Shown: positions 1 through 64,000 of the stretch, in pieces
How positions within the stretch are numbered: the stretch's first letter is position 1
How the letters are laid out: the number at the start of each line of letters is the position of its first letter
From: Paraburkholderia agricolaris
GTDB lineage: Bacteria; Pseudomonadota; Gammaproteobacteria; Burkholderiales; Burkholderiaceae
DNA: 64,000 bases
Reading direction: 5' to 3'
Assembly (NCBI RefSeq): GCF_009455635.1
Contig: NZ_QPER01000002.1
Coordinates: 930,001 to 994,000, forward strand
Notes under the pieces: generated by a model
Told to the model about the DNA's origin: nothing
The model's input: only the letters and a program-made list of their open reading frames with translations
Database searches by the model: none
Made by a program: the position numbers and the translations under genes

Positions 1-99
1 CGCGTCATAGCGGCGCGAGCGTGAACCATGCGGTTTTGGATCTGAGTGCGTGCCGGCTGTGCAATCACCCACGCTACCCAAAACCTGGATCACGACAAC

Positions 100-2052
100 A
101 TGGCAGAGCAGCTCGACCTTTCCCGCCGCAAGGCCCTGAAAATACTCACTGGCGTGCCGATGCTGCCGTTAGGCGGCCTCGCAACGGCGTCGATGCTGAC
201 CGCCTGCGGTGGCGGCAACGACCTGGCAACGCCGGTCAAGCCGGTGGCGAACTTCGTCTCGGCGGCATTCAGCGCCATGGCCGCGCCGACGCTGGCGGAG
301 CCCGCCGCGATGGCGAAAACCACGGTCGGCTCCACCCTCACGGTGCAACTGAGCGACGGCAGCCGCCGCTCGTTCAAGCTCGCTTACCAGCCGTTCTTCG
401 TGACCGGCGATATGGTGCCGAACATCAAGGGCGGCACGATCCTGGCTGGCGGCTACTTCGACATCAACAATCAGCCGATCATCGATAAATCCGTTTCGGG
501 TAAGGAGCGCCAGTTCTATTCGGACTGTCCGGACGGCAGCTCGCTGATCCGCCTCGACAAGCCGACGGTCAAGGGACTCAAGGGCAACGCGGTATTTGCC
601 GTCGTGCAGTTCGAGTACACGACCCGCGATCAGAGCCTGAAGTCGATGTACGGCCAGTTGCCTTCGCCGATTGCCGTGCTCACGCTCGATCAGGACCCGG
701 CTACCGGCAAGCTCACTCTGGCGGGTTATTCCAACGTGGATACCTCGAAGGCCCATGGCTTGTGGATCACATGCGGCGCGAGCCTGTCGCCGTGGAATAC
801 GCATCTGTCGAGTGAAGAATACGAGCCGGACGCTTCCACGATCGCGGCCAATAGCCAGTTCAAGGGCTTCAGCCGCAGTCTGTTCGGCGACGAAACCACG
901 GCCAACCCTTATCACTATGGCCATCTGCCGGAAGTGACCGTGAATCCCGACGGCACCGGCACGATCAAAAAGCACTACTGCCTTGGCCGCATCTCGCACG
1001 AACTGATTCAGGTGATGCCGGACAAGCGCACCGTGCTGATGGGCGACGACGCGACCAACGGCGGCCTGTTCATGTTCATCGCCGATCGCGAGACCGATCT
1101 GTCGGCCGGCACGCTGTATGTGGCGAAGTGGACGCAGACCTCATCGAGCGGCGCGGGGGCGGCGACGCTCTCCTGGATCAATCTGGGCCACGCGACCAGC
1201 GACGAAATCGAGGCGCTCGCCAACCAGTTGCGCGCGAGCGACATCGTGGACATTGCGACCAGGGATCCCGCCGATTCGACTTACACGAAGATCAACTACA
1301 ACGGCACCTTCAATTGGGTGCGCGTCAAGCCGGGCATGGTCAAGGCGGCGACCTTCCTCGAAACGCACCGCTACGCCGCGTTGGCGGGCGGCAGCATGGG
1401 GTTCACGAAGCTCGAAGGCACGACGGTCAATATCAAGGACAAAGTGCTGTATTCCGCGATGTCGCGCATCGAGAAATCGATGGTGCGCGGTAACGCTGCG
1501 TCGACCGATATTGCGCTCGACAAGGTCATCAACGCCGGTGCGGTTTACGCGCTGAACATGAAGGGCGGCCAGCGCGACCGCAGCGGCGGCGCGATCAACA
1601 GCGAGTGGGTGCCGGTCGAGATGGCCGCGCCCGCGGCGCTGGTCGGCGAGGATCTGTCGCCCGCCGACGCGCTCGGCAACACGGCGAACGCGGATCGCAT
1701 CGCGAATCCGGACAACCTGAAGTTCTCCGAAAAACTGCGCACGCTGTTTATCGGCGAAGACAGCGGCATGCACGTCAACAATTTCCTGTGGGCTTACAAC
1801 GTCGACACGAAGACGCTCGCGCGCGTGTTGTCGTGCCCGGCGGGTGCGGAGTCGACGGGCCTGCACGCGGTCGACGAAATCAACGGCTGGACTTACGTGA
1901 TGAGCAACTTTCAGCACGTCGGCGATTGGGAAACACCGTTGCACGACAAGGTCCAATCGACGCTCGATCCGCTCGTGCGGGCGAACTATAAGGACCGTTT
2001 TGGCGCGACGGTGGGGTATCTGACGGCGGATCCGGCGGGGATCAAGCTGTAG
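100..2052 (+). CDS. PhoX/DUF839-family protein, Tat-exported lipoprotein
   Basis: Predicted 650-residue protein of the PhoX (DUF839) alkaline-phosphatase-like family, which binds metal and usually hydrolyses phosphate esters outside the cytoplasm. The N-terminus shows a twin-arginine motif (SRRKALK) followed by a hydrophobic stretch and a lipobox-like LTAC, so I infer export by Tat and lipidation at that Cys. The stretch around residue 225 (ITCGASLSPWNTHLSSEEYE) matches the family's Cys/Pro-Trp/Glu-Glu signature. ATG at 100 is preferred over the in-frame upstream start at 46 because it places the RR motif close to the N-terminus. The gene stands alone. The exact substrate cannot be read from the sequence. 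Confidence 0.85.
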   Translation: MAEQLDLSRRKALKILTGVPMLPLGGLATASMLTACGGGNDLATPVKPVANFVSAAFSAMAAPTLAEPAAMAKTTVGSTLTVQLSDGSRRSFKLAYQPFFVTGDMVPNIKGGTILAGGYFDINNQPIIDKSVSGKERQFYSDCPDGSSLIRLDKPTVKGLKGNAVFAVVQFEYTTRDQSLKSMYGQLPSPIAVLTLDQDPATGKLTLAGYSNVDTSKAHGLWITCGASLSPWNTHLSSEEYEPDASTIAANSQFKGFSRSLFGDETTANPYHYGHLPEVTVNPDGTGTIKKHYCLGRISHELIQVMPDKRTVLMGDDATNGGLFMFIADRETDLSAGTLYVAKWTQTSSSGAGAATLSWINLGHATSDEIEALANQLRASDIVDIATRDPADSTYTKINYNGTFNWVRVKPGMVKAATFLETHRYAALAGGSMGFTKLEGTTVNIKDKVLYSAMSRIEKSMVRGNAASTDIALDKVINAGAVYALNMKGGQRDRSGGAINSEWVPVEMAAPAALVGEDLSPADALGNTANADRIANPDNLKFSEKLRTLFIGEDSGMHVNNFLWAYNVDTKTLARVLSCPAGAESTGLHAVDEINGWTYVMSNFQHVGDWETPLHDKVQSTLDPLVRANYKDRFGATVGYLTADPAGIKL

Positions 2053-2088
2053 GGAGTGGCGGTGCCGGGCGGCATCGGGCCGCCCGCC

Positions 2089-2523
2089 TCAACTCCGTTT
2101 GCAGAAAATCGCCGTGATGAGCGGCGCCACCCGGTGCACGATCGCCGTGCTGCCGCCTTCGGTGAGCGCGTTCTGGACTTTGGATTCGCTGCCGAACACC
2201 ACCACGCCATAGGCCGAGCGGGCTACCGGCTCGCCATCGCCGACGCGAAACATCGGGTCGTCTTTTTCGTAGCCGACCACCGCGAAAACGTGAAAGCCGT
2301 AGGCGGTCAGGTCGGCGCCCCGGGTCGGCGAAAACGCATTGATGGAGTTGCTTTCGACTCGCGTCGGCTTCGGGTCGATCAGCTGTTGCTGGGCGAGATC
2401 GGCAATGAACTGATGACCGCTTTCATTGCAGGTCAGCGGTGTGTCGAGAGCGGCGGCGTGACTGGTAAGCGGCAGCGCCGCGGTGGTCAGCGCAAGGAGT
2501 GCAGAGAAAAACAGGCATTTCAT
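2089..2523 (-). CDS. Small secreted hypothetical protein
   Basis: A 144-residue protein starting MKCLFFSALLALTTAAL, a clear Sec signal peptide probably cleaved after SHAA. The mature part is about 120 residues with two Cys (TCNE near the mature N-terminus, IFCK at the C-terminus) that could form a disulfide in the periplasm. An upstream in-frame start (2607) would add 28 residues before the signal peptide and is less likely. It is convergent with the PhoX-like gene. I recognise no named family and assign no function. Confidence 0.6.
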   Translation of the reverse strand: MKCLFFSALLALTTAALPLTSHAAALDTPLTCNESGHQFIADLAQQQLIDPKPTRVESNSINAFSPTRGADLTAYGFHVFAVVGYEKDDPMFRVGDGEPVARSAYGVVVFGSESKVQNALTEGGSTAIVHRVAPLITAIFCKRS

Positions 2524-2762
2524 AAGCGTGAATAACGACCTGCGTTCGATGTAGTGTGTTCGCAACGGGTGGCGGCCAAATGCCGCGACCCAAAAAACGT
2601 TGCGCATCGAAGTGATCCGTCATGACAGGCGCAACTGGATTCGCACTTTAACGTGATTCGGCATACTTTGCCCACCAGCCGGCACTTGAGGGTCACGCGA
2701 GGCCTTAAGAAAACGTTAAGGAATAAAGCACGCTTTCGCGATCCCGTATATATTTCCGGGTT

Positions 2763-3458
2763 ATGAATTCCCGACCAAAAATTCCGTTGAACGTTCCGGC
2801 CCCGAGGACATGGGATGCGCGGCTCGCCCGCCGGCTTGTCACGCCGCTCGTCAACACGTGGGTTACGCCGAACCATCTGACCACGCTGCGCCTGCTAATT
2901 GGCGTGGCGGGCGCGCTGTGCCTCGCTCGCGGCGGATTTGCCTCAGCCAATGCGGGCGCCTTTCTGATCGTGCTGTCGAACTTCGTCGACCACACGGACG
3001 GCGAGCTTGCGCGCATCGGCGGAAAATCGAGCCGGATCGGTCATTTTTACGATCTGGCTTGTGACGCGCTCGTGACTGTCATGTTGTTCGTCGGCATGGG
3101 AATCGGTACGACACATGTCGGCGCATTGAAAGTTTCACCGGGATGGCTCGGCGCCGTGGCCGGCGTTGCGGTCGCCCTGATTTTCTTCCTGCGCATGCGC
3201 ATCGAAGACATGGCGGGCAAGGCGGGCACCAAACAGGCTTCGGTTGGCGGATTCGAAACCGAAGACGTGTTGTATCTGCTGCCCATCGTCACGCTGACGA
3301 GCGTCGTCACACCGTTCGTGGTGGTGGCGTCGATTGGTGCGCCGCTCTTTGCTGCCTGGGTCGTGGTCGATTACTGGCGCGTTTCGCGCCGCACCGCCCG
3401 CCTGGCGGCCGTCCCTGCCAAGGAACCTGAAACCAGTCAAATGTGGGCCAGTGAATGA
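2763..3458 (+). CDS. CDP-alcohol phosphatidyltransferase family protein
   Basis: Integral membrane enzyme of 231 residues. The complete family motif D-x2-D-G-x2-A-R-x8-G-x3-D-x3-D is present (DHTDGELAR ... GHFYDLACD, about residues 78-102). Several hydrophobic helices follow (LVTVMLFVGMGIG, WLGAVAGVAVALIFF, IVTLTSVVTPFVVV). The family transfers a phospho-alcohol from a CDP-activated donor to an alcohol acceptor in the cytoplasmic membrane. It is the first gene of a four-gene operon, and its stop overlaps the next start (ATGA). The cytidylyl-transferase-like last gene could make its CDP donor. Substrates are unknown. Confidence 0.88.
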   Translation: MNSRPKIPLNVPAPRTWDARLARRLVTPLVNTWVTPNHLTTLRLLIGVAGALCLARGGFASANAGAFLIVLSNFVDHTDGELARIGGKSSRIGHFYDLACDALVTVMLFVGMGIGTTHVGALKVSPGWLGAVAGVAVALIFFLRMRIEDMAGKAGTKQASVGGFETEDVLYLLPIVTLTSVVTPFVVVASIGAPLFAAWVVVDYWRVSRRTARLAAVPAKEPETSQMWASE

Positions 3459-4273
3459 GTATGCACGCCGAAGACGACGTGATCGCGCCAATCTCAGTTG
3501 AACGCTCGCCGGTTACGCCGGCCACGCCTGCGCCGAATGCCGATCGCGCGGTGGCGGGCCGCACGCGGAGCTTCAACATGCCGCGGCTCTCCAGGGATTT
3601 CGCCGAGCAGGGCGCGTTCCTGTATCTGGAAGATTTTCTCGCGCCCGAAGTCACTGACCAGCTCGTGCAGAGTGCGCGCGGTCTGCTCGACGAAGTGAAC
3701 CGCAACTATCTGCCGGGCCACAAGCAGGGCGGCAGCGTGAGCCGCCATACGATCGACCGCCTCGCGCCGTTCATCGCCGAGCTGTACCGGTCGAAGGAAC
3801 TGATTGGCTGGCTCGAGCAACTCAGCGGCGACAAGCTGCAAGTGTCGCCCGGAGACGATCCGCATGCGTATGCGCTGTATTACTACACGCGTGCCGGCGA
3901 CCACATCGGCTGGCACTACGATACCTCGTACTACGACGGCCGCCGCTACACGTTGTTGCTCGGCGTGATCGACGAATCGTCGTGCCGGCTCGACTACGAA
4001 TTGCACACACGCAATCCGGACGTGCCGGACCAGCCGGGCTCGGTGCAGATTCCGCCGGGCGGCCTGGTGTTCTTCGACGGCGACAAGCTGCGGCATCGCA
4101 TTACGCCGGCTGGCGCGAACGAAATGCGTGTATCGCTGACTTTCGAATACGTCACCGATCCGAACATGCGGCCGTGGCGCCGTTTCGTCTCCAATATGAA
4201 GGACGCGATCGCGTACTTCGGTTTCCGTCAGGTCTTCCGTCAAATGACGAAGCGCGGCAAGGGCCACGCATGA
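3455..4273 (+). CDS. 2-oxoglutarate/Fe(II) oxygenase-like protein
   Basis: A 272-residue soluble protein with the jelly-roll Fe(II)/2OG dioxygenase pattern. An HxD-like pair appears in HIGWHYDTSYYDG (about residues 151-163), a distal His in DKLRHRITP (about 210-218) and a 2OG-anchoring Arg in MRVSLTFEY (about 224-232). The region GSVQIPPGGLVFFDGDKLRH is typical of the family core. It overlaps both neighbours by 4 bp, so it is co-translated with the phosphatidyltransferase and the UPF0104 protein. I infer hydroxylation or desaturation of the headgroup or acceptor made by this operon. The substrate is unknown. Confidence 0.75.
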   Translation: MSMHAEDDVIAPISVERSPVTPATPAPNADRAVAGRTRSFNMPRLSRDFAEQGAFLYLEDFLAPEVTDQLVQSARGLLDEVNRNYLPGHKQGGSVSRHTIDRLAPFIAELYRSKELIGWLEQLSGDKLQVSPGDDPHAYALYYYTRAGDHIGWHYDTSYYDGRRYTLLLGVIDESSCRLDYELHTRNPDVPDQPGSVQIPPGGLVFFDGDKLRHRITPAGANEMRVSLTFEYVTDPNMRPWRRFVSNMKDAIAYFGFRQVFRQMTKRGKGHA

Positions 4274-5289
4274 CACGCGCGGCTCTGATTCTGCTGTCGA
4301 TCGGGACGGCGCTTTTTGTCGGCCTGCTCGCGTGGCAGGGTTTCGGCTCCGTTGCCTCGGCGCTGGCCGCGGCTGGCTGGGGGCTTGTGCTGGTCGCGGC
4401 GTTTCACGTCGTGCCGCTGGTGCTCGATGCCGGTGCGATCTCGGTGCTGTTCCGGCGCCGGCACGACGGTGTGCATCATGACGTCACGCTGCGCGATGCG
4501 GTGTTCGCACGCTGGATCGGCGAATCGGTGAATAGCCTGTTGCCGGCCGGCCAGATCGGCGGCCCCGTGGTGATGGTGCGGCAACTGTCCCAGCGCGGCA
4601 TGCGCATGCGCGACGCGGCGGCCGCCATTACCGTCAGCACGACGGCGCAAGCGCTCGCGCAAATCGTTTTCGCGCTGCTCGGACTACTGCTGTTCGGCGC
4701 TTACGCCGCACATGGCGCGCTTCACGATCTGCGAACCGCCACGTTCATTGCCACCGGCGTGCTGGGTGCGATGATCGCGGGTTTCTATTACGCGCAGCGG
4801 CGCGGTCTGTTCGGGCGTCTGCTGGGCGTGGTCTCCAAGGTGTTCGGCAAACGCGACTGGTCGTCGCTGATGACGCGCGCCGAAGCCGTCGACGCGGCCG
4901 TGCAGGGCATCTACCGCGAGCGCGGCCGCGTTGCGGCGAGCTTTGCGCTGAGCCTGGTGGGCTGGATCGTCGGCACGGTCGAAGTGTGGCTCGCGCTGAG
5001 CTTCCTCGGTCATCCGGTCGACTGGGTCGACGCACTCCTGCTCGAAAGTCTCGGGCAAGCGATTCGTGGCGCAGCCTTTATGATCCCGGGCTCGCTCGGT
5101 GTGCAGGAAGGCGGCTATCTGCTGCTTGCGCCGCTCGTGGGCCTGCCGCCGGATGCGGCGCTGGCGTTGTCGCTCGCCAAGCGCGCACGTGAAATCCTGC
5201 TGGGTTTGCCGGGACTGCTGGTGTTGCATTTCAGCGAACGAAACTGGCAACGGCGGCGCGCCACCGGGCGCGTACCGGTTGTCGATTAA
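4270..5289 (+). CDS. UPF0104 / lysylphosphatidylglycerol synthase TM-region family protein
   Basis: Polytopic membrane protein of 339 residues (about 7-8 hydrophobic helices) with the family hallmarks EsvNsLLPAGqiGGP (WIGESVNSLLPAGQIGG, about residues 80-96) and a C-terminal PGSLGVQEGGYLLLAPLVGL. The family includes the flippase region of MprF and HpnL-type proteins, linked to lipid or lipid-intermediate translocation. ATG at 4270 overlaps the previous stop and is chosen over an upstream in-frame start that lies inside the oxygenase gene. In this operon I infer translocation of the lipid product across the inner membrane. Confidence 0.82.
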   Translation: MTRAALILLSIGTALFVGLLAWQGFGSVASALAAAGWGLVLVAAFHVVPLVLDAGAISVLFRRRHDGVHHDVTLRDAVFARWIGESVNSLLPAGQIGGPVVMVRQLSQRGMRMRDAAAAITVSTTAQALAQIVFALLGLLLFGAYAAHGALHDLRTATFIATGVLGAMIAGFYYAQRRGLFGRLLGVVSKVFGKRDWSSLMTRAEAVDAAVQGIYRERGRVAASFALSLVGWIVGTVEVWLALSFLGHPVDWVDALLLESLGQAIRGAAFMIPGSLGVQEGGYLLLAPLVGLPPDAALALSLAKRAREILLGLPGLLVLHFSERNWQRRRATGRVPVVD

Positions 5290-5316
5290 TCTCCGAATTT
5301 TTTCAAAGGACTGCGC

Positions 5317-6081
5317 ATGCGTGCCATCATCCTCGCAGCGGGCCTAGGCCTGCGTCTCCAGCAACCGCCGCAGGCACAGTTCCCGAAGTGCCTGTTGCAG
5401 TTCGACGGCATGAGCCTGCTCGAACGGCATCTGCAGATGCTTGAAACCGCCGGCGTGACCGAGGTCGTGCTGGCGCTCGGTTTCCAGCCGGAATCGGTGC
5501 AGGCGGAACTGGAGCGCATCAACTGGCCGCATCAGGTGGAAACCGTGCTGAACCCGCGTTACGACCTGGGTAGCGTGCTGACGGTGCACACGGTGGCCGA
5601 GGCGCTCACGCGCGGCGGCGACGTGCTGCTGATGGATGCCGACGTGCTTTACGACGAGCGCATTCTGAACGCGCTGGTGGCGGGCGAAACGGTCAACCGT
5701 TTGTTGATCGACCGTGATTTCGAAGCGGGCGACGAGCCCGTCAAGCTGTGTCTGAAAGACGGCGTGCCGGTCGAGTTGCGCAAGCAACTCGCCGTCAATC
5801 TCGAGTACGACACCATCGGCGAATCGGTGGGATTCTTCCGTTTCCGCCAGGAAACCGCGCAACGTTTCACGCAGATCGTCGCGGGTTACGTCGAGAGCGG
5901 CCGGGCCAATATGCCGCACGAAGAAGCGGTGCGCGACCTGCTGCTCGAGCGCAGCCAGGTATTCGACACGGCTGACGTGACCGGCTCGCCGTGGATCGAG
6001 ATCGACTTCCCGAACGACGTCGCTCGCGCCAGCACCGAAATTCTGCCGTCGTTGCAACCGCTGGTCAGCGCGTCACGCTGA
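5317..6081 (+). CDS. Sugar-phosphate/phosphocholine-type nucleotidyltransferase
   Basis: A 254-residue Rossmann-type NTP transferase. The N-terminal LAAGLGLRL ... FPKCLLQFDG is the nucleotide-binding GxGxRL...PK signature, and LMDADVLYD (about residues 106-114) supplies the metal-binding Asp. Length and layout resemble LicC-like cytidylyltransferases and the NTase half of inositol-1-phosphate cytidylyltransferases. It follows the UPF0104 gene after 27 bp and is followed by a strong terminator. I infer that it activates a phospho-alcohol to the CDP form used by the phosphatidyltransferase at 2763-3458. CTP versus another NTP cannot be told from sequence. Confidence 0.82.
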   Translation: MRAIILAAGLGLRLQQPPQAQFPKCLLQFDGMSLLERHLQMLETAGVTEVVLALGFQPESVQAELERINWPHQVETVLNPRYDLGSVLTVHTVAEALTRGGDVLLMDADVLYDERILNALVAGETVNRLLIDRDFEAGDEPVKLCLKDGVPVELRKQLAVNLEYDTIGESVGFFRFRQETAQRFTQIVAGYVESGRANMPHEEAVRDLLLERSQVFDTADVTGSPWIEIDFPNDVARASTEILPSLQPLVSASR

Positions 6082-6121
6082 GCTCTGCCTCGGCGCTGTT
6101 TTTGAAGCGCTTCTGAATGGC

Positions 6122-6152
6122 ATGATGAGCCGGCTATATTCCGGCTCATCAT
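6122..6152 (+). terminator. Rho-independent terminator of the lipid operon
   Basis: A perfect 12-bp stem (ATGATGAGCCGG at 6122-6133 with its complement at 6141-6152) has a 7-nt loop and is followed within about 12 nt by a T-rich tract (gttttcttctctttt). It lies 40 bp after the nucleotidyltransferase stop. Confidence 0.8.
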
Positions 6153-6344
6153 CGCTTCGCGTTTTCTTCTCTTTTTACTCCTGTTTTTCGTAGGCTGTGC
6201 TGCGTCGTTGCGCGCTCAACGATTCAGTACCGGATAGCAAGCCGCGTTTTAGCGCGAATGCGAAAGGACGCTGTTTAGCAACATCTGTTGTCGTTGCAGT
6301 GCGATAATTGCCGCTTTACATCGGCGGCCTTGCAACCCGCCGTC

Positions 6345-7754
6345 ATGCCAATGCCTCTCGCTTTAGGCACTTTCATTGTTCCGCTGATCGTCGCGTGTGC
6401 GATGTTCATGGAAAACGTGGACGGCACGGTCATCGTGACGTCGCTGCCAGTTCTGGCGCGCGATCTCGGCCAGGACCCCATCACCCTCAAGCTTGCCGTG
6501 ACGGCTTATGTCATTGGCCTCGGCGTCTTCATTCCGATTTGCGGCTGGGTTGCCGACCGCTTCGGCTCGCGCACAGTGTTTCGCACGGCAATTGGCATCT
6601 TCATGGCCGGCTCGCTGATGTGCGCGGCGTCCACTTCGCTTGGCACTTTCGTGGTTGCGCGCTTCGTGCAAGGCATCGGTGGCGCGATGATGGTGCCGGT
6701 GGGGCGCATCATTATTTTCCGCTCGGTGCCCAAGTCGGACTTCATCCGCGCGGTCAACTATCTGACCGTGCCCGCGCTGCTCGGGCCGGTCGTGGGGCCA
6801 CCGCTCGGTGGCTTCATTACGACGTATCTGCACTGGCGCCTGATTTTCTTCATCAACATTCCGATCGGTTTGCTGGGGATCTGGCTCGCGAACAAACACA
6901 TCGCCAACGTGCGCGAAGCGCATCCTGGCCGGCTCGACTGGACCGGTTTCGTATTGTCGGCGAGCGGGGCGTCGCTGTTCATGCTGGGGCTCTCGCTGGT
7001 TGGCGGCGGACTGGTGTCCAATACCGCATCGATCGGCATGTGCGTGATTGGCGTGGTGCTGCTGGTGATTTACGTGCTGTACGCGAACCGCGTCGAATTG
7101 CCGGTACTCGATTTGCGGCTGTTGCGCATTCCGAGTTTTCATGCGAGCGTGGTGGGCGGCTCGCTGTTTCGCATCGGCCTCGGTGCGGTGCCTTTTCTGT
7201 TGCCGCTCGCGTTGCAGGAAGGTCTTGGCATGACAGCGTTCAAGTCGGGATCGATCACCTGCGCGTCAGCGTTCGGCTCGATCTTCATGAAGGCGGCCGC
7301 GTCGCGCATTCTCAGCCGCTTCGGTTTCCGCACGGTGCTGATGTTCAACGCCGGTTGCGCGGGCCTCGCCATTGCCGTCTACGGGCTGTTCTTTCCCGGC
7401 ACGCCGCATTGGCTGATCTGGTGTGTGGTGCTGTTCGGCGGCTTCTTCCCGTCGTTGCAATTCACGTCGTTGAATAGCCTGGCGTACGCGGACATTTCGA
7501 GCCGCGACGTTGGCCGCGCGACGAGTGTGGCGAGCGTGATCCAGCAGATTTCCTTGGGGCTCGGGGTGACGATCGCCGGCATTGTGCTGCAAATCTCGCA
7601 TAACGTGCAGGGTCATTCGACTATCGTGTTCTCCGACTTCTGGCCGGCGTTTCTCGTGGTCGGCCTGTTCTCGTTCCTGTCGATTCCGGTGACCGCGCGC
7701 CTGCCGCCAGGTGCCGGCGATGAAATTGCCCGCGGCAGCAGAGGCACCGCGTGA
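6345..7754 (+). CDS. MFS transporter, DHA2 (EmrB/QacA-like) family
   Basis: Polytopic permease of about 469 residues with some 14 hydrophobic helices. Visible motifs: a D-containing TM1 (MFMENVDGTVIVTSLP) typical of DHA2 drug:proton antiporters, motif A GWVADRFGSRTVF, and motif C-like ALLGPVVGPPLGGFI. An in-frame TTG at 6288 would add 19 polar residues; ATG 6345 is preferred because the hydrophobic N-terminus follows directly. It is a single-gene unit without an adjacent membrane-fusion protein, so it probably exports small lipophilic compounds across the inner membrane only. The substrate is not inferable. Confidence 0.85.
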   Translation: MPMPLALGTFIVPLIVACAMFMENVDGTVIVTSLPVLARDLGQDPITLKLAVTAYVIGLGVFIPICGWVADRFGSRTVFRTAIGIFMAGSLMCAASTSLGTFVVARFVQGIGGAMMVPVGRIIIFRSVPKSDFIRAVNYLTVPALLGPVVGPPLGGFITTYLHWRLIFFINIPIGLLGIWLANKHIANVREAHPGRLDWTGFVLSASGASLFMLGLSLVGGGLVSNTASIGMCVIGVVLLVIYVLYANRVELPVLDLRLLRIPSFHASVVGGSLFRIGLGAVPFLLPLALQEGLGMTAFKSGSITCASAFGSIFMKAAASRILSRFGFRTVLMFNAGCAGLAIAVYGLFFPGTPHWLIWCVVLFGGFFPSLQFTSLNSLAYADISSRDVGRATSVASVIQQISLGLGVTIAGIVLQISHNVQGHSTIVFSDFWPAFLVVGLFSFLSIPVTARLPPGAGDEIARGSRGTA

Positions 7755-7781
7755 GTGTTCGCGCTTGCGCGGGTTTTTTTT
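7747..7781 (+). terminator. Terminator after MFS gene
   Basis: CCGCG at 7747-7751 pairs with CGCGG at 7768-7772, with an inner GC-rich hairpin, and is followed by a run of eight T. It overlaps the MFS stop codon. Confidence 0.55.
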
Positions 7782-7982
7782 GGTGCGGCGCGGTAGCTGT
7801 GTTCGAAGTTAATTCGAACAGTCGCGGCTCACGATAATCCGCGTCGCCAAGCGCGCATTTTTTGTGTGCCGCAGCATGCACCCCATGCGCGCCACGGCTT
7901 CGCAAATGCCGGACCCGCATGTTATAAGCGCAAGGCAGCTTTCGTTATCGTCAGATGAAGAAGTCGTCTCGGAGGGGATCCA

Positions 7983-9716
7983 ATGAAGTTGTTTCACAAC
8001 GCCAAATCGTCCGTTAGCGGACTTGCGCTAGTCGCGCTTGTCTCCGTTTCAAGCGGCCTTCTCGAAGCCACTCCGGCCTTTGCCAAAGCGCCCGAAAAAG
8101 CGCAGCCGGCAGTTCTCACCGCTTCAGCCATTGCGGTCGCCGACAAGTACAGCGCCGGCGCCGCGGAACAGATCTTCAAGGAAGGCGGCAATGCCGTCGA
8201 CGCGGCCGTCGCGATTGCCTTCACGCTTGCCGTGACGTATCCGGAAGCGGGCAATATTGGCGGCGGCGGTTTCATGACACTATATGTCGACGGCAAGCCG
8301 TACTTCCTCGACTATCGCGAGCGTGCGCCACTGGCTGCAACGAAGAACATGTACCTCGACGACAAGGGCGAGGTCATCAAAGACATGAGCCTGTTCGGCT
8401 ACCGCGCGGTCGGCGTGCCAGGCACCGTCGACGGTATGTGGCAGGCGCAACGCCGCTTCGGCAAGCTCAAATGGAAGCAGGTGCTCGCGCCGGCGATTCA
8501 CTACGCGCGCGACGGCTTCGTGGTCAGCGAGCAATTGCAGCAACGCCGCGACGACGCAGCGAAAGACTTTGCCGGCAAGACCAACTTCGACACCTACTTC
8601 GGTAATCTGAAGCAGGGCGTGAACTTCAAGCAACCGGATCTCGCCGCCGTGCTGCAGCGCATTTCGGATCAGGGTGCGAAAGACTTCTACTCGGGCAAGA
8701 CGGCGGATCTGATCGCGGCTTCCATGCGCGGTCACGGTCTGATTACGAAGGCCGATCTGCAGCAATACAAGGCGGTGTGGCGTCAGCCGATCCAGGCAGA
8801 CTGGAATGGCTACCACGTGATTACCGCGCCGCCTCCGAGTTCGGGCGGTATCGGTCTCGTGCAGTTGCTGAAGATGAAGGCCGACATCGCACCCGACTTC
8901 AAGGACGTCACGCTTAATTCCGCGCAATACGTGCATCTGATTGCCGAAATCGAGAAGCGCGTGTTCGCCGATCGTGCGCAGTATCTCGGCGATCCGGACT
9001 TCTACAAGGTGCCGGTCGCACAACTGACCGACGACGCATACCTCGCGAAACGCGCTGCCGAGGTGAACCCGACTACGCCTTCGGATACGAAGAGCGTACA
9101 GCCGGGTCTGGGCACGTCGATGCCGGAGAAAGCGGAAACCACGCACTTCTCGGTGATCGACAAGTGGGGTAATGCCGTGTCGAACACGTACACCATCAAC
9201 GGCTACTTCGGCTCGGGTGTGGTGGCGGATCGCACGGGTATCGTGCTGAACGACGAAATGGACGACTTCTCCGCGAAGCCGGGCGTGCCGAACATGTTCG
9301 GCGTGGTGGGCAGCGACGCGAATTCGATTGCACCGAAGAAGCGCCCGCTGTCTTCGATGACCCCGACGATTCTGACGAAGGACGGCAAGGTGTCGCTCGT
9401 GATCGGCACGCCGGGCGGCTCGCGCATCTTCACGTCGATCTTCCAGGTGATCAACAACGTCTACGACTTCAACATGCCGTTGCAGGACGCGGTTGCGGCA
9501 ATGCGTTTCCATCATCAACTGTTGCCGCCGAACACGATCTTCTGGGAGCCGTACAAGCCGATCGACGGCGAACTCGCCAAGCAGATCGAGGCGAAGGGCT
9601 ACACGCTGAAGGGGCAGGATTTCAGCGGCGACATTCAGGCGATCAAGGTCAACGGCGATACGCCGGAAGCGGCAGCCGATCCGCGCGGCCGTGGTGTGAC
9701 GCGGGTGATCCAGTGA
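7983..9716 (+). CDS. ggt: Gamma-glutamyltransferase precursor
   Basis: A 577-residue periplasmic N-terminal-nucleophile hydrolase that cleaves and transfers the gamma-glutamyl group of glutathione and related peptides. A signal peptide (SGLALVALVSVSSGLLEATPAFA) is probably cut near residue 35. The large subunit carries the family opening GGNAVDAAVAIAF and NIGGGGFM. The autoprocessing site is ETTHFSV: by analogy with the E. coli enzyme the first Thr (about residue 386) becomes the N-terminus and nucleophile of the small subunit. The C-terminal PLSSMTPTI and GTPGGSRI segments are also conserved. The ribosome-binding site GGAGGGG lies just upstream. The gene is monocistronic with a strong terminator. 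Confidence 0.95.
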   Translation: MKLFHNAKSSVSGLALVALVSVSSGLLEATPAFAKAPEKAQPAVLTASAIAVADKYSAGAAEQIFKEGGNAVDAAVAIAFTLAVTYPEAGNIGGGGFMTLYVDGKPYFLDYRERAPLAATKNMYLDDKGEVIKDMSLFGYRAVGVPGTVDGMWQAQRRFGKLKWKQVLAPAIHYARDGFVVSEQLQQRRDDAAKDFAGKTNFDTYFGNLKQGVNFKQPDLAAVLQRISDQGAKDFYSGKTADLIAASMRGHGLITKADLQQYKAVWRQPIQADWNGYHVITAPPPSSGGIGLVQLLKMKADIAPDFKDVTLNSAQYVHLIAEIEKRVFADRAQYLGDPDFYKVPVAQLTDDAYLAKRAAEVNPTTPSDTKSVQPGLGTSMPEKAETTHFSVIDKWGNAVSNTYTINGYFGSGVVADRTGIVLNDEMDDFSAKPGVPNMFGVVGSDANSIAPKKRPLSSMTPTILTKDGKVSLVIGTPGGSRIFTSIFQVINNVYDFNMPLQDAVAAMRFHHQLLPPNTIFWEPYKPIDGELAKQIEAKGYTLKGQDFSGDIQAIKVNGDTPEAAADPRGRGVTRVIQ

Positions 9717-9782
9717 ACGCTTGGTTGAATCGTTGAGAAGCATCCAGGCGGCGCATCTTTGCGGATGCGCCGCAGGCAGAAG

Positions 9783-9816
9783 AAAGGCCTCGCACCCGAT
9801 TGAGTGCGAGGCCTTT
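9783..9816. terminator. Bidirectional terminator between ggt and htrA-like gene
   Basis: A perfect 13-bp stem (AAAGGCCTCGCAC at 9783-9795, complement at 9804-9816) has an 8-nt loop. It is flanked by T-rich sequence on the + strand and A-rich sequence on the other side, between convergent genes. Confidence 0.85.
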
Positions 9817-9874
9817 TTTATCGGTGAGACTCAAGGCGTGTGGGGTATTGTTGAGCCGCTCTGCAGCGGTTCGA

Positions 9875-10912
9875 TCAGCTTGTCTGCTCGACCGGCGTCA
9901 AGGTCAATTCGAGCCGTTGCGCGCCCCGCAACACGGTCACGTTGACCGGCTTGTCGATACGCGAGGCGTCGAGCGTGCGTTGCAGGCTATCGACGTCTTG
10001 CACCGCAAGCGTATCGATCGCGACGATCGTGTCGTCGGTGCGTAGACCGCCGAGCGCGGCCGGACTGCCTTTGACGATCTCCATGACGTGCACGCCGCTT
10101 TTCGAGTCCAGGCCGAAATAGCGCTGCACGCGGCGCGACAGCGGCCTCGTGGTGCCGGCCACGCCGATGTACGCGCGCCGCACGCGGCCATGCGCGAAAA
10201 TCTGCATGATGACCCACTTGGCCGTATCGATCGCCGTGGCGAAGCAGATTGCCTGCGCGCCGGGAATGATCGCGGTGTTCACGCCGATCACCTGACCGGC
10301 TGAATTGATCAGCGGGCCGCCCGAATTGCCGGGGTTGAGCGCGGCATCGGTCTGGATCACGTCGTAGATCATGCGGCCTGAATTCGAGCGCAGCGAGCGG
10401 CCGAGCGCCGAGACCACGCCGGTCGTCACGGTTTGCGCGAGCCCGAGCGGATTGCCGACCGCGATTGCGATCTGGCCGGCCCGCAGCTTCGACGATTCGC
10501 CGAGTTCGACGTGCGGCAGCGGCTCCGGCGAGCCGATGCGCAGGACGGCCAGATCGCTGCCGGGATCGTCGCCGACCAGATCGGCGTCGAATTTCGCGCC
10601 GTCGGCGAGCGTCACTGTGATGTGGGTGGCGCCATGCACGACATGGCTGTTGGTGAGCAGATAGCCGTCGGGCGTGAACAGAAAGCCCGAGCCGGTGCCG
10701 CCGCGACTGTCGCGCCCCGCGGGGGCGCCGGGCAGCCGGCGTTCGACAGAAATGAAGGCGACGGCCTGCTGAACTCGTTCCAGCGCGCCGATTACGGTGC
10801 GGGAATAGGCGTCGAGCAGGGCGTCGTCGGATAAAACGCTGAGTGGATCGGGCCCGGGGGCGTCGGATGCGGCGCGCGACAGGTCATCGATGAAGCGTGG
10901 ACGGCTTCCCAT
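9875..10912 (-). CDS. S1C (DegP/HtrA-like) trypsin-PDZ serine protease
   Basis: A 345-residue protease. Catalytic triad motifs are visible: His in LLTNSHVVHG, Asp in GSDLAVLRI, Ser in NPGNSGGPLIN. One PDZ domain occupies roughly residues 235-335 (IGVAGTTRPL ... LGGLRTDDTIVAIDTLAVQDVDSL). The N-terminus (MGSRPRFIDDLSRAASDAP) has no signal peptide or membrane helix, unlike DegP/DegS. It is therefore either cytoplasmic or exported by an unrecognised route. The gene is monocistronic and convergent with ggt. Confidence 0.88.
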   Translation of the reverse strand: MGSRPRFIDDLSRAASDAPGPDPLSVLSDDALLDAYSRTVIGALERVQQAVAFISVERRLPGAPAGRDSRGGTGSGFLFTPDGYLLTNSHVVHGATHITVTLADGAKFDADLVGDDPGSDLAVLRIGSPEPLPHVELGESSKLRAGQIAIAVGNPLGLAQTVTTGVVSALGRSLRSNSGRMIYDVIQTDAALNPGNSGGPLINSAGQVIGVNTAIIPGAQAICFATAIDTAKWVIMQIFAHGRVRRAYIGVAGTTRPLSRRVQRYFGLDSKSGVHVMEIVKGSPAALGGLRTDDTIVAIDTLAVQDVDSLQRTLDASRIDKPVNVTVLRGAQRLELTLTPVEQTS

Positions 10913-11106
10913 GGCGATGCTCCGGATAAACGGGAATCCAGATGCGGGGCGGTGGAAGGGTTTTCAAGTGCCGGCGCGGCGGGGGACGAGGCCGGCTACG
11001 GGGTACTTTCCCGTGTCGCGCGACGCCAGCCTCAATGTCCGCCTTAATGCCCGCTACGCCATACAAGCCCGTCCGGCGCTACCATGTCGACAAGGAGGTA
11101 GCCGCC

Positions 11107-11535
11107 ATGAACTCGCCTGCCACGTCAGCCGCAGCCTCTGCGTCGTCAAGTGCGCGAATAGACCCGACGGAGCCGGCCGGCCCACGGATCGAGTCGCTGA
11201 GCGCCATCACGCTCGCCACCCACAATATGCCGCGCGCGGTGCTGTTTTACGAAGCGCTTGGTTTTCCGATCAAATTCGGCGGTTCGAACGAAGCGTTCAC
11301 GTCGTTCGCATTTGGCGGTTCGTATCTGAATCTGATCGTGGACACCCGCGCCCCGGTGAACTGGTGGGGCCGTGTGATCCTCTACGTCTCGGATGTCGAC
11401 GCGCTCTACCGGAAGGCGCTGGCGGCGGGTTTGAAGCCGTCGCTCGAACCGTCCGATGCGCCGTGGGGCGAGCGCTATTTTCACATTACCGATCCCGATG
11501 GCCACGAACTCAGCTTTGCGAAGCCGCTGCGTTAG
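11107..11535 (+). CDS. VOC (glyoxalase/bleomycin-resistance) family protein
   Basis: A 142-residue single-module vicinal-oxygen-chelate protein. Conserved features are ITLATHNMPRAVLFYEALGFP at the start of the fold and RYFHITDPDGHELSFAKPL at the end, which normally supply metal ligands (His and Glu). ATG 11107 is chosen because an excellent ribosome-binding site (AAGGAGG, about 11091) precedes it; the longer frame upstream has none. Function within the family (dioxygenase, isomerase or resistance) is not determinable. Confidence 0.8.
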   Translation: MNSPATSAAASASSSARIDPTEPAGPRIESLSAITLATHNMPRAVLFYEALGFPIKFGGSNEAFTSFAFGGSYLNLIVDTRAPVNWWGRVILYVSDVDALYRKALAAGLKPSLEPSDAPWGERYFHITDPDGHELSFAKPLR

Positions 11536-11726
11536 GGCCTGGGCAGCCACACAAAAGTCGCTATCATGGCTCACCACACGGCGCGCAGGCCGCGGGCGAA
11601 TCCCTCGCAGCAACGCGTGGCCGCCGCGCCGGTAACACGGCTGACACCTCGCGCTTCGATAATCGAACCCGTTCGCGACGCGTATGCGCCGCGCGCCTAA
11701 TCATTTCCGTTGCCAGGAGAGTCCTA

Positions 11727-12653
11727 ATGAAAGAGCTGGATCCGAGACCCGAGGCCGAAGTCATGGCAGAACGGCAACGCCGTTTCGAGGAAGACCTCAT
11801 CGACGCGTACGACGAAGAGCTCGAAATGGAGGTCGACGACCGTATCATCGACGGTGCGGACGGCTTCTCGCCCGAACATCGCGAGGCGCGCAAGGTGTAC
11901 TTCCGCGAGCTGTTTCGCCTGCAGGGCGAGCTCGTCAAACTGCAGGACTGGATCGTGCAGACCGGCCATCGCCTGGTGGTGATTTTCGAAGGGCGTGACG
12001 CAGCGGGCAAGGGCGGCGCGATCAAACGCATCACGCAGCGGCTCAATCCGCGCGTGTGCCGCGTGGCGGCCTTGCCTGCGCCGAACAACCGCGAACGCAC
12101 GCAATGGTATTTCCAGCGTTATGTGTCGCATCTGCCGGCGGGCGGCGAAATGGTGCTGTTCGATCGCAGCTGGTACAACCGCGCGGGCGTTGAACGCGTA
12201 ATGAATTTCTGCACCGACGACGAGTACGAAGAGTTTTTCCGCTCGGTGCCGGAATTCGAAAAGATGCTGGCGCGCAGCGGCGTGCAGATCCTCAAGTACT
12301 GGTTCTCGATCACTGACGAAGAACAGGAAATCCGCTTTCAGAACCGCATCCACGATCCGCTGAAGCAGTGGAAACTCAGTCCGATGGATCTGGAAAGCCG
12401 GCGCCGCTGGGAAGCGTATACGCAGGCGAAGGAAGTCATGCTGCAGCGCTCGCACATTCCCGAAGCACCATGGTGGGTCGTGCAGGCGGTCGACAAGAAG
12501 CGCGCGCGCCTGAACTGCATTCACCATCTGCTGAGCCAGGTGCCGTACCACGAGATTGAGCATCCGACGGTCGAATTGCCCGCGCGGGTTTATCACGACG
12601 AATACAGCCGTCAGCCGGTGCCGCCTTCGATGATCGTGCCCGAGATTTATTGA
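11727..12653 (+). CDS. ppk2: Polyphosphate kinase 2 (class I PPK2)
   Basis: A 308-residue cytoplasmic enzyme that uses polyphosphate to phosphorylate nucleoside diphosphates, or the reverse. Walker A is FEGRDAAGKGG (about residues 88-98), the Walker B/lid region is MVLFDRSWYNRAGVERVMNF, and the conserved WFSITDEEQEIRFQNR and WKLSPMDLESRRRWEAYT follow. The start follows AGGAGAG and excludes a long upstream extension that runs through the VOC gene. The PiT phosphate transporter and the CHAD protein next door suggest a phosphate/polyphosphate neighbourhood. Confidence 0.93.
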   Translation: MKELDPRPEAEVMAERQRRFEEDLIDAYDEELEMEVDDRIIDGADGFSPEHREARKVYFRELFRLQGELVKLQDWIVQTGHRLVVIFEGRDAAGKGGAIKRITQRLNPRVCRVAALPAPNNRERTQWYFQRYVSHLPAGGEMVLFDRSWYNRAGVERVMNFCTDDEYEEFFRSVPEFEKMLARSGVQILKYWFSITDEEQEIRFQNRIHDPLKQWKLSPMDLESRRRWEAYTQAKEVMLQRSHIPEAPWWVVQAVDKKRARLNCIHHLLSQVPYHEIEHPTVELPARVYHDEYSRQPVPPSMIVPEIY

Positions 12654-12693
12654 GCGGGCTGCGGGTTGCGGGTTTCGGCCCGCCCAGTGGGAT

Positions 12694-12723
12694 AAAAAAG
12701 CGCGGCAGAAACCGCGCTTTTTT
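12694..12723. terminator. Bidirectional terminator between ppk2 and pit
   Basis: A perfect 12-bp stem (AAAAAAGCGCGG at 12694-12705, complement at 12712-12723) has a 6-nt loop. It has a T tract on each strand and lies between convergent genes. Confidence 0.85.
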
Positions 12724-12782
12724 TATCTTCGCAGTAGCCGGGATTGGCCCCGGCTACTGCGGTTCCGGCGATTTCAGCCGTT

Positions 12783-14369
12783 TCAGAACACCATCCGGAA
12801 CAGCCAGTACAGACCGGCCGACAGCGCGATGGAAACCGGCAGCGTCAGCACCCAAGCGAGGATCAGGCTGCGCACGGTGCCCCATTGCAAGCCGGAGCCG
12901 TTGGCCGCCATGGTGCCCGCCACGCCGGAGGACAACACGTGCGTGGTCGAGACCGGCAAGCCGTACATGTCGGCTGCGCCGATCGTCAGCATCGCGACCA
13001 CTTCAGCCGATGCGCCCTGGCCGTAAGTCAGATGCTGCTTGCCGATCTTTTCGCCGACCGTGACGACAATGCGCTTCCAGCCGACCATCGTGCCGAGACC
13101 GAGGGCGATAGCGACCGCAACCTTGACCCACGTCGGGATGAACTTGGTGGCGTGATCGGTTTGCGCCTTGAAGTTGTCGATCGCTTTGGCATCGCCCGAC
13201 GAGAAGGCCGGCTGCTTGCTCTTCTCCATCAGGCGAATCGCTTCGGACGCGACATACATATTGTTACGCACGTTATCGACGATAGCTTGCGGCACGGCAG
13301 CCATCGATCCCGATGCGCCGACCTGCTGGCCGATCAACGTGGTGAGTTGCTGCAAGGCCGGCACCGTGGCCGGCGTCAACTGACGGTTGCGCACGTACGC
13401 TTCGACTTCGGCGCGTGGATCGGCGGACGGCGCCACGCCTTGCGTGTACTTGCCGAGCGTGTCCGCGGCGTGTTGAGCCACGGCGATGAAGGTTTGCGTT
13501 TCCGCCGGCGTGACGGCCTTGTTCAGCGCGTACGCCGTCGGCACCGTGCCGATCAGGATCAGCATGATGAGGCCCATGCCTTTCTGCCCGTCGTTCGAAC
13601 CGTGCGCGAACGAAACACCCGTACAGGTCAGAATCAACAGGCTGCGAATCCAGAACGGCGGCGGCTTTTTCCCCTTCGGCTCCGCATACAGCGCGGGAAT
13701 CCGCACGACGGCCTTGAGGATCAACAGCAGCAACGCCGAGGCGAGAAAGCCGACCAGCGGCGAAAACAGCAAGGACTTGCCCACGCCGAGCGCCTGATTC
13801 CAGTCCACGCCGCTCGTGCCGCTCGCGCCGTGCATCAGTTGATTCATCAGACCTACGCCGATGATCGAGCCGATCAGCGTATGCGAGCTCGACGACGGCA
13901 GTCCGAAATACCAGGTGCCCAGATTCCAGATGATCGCGGCGATCAGCAGTGCGAACACCATCGCGAAACCCGCGCTGCTGCCCACTTGCAGAATCAGCTC
14001 GACCGGCAGCAGTTGCAGAATGCCGAACGCGACCGCGCCCGTTGAAGTCAGCACACCGAGGAAATTCCACGCACCGGACCAGACCACCGCGAGGTTCGGT
14101 GCGAGCGAATGCGTGTAGATCACGGTAGCGACTGCGTTGGCCGTGTCATGGAATCCATTGACGAATTCGAAGCCGAGCGCGATCAGGAGTGCAACACCGA
14201 GCAGGAAGTAGGGCAGCACCGAGCCTTCGCGAACCGGTTGTAGATCGGTTGCCAGGTGCATGGCGCAATAAACGGCGCCGATCGCAATCACGACGAGGAA
14301 AATGATAAGGCCGATACTGCGCCCCTTTTCACTTGCAGCGCCCGGTTGCGGGTACGAAAGTTCCGGCAT
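12783..14369 (-). CDS. pit: PiT-family inorganic phosphate transporter
   Basis: A 528-residue inner-membrane low-affinity phosphate permease. The duplicated PiT signature is present: N-terminal GFEFVNGFHDTANAVATVIYT and C-terminal GADMYGLPVSTTHVLSSGVAGTM, plus GSNDGQKGMG. A hydrophilic loop of roughly 150 residues (about 320-450) between the halves is typical of longer PiT members. ATG 14369 is used; an upstream in-frame start at 14441 would place 24 polar residues, and the Pho-box-like site, in the coding region. Convergent with ppk2. Confidence 0.92.
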   Translation of the reverse strand: MPELSYPQPGAASEKGRSIGLIIFLVVIAIGAVYCAMHLATDLQPVREGSVLPYFLLGVALLIALGFEFVNGFHDTANAVATVIYTHSLAPNLAVVWSGAWNFLGVLTSTGAVAFGILQLLPVELILQVGSSAGFAMVFALLIAAIIWNLGTWYFGLPSSSSHTLIGSIIGVGLMNQLMHGASGTSGVDWNQALGVGKSLLFSPLVGFLASALLLLILKAVVRIPALYAEPKGKKPPPFWIRSLLILTCTGVSFAHGSNDGQKGMGLIMLILIGTVPTAYALNKAVTPAETQTFIAVAQHAADTLGKYTQGVAPSADPRAEVEAYVRNRQLTPATVPALQQLTTLIGQQVGASGSMAAVPQAIVDNVRNNMYVASEAIRLMEKSKQPAFSSGDAKAIDNFKAQTDHATKFIPTWVKVAVAIALGLGTMVGWKRIVVTVGEKIGKQHLTYGQGASAEVVAMLTIGAADMYGLPVSTTHVLSSGVAGTMAANGSGLQWGTVRSLILAWVLTLPVSIALSAGLYWLFRMVF

Positions 14370-14423
14370 GGCGTATGCCCCAAAAGAAAGTTGTCGCGGA
14401 ACTGCCGATCCTGCGGTGCCTGT

Positions 14424-14452
14424 GTGACGCAATGATGACAATGGCGTGACAG
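14424..14452 (-). promoter_or_regulatory. Pho-box-like triple direct repeat upstream of pit
   Basis: Read on the minus strand, three 7-mers CTGTCAC, TTGTCAT and GCGTCAC occur at exact 11-bp spacing (7 + 4). This is the geometry of PhoB-binding Pho boxes (CTGTCAT repeats). The site ends 55 bp upstream of the chosen pit start. PhoB control is inferred. The rest of the 14370-14798 intergenic stretch holds nothing else I can support. Confidence 0.5.
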
Positions 14453-14798
14453 CTATGCGGGGCGGGTTCGCGAGAAGTGTGTGGAGACTGGCGTTGCGGG
14501 GTAAGCCGCAGATTGCACGGCGCGCAGGAATGATAAGTGGTCCGAAAATAACTAGGCGTGAAATGCACCGTGTGCCGTGGAATGGCGGGTCCGGTTCAAC
14601 TCCCGCGAGGGTCGCATGCAGACTCGTATGGGCTCGCGCGATTCAGGTGGCCGAGGTGGCGCACTACGGATTGCTTCTCATGCAACGTGCATTTTCCGTA
14701 GGCCATCGTCGTGCAGTTTAGGTGACGCGCGGGCGGATATCCACTGGGACCTTTTTTTGCTAGGCTGACATAAATGGGCCTTTGAAGGACGTGCGGTG

Positions 14799-15665
14799 AT
14801 GCAAGCAAGTCGCAAGGTCGGCAAGCAGGCTGCGGATCGTGAACCGGCCGAAGCAGAGCAATCTGCCGAGGCGGCCTTTGCGTCGTATGCGGCGCCGCTT
14901 GTCGATGCGGCGATCGAACATGCCAATGAGGTGCATGAAGACGCGTCGCCCGAAGCGCTGCACAAACTGCGCGTCTCGCTGCGGCGGTTGCGCTCGCTGT
15001 GGTGGGCGTTCGAACCCTTGCTGGAAAAAGGTGGGAATACGCGCCAACGCGCGCTGTACAAGTATCTGGCGACGGCAGCCGGCAAGACGCGCGACTGGGA
15101 CATTCTGATCGCGTTGATTGCCGGCAACGAGCGCATTGCGCCCGAGTTGTCGCCGCAACTCCAGGCGGTGCGCGGCGACGCGTTGGCGACAAGTCGCGAA
15201 ACGCTTTCGAACGCGGGCGTCAAACGTCTGTTGCAAGACGCGCTGAGCAGCGCCAGTAAGGAACTGAACACGGCTCACGAGCGGGTGCCGCTGCAAACGT
15301 TCGTCGAGCAACGGGTGGCTGCTTCCGAACGTTCGCTAAAAAAACGCATAAAACGCGCGTCTCGCGCGAAGCGCTCCAACTACACTGCCTTCCACGACGT
15401 CAGAAAGGCCGGGAAAAAAGTGCGCTACCTGCTCGAGTTTTTCGAGCCGGTTTTGAGCGGCAACCACAAACGTGTGCTGAAGCGGTTAAAGCGGATTCAG
15501 AAGCGTTTCGGTACGCTCAACGATATTGTCGCGAGCGAAATGCTGTTGCGCGACAACGTGGACTTGCTAGCTGGATCCGGCGACACCGACGCAGCGCTTC
15601 GCTGGTTCAGAAAGGAGCGCAAACGCCGGATGCGCGCGGCAGCGGGACTGTTGCGCAAACTGTAA
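14799..15665 (+). CDS. CHAD domain protein
   Basis: A 288-residue all-helical CHAD protein. The conserved His/Arg/Lys-rich helices are visible: LHKLRVSLRRLRSLWW near residues 50-65 and FHDVRKAGKKVRYLLEFFEP near residues 198-217, giving basic surfaces. CHAD proteins are known polyphosphate binders, fitting its place beside PiT and PPK2. The ATG at 14799 follows a GTG at 14796; GAAGGA lies upstream. No CYTH (triphosphate tunnel) domain is attached, unlike many CHAD proteins. Confidence 0.85.
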   Translation: MQASRKVGKQAADREPAEAEQSAEAAFASYAAPLVDAAIEHANEVHEDASPEALHKLRVSLRRLRSLWWAFEPLLEKGGNTRQRALYKYLATAAGKTRDWDILIALIAGNERIAPELSPQLQAVRGDALATSRETLSNAGVKRLLQDALSSASKELNTAHERVPLQTFVEQRVAASERSLKKRIKRASRAKRSNYTAFHDVRKAGKKVRYLLEFFEPVLSGNHKRVLKRLKRIQKRFGTLNDIVASEMLLRDNVDLLAGSGDTDAALRWFRKERKRRMRAAAGLLRKL

Positions 15666-15777
15666 TCTGGCGCGGCGAGCGGCCGCGCGCCCAGGCGAAG
15701 CGGCCCAAGTAAGCCGATTGGCTATGCGTCGGGACTGATCCGCCGGGTGGACCTTTTGCGAAGGAGGCGATGCGCAC

Positions 15778-17352
15778 GTGGCACATCAAACGCTTTCGCG
15801 GCGTCGACGGTTGCGATTCATGTCGCGCGCCGGTGGGACCGATGTGGCGCGCTATGTCGGCAACCATCCGTTTTTTGCGGGCGTGGCCGGCACGCTGGTT
15901 GCCGTGGCGATGGCCGGTTTGACGCTGCTGACGCTGAGCAGCGGCCGCGCCGACGCGCTCGACCATGCGCGCGAAACGGCACAAAACCTCGTCTCGATCA
16001 TTTCCACCGATCTCGAACGAAATGTCGAGATTTACGATTTGTCGCTGGAGGCAATGGTGGACGGGGCACGCGATCCGGGCACGTGGACCCTGCCTCCCGG
16101 CTTGCGGCGGGCCGTGCTGTTCGATCGCGCAACCACCGCGGCCTACCTTGGCGGCGCCTATGTACTCGGCCCGGACGGTCGGGTGCTCGCCTCGCAGAAC
16201 GACGAGATCGACGCCTCAGTGAGCCTGGGCGACCGCGACTACTTTCTGGTGCATCAACGCAATCCGGCCGCAGGGCTCTATCTATCGCACCCGTACCGCT
16301 CGCGGCTGCGCGACGGCAAGCTCTCGATCGGTCTCACGCGGCGCATTAATGAAGCCGATGGCAGGTTTGGCGGCGTTGCGCTGCTGGCGATACGCATCGA
16401 GTATTTTCAGCATCTGCTGGACCGGATCAACACGGGCGAACTGGGCTCCGTGTTCATCGTGATGGACGACGGCACCTTGCTCGCGCGCAAGCCGTTTTCC
16501 TCGCGCGATATCGGCTCGAGCATAGCGAAGTCACCGACCTTTCAGGTGATGGCCGCGCATAACTCGGGCTCGTATATCGCCATCTCGGCGGTGGACGGCG
16601 TGCGCCGGATGTTCACCTACGCACGTGTGCCGGGCACGCCGCTGATTGCCGCGGTTGCGCCGTCCGTGGATGAAGTGCTCGCACCGTGGCGGCGTCGCAG
16701 CACGATTGCCGGCGTGTTGACGCTCGCTTTCGGCGCGGTGTTCGTGATGGTCTCGTGGCTGCTTGCTTTCGCGTTGCGCGACAAATCCCGTGCGCAGGCG
16801 GCGCTGGTGCGACTGGCCGCGACGGACCCGTTGACGGGGCTCAGCAATCGCCGCGTGCTCGACAAGCGTCTCGACGAAGAATGGCGGCGCGCGCGGCGCT
16901 CGGGGCAGTCGCTATCGGCCTTGTTCATCGACATCGATCATTTCAAGCATTTCAACGACGTCTACGGCCACGCAAGCGGCGACGAGGCGCTGACCGCCGT
17001 GGCCGAATGCATCTCCGCCACGGTGCTGCGTCCGGTCGATCTGGTGGCGCGCTACGGCGGCGAAGAGTTTGCCGTTATCTTGCCGGATACGACAGCCGAA
17101 GGCGCGCTCAACGTCGCGGAACAGATTCGCAGCAAGGTGCAGAGTCTGCGAGTCGTGCATCGCGACGGTGAGGTGATCGCTATCACGGTGAGCATCGGTT
17201 GCTCGACCTGTGTGCCGGCGGACGGCGCGAACGCGCTCGATCTGCTGGCCGCCGCCGACCGGCAGCTATACGCGGCCAAGGCGGCAGGGCGCAACCGGGT
17301 CAGGTCGGCGGTGTCGGCGGGAAGTTCAGTGGCGCAGGACTCGTCGCGATAA
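15778..17352 (+). CDS. Membrane-anchored diguanylate cyclase (Cache-type sensor + GGDEF)
   Basis: A 524-residue inner-membrane signalling enzyme making cyclic-di-GMP. TM1 is about residues 33-56 and TM2 about 305-330. Between them lies a 250-residue periplasmic sensor of dCache type. The C-terminal GGDEF domain (about 345-515) carries the intact active site RYGGEEF, the metal-binding FIDIDHFKHFND, and an RxxD product-inhibition I-site (RPVD) five residues before GGEEF, so I predict an active, feedback-inhibited enzyme. The start is GTG 15778, chosen for the strong AAGGAGG 11 bp upstream. Confidence 0.9.
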   Translation: MAHQTLSRRRRLRFMSRAGGTDVARYVGNHPFFAGVAGTLVAVAMAGLTLLTLSSGRADALDHARETAQNLVSIISTDLERNVEIYDLSLEAMVDGARDPGTWTLPPGLRRAVLFDRATTAAYLGGAYVLGPDGRVLASQNDEIDASVSLGDRDYFLVHQRNPAAGLYLSHPYRSRLRDGKLSIGLTRRINEADGRFGGVALLAIRIEYFQHLLDRINTGELGSVFIVMDDGTLLARKPFSSRDIGSSIAKSPTFQVMAAHNSGSYIAISAVDGVRRMFTYARVPGTPLIAAVAPSVDEVLAPWRRRSTIAGVLTLAFGAVFVMVSWLLAFALRDKSRAQAALVRLAATDPLTGLSNRRVLDKRLDEEWRRARRSGQSLSALFIDIDHFKHFNDVYGHASGDEALTAVAECISATVLRPVDLVARYGGEEFAVILPDTTAEGALNVAEQIRSKVQSLRVVHRDGEVIAITVSIGCSTCVPADGANALDLLAAADRQLYAAKAAGRNRVRSAVSAGSSVAQDSSR

Positions 17353-17416
17353 AGCGTGACGTGCGACGGCAACGCGTTGTATGAGACAGCGCTCGCGCGC
17401 CGGGCTGGATGACCGT

Positions 17417-18481
17417 TCAGGGGCCTGCCCAGGCGCTTTTGCCGCGCCGGGGGGCGAAGCCGCGTAGCGTCACCGTGCCGCCTGCCTCGGCGTGTGATGC
17501 CGGTGCGCGTTTGCCGATGGCCGCTTCACCCGCCGGCACCAGTGGCTCGACGGGAAACCCGCGCCTTTGCCAGGCGTCAAGGCCACCCCTCAGGGCGCGA
17601 ATCCGCGTGTAGCCGTTCAGGCGCATGCGGTGTGTGATCTGCACCGCGGTTGCGCTGTCCGGACAAATGCAATAAATCACCATGTCATAAGCGAGCAGCG
17701 CGCCGTCGACCTGTTCAGGCGAGTAGGGGTCGAGCGCCAGCGCACCGGGAAGAGGGCGCGGCGCTTCGCCTGCCGATGTGGCTGGGCGGGCATCCAGAAT
17801 CTTGCGCGGCATGATGCGGCGCCATCCACGCGAGGCCACGGTTGCCTGCGAGGCGCTCGCGGAGGCGGCATCCACGAGACGGCGCCGCTCGCGACGCCGC
17901 TGCTGCAGACGGTACAGCAGATAGATCAGCGCCGCGGCCAGCAGGACGTCGATCACGGTGCCCCCGCGCGCTCTGACGACGGCGAGCAGCATATGCAACT
18001 GCCGTTCCGCCGCGGCGCCGCCAAGTAGCCAGAAGGTGGCCCACGCCAGCGCGCCGACGAGATCCCACACAGCGTAGATGCGGCTGTCCACGGCGGTCGT
18101 GCCCATTAGCGGCGGGGTGATGAGTCCCAGTCCGGGGACGAACTTCGAGATCGACACGAGCGGCACGCCGAAGCGTTCGAATAGCGAGCGAGCCGAATCG
18201 AGCCTGGAATCGACCGCCGGAGAGATCCGGCTCAAGGCGGCGATCAGCTTGCGTCCGTAGATGCGGCCCGCGGCGAACCATGTGCCGTCGCCGATGAGCG
18301 CGCCGAGCACCGCGGCCAGCAGGATCGGCCAGAAAGACAAGGTGCCGGCGGCAATCGCGGAGCCCGCGAAGAGCAGTATGGGAACCGCGGGGATCGGCAG
18401 CCCGAGGCGTGTCAACAGAACGTTGAGAAAGACGACTGCGCCGCCCCAGGTTGAAACCGCCGACGACGGAAACGCTACCAA
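17417..18481 (-). CDS. DedA-family membrane protein fused to a rhodanese domain
   Basis: A 354-residue two-domain protein. Residues 1-190 are a DedA/SNARE-associated membrane protein (GLPIPAVPILLFAGSAIA, FGVPLVSISKFVPGLGLITPPLMG, with the conserved F-x3-R/K-x-P-G motif). After a basic linker, residues 235-330 form a single rhodanese module with Cys in the active-site loop (YCICPDSATA) and the closing LRGGLDAWQRRGFP. DedA proteins act in lipid scrambling and membrane homeostasis, and rhodaneses handle sulfane sulfur. The joint role is unknown. It ends convergently 64 bp from the cyclase gene. Confidence 0.85.
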   Translation of the reverse strand: MVAFPSSAVSTWGGAVVFLNVLLTRLGLPIPAVPILLFAGSAIAAGTLSFWPILLAAVLGALIGDGTWFAAGRIYGRKLIAALSRISPAVDSRLDSARSLFERFGVPLVSISKFVPGLGLITPPLMGTTAVDSRIYAVWDLVGALAWATFWLLGGAAAERQLHMLLAVVRARGGTVIDVLLAAALIYLLYRLQQRRRERRRLVDAASASASQATVASRGWRRIMPRKILDARPATSAGEAPRPLPGALALDPYSPEQVDGALLAYDMVIYCICPDSATAVQITHRMRLNGYTRIRALRGGLDAWQRRGFPVEPLVPAGEAAIGKRAPASHAEAGGTVTLRGFAPRRGKSAWAGP

Positions 18482-18742
18482 TTGCGGAACTCCTGTTGTG
18501 TTCGATTGACCACGCCGTTGTGGCGGGTTCTATTTTGATCAGGATACTCGATGGACGTTGCTGGAGCACCGGCTGGTCCTACCAGGCTGCCAGCCAGATC
18601 CATGCCTGATTGGAGCCGGTATTCCGTCAAGCTGACGGGGCCGCCGAACTATTGGCGGGTACTTTCTCTGCAATTTCGTTCAAGACGGCACGCGTTGGCC
18701 GCCCTTAATCTGCCTGCTCATATACAGGAACAGGACAGCAGC

Positions 18743-19660
18743 ATGAATTCACGCTATGTCGGCTATGTGTTTTGCGCGCTGGCGATGATCGGGGTCGGCA
18801 GCACGGTTGTCGTCAGCAAATCGATCGCCAGCGGATTGCCGCCGTTCAGCGCGACCGCGTTGCGGTTTGCCATCGCGTTTCCCCTGTTTGTGCTGGCGAT
18901 GCGCTGGCGGGGCGTGCGCTGGCCCCGTCTCGACCGGCACGATACGGTGCTCGTGATTGCCCAGGCGGGGGCGGGCAGCGTCGGTTATACAGTGTTGCTC
19001 ATCAGCGGGATGAAGCTCGCCTCGGCTGCCGATGCCGGTGTGATTGCGGGCACCTTGCCTGCCGTGTCCGGCATGGTCGCCATGCTCGCGCTGGGCGAGC
19101 GCCCGGCGCCCGCGTTGATCGGCGCGATTGTTCTTGCCACCTTGGGCGTGCTGGTGTGTACCGTGCATCTCGACGATTTCGCCGCGCCGCATGCAGCCCG
19201 TTCGCTGGTCGGCAATGCGCTGGTGTTTGCGGCGATCGTTTGCGAGGCGCTCTTCATTCTGCTCAATCGCAAGTTGCACACGCCGGTCGCGCCGCTGCCG
19301 CTATCGGCGTTGATGTGCGGCATTGGTTTCGCGGTGGCGATCGTGCCGGCGTTCTTCGAGAAGCCCTGGAGCGTGCCGTTCAATCTGGACGCCCTGGCCG
19401 GCGTGCTGTATTACGCGCTGGTGCCGACCGTGGCCGGTTTCGTTCTCTGGTATGCGGGTGCAGCGCGCATTAGCGGTGCCGAAGCCGGACTGATGACCGC
19501 GCTCGTGCCGGTGAGCGCGGTGGCGTTGGCCGCTGCCGTGCTGCGGGAACCGGTCAGCGCGGCGCAGCTTGCGGGTGTCGCGTGCGTGCTTGGCGCCGTG
19601 CTGCTGGCCACCTTTGGCCAGATGCGCACGGCGCGCCGTACGGCTCGCGGCACGGCCTGA
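18743..19660 (+). CDS. DMT-superfamily EamA transporter
   Basis: A 305-residue permease with about ten transmembrane helices in two homologous EamA halves (first half ends near IVLATLGVLVCTV, second ends LAGVACVLGAVLLATFG). Family members export amino acids and metabolites. The ATG at 18743 follows GGAACAGGACAGCAGC; the longer upstream frame from 18551 lacks a ribosome-binding site. No neighbour reveals the substrate. Confidence 0.8.
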   Translation: MNSRYVGYVFCALAMIGVGSTVVVSKSIASGLPPFSATALRFAIAFPLFVLAMRWRGVRWPRLDRHDTVLVIAQAGAGSVGYTVLLISGMKLASAADAGVIAGTLPAVSGMVAMLALGERPAPALIGAIVLATLGVLVCTVHLDDFAAPHAARSLVGNALVFAAIVCEALFILLNRKLHTPVAPLPLSALMCGIGFAVAIVPAFFEKPWSVPFNLDALAGVLYYALVPTVAGFVLWYAGAARISGAEAGLMTALVPVSAVALAAAVLREPVSAAQLAGVACVLGAVLLATFGQMRTARRTARGTA

Positions 19661-19666
19661 GGTGGC

Positions 19667-20305
19667 TCAGGTGTTGGAGATCGCCACCACCCCTGGATTG
19701 CCCACGATCGACAGAAACTCGCGACGCGTCGACGGATCGGTGCGGAAGGTGCCCAGCATGCGCGAGGTGACCATCGTGACACCTGCTTTGTGCACCCCTC
19801 GCGTGGACATGCATTGATGCGCGGCTTCGAGAATCACGCCGACGCCCGCCGGTTGCAGCACTTCGTTCAACGTATCGGCGATCTGCACGGTCATCTTTTC
19901 CTGGATCTGCAGACGCTTGGCGAAGGCATCGACGAGGCGTGCCAGCTTCGAGATGCCGACCACCCGATGCTCGGGCAGATACGCAACGTGTGCGCGCCCG
20001 ATGATCGGCACCATGTGGTGTTCGCAATAGCTTTCGAAGCGGATATCTTTCAGCACGATCATTTCGTCGTAGCCGTCCACTTCGGAGAAGGTGCGGGCGA
20101 GGATTTCGCGCGGATCGAGCTGATAACCTGCGTAGAACTCCTCATAGGAGCGCACCACGCGTGCCGGCGTATCGAGCAGGCCTTCGCGCTCGGGATTGTC
20201 GCCGGCCCAACGCAGCAGCACGCGTACTGCTGCTTCAGCTTCTTCGCGGCTGGGGCGGTCCACTGCGGCCGCGGGTTTGGTTTTCTTTGCTTTGCTGCTG
20301 GCCAT
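19667..20305 (-). CDS. folE: GTP cyclohydrolase I
   Basis: A 212-residue enzyme converting GTP to 7,8-dihydroneopterin triphosphate, the first step of tetrahydrofolate synthesis. Zinc ligands are visible in [10 protein letters not shown] and in [11 protein letters not shown], and the substrate-binding [25 protein letters not shown] and [10 protein letters not shown] motifs are intact. A 20-residue Lys-rich N-terminal extension precedes the catalytic core. It ends 6 bp from the convergent EamA gene. Confidence 0.95.
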
Positions 20306-20429
20306 CCGTCGCTCCTCCGGGGGCGCGCGTCGACGCTAGACGGGGCGCGCGGGTTCAATGAGTAGCGGCCATTGTTCCATGTTTTGCGTCGCATCGTGTC
20401 GATGCCCCTTTCGCTGACGGGGCGTGAGC

Positions 20430-21359
20430 TTACTTTGGCCACTCGTCCATATCGTCGTTGAAGAGTTCGGCGACGATGCTGCGCAGCCAGCTCGCGCGCG
20501 GGTCGTTATGAAACTTGCGATGCCAGTGTTGCCGCAGATCGAAGCGCGGCAACGGCAGTGGCGGCTCGACCAGCGTGATCGACGCATGCTCCGACACGTA
20601 CGCGAAGCCGATGGCGTGCGGCACGGTGGCGAGCAGATCGGTGCGCGCGAGGATGAACGGCAGACTCATGAAGTGTGGCGTTTCGAGTACCGCGCGGCGC
20701 TTGATGCGTTTCTTTTCCAGGTAGTGTTCGAGGACTTCCTGGCTGCGTCCTTCGGCGCGCACCACGGCGTGGCCCGACGCCACGTACTGAGGCAGCGTGA
20801 GCGGCGCCTTCGAAAGCGGGTGCCCTGTGCGCATCAGGCAGATGAACCGGTGGGTGAAAAGCCGTTGCTGGAAGAAGTTGTTGCCTGACAGGTCGGGGAA
20901 ATAGCCTACGGCGAGGTCGACGTCACCCGATTCGAGCCCGCGTTCCACGTGCGAGGGCGGCAGCGACACGGAGCGCAGATTTGCCTGCGGCGCGCGTTCG
21001 GCGAAGAGTTGCAGCAGCCGCGGCAGGAAGACGATTTCGCCGACGTCGGAGAGCGCGATGGAGAACGTATGGGTGCTGGTGGCCGGATCGAAGTCTTGTA
21101 CGTCGAGCATGCCTTTTTCGATCCGCAGCAGCGCGTCGCGAGCGGCGGGGAGGATGGCGAGCGCGCGCGGCGTGGGCTCCATGCCTTTCGATGTTCGCAC
21201 GAAGAGCGGGTCGTCGAAGTATTCCCGCAGGCGGCCTAGCGCGGTGCTTACGCGGGGTTGGCTGACGCCGAGTTGGTCCGCTGCGCGGCTCACGTTGCGG
21301 GTGTCTTCCATTGCTACGAGGTAGGGGATCAGGTTTAGATCCAGGTTTGTGTCGGGCAT
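20430..21359 (-). CDS. LysR-family transcriptional regulator
   Basis: A 309-residue LTTR. The N-terminal winged HTH (LIPYLVAMEDTRNVSRAADQ ... QPRVSTALGRLREYFDDPLF) resembles the NodD/LinR/PnpR branch rather than the CbnR branch. The remaining ~210 residues form the effector-binding domain. Neighbouring genes are folE and mobile/repeat DNA, so its regulon is not evident; the usual divergent partner may have been displaced by the repeat and IS insertions upstream. Confidence 0.88.
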   Translation of the reverse strand: MPDTNLDLNLIPYLVAMEDTRNVSRAADQLGVSQPRVSTALGRLREYFDDPLFVRTSKGMEPTPRALAILPAARDALLRIEKGMLDVQDFDPATSTHTFSIALSDVGEIVFLPRLLQLFAERAPQANLRSVSLPPSHVERGLESGDVDLAVGYFPDLSGNNFFQQRLFTHRFICLMRTGHPLSKAPLTLPQYVASGHAVVRAEGRSQEVLEHYLEKKRIKRRAVLETPHFMSLPFILARTDLLATVPHAIGFAYVSEHASITLVEPPLPLPRFDLRQHWHRKFHNDPRASWLRSIVAELFNDDMDEWPK

Positions 21360-21534
21360 CGGGTTTGGGTTTTTTGCCTGCGGCGGGTTTTGGGGGGGTA
21401 TTTCTTATCTGGATAAAGGGTAGCTCAATAATTTGGATTCTGGATAGCGGTTGGGGCCTGCTCGGCGGTTTTGTTGTTGATCTGGATTTTGGGCGTTGCC
21501 TTGCTGTGATCGGGGTCTGTTCTGGTGTTGGTCT

Positions 21535-21614
21535 TTTGGCCTTTCCTTGAATTGTTAGTGGTCTATTAGCGTTGCCCCTGTGCGGGGCGGCACTTACTTT
21601 CTTTGCCGCCGCCC
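21535..21614 (+). repeat. Palindromic repeat copy A, outer part (interrupted by IS3-family element)
   Basis: Starts with ggcctttccttg / TTAGTGGTCTATTAGCG and the GCCCCtgtgcGGGGC hairpin, then runs into the central palindrome (ctttgccgccg). It is broken by the IS3-family element and resumes at about 23265. It is the same unit as the copies near 23580/25004, 45085 and 46210. The 21360-21535 stretch between the LysR gene and this repeat holds no convincing gene. Confidence 0.85.
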
Positions 21615-21686
21615 CTCCATGTCAGGCTAGTTGTCGCCTCACTCGAACGATTGATGTAAAGATGGAGGGCGGACAGCGAATGGAAT

Positions 21687-22184
21687 ATGAGACGCTATTC
21701 AGCAGAGACGCGGGAATGGGTAGTCAAACAGATGATGCCGCCGTTCAATCGTGCGGTCATCGAGCTGGCAGGGGCGACGGGCATCACGACGGTGACACTG
21801 CGTGCCTGGCGGCAGAGCGCGAGACAGGCTGGGGGATTCATGCCGGGCAATGGCAAGACAAGCGATCAATGGTCGAGCGCCGACAAGTTCAGGGTGGTGC
21901 TGGAGACGGCATCGCTGAACGAGGTGGAGACCTCAGAATACTGCCGTAGCAAGGGCATTTATCCGGAGCAGATCCGGCAGTGGCGTCAGGCGTGCGAGCA
22001 GGCCAACGTGCCGGAGGCGAAACTCACGGCTGCCCAGCGCAAGGAAGTGAAGGCTCACCAGAAGCGCATCCGTGAACTGGAGCGCCAGCTCAAGCGCAGC
22101 GATGCGGCCCGTGCGGAGGCGGCGGCGTTGCTGAACCTGCGAAAAAAAGCCGACGCGATCTGGGGCAAGGAAGAGGAAGACTGA
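21687..22184 (+). CDS. IS3-family transposase OrfA
   Basis: A 165-residue DNA-binding OrfA. A first HTH (YSAETREWVVKQM ... TGITTVTLRAWRQ) and a second one (SADKFRVVLETAS ... GIYPEQIRQWRQ) are followed by a coiled-coil (AHQKRIRELERQLKRSDAAR), the leucine-zipper-like part used for OrfA/OrfAB multimerisation. Near the 3' end lies an A7 run (22142-22148), a probable -1 slippery site giving the OrfAB fusion transposase. Confidence 0.88.
   Translation: MRRYSAETREWVVKQMMPPFNRAVIELAGATGITTVTLRAWRQSARQAGGFMPGNGKTSDQWSSADKFRVVLETASLNEVETSEYCRSKGIYPEQIRQWRQACEQANVPEAKLTAAQRKEVKAHQKRIRELERQLKRSDAARAEAAALLNLRKKADAIWGKEEED
22142..22148 (+). promoter_or_regulatory. A7 slippery sequence for -1 programmed frameshift (OrfA to OrfB)
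   Basis: Seven consecutive A lie inside OrfA, 36 nt before its stop. The -1 frame is open from here through 22211 into OrfB, reading GRLISSPDRDEAMQLIDE across the nominal OrfB start. This is the classical IS3-family arrangement. Frameshift use is inferred. Confidence 0.6.
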
Positions 22185-22210
22185 TCAGCAGCCCGGATCG
22201 CGATGAAGCC

Positions 22211-23233
22211 ATGCAGTTGATCGATGAAGCCGTACGGCAAGGGGCATGCCGCTCGCGAGCATGCGAGCAGTTGGGGCTCAGCATACGCAGTGTCCAGCGC
22301 TGGCGCCTGTTGCCGCATGACGGGCGCACTCAGGTGAAGCGTGCAGCGCCGCCCAACAGGCTGAGTGAAGCCGAGCGGCAGGCCGTACTCGATGCGGCCA
22401 ACCGCCCGGGCTACGCGAGCCTGACGCCGCACCAGATCGTGCCGAAACTGGCCGATGAGGGGGTTTATCTGGCTTCCGAATCGACGTTCTACCGGGTGCT
22501 GAAAGCGGCAGGACAGGGCCAGCGCCGGGGCCGCGCGCGTGCCCCGCAACGACGCACGCTCACGACGCATTGTGCCGATGGTCCGAATCAGGTGTGGTGC
22601 TGGGATATCACCTGGATGCCGACCACGGTAAGGGGCCGGTACTTCTACTGGTACATGATGAAGGACATCTACAGCCGCAAGCTGGTGATGAACGAGGTCT
22701 GGGAGCAGGAGTCGGCCGAGCACGCGAGCGTGCTGCTGGCCAAGGGGTGTCTGCGTGAAGGCGTCGCCGGGCGTCCGCTGGTGCTGCACTCTGATAACGG
22801 CAGTGCAATGAAAGGCGCCACCATGCGCGCGGCGATGATCGATCTGGGTGTGCAGCCTTCGTTCAGCCGGCCGCGTGTGAGCAACGACAACGCTTTTGCC
22901 GAATCGCTGTTCCGAACGGCGAAGTACTGTCCGTTGTGGCCAGAGCAGCCGTTCGACACGCTGGAGGCGGCTCGGCAATGGGTGCAGCGCTTCGTGCAGT
23001 GGTACAACGAAGAGCACTGTCACAGCGGTCTGAAGTATGTCAGCCCGGGCCAACGTCACCGGGGCGAAGCCAGTGACCTGCTGGCCCGACGGCGAGCGCT
23101 GTACCGGAGCGCACGCATGCGAAACCCGGCGCGCTGGTCAGGAGCTATCCGGAACTGGCATCTGGCAGACGCGGTCTATCTGAATCCGGAACGAACCTCG
23201 GCCTCGGCCCAAATGTACAGGCAGGCAGCGTAA
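22211..23233 (+). CDS. IS3-family transposase OrfB (DDE integrase core)
   Basis: A 340-residue rve-type catalytic part. The DDE triad is readable: Asp in VWCWDITWMP, Asp in LHSDNGSAMKG, Glu in NDNAFAESLFRTAKY. An N-terminal HTH_21-like region (QLGLSIRSVQRWR ... FYRVLKAAGQ) precedes it. Translation probably begins upstream by -1 frameshifting from OrfA, since the frame is open back to the A7 run. Both ORFs are intact, so the element may be active. Confidence 0.9.
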   Translation: MQLIDEAVRQGACRSRACEQLGLSIRSVQRWRLLPHDGRTQVKRAAPPNRLSEAERQAVLDAANRPGYASLTPHQIVPKLADEGVYLASESTFYRVLKAAGQGQRRGRARAPQRRTLTTHCADGPNQVWCWDITWMPTTVRGRYFYWYMMKDIYSRKLVMNEVWEQESAEHASVLLAKGCLREGVAGRPLVLHSDNGSAMKGATMRAAMIDLGVQPSFSRPRVSNDNAFAESLFRTAKYCPLWPEQPFDTLEAARQWVQRFVQWYNEEHCHSGLKYVSPGQRHRGEASDLLARRRALYRSARMRNPARWSGAIRNWHLADAVYLNPERTSASAQMYRQAA

Positions 23234-23264
23234 CGGTTCACGCGACAACTACCTTGACACACAC

Positions 23265-23400
23265 CGCCGCAAAGAAAGATAAGCAAAGAAAGCGGCTCAC
23301 CCCGCCAGCTCATAAGCGGGTCCCCCGCACAGTCGCGGTAGTGGTGCATCTGGAATCCGTGCCGCCGCACACTCCGCGCTGTTGACAAAGGATTCATCAG
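23265..23400 (+). repeat. Palindromic repeat copy A, inner part
   Basis: Continuation of copy A after the IS3-family element: gccgcaaagaaag, then AAGCGGGTCCCCCGCACAG and GGTAGTGGTGCATCTGGAAT, shared with copies B, C and D. The 23400-23580 stretch between copies A and B contains GC-rich hairpins but no gene I can support. Confidence 0.8.
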
Positions 23401-23579
23401 CTCCCACTCCGCACTGCGTGCGTCGCGGACGGGTCTGCCGGGGAAACCAGCGGGTTTGCTTTGCGCAGCGGAGCCACGGCTTCGCCGTGGCGAGGCGCCG
23501 AATGCGCAAATATCGTGGGTTTCGAAAGCGCCGCCACATCGAGTTCGGCTGGACCACAAAACGCAACCGACTGTTTTGT

Positions 23580-23737
23580 GAACTGGGTATCGGCGCGCGC
23601 AGCGCCGCCGGAGGTATGACGGCCTTGTCACTAACGCCGAATGTGCGAGAACACAGATTCCAGATGCACCACTACCGCGGCTGTGCGGGGGACCCGCTTA
23701 AGAATTAGCGGTTTGAGCCGCTTTCTCTTGCCTACTT
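23580..23737 (-). repeat. Palindromic repeat copy B, inner part (interrupted by IS110-family element)
   Basis: Inverted relative to copy A. It runs from gaactgggtatcggcgcg through ATTCCAGATGCACCACTACC to ttgcctaCTT, where the IS110 element is inserted, and resumes at 25004. Joining the two flanks over the shared CTT restores the intact palindrome seen in copy C. Confidence 0.85.
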
Positions 23738-23749
23738 GTATATTCCCTT

Positions 23750-24860
<1,111 letters not shown>

Positions 24861-25003
24861 GCTTCGTCACGCGTTGCCCTGATGGCGGGCAGTCCGGGCG
24901 CGATCATCAATCGTGCTGCATGCGCTCGCCTGTGCATCGCTGACTACCGTGCCGGGCATCAGTCATCCGCCAGCTAGCCGTCGCTTGACTTCCAATACGG
25001 TTG

Positions 25004-25200
25004 CTTCTCTTTGCGGCCGGCAAAGAGAAGTAGGTGCCGCCCCGCACAGGGGCAACGCTAATAGACCACTAACACAGCAAGGAAAGGCCAAAAGCCCAGA
25101 TCAACAACGCCAAACAGACCACGAATCCAGCAAGGCAACGCCCAAAATCCAAGGCACCGCCCCAAATCCAGATCAACAACAAAACCGCCGAGCAGGCCCA
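25004..25200 (-). repeat. Palindromic repeat copy B, outer part
   Basis: Resumes copy B with CTTCTCTTTGCGG and its complementary arm, the GCCCC hairpin and CGCTAATAGACCACTAA. It continues as a lower-identity tail (aaggaaaggccaaaagcc ... caacaacaaaaccgccgagcaggcc) that mirrors 21410-21550 in inverted orientation. Confidence 0.8.
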
Positions 25201-25229
25201 CCTCCTATGATTAAGGGCAATCCCCAGCC

Positions 25230-25294
25230 TTGACAACTCGCCCAAATGGCAACCATAATCGCCTCAACGTTCGCTAATCGAATCAACGTTCGTA
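25230..25294 (+). promoter_or_regulatory. pca promoter with PcaR-like (IclR-type) operator
   Basis: A sigma70-like promoter TTGACA (25230-25235) - 18 bp - CATAAT (25254-25259) is followed by GTTCGCTAATCGAAT (25270-25284), close to the PcaR recognition sequence known from Pseudomonas (GTTCGATAATCGCAC), and by a further GTTCG half-site at 25289. It lies about 200 bp upstream of pcaI. No pcaR gene is in the window. Function is inferred. Confidence 0.5.
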
Positions 25295-25467
25295 TATAGA
25301 ACAAATCGACAACGAACAAACCAAAGGCGCCAGCCCGCATCCTGATCCGGCGAGCAGCCGCCAGCACAGGCCCGGAGACCGTCCTGCACAAGCCCTTGCC
25401 TGCAAAGGCAAAAAGCAAACGCCCAGCGGCCCGCAGCGCCCCGCAGCGCCCCCAAAGGAACTTCGAC

Positions 25468-26172
25468 ATGATCAACAAGATTTTCGAGTCACTTCAATCG
25501 GCGGTAGCCGATGTCCACGACGGCGCGACCGTCATGATCGGCGGCTTCGGCACGGCCGGCATGCCGTCCGAACTGATCGACGCACTCATCGAACAGGGCG
25601 CGCGCGAACTCACCATCGTCAACAACAACGCCGGTAATGGCGATATCGGCCTCGCGGCGCTGCTCAAAGCCAAACGCGTGCGCAAGATCATCTGCTCGTT
25701 CCCGCGTCAAACCGACTCGTATGTGTTCGACGCGCTCTACCGCGCCGGCGAAATCGAACTTGAACTGGTGCCGCAAGGCAACCTCGCGGAACGCATTCGC
25801 GCAGCAGGCGCAGGTATCGGCGGGTTCTTCACGCCCACCGGCTACGGCACCAAACTCGCGGAAGGCAAGGAAACCCGTCTGATCGACGGCCGGCACTACG
25901 TGCTGGAGTCGCCGCTACATGCGGACTTTGCGCTGATCAAAGCGTTCAAGGGCGACCGCTGGGGCAATCTGGTCTATCGCAAGACCGCCCGAAACTTTGG
26001 TCCGATCATGGCGAGCGCAGCGAAAACGGCCATCGTGCAGGTGTCGAAAGTGGTGCCGCTCGGTGAACTCGATCCGGAAAACATCATCACGCCAGGCATC
26101 TTCGTGCAACGCGTGATCGAAGTGCCGCAAGCGGTGCATCAAGCCGAACTTGCATCCGCGACCGCCGCCTGA
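25468..26172 (+). CDS. pcaI: 3-oxoadipate CoA-transferase subunit A
   Basis: A 234-residue alpha subunit of the succinyl-CoA:3-oxoadipate CoA-transferase, the penultimate step of the beta-ketoadipate pathway. The family opening is clear (DGATVMIGGFGTAGMPSELI), as are the oxyanion/CoA-binding GGFFTPTGYGT and GDRWGNLVYRKTARNF. ATG 25468 follows AAAGGA; an upstream in-frame extension (25396) is Lys/Arg/Ala-rich and not conserved. It pairs with pcaJ 10 bp downstream, and the adjacent pcaBDC supports the 3-oxoadipate assignment over acetoacetate. Confidence 0.92.
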   Translation: MINKIFESLQSAVADVHDGATVMIGGFGTAGMPSELIDALIEQGARELTIVNNNAGNGDIGLAALLKAKRVRKIICSFPRQTDSYVFDALYRAGEIELELVPQGNLAERIRAAGAGIGGFFTPTGYGTKLAEGKETRLIDGRHYVLESPLHADFALIKAFKGDRWGNLVYRKTARNFGPIMASAAKTAIVQVSKVVPLGELDPENIITPGIFVQRVIEVPQAVHQAELASATAA

Positions 26173-26182
26173 GGAGAACGAC

Positions 26183-26842
26183 ATGAAAAAACTGACCCGC
26201 GATGAAATGGCCAAGCGCGTTGCCCAGGATATTCCTGAAGGCGCTTACGTCAACCTCGGCATCGGCGTGCCCACGCTGGTGGCCAACCACCTCGACGCCG
26301 GCAAGGAAATCTTCCTGCACAGCGAAAACGGCTTGCTCGGCATGGGCCCGGCACCCGCAAAGGGCGAGGAAGACGACGAACTGATCAACGCCGGCAAGCA
26401 GCACGTCACGCTGCTCACGGGCGGCGCCTTCTTCCATCACTCGGATTCGTTCGCGATGATGCGCGGCGGCCATCTGGATTTCTGCGTGCTCGGCGCGTTC
26501 CAGGTGTCGGCGAAAGGCGACCTGGCGAACTGGCATACCGGTGCGCCCGATGCGATCCCGGCAGTCGGCGGTGCGATGGATCTGGCCATCGGCGCGAAAC
26601 AGGTCTACGTGATGATGGAACACCTGACCAAGCAGGGCGAAAGCAAAATCGCGGCGCAATGCTCGTATCCGGTCACAGGCGTGAATTGCGTCGACCGCAT
26701 CTATACGGACCTGGCAATGATCGACGTCACCGATCAGGGGCTCGTGGTGCGCGAGATATTCTCGGACATCGACTTCGATGCGCTGCACAAACTGACCGGC
26801 GTACCGCTGATCGACGGCACGCAAGCGGCTCGCGCGGCCTGA
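26183..26842 (+). CDS. pcaJ: 3-oxoadipate CoA-transferase subunit B
   Basis: A 219-residue beta subunit of the CoA-transferase. The catalytic Glu that forms the enzyme-CoA thioester lies in LHSENGLLGMGP (about residues 48-59). NLGIGVPTLVANHL and the C-terminal VVREIFSDIDFDALHKLTG are characteristic. GAGGAG lies just before the start, and the gene is translated together with pcaI. The 377-bp gap to pcaB (26843-27219) holds no other gene that I can see. Confidence 0.92.
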   Translation: MKKLTRDEMAKRVAQDIPEGAYVNLGIGVPTLVANHLDAGKEIFLHSENGLLGMGPAPAKGEEDDELINAGKQHVTLLTGGAFFHHSDSFAMMRGGHLDFCVLGAFQVSAKGDLANWHTGAPDAIPAVGGAMDLAIGAKQVYVMMEHLTKQGESKIAAQCSYPVTGVNCVDRIYTDLAMIDVTDQGLVVREIFSDIDFDALHKLTGVPLIDGTQAARAA

Positions 26843-27219
26843 GCATCGCTGCACAAGGCAGGTGGCGGACGCCTGCCTTGCGCCGGGCAGCCGAAACGCC
26901 GGCGAAGCAGCGAAGTGCGTATGCCGCGCCCAGCGCCCCGCCGCCGTCCCGGACAGGAGTGCGCTTGAGGCGCGCTTTCTGCCCCTCACGCCTCAGGTAA
27001 CGTCACGGCGCACGGCACATAGCGCAGCTCATACGCCCTCTACGATCGACGTGACAGCTACGCACATCCACCGCGCCGTCGCGGCGATGTTCGGGGCACA
27101 ATGCGCCGCAACGCCGTGTGCGGTACGCTCTCGGTAGATAGCGTGTCGCGGTGCGCCTCGCGGCGCGTCCAGGCAGCTTCGGCGAAACTCCTACTTTCGA
27201 CTCCCTCATCGACGCCACC

Positions 27220-28599
27220 ATGCTCGACTCCAGCGCCCGTCTGACCGGCCTTCTTTGCGGCACGCAGCCGATGAACGATATCTGGTCGCCGCGTGCCACG
27301 CTGCAACGGATGCTCGATGTCGAAGCCGCGCTCGCGCGCGCAACGGCCGCGCACAACGTGATTCCCTACCGCGCCGTAGCCGCGATCGAGGGCGCCTGCC
27401 AGGCGGATCAACTCGACGCCAACGCGCTTGCGCGCGACGCCGCGCTCGGCGGCAATCTCGCGATTCCCCTCGTCAAACAACTTACCGCGCGCGTCAAAGC
27501 GGCAGACGCTGAGGCATCGAAGTACGTCCACTGGGGCGCGACGAGTCAGGACATCATCGATACGGCGACGGTGCTGCAATTACGCGACACCTTCGATCTG
27601 CTCGACAGCGGCCTGCAAACCACCTGCGATGCGCTGGCGAAACTCGCCGCCACCCACCGCGCGACGCCGATGATCGGCCGCACCTGGTTGCAGCAGGCGC
27701 TGCCGATCACGCTCGGTCTGAAATTCGCGCAGTGGCTCGATGCACTGCTGCGTCATCGCGAGCGGCTCGATGCATTGCGCGCGCGCGTGCTGGTGCTGCA
27801 ATTCGGCGGCGCGGCCGGCACGCTGGCGAGCCTGCGCGACGCGGCGCCGCAAGTCACGCAATCGCTGGCTCAGGAACTCAAGCTTGCTGTGCCCACCTTG
27901 CCGTGGCACACGCAGCGCGATCGCATCGCCGAAACCGCATCGCTGTTCGGCATGCTGATCGGCACGCTCGGCAAGATCGCGCGCGATATCTCCTTGCAGA
28001 TGCAAACCGAAATCGACGAACTGGGTGAACCTGCCGCGGCCGGCAAGGGTGGTTCGTCGACCATGCCGCACAAACGCAATCCGGTTGGCTGCGCCGCTGT
28101 GCTGACGGCCGCGACGCGCGCGCCGGGGCTGGTGGCCACGGTGTTCGCCGGCATGGTGCAGGAGCACGAGCGTGCGCTCGGCGGCTGGCAAGCCGAATGG
28201 GACGCGTTGCCGGATCTCGCGCGCCTCGCGGGTGGCGCGCTCGCCAACATCGAACAGATTGCGGTGGGGCTCAACGTGAATGTGCCGCGTCTCGCCGCCA
28301 ATCTCGACGTCACGCACGGCCTGATCCTCGGCGAAGCGGTCATGCTCGCGCTCGGCGACAGCATCGGCCGGCTCGACGCGCATCACCTGGTCGAGCGTGC
28401 CTCGAAAGCGGCCGTCGCCGAACACAAGACACTCTTCGAGGTGCTCGCGGCGGACGCCGCCGTGACCGAACATCTTTCGATCGAGCGCCTGAAGCAGCTG
28501 CTCGATCCCGCTCAATACGTCGGCCAGGCGCACGCTTATGTGGACGCCGCGCTGGCACTTCATCACGCGCGCGCCAAACGCGCCACTTCCAAGGAGTAA
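27220..28599 (+). CDS. pcaB: 3-carboxy-cis,cis-muconate cycloisomerase
   Basis: A 459-residue fumarase/aspartase-superfamily enzyme that lactonises beta-carboxymuconate, the product of protocatechuate 3,4-dioxygenase. The superfamily signature GSSTMPHKRNP (about residues 281-291) is intact, with WGATSQDIIDTA and RTWLQQALP further upstream. ATG 27220 gives the usual length; a GTG at 27151 would extend by 23 residues. It heads the pcaBDC unit. The pcaHG dioxygenase genes are not in the window. Confidence 0.93.
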   Translation: MLDSSARLTGLLCGTQPMNDIWSPRATLQRMLDVEAALARATAAHNVIPYRAVAAIEGACQADQLDANALARDAALGGNLAIPLVKQLTARVKAADAEASKYVHWGATSQDIIDTATVLQLRDTFDLLDSGLQTTCDALAKLAATHRATPMIGRTWLQQALPITLGLKFAQWLDALLRHRERLDALRARVLVLQFGGAAGTLASLRDAAPQVTQSLAQELKLAVPTLPWHTQRDRIAETASLFGMLIGTLGKIARDISLQMQTEIDELGEPAAAGKGGSSTMPHKRNPVGCAAVLTAATRAPGLVATVFAGMVQEHERALGGWQAEWDALPDLARLAGGALANIEQIAVGLNVNVPRLAANLDVTHGLILGEAVMLALGDSIGRLDAHHLVERASKAAVAEHKTLFEVLAADAAVTEHLSIERLKQLLDPAQYVGQAHAYVDAALALHHARAKRATSKE

Positions 28600-28604
28600 C
28601 CGGC

Positions 28605-29396
28605 ATGCCCTACGCCGCAGTCAACGGTACCGAGCTTCACTATCGAATCGACGGGGACCGTCACGGCAACGCGCCGTGGATCGTGTTGTCGAATTCGCTC
28701 GGCAGCGATCTGTCGATGTGGACGCCGCAGGTCGCGGCTCTGTCCAAACACTTCCGCGTGCTGCGCTACGACACGCGCGGTCACGGTCATTCGGAAGCGC
28801 CCAAAGGTCCGTACACGATCGACCAGCTGACCGGCGACGTGCTCGGTCTGATGGACTCGCTGAAGATCGCCCGTGCGAATTTCTGCGGTCTGTCGATGGG
28901 CGGCCTTACGGGCGTTGCGCTGGCCGCGCGTCACGGGAATCGTCTCGAACGGGTCGTGCTGTGCAACACGGCGGCGCGCATCGGTTCGCCGGAGGTGTGG
29001 GTGCCGCGCGCCGCAAGGGCCCGCACTGAAGGCATGCTCGCACTGGCCGACGCGGTCTTGCCGCGCTGGTTCACCGCCGACTACATCGAACGCGAACCGG
29101 TGGTGCTTGCGATGATCCGCGACGTGTTCGTGCACACCGACAAAGAAGGCTACGCATCGAATTGCGACGCCATCGACGCCGCCGATCTGCGGCCTGAAGT
29201 CCCCGGCATCAAGGTGCCCGCGCTGGTGATCAGCGGCACGCACGATCTAGCCGCCACGCCGGCGCAAGGCCGCGAACTGGCACAGGCGCTTCCGGGCGCG
29301 CGCTATGTCGAACTGGACGCCTCGCATATTTCCAACATCGAGAGAGCCGAGACCTTCACGAAGACCGTGCTCGACTTCCTGACGGAGCAGAAATGA
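28605..29396 (+). CDS. pcaD: 3-oxoadipate enol-lactonase
   Basis: A 263-residue alpha/beta hydrolase that opens the enol-lactone to 3-oxoadipate. Catalytic triad motifs: Ser in CGLSMGGLTG, Asp in ISGTHDLAATP, His in LDASHISNIE. The strand HYRIDGDRHGNAPWIVLSNSLGSDLSMW is typical of PcaD. It starts 5 bp after pcaB and overlaps pcaC by 4 bp, so the three genes are translationally coupled. Confidence 0.93.
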   Translation: MPYAAVNGTELHYRIDGDRHGNAPWIVLSNSLGSDLSMWTPQVAALSKHFRVLRYDTRGHGHSEAPKGPYTIDQLTGDVLGLMDSLKIARANFCGLSMGGLTGVALAARHGNRLERVVLCNTAARIGSPEVWVPRAARARTEGMLALADAVLPRWFTADYIEREPVVLAMIRDVFVHTDKEGYASNCDAIDAADLRPEVPGIKVPALVISGTHDLAATPAQGRELAQALPGARYVELDASHISNIERAETFTKTVLDFLTEQK

Positions 29397-29788
29397 ACGA
29401 CGAAGACCGCTACGAAGCCGGACTCGGCGTGCGCCGCGCGGTGCTGGGCAGCGCGCACGTCGACCGGTCGCTTGCGAATCGCACGGAATTGACCGAAGAG
29501 TTCCAGAATCTGATTACCCGCTATGCGTGGGGCGAAATCTGGACGCGCGAAGGTTTGCCGCGTCACACGCGCAGTCTGCTGACCATCGCGATGATGGTCG
29601 CGCTCAATCGCAGCGAAGAACTCGCATTGCATCTGCGTGCCGCAAAAAACAACGGTGTGACGCGCGAGCAGATCAAGGAAGTACTGCTGCAAACCGCGAT
29701 CTATTGCGGCGTGCCGGCGGCCAACTCGGCGTTTCATCTGGCCGATAAACTGTTCCGCGAAGACGACGCCGCAGCGGCAAAGCCTTAA
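29393..29788 (+). CDS. pcaC: 4-carboxymuconolactone decarboxylase
   Basis: A 131-residue CMD-family protein that decarboxylates gamma-carboxymuconolactone to the enol-lactone used by PcaD. Conserved segments are GVRRAVLGSAHVDRS, YAWGEIWTREGLPRHTRSLLTIAM and the C-terminal LLQTAIYCGVPAANSAFH. It is encoded as a separate gene overlapping pcaD, not as the PcaL fusion seen in some actinobacteria. Confidence 0.93.
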   Translation: MNDEDRYEAGLGVRRAVLGSAHVDRSLANRTELTEEFQNLITRYAWGEIWTREGLPRHTRSLLTIAMMVALNRSEELALHLRAAKNNGVTREQIKEVLLQTAIYCGVPAANSAFHLADKLFREDDAAAAKP

Positions 29789-29794
29789 CAAAGT

Positions 29795-29828
29795 CCTGAA
29801 GCGCACGTTTCGCGAAGTGCGCTTCAGG
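29795..29828. terminator. Bidirectional terminator between pcaC and tetR-family gene
   Basis: A perfect 12-bp stem (CCTGAAGCGCAC at 29795-29806, complement at 29817-29828) has a 10-nt loop between convergent genes. The distal arm overlaps the stop codon of the TetR gene. The T tract is weak. Confidence 0.55.
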
Positions 29829-30525
29829 CAATCTTGCTGGTATTCATCACCGCGGTGTCGGCCGGCAGTTGCAAGCGCACCGCGCGCAACACCGTGTCCT
29901 TGATGACCTCGCGCCAATGCGCGAGGGCGGCCTTGTCCATCAGCGGCTCGCCGAGAAACGCACCCAGCGTGTACTGATTGGCGTTATAGAAATAACCGAG
30001 CGACGCGATCATCAGGTACACGTCACGCGCTTTGACGTCGGCACGAAAGACGTTTTGCGCCTGGCCGGCGTCGAGTAACTTCTGCACGACCGAAATTGCA
30101 TAGCCGGAAATCTCCTTCAGCTTCGACGATTTCTTCGCGTGCTTGCCCTGATGCAGATTCTCGCTCGACAGCAGCGTGACGAACTCGGGATGATCGAGGT
30201 AGTACTGCCAGACGAATTCGACCATCTGCTCGAGGCCATGCACGGGATCATCCAGATCGAGATCGAGCCTGCTTTCGGCCTCGTTGAACTGCGTGTAGAT
30301 CGTCTCCAGCACCTCGACAAACAACTGTTCCTTGCTGCCGAAGTAGTAATAGATCATCCGGTCGTGCGAGCGCGCGGCCTTCGAAATACTTTCGATTCGG
30401 CCGCTTGCAAAGCCTTGCTTGGCGAAGACCTTGATGGCCGCTTTGAGAATCTTGGCGCGGGTGTCTTGCGCCTGCTTCGCTCGGATGCCGATGGCGCCCG
30501 GCTTGCGGGCGGCAGTGGGACTCAT
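29824..30525 (-). CDS. TetR-family transcriptional regulator
   Basis: A 233-residue regulator. The N-terminal HTH (AKILKAAIKVFAKQGFASGRIESISKAA ... MIYYYFGSKEQLF) sits at about residues 23-75, and the rest is an all-helical ligand-binding domain. It is divergent from the nicotinate-like operon (about 390 bp between starts), where a perfect palindrome is found, so it most likely controls that operon and itself. Control of pcaBDC, convergent on the other side, is less likely. Confidence 0.88.
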   Translation of the reverse strand: MSPTAARKPGAIGIRAKQAQDTRAKILKAAIKVFAKQGFASGRIESISKAARSHDRMIYYYFGSKEQLFVEVLETIYTQFNEAESRLDLDLDDPVHGLEQMVEFVWQYYLDHPEFVTLLSSENLHQGKHAKKSSKLKEISGYAISVVQKLLDAGQAQNVFRADVKARDVYLMIASLGYFYNANQYTLGAFLGEPLMDKAALAHWREVIKDTVLRAVRLQLPADTAVMNTSKIA

Positions 30526-30785
30526 GGCGGTCTCGGATCTCTTTGTTAGCGTCGGGTTGAACGGCCTGCGCCGCAGCCGCTAAGCCAAGCTCGGATACGC
30601 TTGAGCACGGCGCGTCTTCATCATACAGCCCATATTGCGCGTGACGAAATGCTCGGCACGATCAGGTGCTTCGGGGTAGATTTGAAGCGTGATTCCTACG
30701 GCAATGTCGCGCCGCAGCATTCGCATGTTCACCGGGAAACTCGTTGCGCAGTCTATTTTGATCGAGTAGATTTCAAACAAGTTTG

Positions 30786-30803
30786 GTGTAGCGGATACTA
30801 CAC
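30786..30803. promoter_or_regulatory. Candidate operator (perfect inverted repeat) of the nicotinate-like operon
   Basis: GTGTAG-CGGATA-CTACAC is a perfect 6-bp inverted repeat with 6-bp spacer in the 30526-30919 intergenic region between the divergent TetR gene and the reductase gene, 117 bp before the preferred start. The size suits a TetR-type operator. No other gene is seen in this gap. Confidence 0.5.
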
Positions 30804-30919
30804 GAACGGTGAGTGACCGCAACATGGAAAAATGCGGATCACGCGAAAGTCCCTTTAAACAGGGGCGATTCGTCAGCCGGGCAGGACCGATTGTAATGTC
30901 GTCGTATGGGAACCCCACC

Positions 30920-32527
30920 ATGACAGAACATACGAAGGTCGATTTCGGTGCGGAGCGCGTCGACGGCGAAACCGCCTCGACACCAGGCCCGACCGTGCTC
31001 GAGAAAGCGATGCCGCGCAGCGAGCGAATGGCGTCGAACAAGATTGAATGCAATGCCTGCCCGGTGTTGTGCCAGATATCGGAGGGCCGCACTGGCGCGT
31101 GCGATCGTTATGCGAATGCGGACGGGCGGCTGATTCGCGTCGACCCTGTGGTGTTTCTGTCGCGCGCCGCGAGTTCGCCCGAAGCGATCACGAACAGTGC
31201 GGAGTCTACGGTCGAATTTGGTGCATCGTCCGAAGTACACGATCCTGCCGCGGAACAGGCGCTGTTCGTTACCGGCATTGGCGCATCCTCCACGTATCCC
31301 GACTACAAGCCCGCGCCGTTCATTGTTGCCTCGAGGCTCGACGACGTCGACATGATCACCGTCGTCACCGAGGGCATTTTCAGCTATTGCAGTTTCAAGG
31401 TGAAGATCGACACGGACCGCTTTCTCGGGCCGGAGCAATCGAACGTGCGTTGCCACGGCGAGATCGTCGGGCATGTGACGACGGCCGAATACGGCTCGCA
31501 GATGCTGAGCCTCGGTGGCGTTCATCATCTGACCGGCGGCAGCAAGAAAGAGGGCCGCGTCACGTGCGACATGATGCTCGCGCTCGGCAATAAGGAAGCG
31601 GTGGAGCTGACTATCGACGGCGGGGCGAGTCTCACGATTCGCGCGGGCGCGGCCCCGATTGTCGACGGCGTGGAAGAGCAGCGTATGCGGGTGGGCTGCG
31701 GGTCGGCCACCATTGGCATCTTCGCCAAGCAGTGGTTCGGCCACGTCGATGAAGTGGTGGTGGTCGACGATCACATCACCGGCGTGCTGACTGAACACCA
31801 GGCGGGCCGCTGCCTGGGCATGACGCGCTCAGGTCTGAAGATTCGCGGCCGCAAATCGACCCCCGGCCGCTATTTCCAGGTCGCGAATCCCGGCACCGGC
31901 TGGGGCGGCACCGACATTCAGGACCCGTTGGCGATTGTCGAAGGTTTCGATCCCGCTGTGGCAAAACCGGGTATGCGCTTGCTGATGGTGTCGACCACCG
32001 GCGAACACGCGCAATGGTACGAACTCGATCAGAATCTCGTGCCGCGTATCGCGGCCATGCCGGACGCCGTGCACCGCACGGTCGAACGAATCGGCGAGAA
32101 CTGTGAACCTTCGCTTGCGACAGTGCTGTTTCTCGGCGGCGCAGGCGGCAGCCTGAGAGCGGGAGCGACGGAGAATCCGGTCCTGCTGACGCGCGCGATC
32201 AAACAGAAGCTCGTCAACGTCACCTGTGGCGGCGCGCCCGCCTATGTGTGGCCGGGTGGCGGCATCACCGTGATGGTGGATGTTTCGCGTATGCCCGATC
32301 GATCGTTCGGCACCGTGCCGACGCCCGCGATCGTCGCACCGATCGAATTCACCATGACGTACGACGCGTATCGCGATCTCGGCGGCCATCTCGACGCGGT
32401 GCGGTCGCTGGCAAGCGTGCTGGCGAATGGGCCGGACCATACGGAAGGGGCGCCGCTTGCCCGCAGAACATTGGCGCGTCATCCGGACAATCCGTGGCCG
32501 CCCGCCATGCCGCCGATGCCGGGCTAA
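30920..32527 (+). CDS. 6-hydroxynicotinate reductase-like Fe-S protein
   Basis: A 535-residue protein resembling the 6-hydroxynicotinate reductase of nicotinate-fermenting clostridia, which reduces the pyridine ring to 1,4,5,6-tetrahydro-6-oxonicotinate. Near the N-terminus is a four-Cys cluster motif C-x2-C-x3-C-x9-C (ECNACPVLCQ ... GACDRY), probably a [4Fe-4S] site. Near residue 417 is SLRAGATENP, which partly matches the flavinylation consensus (DxxSGAT) recognised by ApbE-type transferases. ATG 30920 is preferred; in-frame GTG 30809, ATG 30824 and ATG 30896 are alternatives without good ribosome-binding sites. It is the first gene of an eleven-gene unit. Confidence 0.7.
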   Translation: MTEHTKVDFGAERVDGETASTPGPTVLEKAMPRSERMASNKIECNACPVLCQISEGRTGACDRYANADGRLIRVDPVVFLSRAASSPEAITNSAESTVEFGASSEVHDPAAEQALFVTGIGASSTYPDYKPAPFIVASRLDDVDMITVVTEGIFSYCSFKVKIDTDRFLGPEQSNVRCHGEIVGHVTTAEYGSQMLSLGGVHHLTGGSKKEGRVTCDMMLALGNKEAVELTIDGGASLTIRAGAAPIVDGVEEQRMRVGCGSATIGIFAKQWFGHVDEVVVVDDHITGVLTEHQAGRCLGMTRSGLKIRGRKSTPGRYFQVANPGTGWGGTDIQDPLAIVEGFDPAVAKPGMRLLMVSTTGEHAQWYELDQNLVPRIAAMPDAVHRTVERIGENCEPSLATVLFLGGAGGSLRAGATENPVLLTRAIKQKLVNVTCGGAPAYVWPGGGITVMVDVSRMPDRSFGTVPTPAIVAPIEFTMTYDAYRDLGGHLDAVRSLASVLANGPDHTEGAPLARRTLARHPDNPWPPAMPPMPG

Positions 32528-32536
32528 CAGCGACAC

Positions 32537-33544
32537 ATGACCGGCACGACGAACCCGATGAACGCAACGAATGCAAAGAGCGCAACGAACGCAACGAACG
32601 CAACGAGCGCAACCCGCGCCCAGCTCGACGCGGCCCGCTGGCATTGGCAGCATGGGCCGATCGATCTGATTCTCGGCGCGGACGGCGAACCCTCGGCGGT
32701 GCAGGCCGCATATGAGGCTTGCTGGGCACGCTTTGTCGACGTGTTGCCTGAGCTGGTCGGCGAGTTGAGGCTGCTTCGGCAACCTGTTCCAGGCCATGCT
32801 GCGCACAGCGACTGCGTGTTGAAAGGTCCCGTTGCCCGCCGCATGTGGAGCGCCAGTCATCCTCACCGTGCGCGTTACATCACGCCGATGGCGGCCGTCG
32901 CAGGGAGCGTCGCGGATGAATTGATCACGGCGTTCGCGCGTGAGGGTATAGCGCGCGCTTTCATTAACAACGGCGGCGATATCGCGCTCTACCTGACGGA
33001 AGGCCAACAGTATCGCGTGGGCGTGTTCGCCGATCTGGCGGGGTTCTCCGGCGCGAATTTGCCAGGCGATCAAGCTTTGGACGCCAACCTGACGCTCGAT
33101 GCCGCGATGCCGATTCGCGGCGTCGCGACCAGCGGCTGGCGTGGGCGCAGTTTTAGTCTGGGTATTGCCGACAGCGTCACGGTGCTCGCTCGCAACGCCG
33201 CCACTGCCGATGCCGCTGCGACGATAATCGCTAATGCCGTCAATCTGGACCATACCGGTGTTGTGCGCAGGCCGGCGTCCTCGTTGAAAGACGATAGTGA
33301 TCTCGGCGACATGCTCGTGACCGTTGACGTGCCATCCTTGCCGCAACCGTTGATCGACTTCGCGCTGGCGCGTGGCGTCGACGCGGCGCGGCGTTTGCAG
33401 GAACAGGGTTTGATCGAAGGCGCGGCGTTGTTCCTGCAAGGACGGGCACGGGTGGCGGGGATGCACTACCAGGACGCGTTGGTCAGCAATCGCGCCGGGA
33501 CGGCAAGCCCAGGTCAGCAACGTGAAACAGGCAACCTGAAATAA
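32537..33544 (+). CDS. UPF0280 family protein (ApbE-like, putative flavin transferase)
   Basis: A 335-residue protein of the UPF0280 family, related to ApbE. ApbE-like features: INNGGDIALYL (about residues 142-152), matching the N-x-GGD motif, and GVATSGWRGRSFSLGIADSVTVLA ... ADAAATIIANAV. The N-terminus (from about residue 8) is an in-frame 9-bp tandem repeat coding Asn-Ala-Thr units; an alternative start is ATG 32558. It lies 9 bp after the reductase gene, which suggests a maturation role, perhaps covalent flavin attachment to it. This is an inference. Confidence 0.72.
   Translation: MTGTTNPMNATNAKSATNATNATSATRAQLDAARWHWQHGPIDLILGADGEPSAVQAAYEACWARFVDVLPELVGELRLLRQPVPGHAAHSDCVLKGPVARRMWSASHPHRARYITPMAAVAGSVADELITAFAREGIARAFINNGGDIALYLTEGQQYRVGVFADLAGFSGANLPGDQALDANLTLDAAMPIRGVATSGWRGRSFSLGIADSVTVLARNAATADAAATIIANAVNLDHTGVVRRPASSLKDDSDLGDMLVTVDVPSLPQPLIDFALARGVDAARRLQEQGLIEGAALFLQGRARVAGMHYQDALVSNRAGTASPGQQRETGNLK
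32561..32614 (+). repeat. 9-bp tandem repeat (AACGCAACG)
   Basis: Six imperfect units of AACGCAACG run in frame at the 5' end of the UPF0280 gene, coding N-A-T/N-A-K/S-A-T. Being a multiple of three, unit-number changes would alter length without a frameshift. Confidence 0.8.
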
Positions 33545-33558
33545 GCAACGGAGGCTCC

Positions 33559-34149
33559 GTGTTCGAAATACGCCGCGTGCTGACGCACGTCGAAGACATT
33601 TTTCACGAGTTCGGCCCCGCACCCGCGCAGCCGTTGCGGCGCGGCGCGATTGCCGCGGTAATGACGAATCCGTTCGCCGGCCGCTACGAGGCCAGAATCG
33701 AGCATGCGATGGAAGCGCTCAAGCCAATCGGCTTCGACATGGCGCAACGGTTGCTGGCGGCGATGGCGGTGCCGCACGCATCGATTGAAAGCTACGGCAA
33801 AGGCGCAATCGTCGGCTCGCGGGGCGAACTCGAGCATGGCGCGCTGTGGCATGTGCCCGGCGGCTATGCGATGCGCGAATTGCTGGAGAAAAACGGCGTG
33901 CCGACTAACGCTATCGTGCCGTCGACCAAGAAAGTCGGCGCGCCTTCCACCGCGCTCGATGTGCCGCTCACACATGTCAACGCGAGCTACGTACGCAGCC
34001 ATTTCGACGCGATCGAAGTGCGTGTACCGGGCGCCCCCGCTGCCGACGAACTGGTGTATATCCTCGTGATGAGCACGGGCCAGCGCGTGCATGCGCGTGT
34101 CGGCGGCCTGGCGAAAGAGGCGATTGTGGGCAAGGACGGCTTGCGCTGA
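33559..34149 (+). CDS. AA_synth (DUF1185) family protein, copy 1
   Basis: A 196-residue protein of the AA_synth family (PF06684, name only; no established reaction). Conserved stretches are TNPFAGRYE, SYGKGAIVGSRGELEHGALWHVP and YVRSHFDAIEVRVPGAP. GTG start with ACGGAGG ideally placed upstream. It is paralogous to the next gene with clear block-by-block identity, so the pair may form a heteromer. Its position inside the N-heterocycle operon suggests it acts on a pathway intermediate. Confidence 0.8.
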   Translation: MFEIRRVLTHVEDIFHEFGPAPAQPLRRGAIAAVMTNPFAGRYEARIEHAMEALKPIGFDMAQRLLAAMAVPHASIESYGKGAIVGSRGELEHGALWHVPGGYAMRELLEKNGVPTNAIVPSTKKVGAPSTALDVPLTHVNASYVRSHFDAIEVRVPGAPAADELVYILVMSTGQRVHARVGGLAKEAIVGKDGLR

Positions 34150-34183
34150 ACGGCGTAACACGCATCGAAACCGGGAGAGTGAA

Positions 34184-34768
34184 ATGGCAATCAAGCTTCG
34201 CAAGCTGATCGTGCAGGTCGATGAAACACGCATTGAAATGGGGCAGGCCGTCGAACCACCGGCACGCCGTGCAGTCGCGATCGCGGTGATCGATAATCCC
34301 TACGCGGGCCGTTACGAGGCGAAACTGGACGCGCTGATCGAAGCCGGCGAGGAACTTGGCGCCTTGCTCGGCAACAAGTGTGTCGAAGCGCTCGGCATCA
34401 AACCGGGCGACGCGCAAAGCTACGGCAAGGCGGCGATCGTCGGCGAAGCGGGTGAACTCGAGCACGCGGCTGCGATCCTGCATCCGAAGCTCGGCGCTCC
34501 GCTGCGAGTCGCGGTTGAAAAAGGCGCGGCGCTGGTGCCGTCGGCGAAAAAAATGGGTACGCTCGGCACCGCGATCGACGTGCCGTTAGGCCATAAAGAT
34601 GCCGCTTTCGTGCGCAGCCATTTCGACGCGATCGAGGCACGTGTGTCGGATGCGCCGCGCGCGAATGAAATCGTCGTGGCCGTTGCTGTGACAGCCTCGG
34701 GCCGGCCGCTGCCGCGCATCGGCGGCTTGCAGGTGAGTGAGATCAAGGGCGAAGACGGTTTGCGCTGA
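34184..34768 (+). CDS. AA_synth (DUF1185) family protein, copy 2
   Basis: A 194-residue paralogue of the preceding gene product. Matching blocks are DNPYAGRYEAKLDALIEAG, SYGKAAIVGEAGELEHAAAI, PSAKKMGTLGTAIDVPLGHK and FVRSHFDAIEARVSDAP. No catalytic residue can be assigned from the family. The 34-bp gap carries GGGAGAG before the start. Tandem duplication followed by divergence is evident. It is co-transcribed with the ABC importer downstream. Confidence 0.8.
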   Translation: MAIKLRKLIVQVDETRIEMGQAVEPPARRAVAIAVIDNPYAGRYEAKLDALIEAGEELGALLGNKCVEALGIKPGDAQSYGKAAIVGEAGELEHAAAILHPKLGAPLRVAVEKGAALVPSAKKMGTLGTAIDVPLGHKDAAFVRSHFDAIEARVSDAPRANEIVVAVAVTASGRPLPRIGGLQVSEIKGEDGLR

Positions 34769-34786
34769 GCTATTTCAAGGGTCGCG

Positions 34787-36727
34787 ATGCTTTCGAATTT
34801 GCTGGTACAGCTGGTCAACGGGCTCGCCGATGCGTCGACGCTGTTTCTCGTCGCCGCCGGTTTGTCGCTGATCTTCGGCGTGACGCGCATCGTCAACTTC
34901 GCGCACGGCTCGTTCTATATGTTCGGCATTTACGTCGCGTATAGCATCGCGAGCCGTTTCGGCCATACCACGGGCGGCTTCTGGCTGTCGGTGCTGGCTG
35001 CCGCGCTGGTGGTGGCGGTGCTCGGCGCGCTGGTCGAAATGATCGTGCTGCGGCGCATCTACCAGGCCCCCGAGTTGTTTCACCTGCTGGCGACCTTCGC
35101 GCTGGTGCTGATCTTTCGCGACGCCGCGTTGTGGCTATGGGGTCCCGAAGACCTGTTTGGACCCCGTGCGCCGCATCTGGCCGGCGCGGTCGAATTTCTC
35201 GGCCATCCGCTGCCGACCTACGATATTGCGCTGATCGTGATCGGACCCGTGGTGTTGCTGCTGCTCTGGTATGCGTTGACGCGCACCCGTTGGGGCACGC
35301 TCGTGCGCGCCGCGACCCAGGATCGCGAGATGCTCGGCGCGCTCGGCATCAATCAGGCATGGCTGTTTACCGGCGTGTTTTTCGTCGGCGCATTTCTCGC
35401 CGGGCTGGGCGGTGCGCTGCAAGGGCCGCGGATGTCGGCGAATCTGTCGCTCGATCTGGAGACCATCGGCAATGCGTTTGTCGTCGTCGTGGTCGGCGGC
35501 ATGGGGTCGATTCCGGGCGCGTTTATCGCGGCGTTGCTGATCGCCGAGATCAAGGCGCTCTGCATCGGCATCGGGCATGTGTCGGTGTTCGGTATCGACC
35601 TGTCGTTGAGCCGTTTTACGCTGGTTGCGGAATTCGTCGTGATGGCGGTGGTGCTGGTGGTGCGGCCTTGGGGCTTGCTCGGGAAGGCGGGCGCCGCGGT
35701 GCGTGGCATGGCGGCACCTGAAGCGCCATTGAGGCCCGCCGGCAAGCGCCTGAAGTGGCTGGCGGCCATCGCCTTGCTGGTGCTGGTGCTCGCACCGCTT
35801 GCGGCCAACGCGTTTCCCTATATGCCTGTGCTGCTGGTTGAAATCCTGATCGCCGTGCTGTTCGCCACGAGTCTGCATTTCATCATGGGTCCCGGCGGCA
35901 TGCATTCGTTCGGCCACGCCGCGTATTTCGGCCTGGGTGCTTATGGCGCCGCACTGTTTCTCAAGGTTCTGAATCTGCCGATGGAAGCCGCGCTGCTGCT
36001 CGGCCCCTCGCTCGCCGTGGCTGGCGCGCTGGTGTTCGGCTGGTTTTGCGTGCGGCTTTCGGGCGTGTACCTTGCGATGCTGACGCTCGCGTTCGCGCAG
36101 ATCGTCTGGTCCGTGGTGTTCCAGTGGGACGATGTAACAGGCGGCAGCAACGGCATTCTCGGCCTGTGGCCGTCGAACTGGTTGTCGTCGCCGGTGGCTT
36201 TTTATTATCTGACGCTCGCCTGCGCCGTGGTGGGTGTGTGGCTGCTGCGCAAGATGCTGTTCTCGCCGCTCGGCTACGCGATGCGGGCGTCGCGCGATTC
36301 GGTGTTGCGCGCCGAAGCCATCGGCATCGACGTGAAACGTGTGCAGTGGGCGGCATTCGTCGTCGCGTCGCTGTTCTGCGGGCTTGCCGGATCGCTGTAT
36401 GCCTTCTCCAAAGGGACGATTTCGCCCGAGGTGATCAGCGTGAGCCGCTCCGTGGATGGCCTCGTGATGGTGCTGCTCGGCGGCTTGCAGACCTTGACCG
36501 GTCCGATTGTCGGCGCGGCGGTGTTCACCTGGCTGCAGGACACCGTCGCGCGGCAGACCGACTATTGGCAGGCGCTGCTGGGTTTCGCGATCCTGTTGCT
36601 GGTGATCGCGTTTCCGCAGGGGATCGTCGGTTTTATTCGCGAGCGGTTTGGCGACGATACGGTGGATAAGGCGGAAGATCGGGCTTCGGCGGCGTCGCAA
36701 GGTACGGCGATCAAGGAGGGGCTATGA
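34787..36727 (+). CDS. Branched-chain-type ABC transporter permease, LivH-LivM fusion
   Basis: A 646-residue polytopic protein joining both permease halves of a HAAT-type importer. The N-terminal LivH-like domain is about residues 1-300 (AAGLSLIFGVTRIVNFAHGSFYMFG, GGMGSIPGAFIAALLIAEIKAL). The LivM-like domain is about 320-620 (HFIMGPGGMHSFGHAAYFGLGAYGAALFL, MRASRDSVLRAEAIGIDVKRVQW, GGLQTLTGPIVGAAVF). Usually these are two genes; here they are one chain with a short linker. The stop overlaps the start of the first ATPase gene. Confidence 0.92.
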   Translation: MLSNLLVQLVNGLADASTLFLVAAGLSLIFGVTRIVNFAHGSFYMFGIYVAYSIASRFGHTTGGFWLSVLAAALVVAVLGALVEMIVLRRIYQAPELFHLLATFALVLIFRDAALWLWGPEDLFGPRAPHLAGAVEFLGHPLPTYDIALIVIGPVVLLLLWYALTRTRWGTLVRAATQDREMLGALGINQAWLFTGVFFVGAFLAGLGGALQGPRMSANLSLDLETIGNAFVVVVVGGMGSIPGAFIAALLIAEIKALCIGIGHVSVFGIDLSLSRFTLVAEFVVMAVVLVVRPWGLLGKAGAAVRGMAAPEAPLRPAGKRLKWLAAIALLVLVLAPLAANAFPYMPVLLVEILIAVLFATSLHFIMGPGGMHSFGHAAYFGLGAYGAALFLKVLNLPMEAALLLGPSLAVAGALVFGWFCVRLSGVYLAMLTLAFAQIVWSVVFQWDDVTGGSNGILGLWPSNWLSSPVAFYYLTLACAVVGVWLLRKMLFSPLGYAMRASRDSVLRAEAIGIDVKRVQWAAFVVASLFCGLAGSLYAFSKGTISPEVISVSRSVDGLVMVLLGGLQTLTGPIVGAAVFTWLQDTVARQTDYWQALLGFAILLLVIAFPQGIVGFIRERFGDDTVDKAEDRASAASQGTAIKEGL

Positions 36728-37533
36728 GCCTGCTGCGCGTATCCGGCCTCTCCAAGTCGTTCGGCGGCCTGAAAGCGGTCGACGATGTGTCCTTCGATCT
36801 TGAAGCCGGCCAGTTGCTCGCGCTGCTGGGACCGAATGGCGCGGGCAAGTCGACCTGCTTCAATATGGTCAACGGGCAACTGCAACCGTCGTCCGGTTCG
36901 ATTCGCCTCGACGATCGCGAACTGGTCGGCATGCGGCCACGCGATATCTGGCGGTTGGGCGTTGGCCGCACGTTTCAGATTGCCGCGACCTTCAATTCGA
37001 TGACCGTGCTCGAAAACGTGCAGATGGCCCTCGTCTCGCGCGAACGCAAAACCTTCGGCCTGTGGAAACCCGTGGGCTCGCGCTATGCCGACGAAGCGAT
37101 GACGCTGCTCGAACAGGTCGGCATGGGCGCCGACGCGAACCGCGCCTGCGGCGTGCTCGCTTATGGGGATGTCAAACGCGTTGAACTGGCGATCGCGCTG
37201 GCCAATCGGCCGAAGTTGCTGCTGATGGACGAGCCCACCGCCGGCATGGCGCCCAGGGAGCGCAACGAGTTGATGGCGCTGACGAGGCGTCTCGTCACGG
37301 AGTACAAGATCGGCGTGCTCTTTACCGAACACAGCATGGACGTTGTATTCGCTTACGCCGATCGCATGATCGTGCTCGCACGTGGCAAGCTGATAGCCGA
37401 GGGCGACGGCGAAACGATCCGCAACGACGCACGCGTTCAGGAAGTCTATTTCGGCACCGGCAAGACCTTCCAGCCATGCGCGCCGCTGCATGAAGCGGCA
37501 GGCGGCCATCCGGGACAAGGAGCGCTGCAATGA
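36724..37533 (+). CDS. ABC transporter ATP-binding protein (LivG-like)
   Basis: A 269-residue ATPase. Walker A is GPNGAGKST and Walker B is LLLMDEPTAGMAP. The signature region reads LAYGDVKRVELAIAL, as in LivG-type proteins where LSGGQ is replaced. The C-terminal segment resembles LivG (HSMDVVFAYADRMIVLARGKLIAEG). It overlaps the permease gene by 4 bp and the second ATPase gene by 4 bp, so all three are translationally coupled. Confidence 0.92.
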   Translation: MSLLRVSGLSKSFGGLKAVDDVSFDLEAGQLLALLGPNGAGKSTCFNMVNGQLQPSSGSIRLDDRELVGMRPRDIWRLGVGRTFQIAATFNSMTVLENVQMALVSRERKTFGLWKPVGSRYADEAMTLLEQVGMGADANRACGVLAYGDVKRVELAIALANRPKLLLMDEPTAGMAPRERNELMALTRRLVTEYKIGVLFTEHSMDVVFAYADRMIVLARGKLIAEGDGETIRNDARVQEVYFGTGKTFQPCAPLHEAAGGHPGQGALQ

Positions 37534-38243
37534 GCGAGCCGATGCTGAAGGTCTCCGGCCTCAATGCATTCTATGGCCGTGCGCATATTCTGTTCGACGT
37601 CGGCCTGGAAGTGGGCCGTGGCGAAGTGGTCGCGCTGATGGGCCGCAACGGCGCCGGCAAATCGACCACGATGAAAGCGGTGATGGGACTATTGCCGCGC
37701 CGTCAGGGCGAAGTGCGTTTTCGCGGACAGAACATCACGGCGTTGCCGCCTTATCGGATCGCCCGCATGGGCATGGGATTCGTCCCGGAAGATCGCCGCG
37801 TGTTTGCCGATCTGACGGTGATGGAAAACCTCGATACCGGCCGTCAGCCGCCGCGCGAAGGTGCGCCGCAATGGACGCCGGAAAAACTGTTCCGCCTGTT
37901 CCCCAATCTGGGCGAAATGCCCAGACGCCCCGGCGGCCAGATGAGCGGCGGCGAGCAGCAGATGCTGACCGTCTCGCGCACGCTGATGGGCAACCCGTAT
38001 CTGGTGCTGCTCGACGAACCGTCCGAGGGCGTTGCCCCCGTAATCGTCGAGCAGATGGCGAACATGATCCTCGAACTCAAGCGCGAAGGGCTATCGATTC
38101 TGTTGTCCGAACAGAATCTGCACTTCGCCGAGCTGGTTAGCGACCGCGCGTACGTCCTCGAAAAAGGGCAGATCCGCTTTAGCGGCACGATCGGCGAACT
38201 CGCAAAGAACGAAACAGTGAGGCGCGCTTATCTGAGCGTGTGA
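37530..38243 (+). CDS. ABC transporter ATP-binding protein (LivF-like)
   Basis: A 237-residue ATPase. Walker A is GRNGAGKST, the signature is MSGGEQQML and Walker B is LVLLDEPSEGVAP. Other LivF-type segments are MGMGFVPEDRRVFADLTVMENL and the C-terminal VLEKGQIRFSGT. With the LivG-like ATPase and fused permease it completes the import motor; the binding protein is the last gene of the cluster. The substrate is inferred to be the N-heteroaromatic acid degraded by the surrounding enzymes. Confidence 0.92.
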   Translation: MSEPMLKVSGLNAFYGRAHILFDVGLEVGRGEVVALMGRNGAGKSTTMKAVMGLLPRRQGEVRFRGQNITALPPYRIARMGMGFVPEDRRVFADLTVMENLDTGRQPPREGAPQWTPEKLFRLFPNLGEMPRRPGGQMSGGEQQMLTVSRTLMGNPYLVLLDEPSEGVAPVIVEQMANMILELKREGLSILLSEQNLHFAELVSDRAYVLEKGQIRFSGTIGELAKNETVRRAYLSV

Positions 38244-38316
38244 TTCCATCGGCGCACGAGGCGTGCAGGGTATGCGCGCATGCGGCGCCGGGCAGTCGTT
38301 GCGAAAGGAGAGGCAG

Positions 38317-39516
38317 ATGGCAGCAGAGACGTTGACAGGCTTGTCGGGCAAGGTTGCCGTAACGAACATCGGTCTGCTGTTATCCGGCGACATCGACAAG
38401 CCGATTCTCGATGCGAACACGCTGGTCATCGACGACGGCGTGATCGTCGCGATCGGCCGGGAGAAAGATTGTGACCTCGAAGGCGCGCGAACCACGGTCG
38501 ACTGCAAAGGTACCGCAGTCGCGCCGGGCCTGATCGACTCACACGTGCATCCGGTGTTCGGCGACTGGACGCCGCGGCAGAATCAGATGGGCTGGATCGA
38601 GTCGAATCTGAACGGTGGCGTGACGACCATGATCTCCGCCGGCGAAGTGCACTTGCCTGGGCGTCCGAAAGACGTAGTCGGCGTCAAGGCGCTCGCGATT
38701 ACCGCGCAGCGTTCGTTCGAAGGGATGCGCGGCGCGGGTGTCGGTGGCGGCGTGAAGGTCATGGCGGGCGCGCCGGTGATCGAGAAGGGCATGGTCGAAG
38801 AGGACTTCAAGGAGCTTTCGGAAGCGGGCGTGAAGCTGCTCGGTGAAGTCGGTCTCGGCAGTGTGAAGGGCGGCGAGGAAGCCGCACAGATGGTGGCGTG
38901 GGCCCGCAAGTACGGCATTCAAAGCACGATTCACACGGGCGGCCCGTCGATTCCCGGCTCGGGCCTGATCGACCGGGACGTGGTGCTCGCTGCCGACGCG
39001 GACGTGATCGGCCATATCAACGGCGGCCATACCTCGCTGTCCTATCGGCACGTATGCGATCTGTGCGAGCAATCGAGCCGCGCACTGGAGATCGTTCACA
39101 ACGGCAATGAACGGATCGCCCTGCTCACCGCGCGCCATGCGATCGAATTGAAGTGTCCGCACCGGATTATTCTCGGCACGGATAGCCCGGCGGGTTCCGG
39201 CGTGCAACCGCTCGGCATTCTGCGGATGATCGCGCTGATCTCGAGTCTCGCGGATGTCCCTGCTGAAATCGCCTTCTGTTTTGCAACCGGCAACACCGCG
39301 CGGCAACGCAATCTGCGCCAGGGATTGATCGAAGTGGGCCGTCCCGCCGACCTTGTCTTCATGGATCGCGCACAGCACACGGCGGCCGATACGCTGCTGG
39401 AAAGTGTGCAACTGGGCGATATTCCCGGCGTCGGCATGGTGATGATCGACGGGCTGATCCGCTGCCGGCGCAGCCGCAATACGCCACCGGCGACCGAAGT
39501 GCCGGTGGTGCTTTGA
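38317..39516 (+). CDS. Enamidase-like metal-dependent amidohydrolase
   Basis: A 399-residue amidohydrolase-superfamily protein resembling the enamidase of nicotinate fermentation, which hydrolyses 1,4,5,6-tetrahydro-6-oxonicotinate to 2-formylglutarate and ammonia. Metal-binding features: HxH in LIDSHVHPVFGDW (about residues 73-85), IQSTIHTGGPS, DVIGHINGGHTSLSYRHV and the catalytic Asp in IILGTDSPAGSG. ATG 38317 follows GAAAGGAG; an upstream start at 38263 is poorer. Co-occurrence with the reductase-like gene strengthens the call; dihydroorotase or imidazolonepropionase-like roles fit the context less well. Confidence 0.75.
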   Translation: MAAETLTGLSGKVAVTNIGLLLSGDIDKPILDANTLVIDDGVIVAIGREKDCDLEGARTTVDCKGTAVAPGLIDSHVHPVFGDWTPRQNQMGWIESNLNGGVTTMISAGEVHLPGRPKDVVGVKALAITAQRSFEGMRGAGVGGGVKVMAGAPVIEKGMVEEDFKELSEAGVKLLGEVGLGSVKGGEEAAQMVAWARKYGIQSTIHTGGPSIPGSGLIDRDVVLAADADVIGHINGGHTSLSYRHVCDLCEQSSRALEIVHNGNERIALLTARHAIELKCPHRIILGTDSPAGSGVQPLGILRMIALISSLADVPAEIAFCFATGNTARQRNLRQGLIEVGRPADLVFMDRAQHTAADTLLESVQLGDIPGVGMVMIDGLIRCRRSRNTPPATEVPVVL

Positions 39517-39547
39517 ACGCGCACCGCACGGCGTGGCCGGCACTCCC

Positions 39548-40054
39548 ATGAACCGTCCGGCGCCTCTTGCGCTGCACGTCAACGGCGCGACCCATCTGGT
39601 CAGCGCCGCTGCCGACACGCCGCTGCTTTATCTGCTGCGTAACGACCTCGCGTTGAACGGTCCGAAATTCGGGTGTGGTCTCGGCGAATGCGGCGCGTGT
39701 ACGGTGTTGCTCGATGGCATGCCGACGCGTTCATGCGTGACGACCGCGAAGGTTGCGCTGGGGCGCGAAATCACCACGCTCGAAGGATTGGGTACGCGTA
39801 CCGCGCTGCATCCGGTGCAGCAGGCATTTATCGAAGAACAGGCCGCGCAGTGCGGCTATTGCCTGAACGGCATGATCATGACCGCCAAGGCGTTGCTCGA
39901 TCGCGATCCGCATCCGGGTGTCGAAACGATTCGGCGGGAATTGTCGCGCAATCTCTGCCGCTGCGGCACGCATGTCGAGATCGTGCGCGCGGTCCAGCGT
40001 GCGGCGCAATTGCTTGCCGTGCAACCGGTGCTGGATAAGGGAGCGCACGCATGA
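39548..40054 (+). CDS. NicA-like [2Fe-2S] subunit of a molybdenum hydroxylase
   Basis: A 168-residue iron-sulfur small subunit of the xanthine dehydrogenase family. The plant-type cluster Cys are in KFGCGLGECGACTVLLDG with a further Cys at TRSCVTT; the second cluster is in QCGYCLNGMIM and CRCGTHVEIVRA. Size and partner match NicA of aerobic nicotinate degraders. It overlaps the large-subunit gene by 4 bp. ATG 39548 is preferred over an in-frame GTG at 39533. Confidence 0.88.
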   Translation: MNRPAPLALHVNGATHLVSAAADTPLLYLLRNDLALNGPKFGCGLGECGACTVLLDGMPTRSCVTTAKVALGREITTLEGLGTRTALHPVQQAFIEEQAAQCGYCLNGMIMTAKALLDRDPHPGVETIRRELSRNLCRCGTHVEIVRAVQRAAQLLAVQPVLDKGAHA

Positions 40055-43000
40055 CCGGGCCGGATTTCAGCGTCGATCGCCGGGCCGCGCCGCCGTCGCG
40101 GCAGCAACTCTACGACGCGCAGAGTGTGCTGATCGTCACGCGGCCGCCGCAGGCGCCGGCACGCGCGGCGGCTGGGCAGCCAGGGTCGCGCTCCGCATTC
40201 GTACCGACGCAAGCCGACATGTTTCTCGTCGTGCGCGACGACGGCAGTGTGGTGGCGTTCAACGGTCACGTCGATCTCGGCACCGGCATCGGCACAGCGC
40301 TCGCGCAGATCGTCGCGGAAGAACTGGATGTGCCGTTGACGCGCGTGTCGATCGTGCTGGGTCATACGAACGAGGCGCCGAATCAGGGCCCGACGATCGC
40401 GAGCGCGACGATCCAGATATCCGCCGTACCGTTACGGCATGCAGCCGCGCAAGCCCGGCAATTCTTGCTGGCGGAAGCGGCCGCGCGTTTGAAGGTCGGT
40501 GCGACGCAACTCGATGTGCGCGACGGCGTGGTCTTTCAACGTGACGACGACACCATCAAAGGTCTGAGCTATGGCGAACTGATCGCCGGCCGGCGTATTG
40601 AACTGACACTCGCCACCGACGCGCCGTTGAAATCACCCGACACGTACAGGATCGTCGGCAAGAGCTCGCCGCGTGTCGATATTCCCGCGAAGGCCACGGG
40701 AGAATTGAGCTTCGTGCACGACGTGCGCGTGCCGGGCATGCTGCACGGCCGTGTCGTACGGCCGCCTTATGCGGGTATCGCGCAGGGCGAGTTCATCGGC
40801 AATAGCCTGTTGCATGTCGATGAAGATTCCCTTCGTGACTTGCCCGGCATCGTCAAGGTGGTGGTGATCCGCGATTTCGTGGGTATTGCCGCTGAGCGCG
40901 AAGAGATCGCGCAGCAGGCGGTGAAGCGGTTGGCTGTGCGATGGAAAACAGTAGAAGGTTTGCCGCCGCTCGAAACCAGCGAGGAAGTGGAAGCCGCGCT
41001 AAGGGCCAATCCGGCCAGCCGACGCGATCTGGTGATCGAAGGCGATACCGACGCAGCGCTCGCGCAAGACCCGGCCCGAACGTTGGAACGCACCTACGTA
41101 TGGCCGTTTCAGATGCATGCGTCGATTGGGCCGTCGTGCGCGGTGGCCGACTACCGGGATGCGACACTGAAGGTCTGGTCGGGTACGCAGAATCCCCATT
41201 CGTTGCGAGCCGACCTCGCTCTGCTAATGGCGCTGGACGAAGCGCACATCGAGATCGTGCGCATGGAAGCGGCAGGGTGTTACGGCCGCAATTGCGCGGA
41301 CGATGTCGCCGCCGATGCCGCACTCCTCTCGCGCGCAACCGGCAGTCCGGTGCGTGTACAACTTTCGCGCGAAGACGAGCATGCATGGGAGCCCAAGGGT
41401 GCAGCGCAATTGATGGACGTGCGCGGCGCTTTAGGCGCGCAAGGCGAACTCGCCGCCTACGATTTCGCGACGCGCTATCCATCGAACGACGCCCCCACGT
41501 TGGCGCTGTTGCTTACCGGAACCCTCTCCGCGCAGCCGCAAGTCTTCGAAATGGGCGACCGTACGGCCGTGCCGCCATACGACTACCGGACCATGCGCAT
41601 TGTTTGCGACGACACGCCGCCGATCGTGCGCGCGTCCTGGCTAAGAGGCGTGTCCGCGTTGCCGAACACGTTCGCGCATGAGTCTTTCATCGACGAACTC
41701 GCGGCGCAAGCGGGCGCGGACCCCGTTGAGTTCCGGCTGAAACATCTCACTGATCCGCGTGCGATCGATCTCGTCAAGGCTGTGGCTGAGAAAGCCGGCT
41801 GGCAGCCTCGTACCGCCGCGTTTAAAGACGAGGCTCAGGAACAGGGCGACGTTGCGCGCGGCAGAGGTTTCGCGTACGCCCGCTACGTGCACAGCAAATT
41901 CCCCGGCTTCGGCGCGGCTTGGTCCGCGTGGGTCGCCGACGTCGAGGTGAACCGCAAGAGCGGCGAGCTGGCCGTGACGCGCGTGGTGGTCGGACAGGAC
42001 ACCGGCACGATGGTGAATCCGGACGGCGTACGCCATCAGATTCACGGCAATGTGATCCAGGCAACCAGCCGCGCGCTGAAAGAACGTGTGACGTTCGGTG
42101 AGAACGCGGTGACAAGTCAGGAGTGGGGCGCGTACCCGATTCTGACCTTCCGTGAAGTGCCGGTGATCGACGTGGTGATGATGCCGCGTCACGGCGAGCC
42201 GCCGATGGGCACCGGTGAATCGGCTTCGCTGCCTGGTGCCGCGGCGATCGCCAATGCGTTGTATGACGCGACCGGGGTGCGTTTTCGCAGGCCGCCATTC
42301 ACGCCTGAAACGATTCGCGCCGCGCTCGCCGATGCGCAAGCGGAGGAGGCCGCTGCACGCAGCAGGAAGCGCTGGCGGTTCGGCTTTCTCGGCACGCTCG
42401 CCGCGGGTGCGGCCGGTTGGCTGGGCGTACTGGCCATGTCGCCGGCAGCCATCGCGCCGATCGCGCCACCGCTCGCGAGCGCGTTCGCGCCCGAACTGGT
42501 GGCGCGCGGCAAGCTGCTCGCGTCGCTGGGTAACTGCGCGGTTTGCCATACCGCCCGCAATGGCGTGCCGAACGCGGGTGGCAAACCGCTCGAAACGCCA
42601 TTCGGCACCGTGTATAGCACCAACCTCACGCCCGATGGACTAACGGGTATCGGTACATGGTCGCTCGACGCCTTCGTGCGGGCGATGCGGCAAGGTATCA
42701 GCCGCGACGGGCATCGGCTGTATCCCGCGTTCCCCTACACGTCGTTCAAAAACACCTCCGACGACGACCTCAAGGCGCTCTACGCTTACCTGATGGCACA
42801 GACGCCGGTGCGCTCGCGGCCGCCGGAAACGAAGCTGGCGTATCCGTTCAGCGTGCGTCCGCTGATGGCCGTATGGAACGGGCTTTTTCTTGGACGCAAC
42901 CCTTTGCCCGCCGATACGGCGCAAAGCGCGCAATGGAATCGCGGCGCGTACCTGGTGAACGGTCTCGGCCATTGCAGCGCATGCCATACGCCGCGCAACG

Positions 43001-43665
43001 CATTCGGCGCCGAGAAAACCGGCGCCGCTTTCATGGGCGGCGGCGTGGCGGACGGATGGGAAGCGCCCGCGCTGTCGGCGCTTTCCAACGCGCCCGTACC
43101 CTGGAGCGAAGACGAGCTGTTCAGCTATCTGCGCTACGGCCACGCGCCCTTGCATGGCGTTGCGGCCGGGCCGATGGCGCCGGTCGTCAACGATCTGGCG
43201 GCTTTGCCCGACAGCGATATTCGCGCGATGGCCACGTATCTGGCCTCGTTGAATCCTCTCGAGGCCAACGCGGATCCGGCGGCAATGGCGCGTCAGTACG
43301 AGCAGGCCAGCACGATAACGGGTACCGCAAACGGTCTTGGTGCACGCCTGTTCGATGGTGCGTGTGCTGCCTGTCATCACACGGGTAGCGGGCCGCAATT
43401 GTTTGGTGCGCATCCGTCGCTGGCGCTTAACACGAATTTGCACAGTACGACGCCTGATAATCTGATTCGCGTGATTCTCGATGGTATCGGCTCGCCTGCG
43501 CGCCCCGAACTCGGTACGATGCCGGCTTACCGTGATAGTTTCAACGACGCTCAGGTCGCCGAACTCGTGTCCTATCTGCGTCAGCAATTCGCCGGCGGTA
43601 AACCGGCATGGCAGGACGTCACCGCGAGCGTTGCCAGAGTCCGCGCGGCACCGCAGGCAGAGTGA
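40051..43665 (+). CDS. NicB-like molybdopterin hydroxylase subunit fused to triheme cytochrome c
   Basis: A 1204-residue fusion. Residues ~45-760 are the Mo-cofactor subunit of the xanthine dehydrogenase family (GHVDLGTGIGTALAQIVAEEL, NQGPTIASATIQ, LRGVSALPNTFAHESFIDELA, PPMGTGESASLPGAAAIANAL). A hydrophobic helix follows near 775-800, then three cytochrome c modules with CXXCH sites CAVCH, CSACH and CAACH. This is the layout of NicB, which hydroxylates nicotinate at C6 and passes electrons through hemes to the respiratory chain. No separate FAD subunit is present, consistent with that route. The exact heteroaromatic substrate is inferred. Confidence 0.88.
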   Translation: MTGPDFSVDRRAAPPSRQQLYDAQSVLIVTRPPQAPARAAAGQPGSRSAFVPTQADMFLVVRDDGSVVAFNGHVDLGTGIGTALAQIVAEELDVPLTRVSIVLGHTNEAPNQGPTIASATIQISAVPLRHAAAQARQFLLAEAAARLKVGATQLDVRDGVVFQRDDDTIKGLSYGELIAGRRIELTLATDAPLKSPDTYRIVGKSSPRVDIPAKATGELSFVHDVRVPGMLHGRVVRPPYAGIAQGEFIGNSLLHVDEDSLRDLPGIVKVVVIRDFVGIAAEREEIAQQAVKRLAVRWKTVEGLPPLETSEEVEAALRANPASRRDLVIEGDTDAALAQDPARTLERTYVWPFQMHASIGPSCAVADYRDATLKVWSGTQNPHSLRADLALLMALDEAHIEIVRMEAAGCYGRNCADDVAADAALLSRATGSPVRVQLSREDEHAWEPKGAAQLMDVRGALGAQGELAAYDFATRYPSNDAPTLALLLTGTLSAQPQVFEMGDRTAVPPYDYRTMRIVCDDTPPIVRASWLRGVSALPNTFAHESFIDELAAQAGADPVEFRLKHLTDPRAIDLVKAVAEKAGWQPRTAAFKDEAQEQGDVARGRGFAYARYVHSKFPGFGAAWSAWVADVEVNRKSGELAVTRVVVGQDTGTMVNPDGVRHQIHGNVIQATSRALKERVTFGENAVTSQEWGAYPILTFREVPVIDVVMMPRHGEPPMGTGESASLPGAAAIANALYDATGVRFRRPPFTPETIRAALADAQAEEAAARSRKRWRFGFLGTLAAGAAGWLGVLAMSPAAIAPIAPPLASAFAPELVARGKLLASLGNCAVCHTARNGVPNAGGKPLETPFGTVYSTNLTPDGLTGIGTWSLDAFVRAMRQGISRDGHRLYPAFPYTSFKNTSDDDLKALYAYLMAQTPVRSRPPETKLAYPFSVRPLMAVWNGLFLGRNPLPADTAQSAQWNRGAYLVNGLGHCSACHTPRNAFGAEKTGAAFMGGGVADGWEAPALSALSNAPVPWSEDELFSYLRYGHAPLHGVAAGPMAPVVNDLAALPDSDIRAMATYLASLNPLEANADPAAMARQYEQASTITGTANGLGARLFDGACAACHHTGSGPQLFGAHPSLALNTNLHSTTPDNLIRVILDGIGSPARPELGTMPAYRDSFNDAQVAELVSYLRQQFAGGKPAWQDVTASVARVRAAPQAE

Positions 43666-43718
43666 AATCAGCGAACGCATTGCCGCACCGGATTGCTGCA
43701 ACTTGGACATGGCTCGCT

Positions 43719-43754
43719 GAAGGAATCACCGAACGAATCACCGAACGAATCACG
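43719..43754 (+). repeat. 12-bp tandem repeat GAACGAATCACC
   Basis: Three adjacent units (GAAGGAATCACC, GAACGAATCACC, GAACGAATCACG) lie between the NicB-like and binding-protein genes. Too few and too short for a CRISPR; possibly a regulatory or slippage repeat. Confidence 0.7.
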
Positions 43755-43818
43755 AAACGCTTCAACGCTTGATAAAAACGACCGCATTCCCGCAATCCTT
43801 TTGATAACGGAGAAACGC

Positions 43819-45027
43819 ATGACCACGCGCGCAGGATGGATCTCTCGCCTCACGGTTTCAACGGTTCTATCGCTCGCGGCTGTCGGCGCGAGCGCGCAGC
43901 AGACCATCAAGATCGGTGAGATCAACAGCTACAAGGCGCAGCCTGCCTTTCTCGGACCTTACAAGAACGGTTGGAATCTCGCGCTCGACCAGGTGAATGC
44001 GGCGGGCGGTGTCTTGGGCAAGCAGCTCGAAGTGGTGTCGCGCGACGACAACGGCAATCCGGGCGATACGATCCGTGTTGCGCAGGAATTGATTGCACGT
44101 GAGCAGGTGCAATTGCTGTTCGGCGGTTTCCTGTCGAACACGGGTCTTGCGTTGACTGACTTTGCCAAGCAGAAGAAGATTTTCTTCCTTGCGGCCGAGC
44201 CGTTGACCGACAAGATCGTTTGGGCCGACGGCAACAAATATACGTACCGTCTGCGTCCTTCGACGTACATGCAGGTCGCGATGCTGGTGCCCGAAGCGGT
44301 GAAGCTGAAGAAGAAGCGCTGGGCGCTCGTGTATCCGAACTACGAGTACGGGCAATCGGCGGTGGCGACGTTCAAGAAGCTGATGACGGCGGCGCAGCCG
44401 GACGTGCAGTTTGTCGCCGAGCAGGCGACGCCGCTGGGTAATGTCGACGCGGGCGCGGTCACGCAGGCGCTTGCCGATGCGAAGCCGGATGCGATTTTCA
44501 ACGTGCTGTTTGGCGCCGATCTCGGCAAGTTTGTGCGCGAGGGTAATACGCGGGGCTTGTTCAAGGATCGCAGTGTGGTGTCGTTGCTGACGGGCGAACC
44601 AGACTATCTCGATCCGTTGGGGGCGGAGGCGCCGACTGGCTGGATCGTGACGGGGTACCCGTGGTATTCGATCGATACGGCGGCGAACAAGAAGTTTGTG
44701 GATGCGTATCAGGCGAAGTACCACGATTATCCGAGGCTTGGGTCGGTGGTGGGGTATTCGGCGCTGATGTCGATTGCGGCGGGGATCAGGAAGGCTGGGT
44801 CTACGGATCCGGATAAGCTTGCTGCCGCGTTCAAGGGCTTAGGAGTGGATACGCCCTTCGGGCCGATTACTTATCGGGCTCAGGATAATCAGTCGACAAT
44901 GGGGGCGTTTGTTGGGGTTACCGGGGTTAAGGATGGGAAGGGGGTGATGACTTCTTATCGGTATGTGGACGGCGCTAGTGTGCAGCCGTCGGATGCTGAA
45001 GTTAAGAAGTTGAGGGCTGGGGAGTGA
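43819..45027 (+). CDS. ABC transporter substrate-binding protein (branched-chain amino acid-type)
   Basis: A 402-residue periplasmic type I binding protein of the LivJ/urea/amide family. The signal peptide (SRLTVSTVLSLAAVGASAQ) is cleaved near residue 23. Typical features are IKIGEINSYKAQ, KNGWNLALDQVNAAGGVLGKQLEVVSRDDNGNPGDTIRVAQEL and the hinge region LVYPNYEYGQSAVATFKKL. ATG 43819 follows AACGGAG; the longer upstream frame reads through the 12-bp repeat. It completes the importer encoded at 34787-38243 and ends the operon. Confidence 0.9.
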   Translation: MTTRAGWISRLTVSTVLSLAAVGASAQQTIKIGEINSYKAQPAFLGPYKNGWNLALDQVNAAGGVLGKQLEVVSRDDNGNPGDTIRVAQELIAREQVQLLFGGFLSNTGLALTDFAKQKKIFFLAAEPLTDKIVWADGNKYTYRLRPSTYMQVAMLVPEAVKLKKKRWALVYPNYEYGQSAVATFKKLMTAAQPDVQFVAEQATPLGNVDAGAVTQALADAKPDAIFNVLFGADLGKFVREGNTRGLFKDRSVVSLLTGEPDYLDPLGAEAPTGWIVTGYPWYSIDTAANKKFVDAYQAKYHDYPRLGSVVGYSALMSIAAGIRKAGSTDPDKLAAAFKGLGVDTPFGPITYRAQDNQSTMGAFVGVTGVKDGKGVMTSYRYVDGASVQPSDAEVKKLRAGE

Positions 45028-45084
45028 GGGTTTTTTGCCTGTTCGACGGGGTAGTTTGGTTTGTTTTGGTTGGGGGCTTATGGC

Positions 45085-45335
45085 GTTGGCCTTTCCTTGA
45101 TTTGTTAGTGGTCTATTAGCGTTGCCCCTGTGCGGGGCGGCACCTACTTCTCTTTGCCGCCGCAAAGAGAAGTAGGCAAGAGAAAGCGGCTCAAACCGCT
45201 AATTCTTAAGCGGGTCCCCCGCACAGCCGCGGTAGTGGTGCATCTGGAATCTGTGTTCTCGCGCATTCCACCTTAGTGACAAGGGCGTCATACCTCCGGC
45301 GGCGCTGCGCGCGCCGACGCCCAGTTCATTGGGGC
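45085..45335 (+). repeat. Palindromic repeat copy C (intact)
   Basis: An intact ~250-bp unit: ggcctttccttg, TTAGTGGTCTATTAGCG (from 45105), the GCCCC/GGGGC hairpin, a perfect 15-bp palindrome (CCTACTTCTCTTTGC at 45143-45157, complement 45162-45176, 4-nt loop), GCGGGTCCCCCGC, GGTGCATCTGGAAT and a GC-rich inner end (ccggcggcgctgcgcgcgcc). It serves as the reference for reading the insertions in copies A and B. It lies between the binding-protein gene and the DinB gene; no gene in 45028-45383 is supported. Confidence 0.88.
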
Positions 45336-45383
45336 GTGCGCTGTTGTTCGTGTTCGCGGTGTCTTGTCGGGCGTTGTCGACGC

Positions 45384-45974
45384 TTAGCGGGAGTTGGGGA
45401 AAACATCGTCTGTCGCGGTGTTTATTGCTTCCGTTGCTGATTCCTCCTTGCCTTGGCGTCGGCGTGCGGGTTCCGTTCTGTGGAGATGAACGGCGTAGGT
45501 GTCCCACGGCAACTTGATGTTTTGTCCTGATCGGGCGGCCGCTTGAATCATCACCCGTCCCACTTCGCCGCGATGATAGCCACCATGTGTGACGACATGG
45601 GTCAGCATCTCTTCACGTGTCATGTACCCATTGTCACCGTCGGTAAATGCAAATGGAACAGATTGGGACAACGCGGTCGGTGTAACCGCTTTCACGTAGT
45701 CGAGATACCAGCGGTCCACAGCCACCAGTTCAGAACATAGTTCCTCCAGCTCAGGGGTGACAGGCGTATTGTCGGAAGAGAAGCCGTGACTGTCGCCAGC
45801 AAGATGAGCGGCGAAGATCTTGTTTACCACCAGGCAATGGTTCATCAGCCGAAGAGCAATATGCCGCTCCTCGGCATGACGTTCGGTGTCGAGTCCCTTC
45901 ATTGCTTCCAGGATTTCCTCATTCGCCCACGCCTGGTAGCGAAGCATCCGGAACAGCAGTTCGTTTGCACTCAT
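45384..45974 (-). CDS. DinB family (YfiT/DinB-like) protein
   Basis: A 196-residue four-helix DinB-superfamily protein. The metal-binding His triad is readable: LMNHCLVVNKIF near residue 48 and THVVTHGGYHRGEVGRVM near residues 130-147. The ATG at 45974 is preferred over an in-frame TTG at 45995. Members include thiol-transferases and stress-induced metal-binding proteins; no specific reaction can be assigned. It is enclosed by inverted repeat copies C and D, so it may have moved as a unit. Confidence 0.8.
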   Translation of the reverse strand: MSANELLFRMLRYQAWANEEILEAMKGLDTERHAEERHIALRLMNHCLVVNKIFAAHLAGDSHGFSSDNTPVTPELEELCSELVAVDRWYLDYVKAVTPTALSQSVPFAFTDGDNGYMTREEMLTHVVTHGGYHRGEVGRVMIQAAARSGQNIKLPWDTYAVHLHRTEPARRRQGKEESATEAINTATDDVFPNSR

Positions 45975-46209
45975 CGCGGCAATCTTCCCATTCAAATAAT
46001 TTGTGAGCTTCGCCTACATTATTTTCGGGCGAAGCCCCCATGTCCACTCGCATTTCAGCGCCCTGGAAAACAATGCGAAAGGCCCGCACCAGCGAGTTCG
46101 CGCGCGATAGTCAAAGCAATGATCACGACGGCGCTCACGTTCGGAATGCGCGAAAAAAGGCCGAAATACAAGACCAACAAGTCCACCGCCATTTCAGCGC
46201 CCCTTCCGG

Positions 46210-46530
46210 CGAGCACGTAGTGCGAGGCGGGAAGTATGACTGCCTTGTCACTGAGGCGGAATGTGCGAGGAGACAGATTCCAGATGCACCACTACCCCCT
46301 CCAAGCCAGGGGACCCGCTTATGAGCTAGCGGGGTAAAGCCGCTTTCTTTTGCCTACATTTCTTTGCGGCAGGCAAAGAAAAGTAGGTGCCGCCCCGCAC
46401 AGGGGCAACGCTAATAGACCACTAACAAATCAAGGAAAGGCCAAAAGCCCAGGATGGCAACGCCAAACAGACCACTAACATAGCAAGGAAAGGCCAAAAG
46501 ACCAGCTCAACAAGGAAACCGCCGAACAGG
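46210..46530 (-). repeat. Palindromic repeat copy D
   Basis: Inverted relative to copy C: ATTCCAGATGCACCACTACC, CTTTCTTTTGCCTAC, the central palindrome (ctttgcggcaggcaaag), GTGCCGCCCCGCACAGGGG and CGCTAATAGACCACTAA, followed by a duplicated tail (acaaatcaaggaaaggccaaaag repeated near 46480). The 45975-46210 stretch beside it has no gene that I can support. Confidence 0.85.
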
Positions 46531-46539
46531 CCCAACCCT

Positions 46540-46790
46540 TCATTCCTCCGCATCATGCTCAATCACAAACCGCCTCAAATAAGCCAGCACAGCGGCTTCC
46601 ACCCCCGATGATCGGCCGTGCTCTTTGACCCGGCATTCTCCTCATCGCCAAACAACGCCGACGGCGCATTATGTACATCCACTTCCTGCCCTTCACGAAA
46701 CACGCGAATCTCGTGAACGTCCTCAGCGTACTCGGCAACCCAATGCACACCCTCGATATGCGCGCCTGCGCGAACGGTAGGTATCTTCAT
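46540..46790 (-). pseudogene. Frameshifted small hypothetical gene
   Basis: It starts MKIPTVRAGAHIEGVHWVAE at ATG 46790 with GGGAGACGTCC upstream. In frame it reads to ...ALFGDEENAG and then an unconvincing tail ending near 46575. Removing one base in the GAGGAG run (near 46645) restores a natural-looking continuation, VKEHGRSSGVEAAVLAYLRR ..., ending at TGA 46540, for about 83 codons. It is either a pseudogene or a sequencing error. It lies directly outside repeat copy D. Family unknown. No gene is seen in 46791-47085. Confidence 0.5.
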
Positions 46791-47085
46791 GGACGTCTCC
46801 CGTCGGGCCGGACCACGGCGCCAACCCTTGCCATCACCATACGCCGTCCAGACGGCATGCGCGAGCGTTACAAGGCAACTTCCCCAGCTTTCGCTGCGCC
46901 GCAACGAGCCTCCCCGATGCCTGACCATGCGGCCGTCGACGCCCATACCGATGCCCGCCGGATCACATAAAAAAGTGCCAAATCTCCAGTAGACACCCCC
47001 TCAAACCACATCGGCCCTTGCGGCAAACAACCCCGGCACACGCGTTGCTCAGTCCACAGAGTCAACAGCTAACCGGAGAACTGTC

Positions 47086-47610
47086 ATGCCCGAACAGAAA
47101 ACCATCAAGCGTGCCCAGGCCGATAAACGTGCCGGCAAGGCATCAAGTACCAAGGCCGGGGAATTCATCAAGGAGCAGGTCGATAAGGTACGCGCCGGCA
47201 AGCACGGCGTGAGGTCGGCCAGGCAGGCTATTGCAATCGGTCTGTCGGAAGCGCGCCGTGCAGGCGTTGCGGTGAAGTCGCCGAAGAAGGGCGCGGCCAG
47301 CGAGGCAACCCGCAAGAAAGCGGCGAAGGATAACGCCGCGGGTCAGGGCAAGAGCACGGCGAAAAAGAGCGCGAGCAGCGAATCGGCAGCGAAACGCTCA
47401 CGTGCCGCAACCAACGCGTTGAAGCGTGAAAGCACCGCTGGTGTATCGCGCACGGCTTTGTCGAAGCAAACGAAGTCGGCCGCAGCAAAACGTCCGGCGG
47501 CGAGCCGTTCCGCAGCAGCGAAGAAAGCCGCCGCGACGAAGGGCGCCGCGGGCCGCTCGGCCGCAGCGAAGAAAGCTGCGCACACCAGGGCTACCCGCGC
47601 GCATCATTGA
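47086..47610 (+). CDS. DUF6496 protein with histone H1-like Lys/Ala tail
   Basis: A 174-residue very basic protein. The N-terminal half (about residues 30-65, KHGVRSARQAIAIGLSEARRAGV) matches the DUF6496 motif; the C-terminal half is a low-complexity AAKKAA/SRSAAAKKAAAT tail of the type seen in bacterial histone-H1-like DNA-binding proteins. AACCGGAG precedes ATG. I infer a nucleoid-associated or stress role; no enzyme motif is present. Confidence 0.78.
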   Translation: MPEQKTIKRAQADKRAGKASSTKAGEFIKEQVDKVRAGKHGVRSARQAIAIGLSEARRAGVAVKSPKKGAASEATRKKAAKDNAAGQGKSTAKKSASSESAAKRSRAATNALKRESTAGVSRTALSKQTKSAAAKRPAASRSAAAKKAAATKGAAGRSAAAKKAAHTRATRAHH

Positions 47611-47770
47611 AGTAAGGGAGTACCTGAGCAGACGTGCGGCGCGTCATGGAAACCTGCCGCACGGTGTCGACGCCTCACACCTGAGAGGGGATCGCTGCCG
47701 ACGCACGCGAGGCGGGGCAGCGAAGCGGCGCGCGCACCCCACGCGCGCCGCCTCTTTCCACGAGCCCTGC

Positions 47771-49099
47771 TTACTGCACGGTCGCCAGCACGTCGCCCAC
47801 GGTCTTGAAGATGTGCGCGATCTGTTCTTCGTCGATGATGAGCGGCGGCGAGAACGCGAGGATGTCGCCGGTAAAGCGCACCAGCACGCCCGCCTCGAAG
47901 CACTTCACGAACGCTTCGTAAGCACGCGCACCCGGCGCGCCGTCGCGCGGTTCGAGTTCGACACCCGCGATCATGCCGAGGTTGCGCACGTCCTTCACAT
48001 GCTTCGCACCACGCAGCGAGTGAGCGGCGGCTTCGAACTTCGGCGCCATCGTTGCAGCGCGCTCGAACAGGCCTTCGCGGCGATACAGGTCGAGCGTCGC
48101 AACCGCAGCGGCGGTCGCCGCCGGGTGGGCCGAATACGTGTAGCCGTGGAACAGTTCGATGGCGCCCTGTGCGCCGCTGTTGACGATCGAGTCGTGAATC
48201 GTGCGGCTCGCGGCCACTGCGCCCATCGGGATCGAGGCGTTGTTGATCGCCTTGGCCATCGTGATCAGGTCCGGCGTCACGCCGAAGTACTCGCTCGCCG
48301 TCGCCTTGCCGACGCGGCCGAAAGCGGTAATCACTTCGTCGAAAATCAGCAGGATGCCGTGCTTCGTGCAAATCTCGCGCAGCTTCTGCAGATAGCCTTG
48401 CGGCGGAATCAGCACACCCGTCGAGCCGGCCACCGGTTCGACGATCACGGCGGCAATCGTCGAGGCATCGTGCAGCGTGACAATGCGTTCGAGTTCGTCG
48501 GCGAGATGGGCGCCCCAGGCGGGCTGGCCTTTCGAAAACGCGTTGTGTTCAAGGTTGTGCGTGTGCGGCAGGTGATCGACCGCCGGCAGCAGCGCGCCGG
48601 AGAAGGTCTTGCGGTTCGGCGCGATACCGCCGACCGAAATGCCGCCGAAGCCCACGCCGTGATAGCCGCGCTCGCGCCCGATCAGACGGGTGCGCTGGCC
48701 TTCACCGCGCGAACGGTGGTACGCCAGGGCGATTTTCAGGGCGGTGTCGACCGATTCGGAGCCGGAGTTCGTGAAGAAGATCCGGTCGAGACCATCCGGC
48801 ATCAGTTCGGCAACTTTGGTGGCCGCTTCGAACGCCAACGGGTGGCCCATCTGAAAGGTCGGTGCGAAATCGAGCGTCGACAGTTGCTCGGTAATCGCCG
48901 CAACGATTTCGTCGCGGCCGTGGCCGGCGTTCACGCACCAGAGACCGGCGCAGCCGTCGAGCACTTCACGCCCGTCCGTGGTGCGGTAATACATGCCCTT
49001 GGCCGATTCCAGCAGGCGCGGCGCGGCCTTGAACTGGCGGTTGGCGGTAAACGGCATCCAGAAAGACGACAGATCGTCGATGACGGGGCGCGAAGTCAT
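47771..49099 (-). CDS. Class III omega-aminotransferase (beta-alanine/omega-amino acid:pyruvate type)
   Basis: A 442-residue PLP enzyme of the class III transaminases. The PLP-binding motif is LLIFDEVITAFGRVGKATASEYFGV followed by the Schiff-base Lys in LITMAKAINNASIPMGAV. The N-terminal SSFWMPFTANRQFK and GCAGLWCVNAGHG are typical of beta-alanine:pyruvate aminotransferases. ATG 49099 is preferred; an upstream in-frame start at 49126 adds nine residues. It is divergent from a MocR-type regulator, its likely controller. Exact amino donor unknown. Confidence 0.88.
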   Translation of the reverse strand: MTSRPVIDDLSSFWMPFTANRQFKAAPRLLESAKGMYYRTTDGREVLDGCAGLWCVNAGHGRDEIVAAITEQLSTLDFAPTFQMGHPLAFEAATKVAELMPDGLDRIFFTNSGSESVDTALKIALAYHRSRGEGQRTRLIGRERGYHGVGFGGISVGGIAPNRKTFSGALLPAVDHLPHTHNLEHNAFSKGQPAWGAHLADELERIVTLHDASTIAAVIVEPVAGSTGVLIPPQGYLQKLREICTKHGILLIFDEVITAFGRVGKATASEYFGVTPDLITMAKAINNASIPMGAVAASRTIHDSIVNSGAQGAIELFHGYTYSAHPAATAAAVATLDLYRREGLFERAATMAPKFEAAAHSLRGAKHVKDVRNLGMIAGVELEPRDGAPGARAYEAFVKCFEAGVLVRFTGDILAFSPPLIIDEEQIAHIFKTVGDVLATVQ

Positions 49100-49256
49100 G
49101 GTGTTCTCCTCGAAGTGGTCCCCCAAGGGACTTCCTTTGGGGCATAGCCAAAACTGTAGCGTTCGCGGTTTAATGGCGGCATAAACAGTTGACGCGGTGT
49201 GGCGCTAACTGTGTTGGTGGAAACGCGATAACTGTGCCGACTCCTCACTTCTGACC

Positions 49257-50672
49257 ATGATCGAACTACAACTGGAGCGCGACCGGCGCGCCGCACCCAC
49301 GCTCGTTGAGCAGGTGGTGCAGGGTTTCGCGAGCGCGATCGAAGCGCAGTCGCTGCGCGCGGGCGCGCTGTTGCCGTCGGTGCGGCAGTTGGCGCAAAGC
49401 CACGAACTGAGCACCTTCACGGTCACGGAGGCCTACAACCGTCTTGTTTCGATGGGCCTTGTGGTGGCGCGGCGCGGCTCCGGTTATCGGGTCGCGGCGC
49501 GCGCGCAGTCGGCACGGGCCGCTCCGACCGACTGGCAACCGCCGAGCCTGACAGCGACCTGGCTGCTGTCCGACGTGTTCGCCGACCATTCTGTGCCGAT
49601 CAAGGCGGGCGGCGGCTGGCTGCCGAACGAGTGGATCAACGAAACGGGTTTGCAGCATGCGCTGCGGGCCATGAGCCGGGTGCCGGCGGCACGGCTCGGC
49701 GACTACGGTCATCCGTACGGTTTCGCGCCGCTGCGCGAGCGGATCGCCGAGCAGCTCGACCGGCGCGGTTTGCCGGTCGACGTCTCCAACGTGCTGCTCA
49801 CGCAGGGCGCGACGCAAGGGCTCGATCTGATCGTGCGCACCTTGCTGCGGGCGGGCGACGCCGTGATCGTCGAAGATCCCGGTTATTGCAATCTGCTGCA
49901 GATTCTCAAGCTCGCGGGGCTGGTCGTGCATGGCGTGCCGCGCACGCCGGCGGGCGTCGATACCGACGTGCTCGAGGCGCTGGTCGCGCAACACAAGCCG
50001 AAGGCGATTTTCGTCAACACCACGCTGCAGAATCCGACCGGCGTGACTTTCGGCATGTCGGCGGCGTTCCGTCTGTTGCAGATCGCCGAGCGTCAGCGCA
50101 TGTGGGTGATCGAAGACGATGTCAGCCGCGAGCTGGCGCCGCCCGGCGCGCCTTTGTTTGCCGCTATGGAAGGCTTGCAGCGCGTGCTCTACGTAGGCGG
50201 TTTTTCGAAGACGGTGACGCCGGGGCTGCGCTGCGGCTATGTGGTCGCCGAGCGGGCGGTGCTGCGCGAACTGGCGCGCACGAAGATGGCGGTGGGTTTG
50301 ACTTCGTCGGAAGCGATCGAGCGGATCGTCGACAAGGTATTGCTCGAAGGGCGCTATGCGCGCCACGTCGAAGCTGTGAACGAGCGGCTCAAGCTCGTGC
50401 ATGCAACAGTCGAGGAGCGGCTCGATTCGCTCGGTCTCGAACTGTTTCACCGGCCGCGCGCCGGCCTGTTTCTGTGGGCGCGGCTGCCGATCGAGGCGGA
50501 ACGCGCGGGCGAGGTGGCGACCGCCGCGCTCACGCATGGCATCTGGCTCGCGCCCGGCTCCTACTTCCGTCCCGACGATGCGCCGAGTGCCTGGTTCCGT
50601 TTCAACGCACCGTATTCGACCGACGACGCGTTGTGGCGCTTCATCGAACGAATCGGACGCGGCGAGATCTAG
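49257..50672 (+). CDS. MocR/PdxR-type regulator (GntR HTH + aminotransferase domain)
   Basis: A 471-residue chimeric regulator. The N-terminal GntR winged helix (about residues 1-75: VVQGFASAIEAQSLRAGALLPSVRQLAQSHELSTFTVTEAYNRL) joins a class I aminotransferase-like domain (about 110-465) with TQGATQGLDLIVRTLL, NTTLQNPTGVTF and the PLP-Lys region YVGGFSKTVTPGLRCGYV. Such regulators sense PLP or an amino-acid-PLP adduct. It diverges from the aminotransferase gene with 157 bp between, so local regulation is likely. Confidence 0.9.
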   Translation: MIELQLERDRRAAPTLVEQVVQGFASAIEAQSLRAGALLPSVRQLAQSHELSTFTVTEAYNRLVSMGLVVARRGSGYRVAARAQSARAAPTDWQPPSLTATWLLSDVFADHSVPIKAGGGWLPNEWINETGLQHALRAMSRVPAARLGDYGHPYGFAPLRERIAEQLDRRGLPVDVSNVLLTQGATQGLDLIVRTLLRAGDAVIVEDPGYCNLLQILKLAGLVVHGVPRTPAGVDTDVLEALVAQHKPKAIFVNTTLQNPTGVTFGMSAAFRLLQIAERQRMWVIEDDVSRELAPPGAPLFAAMEGLQRVLYVGGFSKTVTPGLRCGYVVAERAVLRELARTKMAVGLTSSEAIERIVDKVLLEGRYARHVEAVNERLKLVHATVEERLDSLGLELFHRPRAGLFLWARLPIEAERAGEVATAALTHGIWLAPGSYFRPDDAPSAWFRFNAPYSTDDALWRFIERIGRGEI

Positions 50673-50688
50673 CCGGCCGTACTCGCGC

Positions 50689-51315
50689 TCAGGCGGACAG
50701 GCCGAGCAGCTTCAGCGCGATCGGATACAGCGAGAGCACCAGCAGCAGCGCCATCGCCACGTTGAAAATGCGCAGGCGCTTCGGGTCCGACAGCACGCGC
50801 CGCATCGCGGTGCCGAAACCGGCCCACAGGCAGATACACGGAAAACCGATCACGTAAAAGATCGCGGCCATTGCGATCGCGTTCATGCTGGTGCTCGCGC
50901 TCAGGTGGATCGTCGTGGCGGCGGTCAGCACCATCATCCACGCTTTCGGATTGACCCACTGAAACGCGATCGCCTCATGAAACTTCATGGGCCGGTGATC
51001 GCCTTTCTTGACCTTCAGTTCACCCGACGTGCCGATTTTCCACGCGAGATACAGCAGATACGCCACGCTCGCGACTTCGAGCACCGTGTACAGCACCGGG
51101 AAGTGCACGAAGGCTTCGCCCAGACCAATTCCCACTGACAGCATCAACAGGACGACCCCGGCACTGATGCCGGAAAGATGCGGCAGTGTGCGGCGAAAGC
51201 CGAAGTTGACGCCCGAGGCGAGCAGCATCGTGTTGTTCGGACCGGGCGTGATCGTGGTGACGAGCGCGAACAGAATGCCGGCGGGCAGCGCGCTGAGACT
51301 GAGGTAGGACATCAT
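50689..51315 (-). CDS. LysE family amino-acid/metabolite exporter
   Basis: A 208-residue membrane protein with about six helices. The family motif lies at residues 17-40 (LVTTITPGPNNTMLLASGVNFG), and the helix FQWVNPKAWMMVLTAATT is conserved. Two adjacent Met codons (51315, 51312) are possible starts; CCGGAG lies upstream. Members export lysine, homoserine, threonine or other metabolites; the substrate is unknown. The end is 16 bp from the convergent MocR gene. Confidence 0.85.
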   Translation of the reverse strand: MMSYLSLSALPAGILFALVTTITPGPNNTMLLASGVNFGFRRTLPHLSGISAGVVLLMLSVGIGLGEAFVHFPVLYTVLEVASVAYLLYLAWKIGTSGELKVKKGDHRPMKFHEAIAFQWVNPKAWMMVLTAATTIHLSASTSMNAIAMAAIFYVIGFPCICLWAGFGTAMRRVLSDPKRLRIFNVAMALLLVLSLYPIALKLLGLSA

Positions 51316-51527
51316 GGGTGGCTCCGGTGGCGATCAGTAAAACCGTAATAGCATTCTAACGAAGCGTGCCGGTACAGTACCTGTACGGTTTTTGGGATGG
51401 TGTCCGGTACAGGTGGCTTTGCGAGGGGCGCGTTAGCGCCTTAACCGTGAAACGACTGCATTCGTGAGATTCGCGCCAATATTAATGAGACGGGCGACAT
51501 AACGCAGTGGTGGCGCGGTCAGCCTTG

Positions 51528-51752
51528 ATGGATGGAAATCTCGTTGACGATCAGATGGCCCATCGGCCGCTCGAGCTCGAGAACCTCTATTCGCAGTCCG
51601 ACTTCTATGTGCTCGGAAACTTGTGCCCAACTGGGGGTGCGGATCAGTTTTGGGTGGACATCAACAGGCGCGGCTTCCTCCTGCCAATCAGCGCTAACAG
51701 GAAGCGCTTTACGATTGTTTTCAAGAGGATTCCCACTTCAGGACAACTCTGA
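51528..51752 (+). CDS. Possible small hypothetical protein
   Basis: A 74-residue frame starting ATG 51528 (MDGNLVDDQMAHRPLELENL) with a GTG alternative at 51507. Composition is protein-like, but there is no clear ribosome-binding site or recognisable family. It sits in the otherwise empty 51316-51949 stretch, in a region of lower GC than the surroundings. It may be a gene remnant. Confidence 0.25.
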   Translation: MDGNLVDDQMAHRPLELENLYSQSDFYVLGNLCPTGGADQFWVDINRRGFLLPISANRKRFTIVFKRIPTSGQL

Positions 51753-51949
51753 GTCGCTGCAGCGAGTCGGAGTGTTGAATTTTCGCCTCGACCGATCGTA
51801 TACGTCGCGGGCGCCCCGCCCCATTTTTAGCAAATTTTTCGTTCTTTCGATGGCGACGGATTAACTCCAAATTTGGCTTCTTTTTAACGGATTGGACTCC
51901 CTATCGTCGGCGCACACTGACATCGTGCCAATCGCGCAGGGAGTCTGAG

Positions 51950-52240
51950 ATGTCTTTCCGCCACCACCAAAATTACCAGTTCGAAGTTGGCCTGCCGGAA
52001 GTATCTATGTCCGATTGGAACGATCCTTCGCCGTACTCCGACGCGGGCATGATGCGCGGTCTGCACCTCGCGTCGGAGGCCGTGTTGCGCCTCGCGACGC
52101 AGACTCACAAAGCCGTCGCACGTGGCGACACGGTGGGCGCGGAAGTGGCGCGCATATCGCTCGAAAAGCAGTTGGCACTGACCACGTGCCTGATCGATGA
52201 GCTATTGCTCAAAGGTACCGACCAACCTACGGCACGTTGA
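51950..52240 (+). CDS. Hypothetical protein, 96 aa
   Basis: A 96-residue soluble protein with an N-terminal polar part and an amphipathic helical C-terminal part (MMRGLHLASEAVLRLATQTHKAVARGDTVGAEVARISLEKQLALTT). CAGGGAG precedes ATG at good distance. No named domain recognised. The next small membrane-protein gene follows after 54 bp, so they may be co-transcribed. Confidence 0.6.
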   Translation: MSFRHHQNYQFEVGLPEVSMSDWNDPSPYSDAGMMRGLHLASEAVLRLATQTHKAVARGDTVGAEVARISLEKQLALTTCLIDELLLKGTDQPTAR

Positions 52241-52294
52241 TTGGCCGTCAGGCCAGACAGAACTAATCGCAGTGTCGAACTTCTGAAGACCGTA

Positions 52295-52438
52295 ATGAGT
52301 GCCTTGACCGTAATTCTCAGCATTTGGATGATGGTAGCTATCTGCGCGATTCTCTTCATCCGCGGCGCCAGCCCGCGCGTTGAGCGGACCACCAAATCGC
52401 AGCAACGCCGCCCGGCGCGCTTTTCAATCACTGAGTAA
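52295..52438 (+). CDS. Small single-pass membrane protein, 47 aa
   Basis: A 47-residue protein starting MSALTVILSIWMMVAICAIL, one transmembrane helix (about residues 4-22) followed by a basic tail (RVERTTKSQQRRPAR). The start at 52295 follows CTGAAGA; an in-frame start at 52241 would add 18 polar residues directly after the preceding stop. Function unknown. Confidence 0.45.
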   Translation: MSALTVILSIWMMVAICAILFIRGASPRVERTTKSQQRRPARFSITE

Positions 52439-52604
52439 CAGCGATCAACCTGCCAGTAAGGCGGCGGCGGCCGCTTCTTCGCCCTCGCCCGAATTGCTTC
52501 CTTCGTTAAGTGATTGTCGCGAAGGGCGACAATCAGCAAACGCCGTGCTGCGGATACTCCGCGACGGCAAGGCAGACGGACAAGAGGGGACCGTCACCGG
52601 ACAG

Positions 52605-52760
52605 TCATAACGCCATACCACCGTCGATGGTGATGCTGGAGGCGGGGGGGCAGGCCGTGACGGATGACGGCTGCGATACGGATCGGGATCGCAAGAAAGC
52701 TGCTTCGGCTACGACAGCAGGCGTGTCGAGGTAGCCGCGATCGGGCGTCCTCTTACCTGC
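52605..52760 (-). pseudogene. Remnant of a short-chain dehydrogenase C-terminus
   Basis: On the minus strand the segment reads TPAVVAEAAFL ... SSVTACPPASSITIDGGMAL and stops. This matches the C-terminal end of SDR-family oxidoreductases (vAeaa.FL.s...s.vTG..i.iDGG), but the middle is scrambled and the upstream SDR body (Rossmann GxxxGxG, YxxxK) is missing. I read it as a decayed fragment. The rest of 52439-52788 shows no gene. Confidence 0.45.
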
Positions 52761-52788
52761 CGTTTGCGTCGTGATGACTGCTATTCGG

Positions 52789-53208
52789 TTATTCAGCCAC
52801 CTTCCACGGCCCCAGCGGACGCACGCTCGCACAGGCGGGGCCACCGTCCGCGGCCCTACCTGGGAGAAGGGCCTCCAGCACGCTGCCAGCAAGTGCTTTC
52901 TCCAGCAGCTTGGCCGGGAGATCGTGGATATCGATCTTGGCGCGCCGATTCCACGGCGAAGATGCGTCGCCAGCCTGTTCGCCGATAGCAATGTATATGA
53001 AGCGCCGCGTGGGACCCTCGCGGCGCACCATGTCGCCCAGAAAGCGAGGGCCGGGCGCGACTGCCACTTGCACATCGAACGACAGCGGCTGCTCTCCTGC
53101 TATGACCGCGCAGACGGGCTCGCCCTGCTTGTTCTGCAATGAATACGCCACTCCCGGCACAGGTTCTCCAATCGTGAGCCGTAGTGTGATCTGTTGATCT
53201 GCTGCCAT
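52789..53208 (-). CDS. DUF5990-like family protein
   Basis: A 139-residue protein. Recognisable features are LRLTIGEPVPGVAYSLQNKQG near the N-terminus and PRFLGDMVRREGPTRRFIYIAIGEQAGDASSPWNRRAKIDI in the centre, the block I associate with DUF5990. ATG 53208 is preferred over an in-frame start at 53250. No reaction is known. It ends close to the SDR remnant. Confidence 0.65.
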   Translation of the reverse strand: MAADQQITLRLTIGEPVPGVAYSLQNKQGEPVCAVIAGEQPLSFDVQVAVAPGPRFLGDMVRREGPTRRFIYIAIGEQAGDASSPWNRRAKIDIHDLPAKLLEKALAGSVLEALLPGRAADGGPACASVRPLGPWKVAE

Positions 53209-53413
53209 CGTGTTTCTCGATGTTGTGGCGCCTGTCTGCGACCTTAACACGCCTGTTCGGTCGAAAGGCCGCTCAGGGGCGACGTGCCGCTAAATGGCAT
53301 GTCGAGGAATCTCACTGACTGTGTCGTTCTCAAGGTGAGCGGGTAACACGGGTAACATATGAACGAGTAAGCACGAGTAAATGCGATCACATCGTTTTAT
53401 CGGGAGCAGTCCC

Positions 53414-54256
53414 ATGCTGAGGGTACTCGAACCAGGCGACTATTTTGGCGCCACCGCGCAGCTATACGGCGGCGACGGCATACAGATCGCGGAAACCCAT
53501 TTCGCGACCGATCTGATCATTCCCCAGCACGAACACATCAATCCTTTTTTCTGTTTCGTGCTGGAAGGTTGCGGTACGCGTACCTGGGCTACTCGCCGCG
53601 GCAACGAAGGACCCATGCAGCTGACACTTTTCCCCGCTGGCGTGCCGCATGCCAATTGCTGGTATGGGGCTGACGGCCGGGCACTGCACGTCGAATTTTC
53701 GTCGCTATGGCTGCAAAGGCTGGGCGGCCGGACCCGGGTTCTCGATAATCCGGACGACTTTGCCGGCGGTGCGCCGGTGTCGTTCATGCAGCGTCTGGTC
53801 CGTGAATGCCGGGAGCAGGATTCGGCTACGCCATTGGCGGTCGAGGGACTGATACTGGAGATGCTCGCCGCCTGCGAGCGCTCGGTTGGGAGTCCCGCCA
53901 CGCTAGTGGGTTCGCGCCGCTGGCTGGCTCGTGTGGAAGCATTACTGCTTGAGCGCTTTAACGAGGCGCTGACGCTGGATGAAATCGCCGCCGACAGCCA
54001 CGTTTCCGCCGACCACCTCGCACGTGAATTCCGCAAGCATTTCGGCGTTACGGTGGGGGAGTATGTGCGCCAGTTGCGGATCGATTCGGCATGCGCGCAG
54101 TTGGCTAGCGGACGCAAGTCGCTGGCAGCCATCGCGGAAGAAGCCGGTTTTGCGGACCAAAGCCACTTCACGCGCGTCTTTCGGCGCAAGATGGGATTGA
54201 CGCCGGGCGCATATCGCGCACAGTTGAAGGAAGATCGTTCCTGTTCCAGAGATTGA
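53414..54256 (+). CDS. AraC-family transcriptional regulator
   Basis: A 280-residue regulator. The N-terminal ~170 residues form a cupin-like AraC sensor (HFATDLIIPQHEHINPFFCFVLEG). The C-terminal ~100 residues carry two HTHs: LTLDEIAADSHVSADHLAREFRKHF and KSLAAIAEEAGFADQSHFTRVFRRKMGLTPGAYR. ATG 53414 has GGGAG 8 bp upstream; ATG 53381 is an alternative. A small duplicated motif (gggtaacac/gggtaacat, gaacgagtaa/gcacgagtaa) precedes the gene and could be its own control region. Probably linked to the cupin gene downstream. Confidence 0.88.
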   Translation: MLRVLEPGDYFGATAQLYGGDGIQIAETHFATDLIIPQHEHINPFFCFVLEGCGTRTWATRRGNEGPMQLTLFPAGVPHANCWYGADGRALHVEFSSLWLQRLGGRTRVLDNPDDFAGGAPVSFMQRLVRECREQDSATPLAVEGLILEMLAACERSVGSPATLVGSRRWLARVEALLLERFNEALTLDEIAADSHVSADHLAREFRKHFGVTVGEYVRQLRIDSACAQLASGRKSLAAIAEEAGFADQSHFTRVFRRKMGLTPGAYRAQLKEDRSCSRD

Positions 54257-54338
54257 CGCTCCGGTGCAAGACCGGTGGCGCTGTTACGGCCTAGAGTTGC
54301 TCACACGTTCCAACCCTCGTGGCCCCCTGGAGATCACT

Positions 54339-54716
54339 GTGAGCACTGAAGCCTTTCCGTATTTGACATGCCTCGATGTTCTGCACGCCGTGGGCGAAGT
54401 CATCGACGTTCCAGCCCTCGTCGAGGCAAACAGCCACCCCTGGTATAACCAGACCCTGTGCCAGGTGAACCAGTCGGTGGTTCGCCTGGGCGTTGTGCAG
54501 GGTGAATATCATTGGCACAAACACGACGCCGAGGACGAGTTCTTCTACGTCGTCAGCGGACACTTCCTGATCGACCTCGAGGACCGGGTCGTCGATTTGC
54601 GGCCGGGACAGGCGTTTGTGGTGCGTAAAGGTCTGCTGCATCGCCCTCGTGCGCCGGAGAAGACGGTGATTCTGATGGTCGAGGAGGCCGGCATCGTTCC
54701 AACCGGCAATGCCTGA
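54339..54716 (+). CDS. Cupin-domain protein
   Basis: A 125-residue single-cupin protein. Motif 1 (YHWHKHDAEDEFFYVVSGHFLI, with two His and a Glu as metal ligands) and motif 2 (LRPGQAFVVRKGLLHRPRAP) are intact. GTG 54339 (VSTEAFPYL) is preferred because CTGGAG precedes it; an in-frame GTG at 54264 would add 25 residues with no conservation expected. It lies 82 bp after the AraC gene. Enzymatic versus binding role unknown. Confidence 0.78.
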   Translation: MSTEAFPYLTCLDVLHAVGEVIDVPALVEANSHPWYNQTLCQVNQSVVRLGVVQGEYHWHKHDAEDEFFYVVSGHFLIDLEDRVVDLRPGQAFVVRKGLLHRPRAPEKTVILMVEEAGIVPTGNA

Positions 54717-54758
54717 CTGGAAAGGCGTTGAGCCGTCCGCTCCGAGATGCGAATAAAC

Positions 54759-54777
54759 GGTATATACTGTTTATACC
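54759..54777. promoter_or_regulatory. Candidate operator GGTATA-N7-TATACC
   Basis: A perfect inverted repeat, GGTATA (54759-54764) and TATACC (54772-54777), in an AT-rich island 22 bp before the ribbon-helix-helix-like gene. It probably overlaps its promoter and could be an autoregulatory site. Confidence 0.45.
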
Positions 54778-54798
54778 ATTAAAACTGCGGAGGTAAGC

Positions 54799-55476
54799 AT
54801 GTCGGCACCCGTCACCAAAGAGCACACTAGGAAGTCATTCAATTTCCCCAAGAGTTCGGGCAAGCGCGCGGCGGATGGCGCGCAGCCGGTAGCCGCGCCG
54901 GAACCGGCGGAAAAAGCGGTGGCAGAAGCGGTGGCAGAAGCAGCGCCGGCCGTCAGGAAAGTAGCCAAAGCGAAGCGCCCGGCAGCCGCCGAAGCCGCGC
55001 CTGCGCCCAAGAAGGCTGCCAAAGCCAGCCGTGCGGCGCCGGTGGAAGCCGCGCCTGAAGTGAAGAAGGCTGCGAAGGCGAAGCGCTCGGCATCGGCGGA
55101 AGCTGCGCCTGTTGTCAAGAAAACGGCGAAAGCAAAGAGCCCGGCCGCAGTGGAAGCGTCGCCCGCCGTCAGGAAGGCGGCTAAACCGAAGCGCTCGGCC
55201 ACTGCCGAAGCCGCACCGGCCAGCACGCCTGAAGCCAGGAAAGCCAAGCCGCCGAAGAAAGAGAAAGTCGTGCGCGACAGCTTCACGATGCCGAAATCGG
55301 ATTACGACAGGATCGCGTCGCTCAAGCAGAAGTGCCTCGAAGCCGGCGTGTCGGTCAAGAAGAGCGAATTGCTGCGAGCAGGGTTGATGATGCTGGAATC
55401 GGCAGCGCCGCAGCGTCTGCTTGCCGCGGTGTCGTCGCTCGAGACGGTCAAGACGGGGCGTCCTGCGAAGGCTTAA
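54799..55476 (+). CDS. Lys/Ala/Pro-repeat protein with C-terminal ribbon-helix-helix-like domain
   Basis: A 225-residue basic protein. Residues ~30-150 are about six imperfect 20-residue repeats of the form (A/V)EAAPxVxKAAKAKRSA, a histone-H1-like flexible arm. The last ~70 residues (VRDSFTMPKSDYDRIASLKQ ... KKSELLRAGLMMLESAAP) resemble a DNA-binding ribbon-helix-helix domain. The N-terminal KSFNFPK echoes the C-terminal DSFTMPK. A GCGGAGG ribosome-binding site and a palindrome lie upstream. I infer a nucleoid-associated or autoregulating DNA-binding protein. Confidence 0.7.
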   Translation: MSAPVTKEHTRKSFNFPKSSGKRAADGAQPVAAPEPAEKAVAEAVAEAAPAVRKVAKAKRPAAAEAAPAPKKAAKASRAAPVEAAPEVKKAAKAKRSASAEAAPVVKKTAKAKSPAAVEASPAVRKAAKPKRSATAEAAPASTPEARKAKPPKKEKVVRDSFTMPKSDYDRIASLKQKCLEAGVSVKKSELLRAGLMMLESAAPQRLLAAVSSLETVKTGRPAKA

Positions 55477-55639
55477 ACCGCGGCACCGTGGCGTGGTCCG
55501 GCGCAAGGTTTGGTGCGAGGCGTGCCCGCCCAGGCGGTGTCGGACTGCAGCACATCCGGCTGCACGTTCTCGAGCCGCAGGGGCAGGGACGAAGCCGCAT
55601 CATGGCACCGGCATATTGCCGGACGGTGACGGGCGGCGT

Positions 55640-56389
55640 TTATTCGTCGTCGGCAGCGTGTTGAGCGGCGGTGCCCGACAACACGCGCGAACGGATCACT
55701 TTCACGCGTTGCTGCATGATTTCGCGCGCCTTGGCACCGTCTCGCGCTTCGATTGCGTTCAGTACCGATTTGTGCGAACGGATCACGCGTGCGGCGATTG
55801 CGTGCGTGGTGTTCGGCGCGAGCAGCGGTTGCAACACGAAACGCAGCGCGCGGAATTGCGCGAGCAGCACCCGGTTGTGCGACGACTCCACAATCGCTTC
55901 ATGAAAACGCAGCGACGCGTCCGTGAACGCAAGCGGGTCGTCGCGCAGCTTGTCGAGTTCGGCCAGGATTGCGCTCAGCTTCCTGAGGTCTTCCTCAGTG
56001 GCGTTTTGCGCCGCGAGCTCGGCCGACGTGACTTCAATCGCCATTTGCGCGTCGAAGATTTCCTCGCCCGTCACGCCGATCAGATGGAGTTGAATAGCCA
56101 GCGCGTCTGCGAAGCGCTCCGGATTGCCTTCCGCAATCCATGCACCGCCTTTCGCGCCCATGCGGATTTCCACGATGCCGACTGCTTCGAGCGTGCGCAA
56201 TGCGTCGCGAGCGGCCATGCGGCTGACGTTGAACTGGGCGGACAGCGACGTTTCGCTGCCGAGGAAATCGCCGGTCTTGATCTGACCGGAAAAGACGGCC
56301 GCGCGCACTTGCGAAACGATGCGCCACGATAAGGTTTCCGTCTGCACCGGTTCCCACAGCGGCGTAGTTTCGACAGTACCTTTTTTCAA
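55640..56389 (-). CDS. FadR-type GntR regulator (FCD domain), copy 1
   Basis: A 249-residue regulator. The GntR winged helix is about residues 20-85 (SWRIVSQVRAAVFSGQIKTG ... LSAQFNVSRMAARDALRTLEAVGIVEIRMGAKGGAWI). The C-terminal all-helical FCD ligand domain includes FHEAIVESSHNRVLLAQFRALR and the metal-binding His in IRSHKSVLNAI. It is closely paralogous to the regulator at 60708-61490. It lies downstream of, and in the same direction as, the Rieske reductase gene. Confidence 0.9.
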   Translation of the reverse strand: MKKGTVETTPLWEPVQTETLSWRIVSQVRAAVFSGQIKTGDFLGSETSLSAQFNVSRMAARDALRTLEAVGIVEIRMGAKGGAWIAEGNPERFADALAIQLHLIGVTGEEIFDAQMAIEVTSAELAAQNATEEDLRKLSAILAELDKLRDDPLAFTDASLRFHEAIVESSHNRVLLAQFRALRFVLQPLLAPNTTHAIAARVIRSHKSVLNAIEARDGAKAREIMQQRVKVIRSRVLSGTAAQHAADDE

Positions 56390-56545
56390 TTCGGATCTCC
56401 GGACCTGAGCGTTGCGACGGGGTGAACCGAAGCCGCACGCATGACAGACCTGGTGCGACCCCGAAAGATTGAGCGCGATGTTAGCATAGCCGTTGAATAA
56501 TCATACGGTTATACAATTCGCATCTCTGCCGGCACTATCCCACGA

Positions 56546-57505
56546 TCATAAGTCGAGCACCAGACACTCGCTTTTGCTGCCCGAACAGCAAATCATCATC
56601 GACCGGTTTGCCTCCTGTTCCCCCTTGGTCAGCACCATGTCGCGATGCTCCGGCACGCCTGCGAGCACACGCGTTTCGCACGCGCCGCACACACCCTGCG
56701 AGCAGGAGTAGCTGACATCGATCCCTTCGGCAATCAGTGTGTCGAGAATCGTCTTGCCGGCGCTTACCTGAATCACGCGGCCCGAACGCGCGAGTTGCAC
56801 GTTGAAGCCGCCGGCCGTGGCGGGCGCTTCGCCGGCTGCGAAGTACTCGACATGAAAGCGCGTGCCACCGCCGCAGTTCGCCGCGCTGGCTTCGAACGCA
56901 TTCAGCATGGCCGTGGGGCCGCAGCAATAGAAATGCGTACGCTCGTCGTGCTGCGTCAATACCGTGGAGAAATCGAGCCGTTTTCCGCCCGGCTCAGCGT
57001 CGTGATGAAACTGTATGCGCGAGCCGTACTGACGCAAGGTGTCGACGAAGGCGGTGGCCTCACGGGTTCGCGTGCAATAGTGCAACTCCCACGACCGCTC
57101 CAATGTTTCCAGACGTTGGATCATGCCCATGAGCGGCGTGATGCCGATTCCCCCCGCGATGAGCACCGTATGCGCGGCATCTTCCACCAGTGGAAAATTG
57201 TTGGCGGGCACGCCGATCGTCAGCACGGCGCCGACGCGCAGCGTCTCATGCACCCAGGCTGAGCCACCGCGGCTCGACGGATCGCGATTCACGCCGATCA
57301 CGTAGCGGTGCGTGTCCTTCGGAGAATTGCACAGCGAGTAGCTGCGGATCATTCCGTTGGGCAAGTGGAGATCGATGTGAGCGCCGGCCGTGAAGTTCGG
57401 CAGCGGCGAGCCATCAGGTGCGTGAAATTCATACGTATTGATGGTGGGCGCCTCGTATCTGATCGCGCGAAGTTGCACCTGTAGCGTATCCATAGCCTTC
57501 TTCAT
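56546..57505 (-). CDS. Rieske oxygenase reductase (phthalate dioxygenase reductase/VanB type)
   Basis: A 319-residue three-domain electron-transfer protein. The FMN domain comes first (AGAHIDLHLPNGMIRSYSLCN), then the NAD-binding domain (VLIAGGIGITPLMGMIQ) and a C-terminal plant-type [2Fe-2S] ferredoxin (SYSCSQGVCGACETRVLAG ... MMICCSG). This is the class IA order. It is divergent from the Rieske oxygenase gene (257 bp apart) and presumably supplies its electrons. A second possible start (MDTLQV, 57493) is preceded by AAGAAGG. Confidence 0.92.
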   Translation of the reverse strand: MKKAMDTLQVQLRAIRYEAPTINTYEFHAPDGSPLPNFTAGAHIDLHLPNGMIRSYSLCNSPKDTHRYVIGVNRDPSSRGGSAWVHETLRVGAVLTIGVPANNFPLVEDAAHTVLIAGGIGITPLMGMIQRLETLERSWELHYCTRTREATAFVDTLRQYGSRIQFHHDAEPGGKRLDFSTVLTQHDERTHFYCCGPTAMLNAFEASAANCGGGTRFHVEYFAAGEAPATAGGFNVQLARSGRVIQVSAGKTILDTLIAEGIDVSYSCSQGVCGACETRVLAGVPEHRDMVLTKGEQEANRSMMICCSGSKSECLVLDL

Positions 57506-57568
57506 ATTGACTCGTCCGGAGTTGTCTCGCCGCGCAGACGTAAATTCTGTTGCGCCTGCTTCTATGTG

Positions 57569-57656
57569 TAATATATATTATCGAAACAGCGCCGACAAGC
57601 GTAGAGCAGAAGTCGATCGAGCGGATAGATGCTTCTATAATGTCTAATGTGTATTA
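57569..57656. promoter_or_regulatory. Two AT-rich palindromic sites in the divergent oxygenase/reductase promoter region
   Basis: TAATATATATTA (57569-57580) is a perfect palindrome, and TAATGTGTATTA (57645-57656) is a near copy 76 bp away. Both lie in the intergenic region between reductase and oxygenase genes and stand out from the GC-rich surroundings. A related sequence occurs at 60609. I infer operators for the FadR-type regulators or overlapping -10 elements. Confidence 0.45.
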
Positions 57657-57762
57657 TTATTAGCGCGATGCTGGAAACGACAGGAATGATGGCCGGCCGA
57701 GGCCGCCAAAGCGTTTGTGAGCCCGACGCACAGGCCGAGCGATAACAATGGAGACTTGAAGA

Positions 57763-59022
57763 ATGCTGTCCCAAGCAAAGAACGAACTCTTGACGAAGGT
57801 TGGGCCGGGCGAGCCGATGGGCGAGCTGCTGCGCCGTTACTGGATGCCGATTGCCGGCGTGAGCGAATTCGACGAAGTAGCCGTCAAACCGGTACGTCTG
57901 CTCGGCGAAGATCTTGTGCTGTACAAGGACCTGAGCGGCAACTTCGGGCTGATCGACCGCCAGTGTCCGCATCGCCGCGCCGATCTTGCCTATGGTTTCG
58001 TCGAAAAATGCGGGCTGCGCTGCAACTATCACGGCTGGCTCTATGACCAGGGCGGCAAATGCACGGAGCAGCCGTATGAGGACGTTGCCAATCCGCAGTT
58101 GAAGCTGAAAGAGCGCGTCAAGATCAAGGCCTATCCGGTCGAGGAAAAGGCGGGTCTTCTGTGGGCCTATCTCGGGCCGCAACCTGCGCCGCTCGTGCCG
58201 AACTGGGAGCCGTTCTCGTGGAAGAACGGTTTCGTGCAGATAGTGATTTCCGAGGTGCCGTGCAACTGGCTGCAATGCCAGGAGAACTCGATCGATCCGA
58301 TCCACTTCGAATGGATGCACAACAACTGGACCACGCGCCTGAATGGCGCGATGGGCCCGTACTCGCCCGCCCATAAGCAGCTCGATTTCGACGAATTCGA
58401 CTACGGCTTCATCTACAAGCGCCTGCGCGGCGACGCGGACGAAAACGATCCGCTCTGGTCGATCGGCCGGGTGTGCCTGTGGCCGAACGCATTCTTTCTC
58501 GGCGAGCATTTCGAGTGGCGCGTGCCGGTCGACGATTCGCGCACCTTGAGCGTGACCTGGGCCTTCACCCGCGTGCCGAAGGAAAGTGAGCCGTACGAGC
58601 AAAAGAGCGTGCCGACCTGGTATGGTCCGGTGACCGATCCGCAAACCGGCCGCTGGATCACGAGCCACGTGATGAACCAGGATTTTGTCGCGTGGGCGGG
58701 GCAAGGCGTGGTGGCCGATCGCACGAAAGAAAATCTGGGCAGCAGCGATCGCGGCATCGTCATGCTGCGCCGGCGCTTCTTCGAAGAACTGGACGTGATC
58801 GCGAACGGCGGCGAGCCGAAGGGCCTCATCCGCGATCCGAAGCTCAATGAATGCGTGCAACTGCCGATTGCCGCTCGCGCTACCTTCGTTGAGGGCATGA
58901 CGCGCGCGGAGATCGCGAATCATCCTTTGTGGAAGCACCATCTGCAGGATTTCCGCTTTCAGGCAGGGCAGCCGGAGCAGGTCAGGAAGGCCTTTCTCGA
59001 TGCAATGGGCATGGAACCCTGA
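57763..59022 (+). CDS. Rieske non-heme iron oxygenase, large subunit (phthalate 4,5-dioxygenase-like)
   Basis: A 419-residue catalytic subunit. The Rieske [2Fe-2S] site is CPHRRADLAYGFVEKCGLRCNYHGW (C-x-H ... C-x2-H, quoted in part: CPHR, CNYHGW). The mononuclear iron site is SIDPIHFEWMHNNW, giving two His, with the bridging Asp before them. The opening NELLTKVGPGEPMGELLRRY strongly resembles phthalate 4,5-dioxygenase and related O-demethylases. There is no small subunit, consistent with an alpha-only oxygenase. The downstream meta-cleavage genes suggest an aromatic acid substrate; exact identity unknown. Confidence 0.88.
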   Translation: MLSQAKNELLTKVGPGEPMGELLRRYWMPIAGVSEFDEVAVKPVRLLGEDLVLYKDLSGNFGLIDRQCPHRRADLAYGFVEKCGLRCNYHGWLYDQGGKCTEQPYEDVANPQLKLKERVKIKAYPVEEKAGLLWAYLGPQPAPLVPNWEPFSWKNGFVQIVISEVPCNWLQCQENSIDPIHFEWMHNNWTTRLNGAMGPYSPAHKQLDFDEFDYGFIYKRLRGDADENDPLWSIGRVCLWPNAFFLGEHFEWRVPVDDSRTLSVTWAFTRVPKESEPYEQKSVPTWYGPVTDPQTGRWITSHVMNQDFVAWAGQGVVADRTKENLGSSDRGIVMLRRRFFEELDVIANGGEPKGLIRDPKLNECVQLPIAARATFVEGMTRAEIANHPLWKHHLQDFRFQAGQPEQVRKAFLDAMGMEP

Positions 59023-59102
59023 GGTCCGCGCTACAGTAACGGTGCGAGAACAGCACACGGCGGCGCCTCGCGCCGGCCGGATATCAGATATCGGAGACGC
59101 AG

Positions 59103-60551
59103 ATGCATACCAGAAGTTACGACGTTCAACTCGGCCTGTTTATCAACGGAGAGTGGCGTACCGGCGGGCGCGATACCCAGCCGGTCGTCAATCCCGCTGA
59201 CGAAACAGTACTCGCCCAGTTGCCGCTTGCCACGCAGTCGGACCTCGACGACGCACTCGCCGCGGCGGCATCCGGGTTTGCCACATGGTCGCGCATGAGC
59301 GCCGCCGAGCGGGCGGTCATCATCGATAAAGCGGCTGCGCTGATGCACGAACGCGCCGACGAGATCGGCACGCTGATGAGTTTCGAGCACGGCAAGATGC
59401 TGGCCGACGGCTTGCAGGAAGCGCATAGCTCGGCCGACATCGTCAAATGGTTCGCGGAAGAGGGGCGTCGTGCCTATGGGCGCGTGGTGCCCGGTCCGCT
59501 GCCGAATTCGCGCCAGCTCGTGCTGAAGGTGCCGGTTGGACCGGTGGCGGCGTTCACGCCCTGGAATTTCCCTGTGCGGATTCCCGCGCGCACCGTGGCG
59601 GCCGCGCTCGCGGCAGGTTGCTCGGTGATTCTGAAGGCGGCCGAAGAAACACCCGGATCCACTACGGCGATGGTGCGGTGCTTTCAGGATGCGGGGTTGC
59701 CGCCCGGCGTGCTGAATCTGGTGTTCGGCGTGCCGGCAAAGATATCGGAGTATCTGATCGCCTCGGATGTCATCAAGGCCGTTGCATTCACCGGGTCGAT
59801 TCCTGTCGGTAAGCATCTCGCCGGGCTGGCCGCGGCGCATGGTCTGAAGAAGCTGGTGATGGAACTGGGCGGCCATGCGCCGATGATCGTTTGCGACGAC
59901 GTCGACGTTGCGCGGATCGCCACGATGACCGCCAATGCCAAGTTTCGCCAGGCCGGGCAAGCCTGCATTTCGCCAACGCGTTTCTACATTCAGGAGGGCG
60001 TGTACGGCGCCTTTATCGACAAGTTCGTCGAAGTGGCCGCGAAGCTGAAGGTCGGCCCGGCCTTCGAGCCCGACACCCAGGCGAGTCCGGTTGCCAACGC
60101 GCGCCGGCTCGCCGCGGCGGACGAGTTCGTCAAGGATGCGGTCTCGCACGGTGCGCGGTTGCTGCTTGGCGGCCAGCGCCTGAATCGCCCCGGCTTTTTC
60201 TACGCGCCGACCGTGCTCGCCGATGTGCCCGAAGCGGCGCGCATCATGAATGAGGAACCATTCGGCCCCGTGGTGCCTTTCAGTTCTTTCAAGACCGTCG
60301 AAGAAGTGCTCGAGCGCGCCAATCGATTGAAGTATGGCCTTGCGGCCTATGCGTTCACCGGTTCGGATCGACGCGCGTTGCAACTGTCGAATGGCCTCGA
60401 AGCGGGCATGATCGGCATCAATAGCATGCTGGTCTCGGGGCCGGAAGTGCCGTTCGGCGGTGTCAAGGAGAGCGGTATTGGCTCCGAAAACGGCGTCGAA
60501 GGCTTGCAGGCATACCTGGTTACGAAGTTCGTGCAGCAAGCCGTGTCCTGA
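59103..60551 (+). CDS. NAD(P)-dependent aldehyde dehydrogenase (succinate-semialdehyde dehydrogenase-like)
   Basis: A 482-residue ALDH-superfamily enzyme. The cofactor-binding FTPWNFPVRIPARTVAAAL and FTGSIPVGKHLAG are present, the general base Glu is in MELGGHAPMIV, and the catalytic Cys is in FRQAGQACISPTRFYI. GPVVPFSSFKTVEEVLERAN is typical of the GabD subgroup. It lies 80 bp after the oxygenase gene. In an aromatic cluster it may oxidise an aldehyde released by side-chain removal or by ring cleavage; succinate semialdehyde is only the family's default substrate. Confidence 0.88.
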   Translation: MHTRSYDVQLGLFINGEWRTGGRDTQPVVNPADETVLAQLPLATQSDLDDALAAAASGFATWSRMSAAERAVIIDKAAALMHERADEIGTLMSFEHGKMLADGLQEAHSSADIVKWFAEEGRRAYGRVVPGPLPNSRQLVLKVPVGPVAAFTPWNFPVRIPARTVAAALAAGCSVILKAAEETPGSTTAMVRCFQDAGLPPGVLNLVFGVPAKISEYLIASDVIKAVAFTGSIPVGKHLAGLAAAHGLKKLVMELGGHAPMIVCDDVDVARIATMTANAKFRQAGQACISPTRFYIQEGVYGAFIDKFVEVAAKLKVGPAFEPDTQASPVANARRLAAADEFVKDAVSHGARLLLGGQRLNRPGFFYAPTVLADVPEAARIMNEEPFGPVVPFSSFKTVEEVLERANRLKYGLAAYAFTGSDRRALQLSNGLEAGMIGINSMLVSGPEVPFGGVKESGIGSENGVEGLQAYLVTKFVQQAVS

Positions 60552-60608
60552 GTGTGCGGCCAGAGCGGCGGTCGAAACGTCGATCGCCGCTGGTCAATCT
60601 CAGAAAAG

Positions 60609-60622
60609 TTATATATATTATA
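60609..60622. promoter_or_regulatory. AT-rich site related to the 57.6-kb palindromes
   Basis: TTATATATATTATA differs by one base over 12 from TAATATATATTA at 57569. It is located 99 bp before the second FadR-type regulator gene, suggesting a shared operator for the paralogous regulators. Confidence 0.4.
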
Positions 60623-60707
60623 GTTAACAGCATCCCCTGAAGCAGTGAGACCTTTGAGCATCGTTCCAACCCTGCTCATGGACTAGCCAATACGATTCGT
60701 ACGACTA

Positions 60708-61490
60708 ATGAAAGAATCTATCCAGCACGATGCCAGGCCCGCTCGGACTTCGACAGTCTGGGAGTCCGTGCACACGGAAAAGCTTTCATGGCGTGTCGCT
60801 TCGCAAGTGCGTGCCGCGCTGTTCTCGAAGCAGGTGAAAGCGGGCGATTTCCTTGGCAGCGAGGCTTCGCTTGCACAGCAATTCAATGTGAGCCGCACGG
60901 CTGCCCGCGATGCGCTGAGAACGCTCGAAGCGGTTGGCATTGTCGAGATTCGCATGGGAGCGAAGGGCGGGGTGTGGATTGCGGGTGCCAACCCGGAGCG
61001 TTTTGCGGATGCGCTGTCGATCCAGCTGAGCCTGATTGGCGCAGGCGCGAGCGAAGTGTTCGATGCGCAAATGGCGATCGAAGTGCTGGCCGCGGAGAAA
61101 GCGGCGGAAAACCTGACGGTGGCGCACCGCACCGCATTGCGCGACGCGTTGCACCGCGTGGAAGACGCGCGCAAGCAACTCGATACCTTTACTGATGCAT
61201 CGCTGCGCTTTCACGAAGCGCTGGTTGAAGCATCCGGCAATCGGGTTCTGCTCGCGCAATTCAAGGCCTTGCGTTTTGTGCTGACACCTTTGCTTGCCAC
61301 TTATACGAGTGCGGACACCGCAAATCGCGTGATCGCTTCGCATCGGCGTTTGTTCAACGCGGTGTGCTGCGGCGAAGTCGAGCTGGCGCGCCGCCTGATG
61401 CAGGAGCGGATCCAGATCGTTCGCACAAGCTTCATTCCGATTACGCCGACGCTATACATCCAGCCCGATCCGGAAGCGGTCCGGGCCTGA
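60708..61490 (+). CDS. FadR-type GntR regulator (FCD domain), copy 2
   Basis: A 260-residue paralogue of the regulator at 55640-56389. Nearly identical blocks include ARDALRTLEAVGIVEIRM and NPERFADAL, with HTH at about residues 25-90 and the FCD domain after it (FHEALVEASGNRVLLAQFKALRFVLTPLL, IASHRRLFNAV). The family senses small organic acids. It sits between the oxygenase/ALDH pair and the meta-cleavage genes, 26 bp before the LigJ-like gene, so it is probably co-transcribed with it and controls it. Confidence 0.9.
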   Translation: MKESIQHDARPARTSTVWESVHTEKLSWRVASQVRAALFSKQVKAGDFLGSEASLAQQFNVSRTAARDALRTLEAVGIVEIRMGAKGGVWIAGANPERFADALSIQLSLIGAGASEVFDAQMAIEVLAAEKAAENLTVAHRTALRDALHRVEDARKQLDTFTDASLRFHEALVEASGNRVLLAQFKALRFVLTPLLATYTSADTANRVIASHRRLFNAVCCGEVELARRLMQERIQIVRTSFIPITPTLYIQPDPEAVRA

Positions 61491-61516
61491 ACTCACACTA
61501 ATCAACGGAGACATTC

Positions 61517-62554
61517 ATGATCATCGACGCGCACGCGCACGTTACCGCGCCGGATTCTCTTTACGTCTGGAAGTCCGGTCTTGTTTCCCATCGCGGCGCG
61601 CACGGCCGTGGCACTGCGCAGATCAGCGACGATGAAATGCTGGCGGTGCTCAATGCACCGACGTTCGGCACCAAGTCGCACGTCGAGCAGTTGCGCGACA
61701 TCGGCACGGATCTGCAACTGATCTCACCGCGTCCGTATCAGATGATGCATAGCGAAAAGCCCGCGAAGATCGTCCACTGGTTCACCGAGGAAACCAACGA
61801 CATGATCGCGCAACAGGCGCGGCTCATGCCGCAGACGTTTCGCGGCATCGGCGGTTTGCCGCAGGCGTGGGGCGAACCGGTCAGCGGATGGCTGCCTGAA
61901 CTCGAACGCTGCATCAAGGAGCTCGGTCTGGTCGGCGTGCTGCTGAATACCGATCCGAGCGAAGGTCTCGCGACCAACGAGGTGCCCGACCTCGGCAATG
62001 AATACTGGTATCCGCTGTATGAAAAGCTCGTCGAGCTCGACGTGCCCGCATATCTGCATTCGGCGGGATGCCGTTCGGAGCGGCACAACTACTCGCTGCA
62101 CTTCATCAATGAAGAAACGATTGCGGTCATGGCGCTCGCCCGTTCGCGCGTGTTCAAGGATTTCCCGCAATTGAAGATCGTTGTCTCGCACGGCGGCGGT
62201 GCGGTGCCGTATCAGTTCGGCCGTTTTCAGGCGCCTTCGCTGCGGCCGGGGCGCGCGAGCGAACCGTTTCTCGACAGCTTGCGCCGCCTCTACTACGACA
62301 CCGTGCTGTATTCGGAAGAAGCGTTGCGTCTGCTCATCAAGACGGTTGGTGCCGATCGCTGCATCTTCGGCGCGGAGCGGCCGGGGGTCGGCACGGTGAA
62401 AGATCCGCAGACGGGCCGCTGGCTGGACGACATTCGTCCGATCATTGAAGGTTTCGAGTGGTTGAGCGGCGACGAGAAACGGATGATTTTCGAGGGCAAT
62501 GCACGTAAGGTGTTCCGTCTCGATTCGCCGGCTGGCACAACTGCCGCACGTTGA
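61517..62554 (+). CDS. LigJ-like 4-oxalomesaconate hydratase (amidohydrolase family)
   Basis: A 345-residue amidohydrolase-2 family protein. The N-terminal metal motif is IIDAHAHVTAP (HxH), with further ligands in VPAYLHSAG, LKIVVSHGGGAVPYQFGRF and the Asp/Glu region IFGAERPGVGTVKD. The segments GAHGRGTAQISDDEMLAVLN and GRFQAPSLRPGRASEPFLDSLRRLYYDTVLY are what I recognise as LigJ-type hydratases of 4-oxalomesaconate, an intermediate of protocatechuate 4,5-cleavage and gallate pathways. It is followed by an extradiol dioxygenase and an aldolase of the same route. Confidence 0.82.
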   Translation: MIIDAHAHVTAPDSLYVWKSGLVSHRGAHGRGTAQISDDEMLAVLNAPTFGTKSHVEQLRDIGTDLQLISPRPYQMMHSEKPAKIVHWFTEETNDMIAQQARLMPQTFRGIGGLPQAWGEPVSGWLPELERCIKELGLVGVLLNTDPSEGLATNEVPDLGNEYWYPLYEKLVELDVPAYLHSAGCRSERHNYSLHFINEETIAVMALARSRVFKDFPQLKIVVSHGGGAVPYQFGRFQAPSLRPGRASEPFLDSLRRLYYDTVLYSEEALRLLIKTVGADRCIFGAERPGVGTVKDPQTGRWLDDIRPIIEGFEWLSGDEKRMIFEGNARKVFRLDSPAGTTAAR

Positions 62555-62594
62555 AAGCATTGGCCATGAAAAACATACCCAACGGGAGCGTGGC

Positions 62595-63602
62595 ATGGCA
62601 ACGATGATCGGCGCAATCGCCACATCGCATGGCCCCTTGCTGTCGATGCCGCCCGAGCTCTGGCATTTGCGGGCCGGCGCGGACGTGAAGAATCCATCGC
62701 ACTGGTTTCAGGGGCGTTCATACGACTACCCGGCCTTGCTGGAAGCACGCGCGCCCGGCTTTGCGGCGGCCGTTACCGATGCGTCGAAGCAGGAGCGTTA
62801 CGCCGCTTGCCAGCGCGCACTCGACACGCTTGCCGAACGCTTTCACGCGATGAAAGCCGATCTCGTCATCGTGCTTGGCAACGATCAACGCGAAGTGTTC
62901 AAGGACGACCTGACACCGGCGATTACGCTATTCGGCGGCGAGCAGATCGAGAACCTGCCCTTGTCGGACGAGCAGCGCCGCCGGTTGCCGCCGGGCGTCG
63001 CCGAGGCGGAGGACGGTCATTGCCCGCCGGAAGGAGCGATATATCCCGGTGCGCCGGATCACGCGCTGACGCTGGTGCGCTCGCTTGTCGACGACGGTTT
63101 CGACATTGCCGTGTCGACCCGCTTGCCTAAGGGTGAGGATCGCCAGCATGGCATTCCGCATGCGTTCGGTTTTGTTTATCGCCGTGTGATGCGCGATGCG
63201 CCGCCGCCTTCGGTGCCGGTGTTTCTGAACGTCGGCGTGGCGCCGAATCAACCGCGCGTGGCGCGCTGCCTCGCGCTCGGTCATGCACTCGGTGCGGCGA
63301 TCAAGCGCTTGCCGTCGCATCTTCGTGTCGCGGTGGTCGCGTCGGGCGGCATGAGCCACTTCGTGGTTGACGAAGCGCTCGACCAGCGCGTGCTGGCCGC
63401 GCTCGCCGAACATGACGAGGCCACGCTGCGCGATATTCCTGAGCCGTATTTCAACGGCAATACGTCGGAAATCAAGAGCTGGCTGCCGCTTGTCGGTCTT
63501 GCCGCGAGCGCGTCGCTAAAGATGACGCTGATTGACTACGTCGCCTGTTATCGCTCGGAAGCCGGCACGGGCTCGGGGATGGCGTTTGCCTGCTGGGAGT
63601 GA
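62595..63602 (+). CDS. Class III (LigB-type) extradiol ring-cleavage dioxygenase
   Basis: A 335-residue extradiol dioxygenase of the LigB superfamily. Candidate iron/catalytic residues: His in GAIATSHGPLL, His in AEDGHCPPEG, His in VVASGGMSHFVVDE (acid-base His of the family) and Glu in GNTSEIKSW. The usual GNDH motif reads GNDQREVF. ATG 62595 has ACGGGAG 7 bp upstream; a longer frame from 62499 overlaps the hydratase gene. With LigJ- and LigK-like neighbours and no LigC/LigI in view, the ring substrate may be gallate or an O-methylgallate. Confidence 0.83.
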   Translation: MATMIGAIATSHGPLLSMPPELWHLRAGADVKNPSHWFQGRSYDYPALLEARAPGFAAAVTDASKQERYAACQRALDTLAERFHAMKADLVIVLGNDQREVFKDDLTPAITLFGGEQIENLPLSDEQRRRLPPGVAEAEDGHCPPEGAIYPGAPDHALTLVRSLVDDGFDIAVSTRLPKGEDRQHGIPHAFGFVYRRVMRDAPPPSVPVFLNVGVAPNQPRVARCLALGHALGAAIKRLPSHLRVAVVASGGMSHFVVDEALDQRVLAALAEHDEATLRDIPEPYFNGNTSEIKSWLPLVGLAASASLKMTLIDYVACYRSEAGTGSGMAFACWE

Positions 63603-63658
63603 ACGATCACAGCAGCAGTAGCGGGACAAAACGAATACGAGGAACGGAGCAGACACGC

Positions 63659-64000
63659 ATGAAACAAGCAGATGACACCACCCGACGCCTGCAGCGGCTC
63701 GACTGTTGCGCCGTATCGGACGCGCTCGACAAGCTTGGCCTGAGCGGCACGGTTACCGGCCTGCCGCAACGATCGACCTCGCGCCGCATCGCCGGCAAGG
63801 TCGTGACCGTGAAACTGGTGGAGGCCGCGCAAGTGAACGCCACCGCTCATACCGGAGCGCCGCGCCATCTCGGCACGACGGCCGTCGAATTCGCCGGTGC
63901 GGGCGACGTGATCGTAGTGGAACAGCACACGGGGCTCGACGCCGGCAGTTGGGGCGGCATTCTCTCGCTCGGCGCCTCGTTGCGCGGCATCGAGGGGGTG
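63659..64000 (+). CDS. RraA/LigK-like 4-carboxy-4-hydroxy-2-oxoadipate aldolase (partial, runs off end)
   Basis: The first 114 residues of a RraA-family protein are in the window, and the frame is open at its edge. Recognisable features are CCAVSDALDKLGLSG near the N-terminus, GKVVTVKLVEA, GDVIVVEQHTGLDAGSWGGILSLGA, and the start of the metal/pyruvate-binding segment. In meta-cleavage pathways this family splits 4-carboxy-4-hydroxy-2-oxoadipate to pyruvate and oxaloacetate. GAGGAACGGAG lies upstream of ATG. The catalytic Arg-Asp region lies beyond the window end, so function is inferred from family and operon. Confidence 0.78.
   Translation, partial: MKQADDTTRRLQRLDCCAVSDALDKLGLSGTVTGLPQRSTSRRIAGKVVTVKLVEAAQVNATAHTGAPRHLGTTAVEFAGAGDVIVVEQHTGLDAGSWGGILSLGASLRGIEGV

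Follow-up and report, generated by a model that had tools for sequence, protein, structure and literature searches.

The locus described here raises the question of how an aerobic nicotinate hydroxylase comes to be joined to homologues of reductive, clostridial-type ring-opening enzymes, and what the conserved proteins of unassigned function packed between them would contribute. The window, that is, the whole 64,000-nucleotide stretch analysed (G000:C2:930001-994000), belongs to the 8.7 Mb two-contig genome of Paraburkholderia agricolaris and holds a system of 12 genes (29824-45027), consisting of a divergent TetR gene and eleven plus-strand genes (30920-45027) spaced by -4 to 73 bases, with 153 ahead of the final gene (Table 1). 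All the genes named in the original prediction were recovered by family searches, tightly packed on the plus strand; its cluster start, 30786, falls in an intergenic region, Hnr beginning at 30920, and the TetR gene had been overlooked.

Table 1. Genes of the system in window coordinates; the starts of Hnr, AAS2, the enamidase homologue and SBP are revised ones
Gene product	Position	Strand	Basis
TetR-family regulator	29824..30525	-	TetR_N, TetR_C_29
Hnr, 6-hydroxynicotinate reductase homologue, 535 aa	30920..32527	+	Names of listed homologues; putative cytosolic Fe-S protein
UPF0280, ApbE-fold protein, 335 aa	32537..33544	+	ApbE-like 27.7 bits (cut-off 25.6); NF003322 402 bits (cut-off 290)
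AAS1, AA_synth (PF06684) paralogue 1	33559..34149	+	220 bits (cut-off 27)
AAS2, AA_synth (PF06684) paralogue 2	34184..34768	+	234 bits on longer ORF 34091-34768 (cut-off 27)
Fused HAAT permease, LivH-LivM type	34787..36727	+	BPD_transp_2 in two stretches; UrtB- and UrtC-like halves
HAAT ATPase, LivG type	36724..37533	+	Family matches
HAAT ATPase, LivF type	37530..38243	+	Family matches
Enamidase homologue, 399 aa	38317..39516	+	Amidohydrolase family; E=3.7e-109 vs 2vun ENAMIDASE
NicA-type [2Fe-2S] subunit	39533..40054	+	Fer2, Fer2_2
NicB-type Mo hydroxylase subunit, C-terminal triheme cytochrome, 1204 aa	40051..43665	+	MoCoBD_1/2, cytochrome c, 3 CxxCH
Periplasmic substrate-binding protein (SBP) of importer	43819..45027	+	E=2.9e-147 vs 3i45

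The operon and the known pathway

By homology to tested enzymes and to the published cluster, the genes very probably form an aerobic reductive nicotinate operon. The importer would take up nicotinate, which NicAB would convert to 6-hydroxynicotinate, handing the electrons to the respiratory chain by way of its own haems; Hnr, a putative Fe-S flavoprotein, would then reduce 6-hydroxynicotinate to 1,4,5,6-tetrahydro-6-oxonicotinate (THON), and the enamidase would open the lactam of THON, giving ammonia and 2-formylglutarate. More speculatively, UPF0280 would place the covalent flavin onto Hnr, and AA_synth would turn 2-formylglutarate into glutarate semialdehyde for dehydrogenases encoded elsewhere.

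The nic cluster of Pseudomonas putida has a hydroxylase of the same NicA plus NicB type, and the predicted absence of the NicC branch holds here, since by Pfam families no NicC, NicX, NicD, NicF or NicE type is found among the eleven cluster genes. The nicotinate fermentation of Eubacterium barkeri shares its Hnr and enamidase with the operon as homologues, but employs a selenium hydroxylase in place of the aerobic, haem-bearing NicAB, and none of the genes for its later steps lies within the window's cluster. In that fermentation 2-formylglutarate undergoes reduction, not decarboxylation. For both E. barkeri and A. caulinodans, THON and (S)-2-formylglutarate are named as intermediates in passages of PMC9304392.

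The hybrid of aerobic NicAB and clostridial-type ring opening is indeed present, as originally proposed, but not as a novelty. According to passages of PMC3511419, the arrangement was already published in 2012 for Azorhizobium, Bradyrhizobium, Rhodopseudomonas and a nicotinate-growing strain (A. caulinodans, B. japonicum, R. palustris and strain SG-6C in the legend of its Figure 4), and the finding is therefore less new than had been implied, the reductive catabolism originally noted for Azorhizobium having its cluster in print for this and other organisms. The published cluster comprises a hydroxylase, Hnr, ring-opening genes, an ABC importer and conserved unknown proteins; with its Hnr and enamidase homologues, cytochrome-fused Mo hydroxylase and ABC importer, the window operon is a further case of this cluster type. 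In the same passages, SG-6C grows on nicotinate and 6-hydroxynicotinate, its Hnr shares 42% identity with the E. barkeri enzyme, and the downstream route is described as running via glutarate. The view that it is unusual to find an aerobic half joined to a clostridial one was rejected, this published arrangement recurring in the best 80 loci described below. As had been supposed, the roles of AA_synth and UPF0280 are unsettled, no assignment in the pathway appearing in the titles, abstract openings and few passages covered. What is new here consists of candidate roles for UPF0280, AAS1 and AAS2, derived from cross-genome comparison, together with the observation that the enamidase is not universal.

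Regarding the substrate, the HAAT-type importer that had been predicted, like the two AA_synth paralogues and UPF0280, gave family matches above cut-offs. Its SBP is nearest to 3i45, a structure that reportedly holds nicotinate, and the enamidase and Hnr are homologous to nicotinate-fermentation enzymes, both of which make it very unlikely that the true substrate, degraded by the same chemistry, is a substituted nicotinate or another pyridine carboxylate. Such a reading draws on the related pathway, in which 6-chloronicotinate, a neonicotinoid residue, is led through 6-hydroxynicotinate into the same route (passages of PMC3511419).

Genome samples and recurrence

Two samples were used. A scan of GTDB-species genomes for Hnr relatives gave at least 591 stretches; the best 80 were retained and, going by their titles, almost all of these are betaproteobacterial. 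The nearest named relatives of the window's Hnr are from Paraburkholderia. The second sample comprised 397 genomes of one phylum, 38 of them carrying Hnr. Interrupted genes, taken as assembled, were counted as present (Hnr across two frames in G016 and with an internal TGA in G353; UPF0280 with one TGA in G332), and the hit G149:C12, of 40 positions, was taken as a fragment. Away from Hnr, 55 AA_synth stretches of 14-18 kb each were fetched (20, 20, 8 and 7). Gene order was laid out for 60 stretches, 48 for AA_synth away from Hnr and 12 for Hnr, with mechanically called ORFs, some of which are shadows; the layout labelled no AA_synth in G373 (L153), though searches find one there.

Among the best 80 of at least 591 Hnr loci, many of them on short contigs, UPF0280 was found in 79, AAS2 in 76, AAS1 in 72, the enamidase in 70, NicA in 64 and NicB in 57. 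Because the same genes recur in this way, the cluster is not a chance assembly. The TetR gene is counted in the system because in 69 of these 80 loci it stands divergently upstream of Hnr, no more than 3 kb away; it is found anywhere in 72, and 6 of the 8 lacking it have less than 1.3 kb of contig upstream. Its product probably controls the expression of the operon.

Ring opening and hydroxylation: steps with probable replacements

The predicted enamidase homologue is well supported, since its match to 2vun covers nearly the whole chain (residues 30-413 of a 417-aa ORF), the HxH, two later His and the GxD Asp, presumably the metal ligands, being retained. A general amidohydrolase was considered and rejected, as the other PDB hits (E 0.001 or better) reach only 1.8e-5 or weaker. 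The enamidase was searched for in 75 genomes, namely the 38 with Hnr and 37 with AA_synth alone, and at 60% identity or more 23 of the 38 with Hnr have it and 15 do not.

A hydantoinase-A homologue (HydA) at 62% identity or more was found in 17 of the 38, that is, in all 15 enamidase-lacking genomes and in G122 and G170, which have both; in the other 21, no HydA match (E 1e-100 or better) exceeds 46% identity. HydA goes with enamidase absence (Fisher 9e-9; 1e-4 at genus level), and it lies within the fetched Hnr stretch, about 9 kb to each side, in 9/15 enamidase-lacking against 0/23 enamidase-bearing genomes. A Pleomorphomonas plasmid carries, one after another, Hnr, UPF0280, AA_synth, HydA, HydB and a NicR-named regulator, HydA being annotated as apc3, HydB as apc4 and the two middle genes as hypothetical. 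The closest curated families are caprolactamase alpha for HydA and caprolactamase beta for HydB, with 505 and 321 bits, respectively, both well under the cut-off of 1000. PMC11033972 describes an ATP-dependent opening of delta-valerolactam by the bacterial oxoprolinases OplA/OplB. Taken together, the presence of HydA in all 15 enamidase-lacking genomes, the caprolactamase likeness and the OplA/OplB precedent point to an ATP-dependent hydrolase as a substitute, and a caprolactamase-like lactam hydrolase of this kind probably replaces the enamidase in the 15 genomes. Since both ring-opening forms occur within families f46 and f63, the comparison suggests that this one step of the pathway was replaced more than once.

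The hydroxylase was confirmed as a NicA/NicB-type Mo enzyme with a triheme cytochrome, having Fer2, MoCo and cytochrome c domains and CxxCH motifs at NicB residues 829, 975 and 1105; the most hydrophobic 19-residue stretch of NicB starts at residue 777, between the MoCo and cytochrome halves. An XDH-like hydroxylase, with a fused FeS-Mo subunit and an adjoining FAD subunit, replaces NicAB in 20 of the 38 clusters, so the hydroxylase is exchangeable too.

Hnr, its electron supply and UPF0280

The reductase homologue likewise bears out the prediction: many listed Hnr homologues are named 6-hydroxynicotinate reductase in public sources, and UPF0280 follows Hnr in 79 of the best 80 loci, the contig of the 80th ending before it. 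Hnr itself gave no Pfam, no NCBIfam and no significant PDB match, and has 7 Cys invariant in 41/41 sequences. A ferredoxin-NADP reductase gene stands close to Hnr in 17 of the 38 clusters, as well as on both Sulfitobacter plasmids read, and none was found around the window's cluster; from this proximity we infer that the electron donor of Hnr would be reduced ferredoxin or NADPH.

Hnr reportedly carries a covalent flavin, as the abstract of Alhapel from 2006 is said to state. A canonical flavinylation site on Hnr was rejected, the motif D-x-x-[S/T]-G-A-[S/T] occurring in 0/41 Hnr sequences and in 0/11 cluster proteins. The 38 of the 397 genomes in which UPF0280 exceeds its cut-off are exactly those with Hnr, and in all of them the two genes are neighbours. 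UPF0280 has the ApbE fold, and two ApbE active-site residues, Ser and Asp, placed in the triad from the alignment and their spacing, are invariant in 40/40 sequences; the loop bearing the catalytic His is deleted. In ApbE flavin transferases the catalytic triad is Ser-His-Asp (passages of PMC12052999), so that UPF0280 shares with the ApbE/Ftp enzymes the fold and two active-site residues but not the His loop, and Hnr differs from their targets by its missing motif.

Because of these two absences, the pair does not fit canonical ApbE chemistry. Comparison of the genomes nevertheless makes it rather probable that UPF0280 is a cytosolic ApbE-fold protein which installs the covalent flavin of Hnr, and its exact co-occurrence with Hnr would account for a cytosolic reductase acquiring such a flavin without a canonical ApbE. 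The missing loop and motif would equally suit a non-catalytic flavin-binding partner, a chaperone or an FAD hydrolase acting for Hnr, which is plausible at somewhat below an even chance; the invariance of the Ser and Asp argues against this, as does the lack of any other ApbE-family match in the window's genome.

AA_synth and its possible action on the ring-opening product

AA_synth was found in 74 of the 397 genomes, 37/38 with Hnr and 37/359 without it (Fisher 3e-30, a value that ignores shared ancestry), the exception being the Hnr genome G134, which has no AA_synth match anywhere. A tree was built from 81 representatives of 264 sequences, and in 80/80 of them (one very-long-branch row being omitted) 11 residues are invariant whatever the operon setting in the sample, 8 of these being polar or charged.

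Away from Hnr, a luciferase-like monooxygenase or an alpha/beta hydrolase is found near 34 of 62 AA_synth genes without Hnr within 7 kb. The full set of this kind comprises AA_synth, alpha/beta hydrolase, flavin reductase, luciferase-like monooxygenase and aldehyde dehydrogenase, presumably resembling the trigonelline genes; Rhizobium pRL10 has the full set annotated, followed by genes for an ABC importer and for a succinate-semialdehyde dehydrogenase, without Hnr or UPF0280 in the stretch covered. These trigonelline-type operons resemble the present one in having AA_synth beside ring-opening genes, with semialdehyde or aldehyde dehydrogenases, but would open the ring by an oxygenase. In two genomes without Hnr (G199 and G235; loci L141 and L144), AA_synth directly adjoins a 42%-identical enamidase homologue. 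What the nicotinate, distant-enamidase and trigonelline settings have in common is, we assume, a 2-formyl or 2-aminomethylene dicarboxylate, and the Azorhizobium route, in the work of Kitts from 1992, reportedly then needs a decarboxylation. These two points led to the decarboxylase proposal, whereby AA_synth would act on 2-formylglutarate, the most likely reaction being a decarboxylation to glutarate semialdehyde. On the genomic comparison this is a tentative assignment, although a credible one; if true, AA_synth would account for a decarboxylation step recognised in the Azorhizobium work.

Some observations run against an action of AA_synth on a formyl acid: other settings, with FAH hydrolase or FAD monooxygenase neighbours, offer no obvious formyl acid; G134 is free of AA_synth; and, in passages of PMC7913881, HcdD, a DUF1185-like protein homologous to TgnF, failed at every attempt to give the effect of TgnF itself, a stimulation of the succinate semialdehyde oxidation that depends on TgnE.

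The fold leaves room for other activities. RidA shares the Bacillus chorismate mutase-like fold. Passages of PMC2954203 give the same fold to AA_synth. Instead of a decarboxylase, AA_synth could then be a tautomerase or, in the manner of RidA, a hydrolase of enamines or imines, with 2-(aminomethylene)glutarate as its substrate in either case; ring opening by the caprolactamase-like variant would yield this enamine, and 14/15 of the genomes with that variant in place of the enamidase retain AA_synth. This is plausible at somewhat below an even chance. Against it, the E. barkeri enamidase is described as bifunctional, performing both ring opening and deamination to 2-formylglutarate (passages of PMC9304392), and 23/23 enamidase genomes still have AA_synth. 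That AA_synth is a non-catalytic sensor or assembly protein, in line with the possible environmental-sensor role proposed in PMC2954203 and with the HcdD tests, is improbable in view of the 11 invariant residues across settings.

Keeping the decarboxylase proposal, a joint picture can be drawn, rather unlikely to be correct in every part, in which AA_synth (PF06684, with solved structures) would be a general processing enzyme, likely a decarboxylase, for the 2-formyl dicarboxylates from pyridine ring opening (2-formylglutarate from nicotinate and 2-formylsuccinate from trigonelline), UPF0280 a His-less ApbE flavinylating Hnr, and a caprolactamase-like enzyme the opener of THON in about two fifths of the Hnr genomes. 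PF06684 and the UPF0280 subfamily NF003322, both families without an assigned function, thereby gain specific and cheap tests within a largely known pathway.

The two paralogues are distributed differently. AAS1 forms a clade of its own in the tree, and its type occurs in 13/23 enamidase-bearing and 14/15 enamidase-lacking Hnr genomes; the AAS2 type occurs in 23/23 and 1/15, respectively. Genus g123 (10 genomes), which we guess to resemble Bradyrhizobium and use as its stand-in, differs from the window in that its Hnr clusters carry a single AAS2-type copy, against two AA_synth genes here, and a MarR gene instead of TetR. Since these clusters have AAS2 only, and in 4/10 it is the genome's sole AA_synth match, either AAS1 or AAS2 alone may be enough.

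Probable mobility and variation of the Hnr cluster

The 6-hydroxynicotinate reductase homologue (Hnr) is carried by 26 PLSDB plasmids (e.g. L181, L182 and L186), the hosts of which include Sulfitobacter, Rhizobium and Pleomorphomonas, among others. Since it is plasmid-borne, and since the cluster accompanies Hnr in all three plasmids whose gene order was examined, the Hnr cluster is probably mobile. In the Pleomorphomonas plasmid, an operon was found that joins Hnr, UPF0280 and AA_synth to HydA-HydB, the caprolactamase-like hydrolase proposed to substitute for the enamidase; these subunits are annotated there as those of acetophenone carboxylase, and no hydroxylase gene is adjacent to the operon.

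Gene content also departs in certain Hnr genomes. In two of them, G122 and G170 (stretches L156 and L218), the Hnr cluster consists of Hnr-UPF0280-AAS1, while an AAS1-AAS2-enamidase block lies on another contig and a HydA homologue is present besides. Only one of the 38 Hnr genomes, G134 (L157), gave no AA_synth match, and it has the HydA variant. An enamidase homologue occurs on an actinobacterial plasmid, with no AA_synth gene listed nearby in a PLSDB table which is incomplete and may hide one.

Other genes in the window

A transposase-like gene lies close to the catabolic block of the window. The genes directly upstream of the nicotinate operon probably represent a beta-ketoadipate branch, as judged from their predicted functions. 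The window also holds a second aromatic-catabolism locus.

Location of the features described
Feature	Coordinates	Strand	Context
Transposase-like gene, integrase core (rve)	22211-23233	+	Window
CoA transferase, adenylosuccinate/3-carboxymuconate-type lyase, alpha/beta hydrolase	25396-29396	+	Window
Fer2 reductase, Rieske oxygenase, aldehyde dehydrogenase, GntR-FCD regulator, Amidohydro_2 protein, LigB-type ring-cleavage dioxygenase	within 56546-63602		Window, second aromatic-catabolism locus
Hnr-UPF0280-AA_synth-HydA-HydB	L181:9983-16855		Pleomorphomonas plasmid
Enamidase homologue (44% identity)	L239:9004-10164		Actinobacterial plasmid; neighbours IclR, MFS genes
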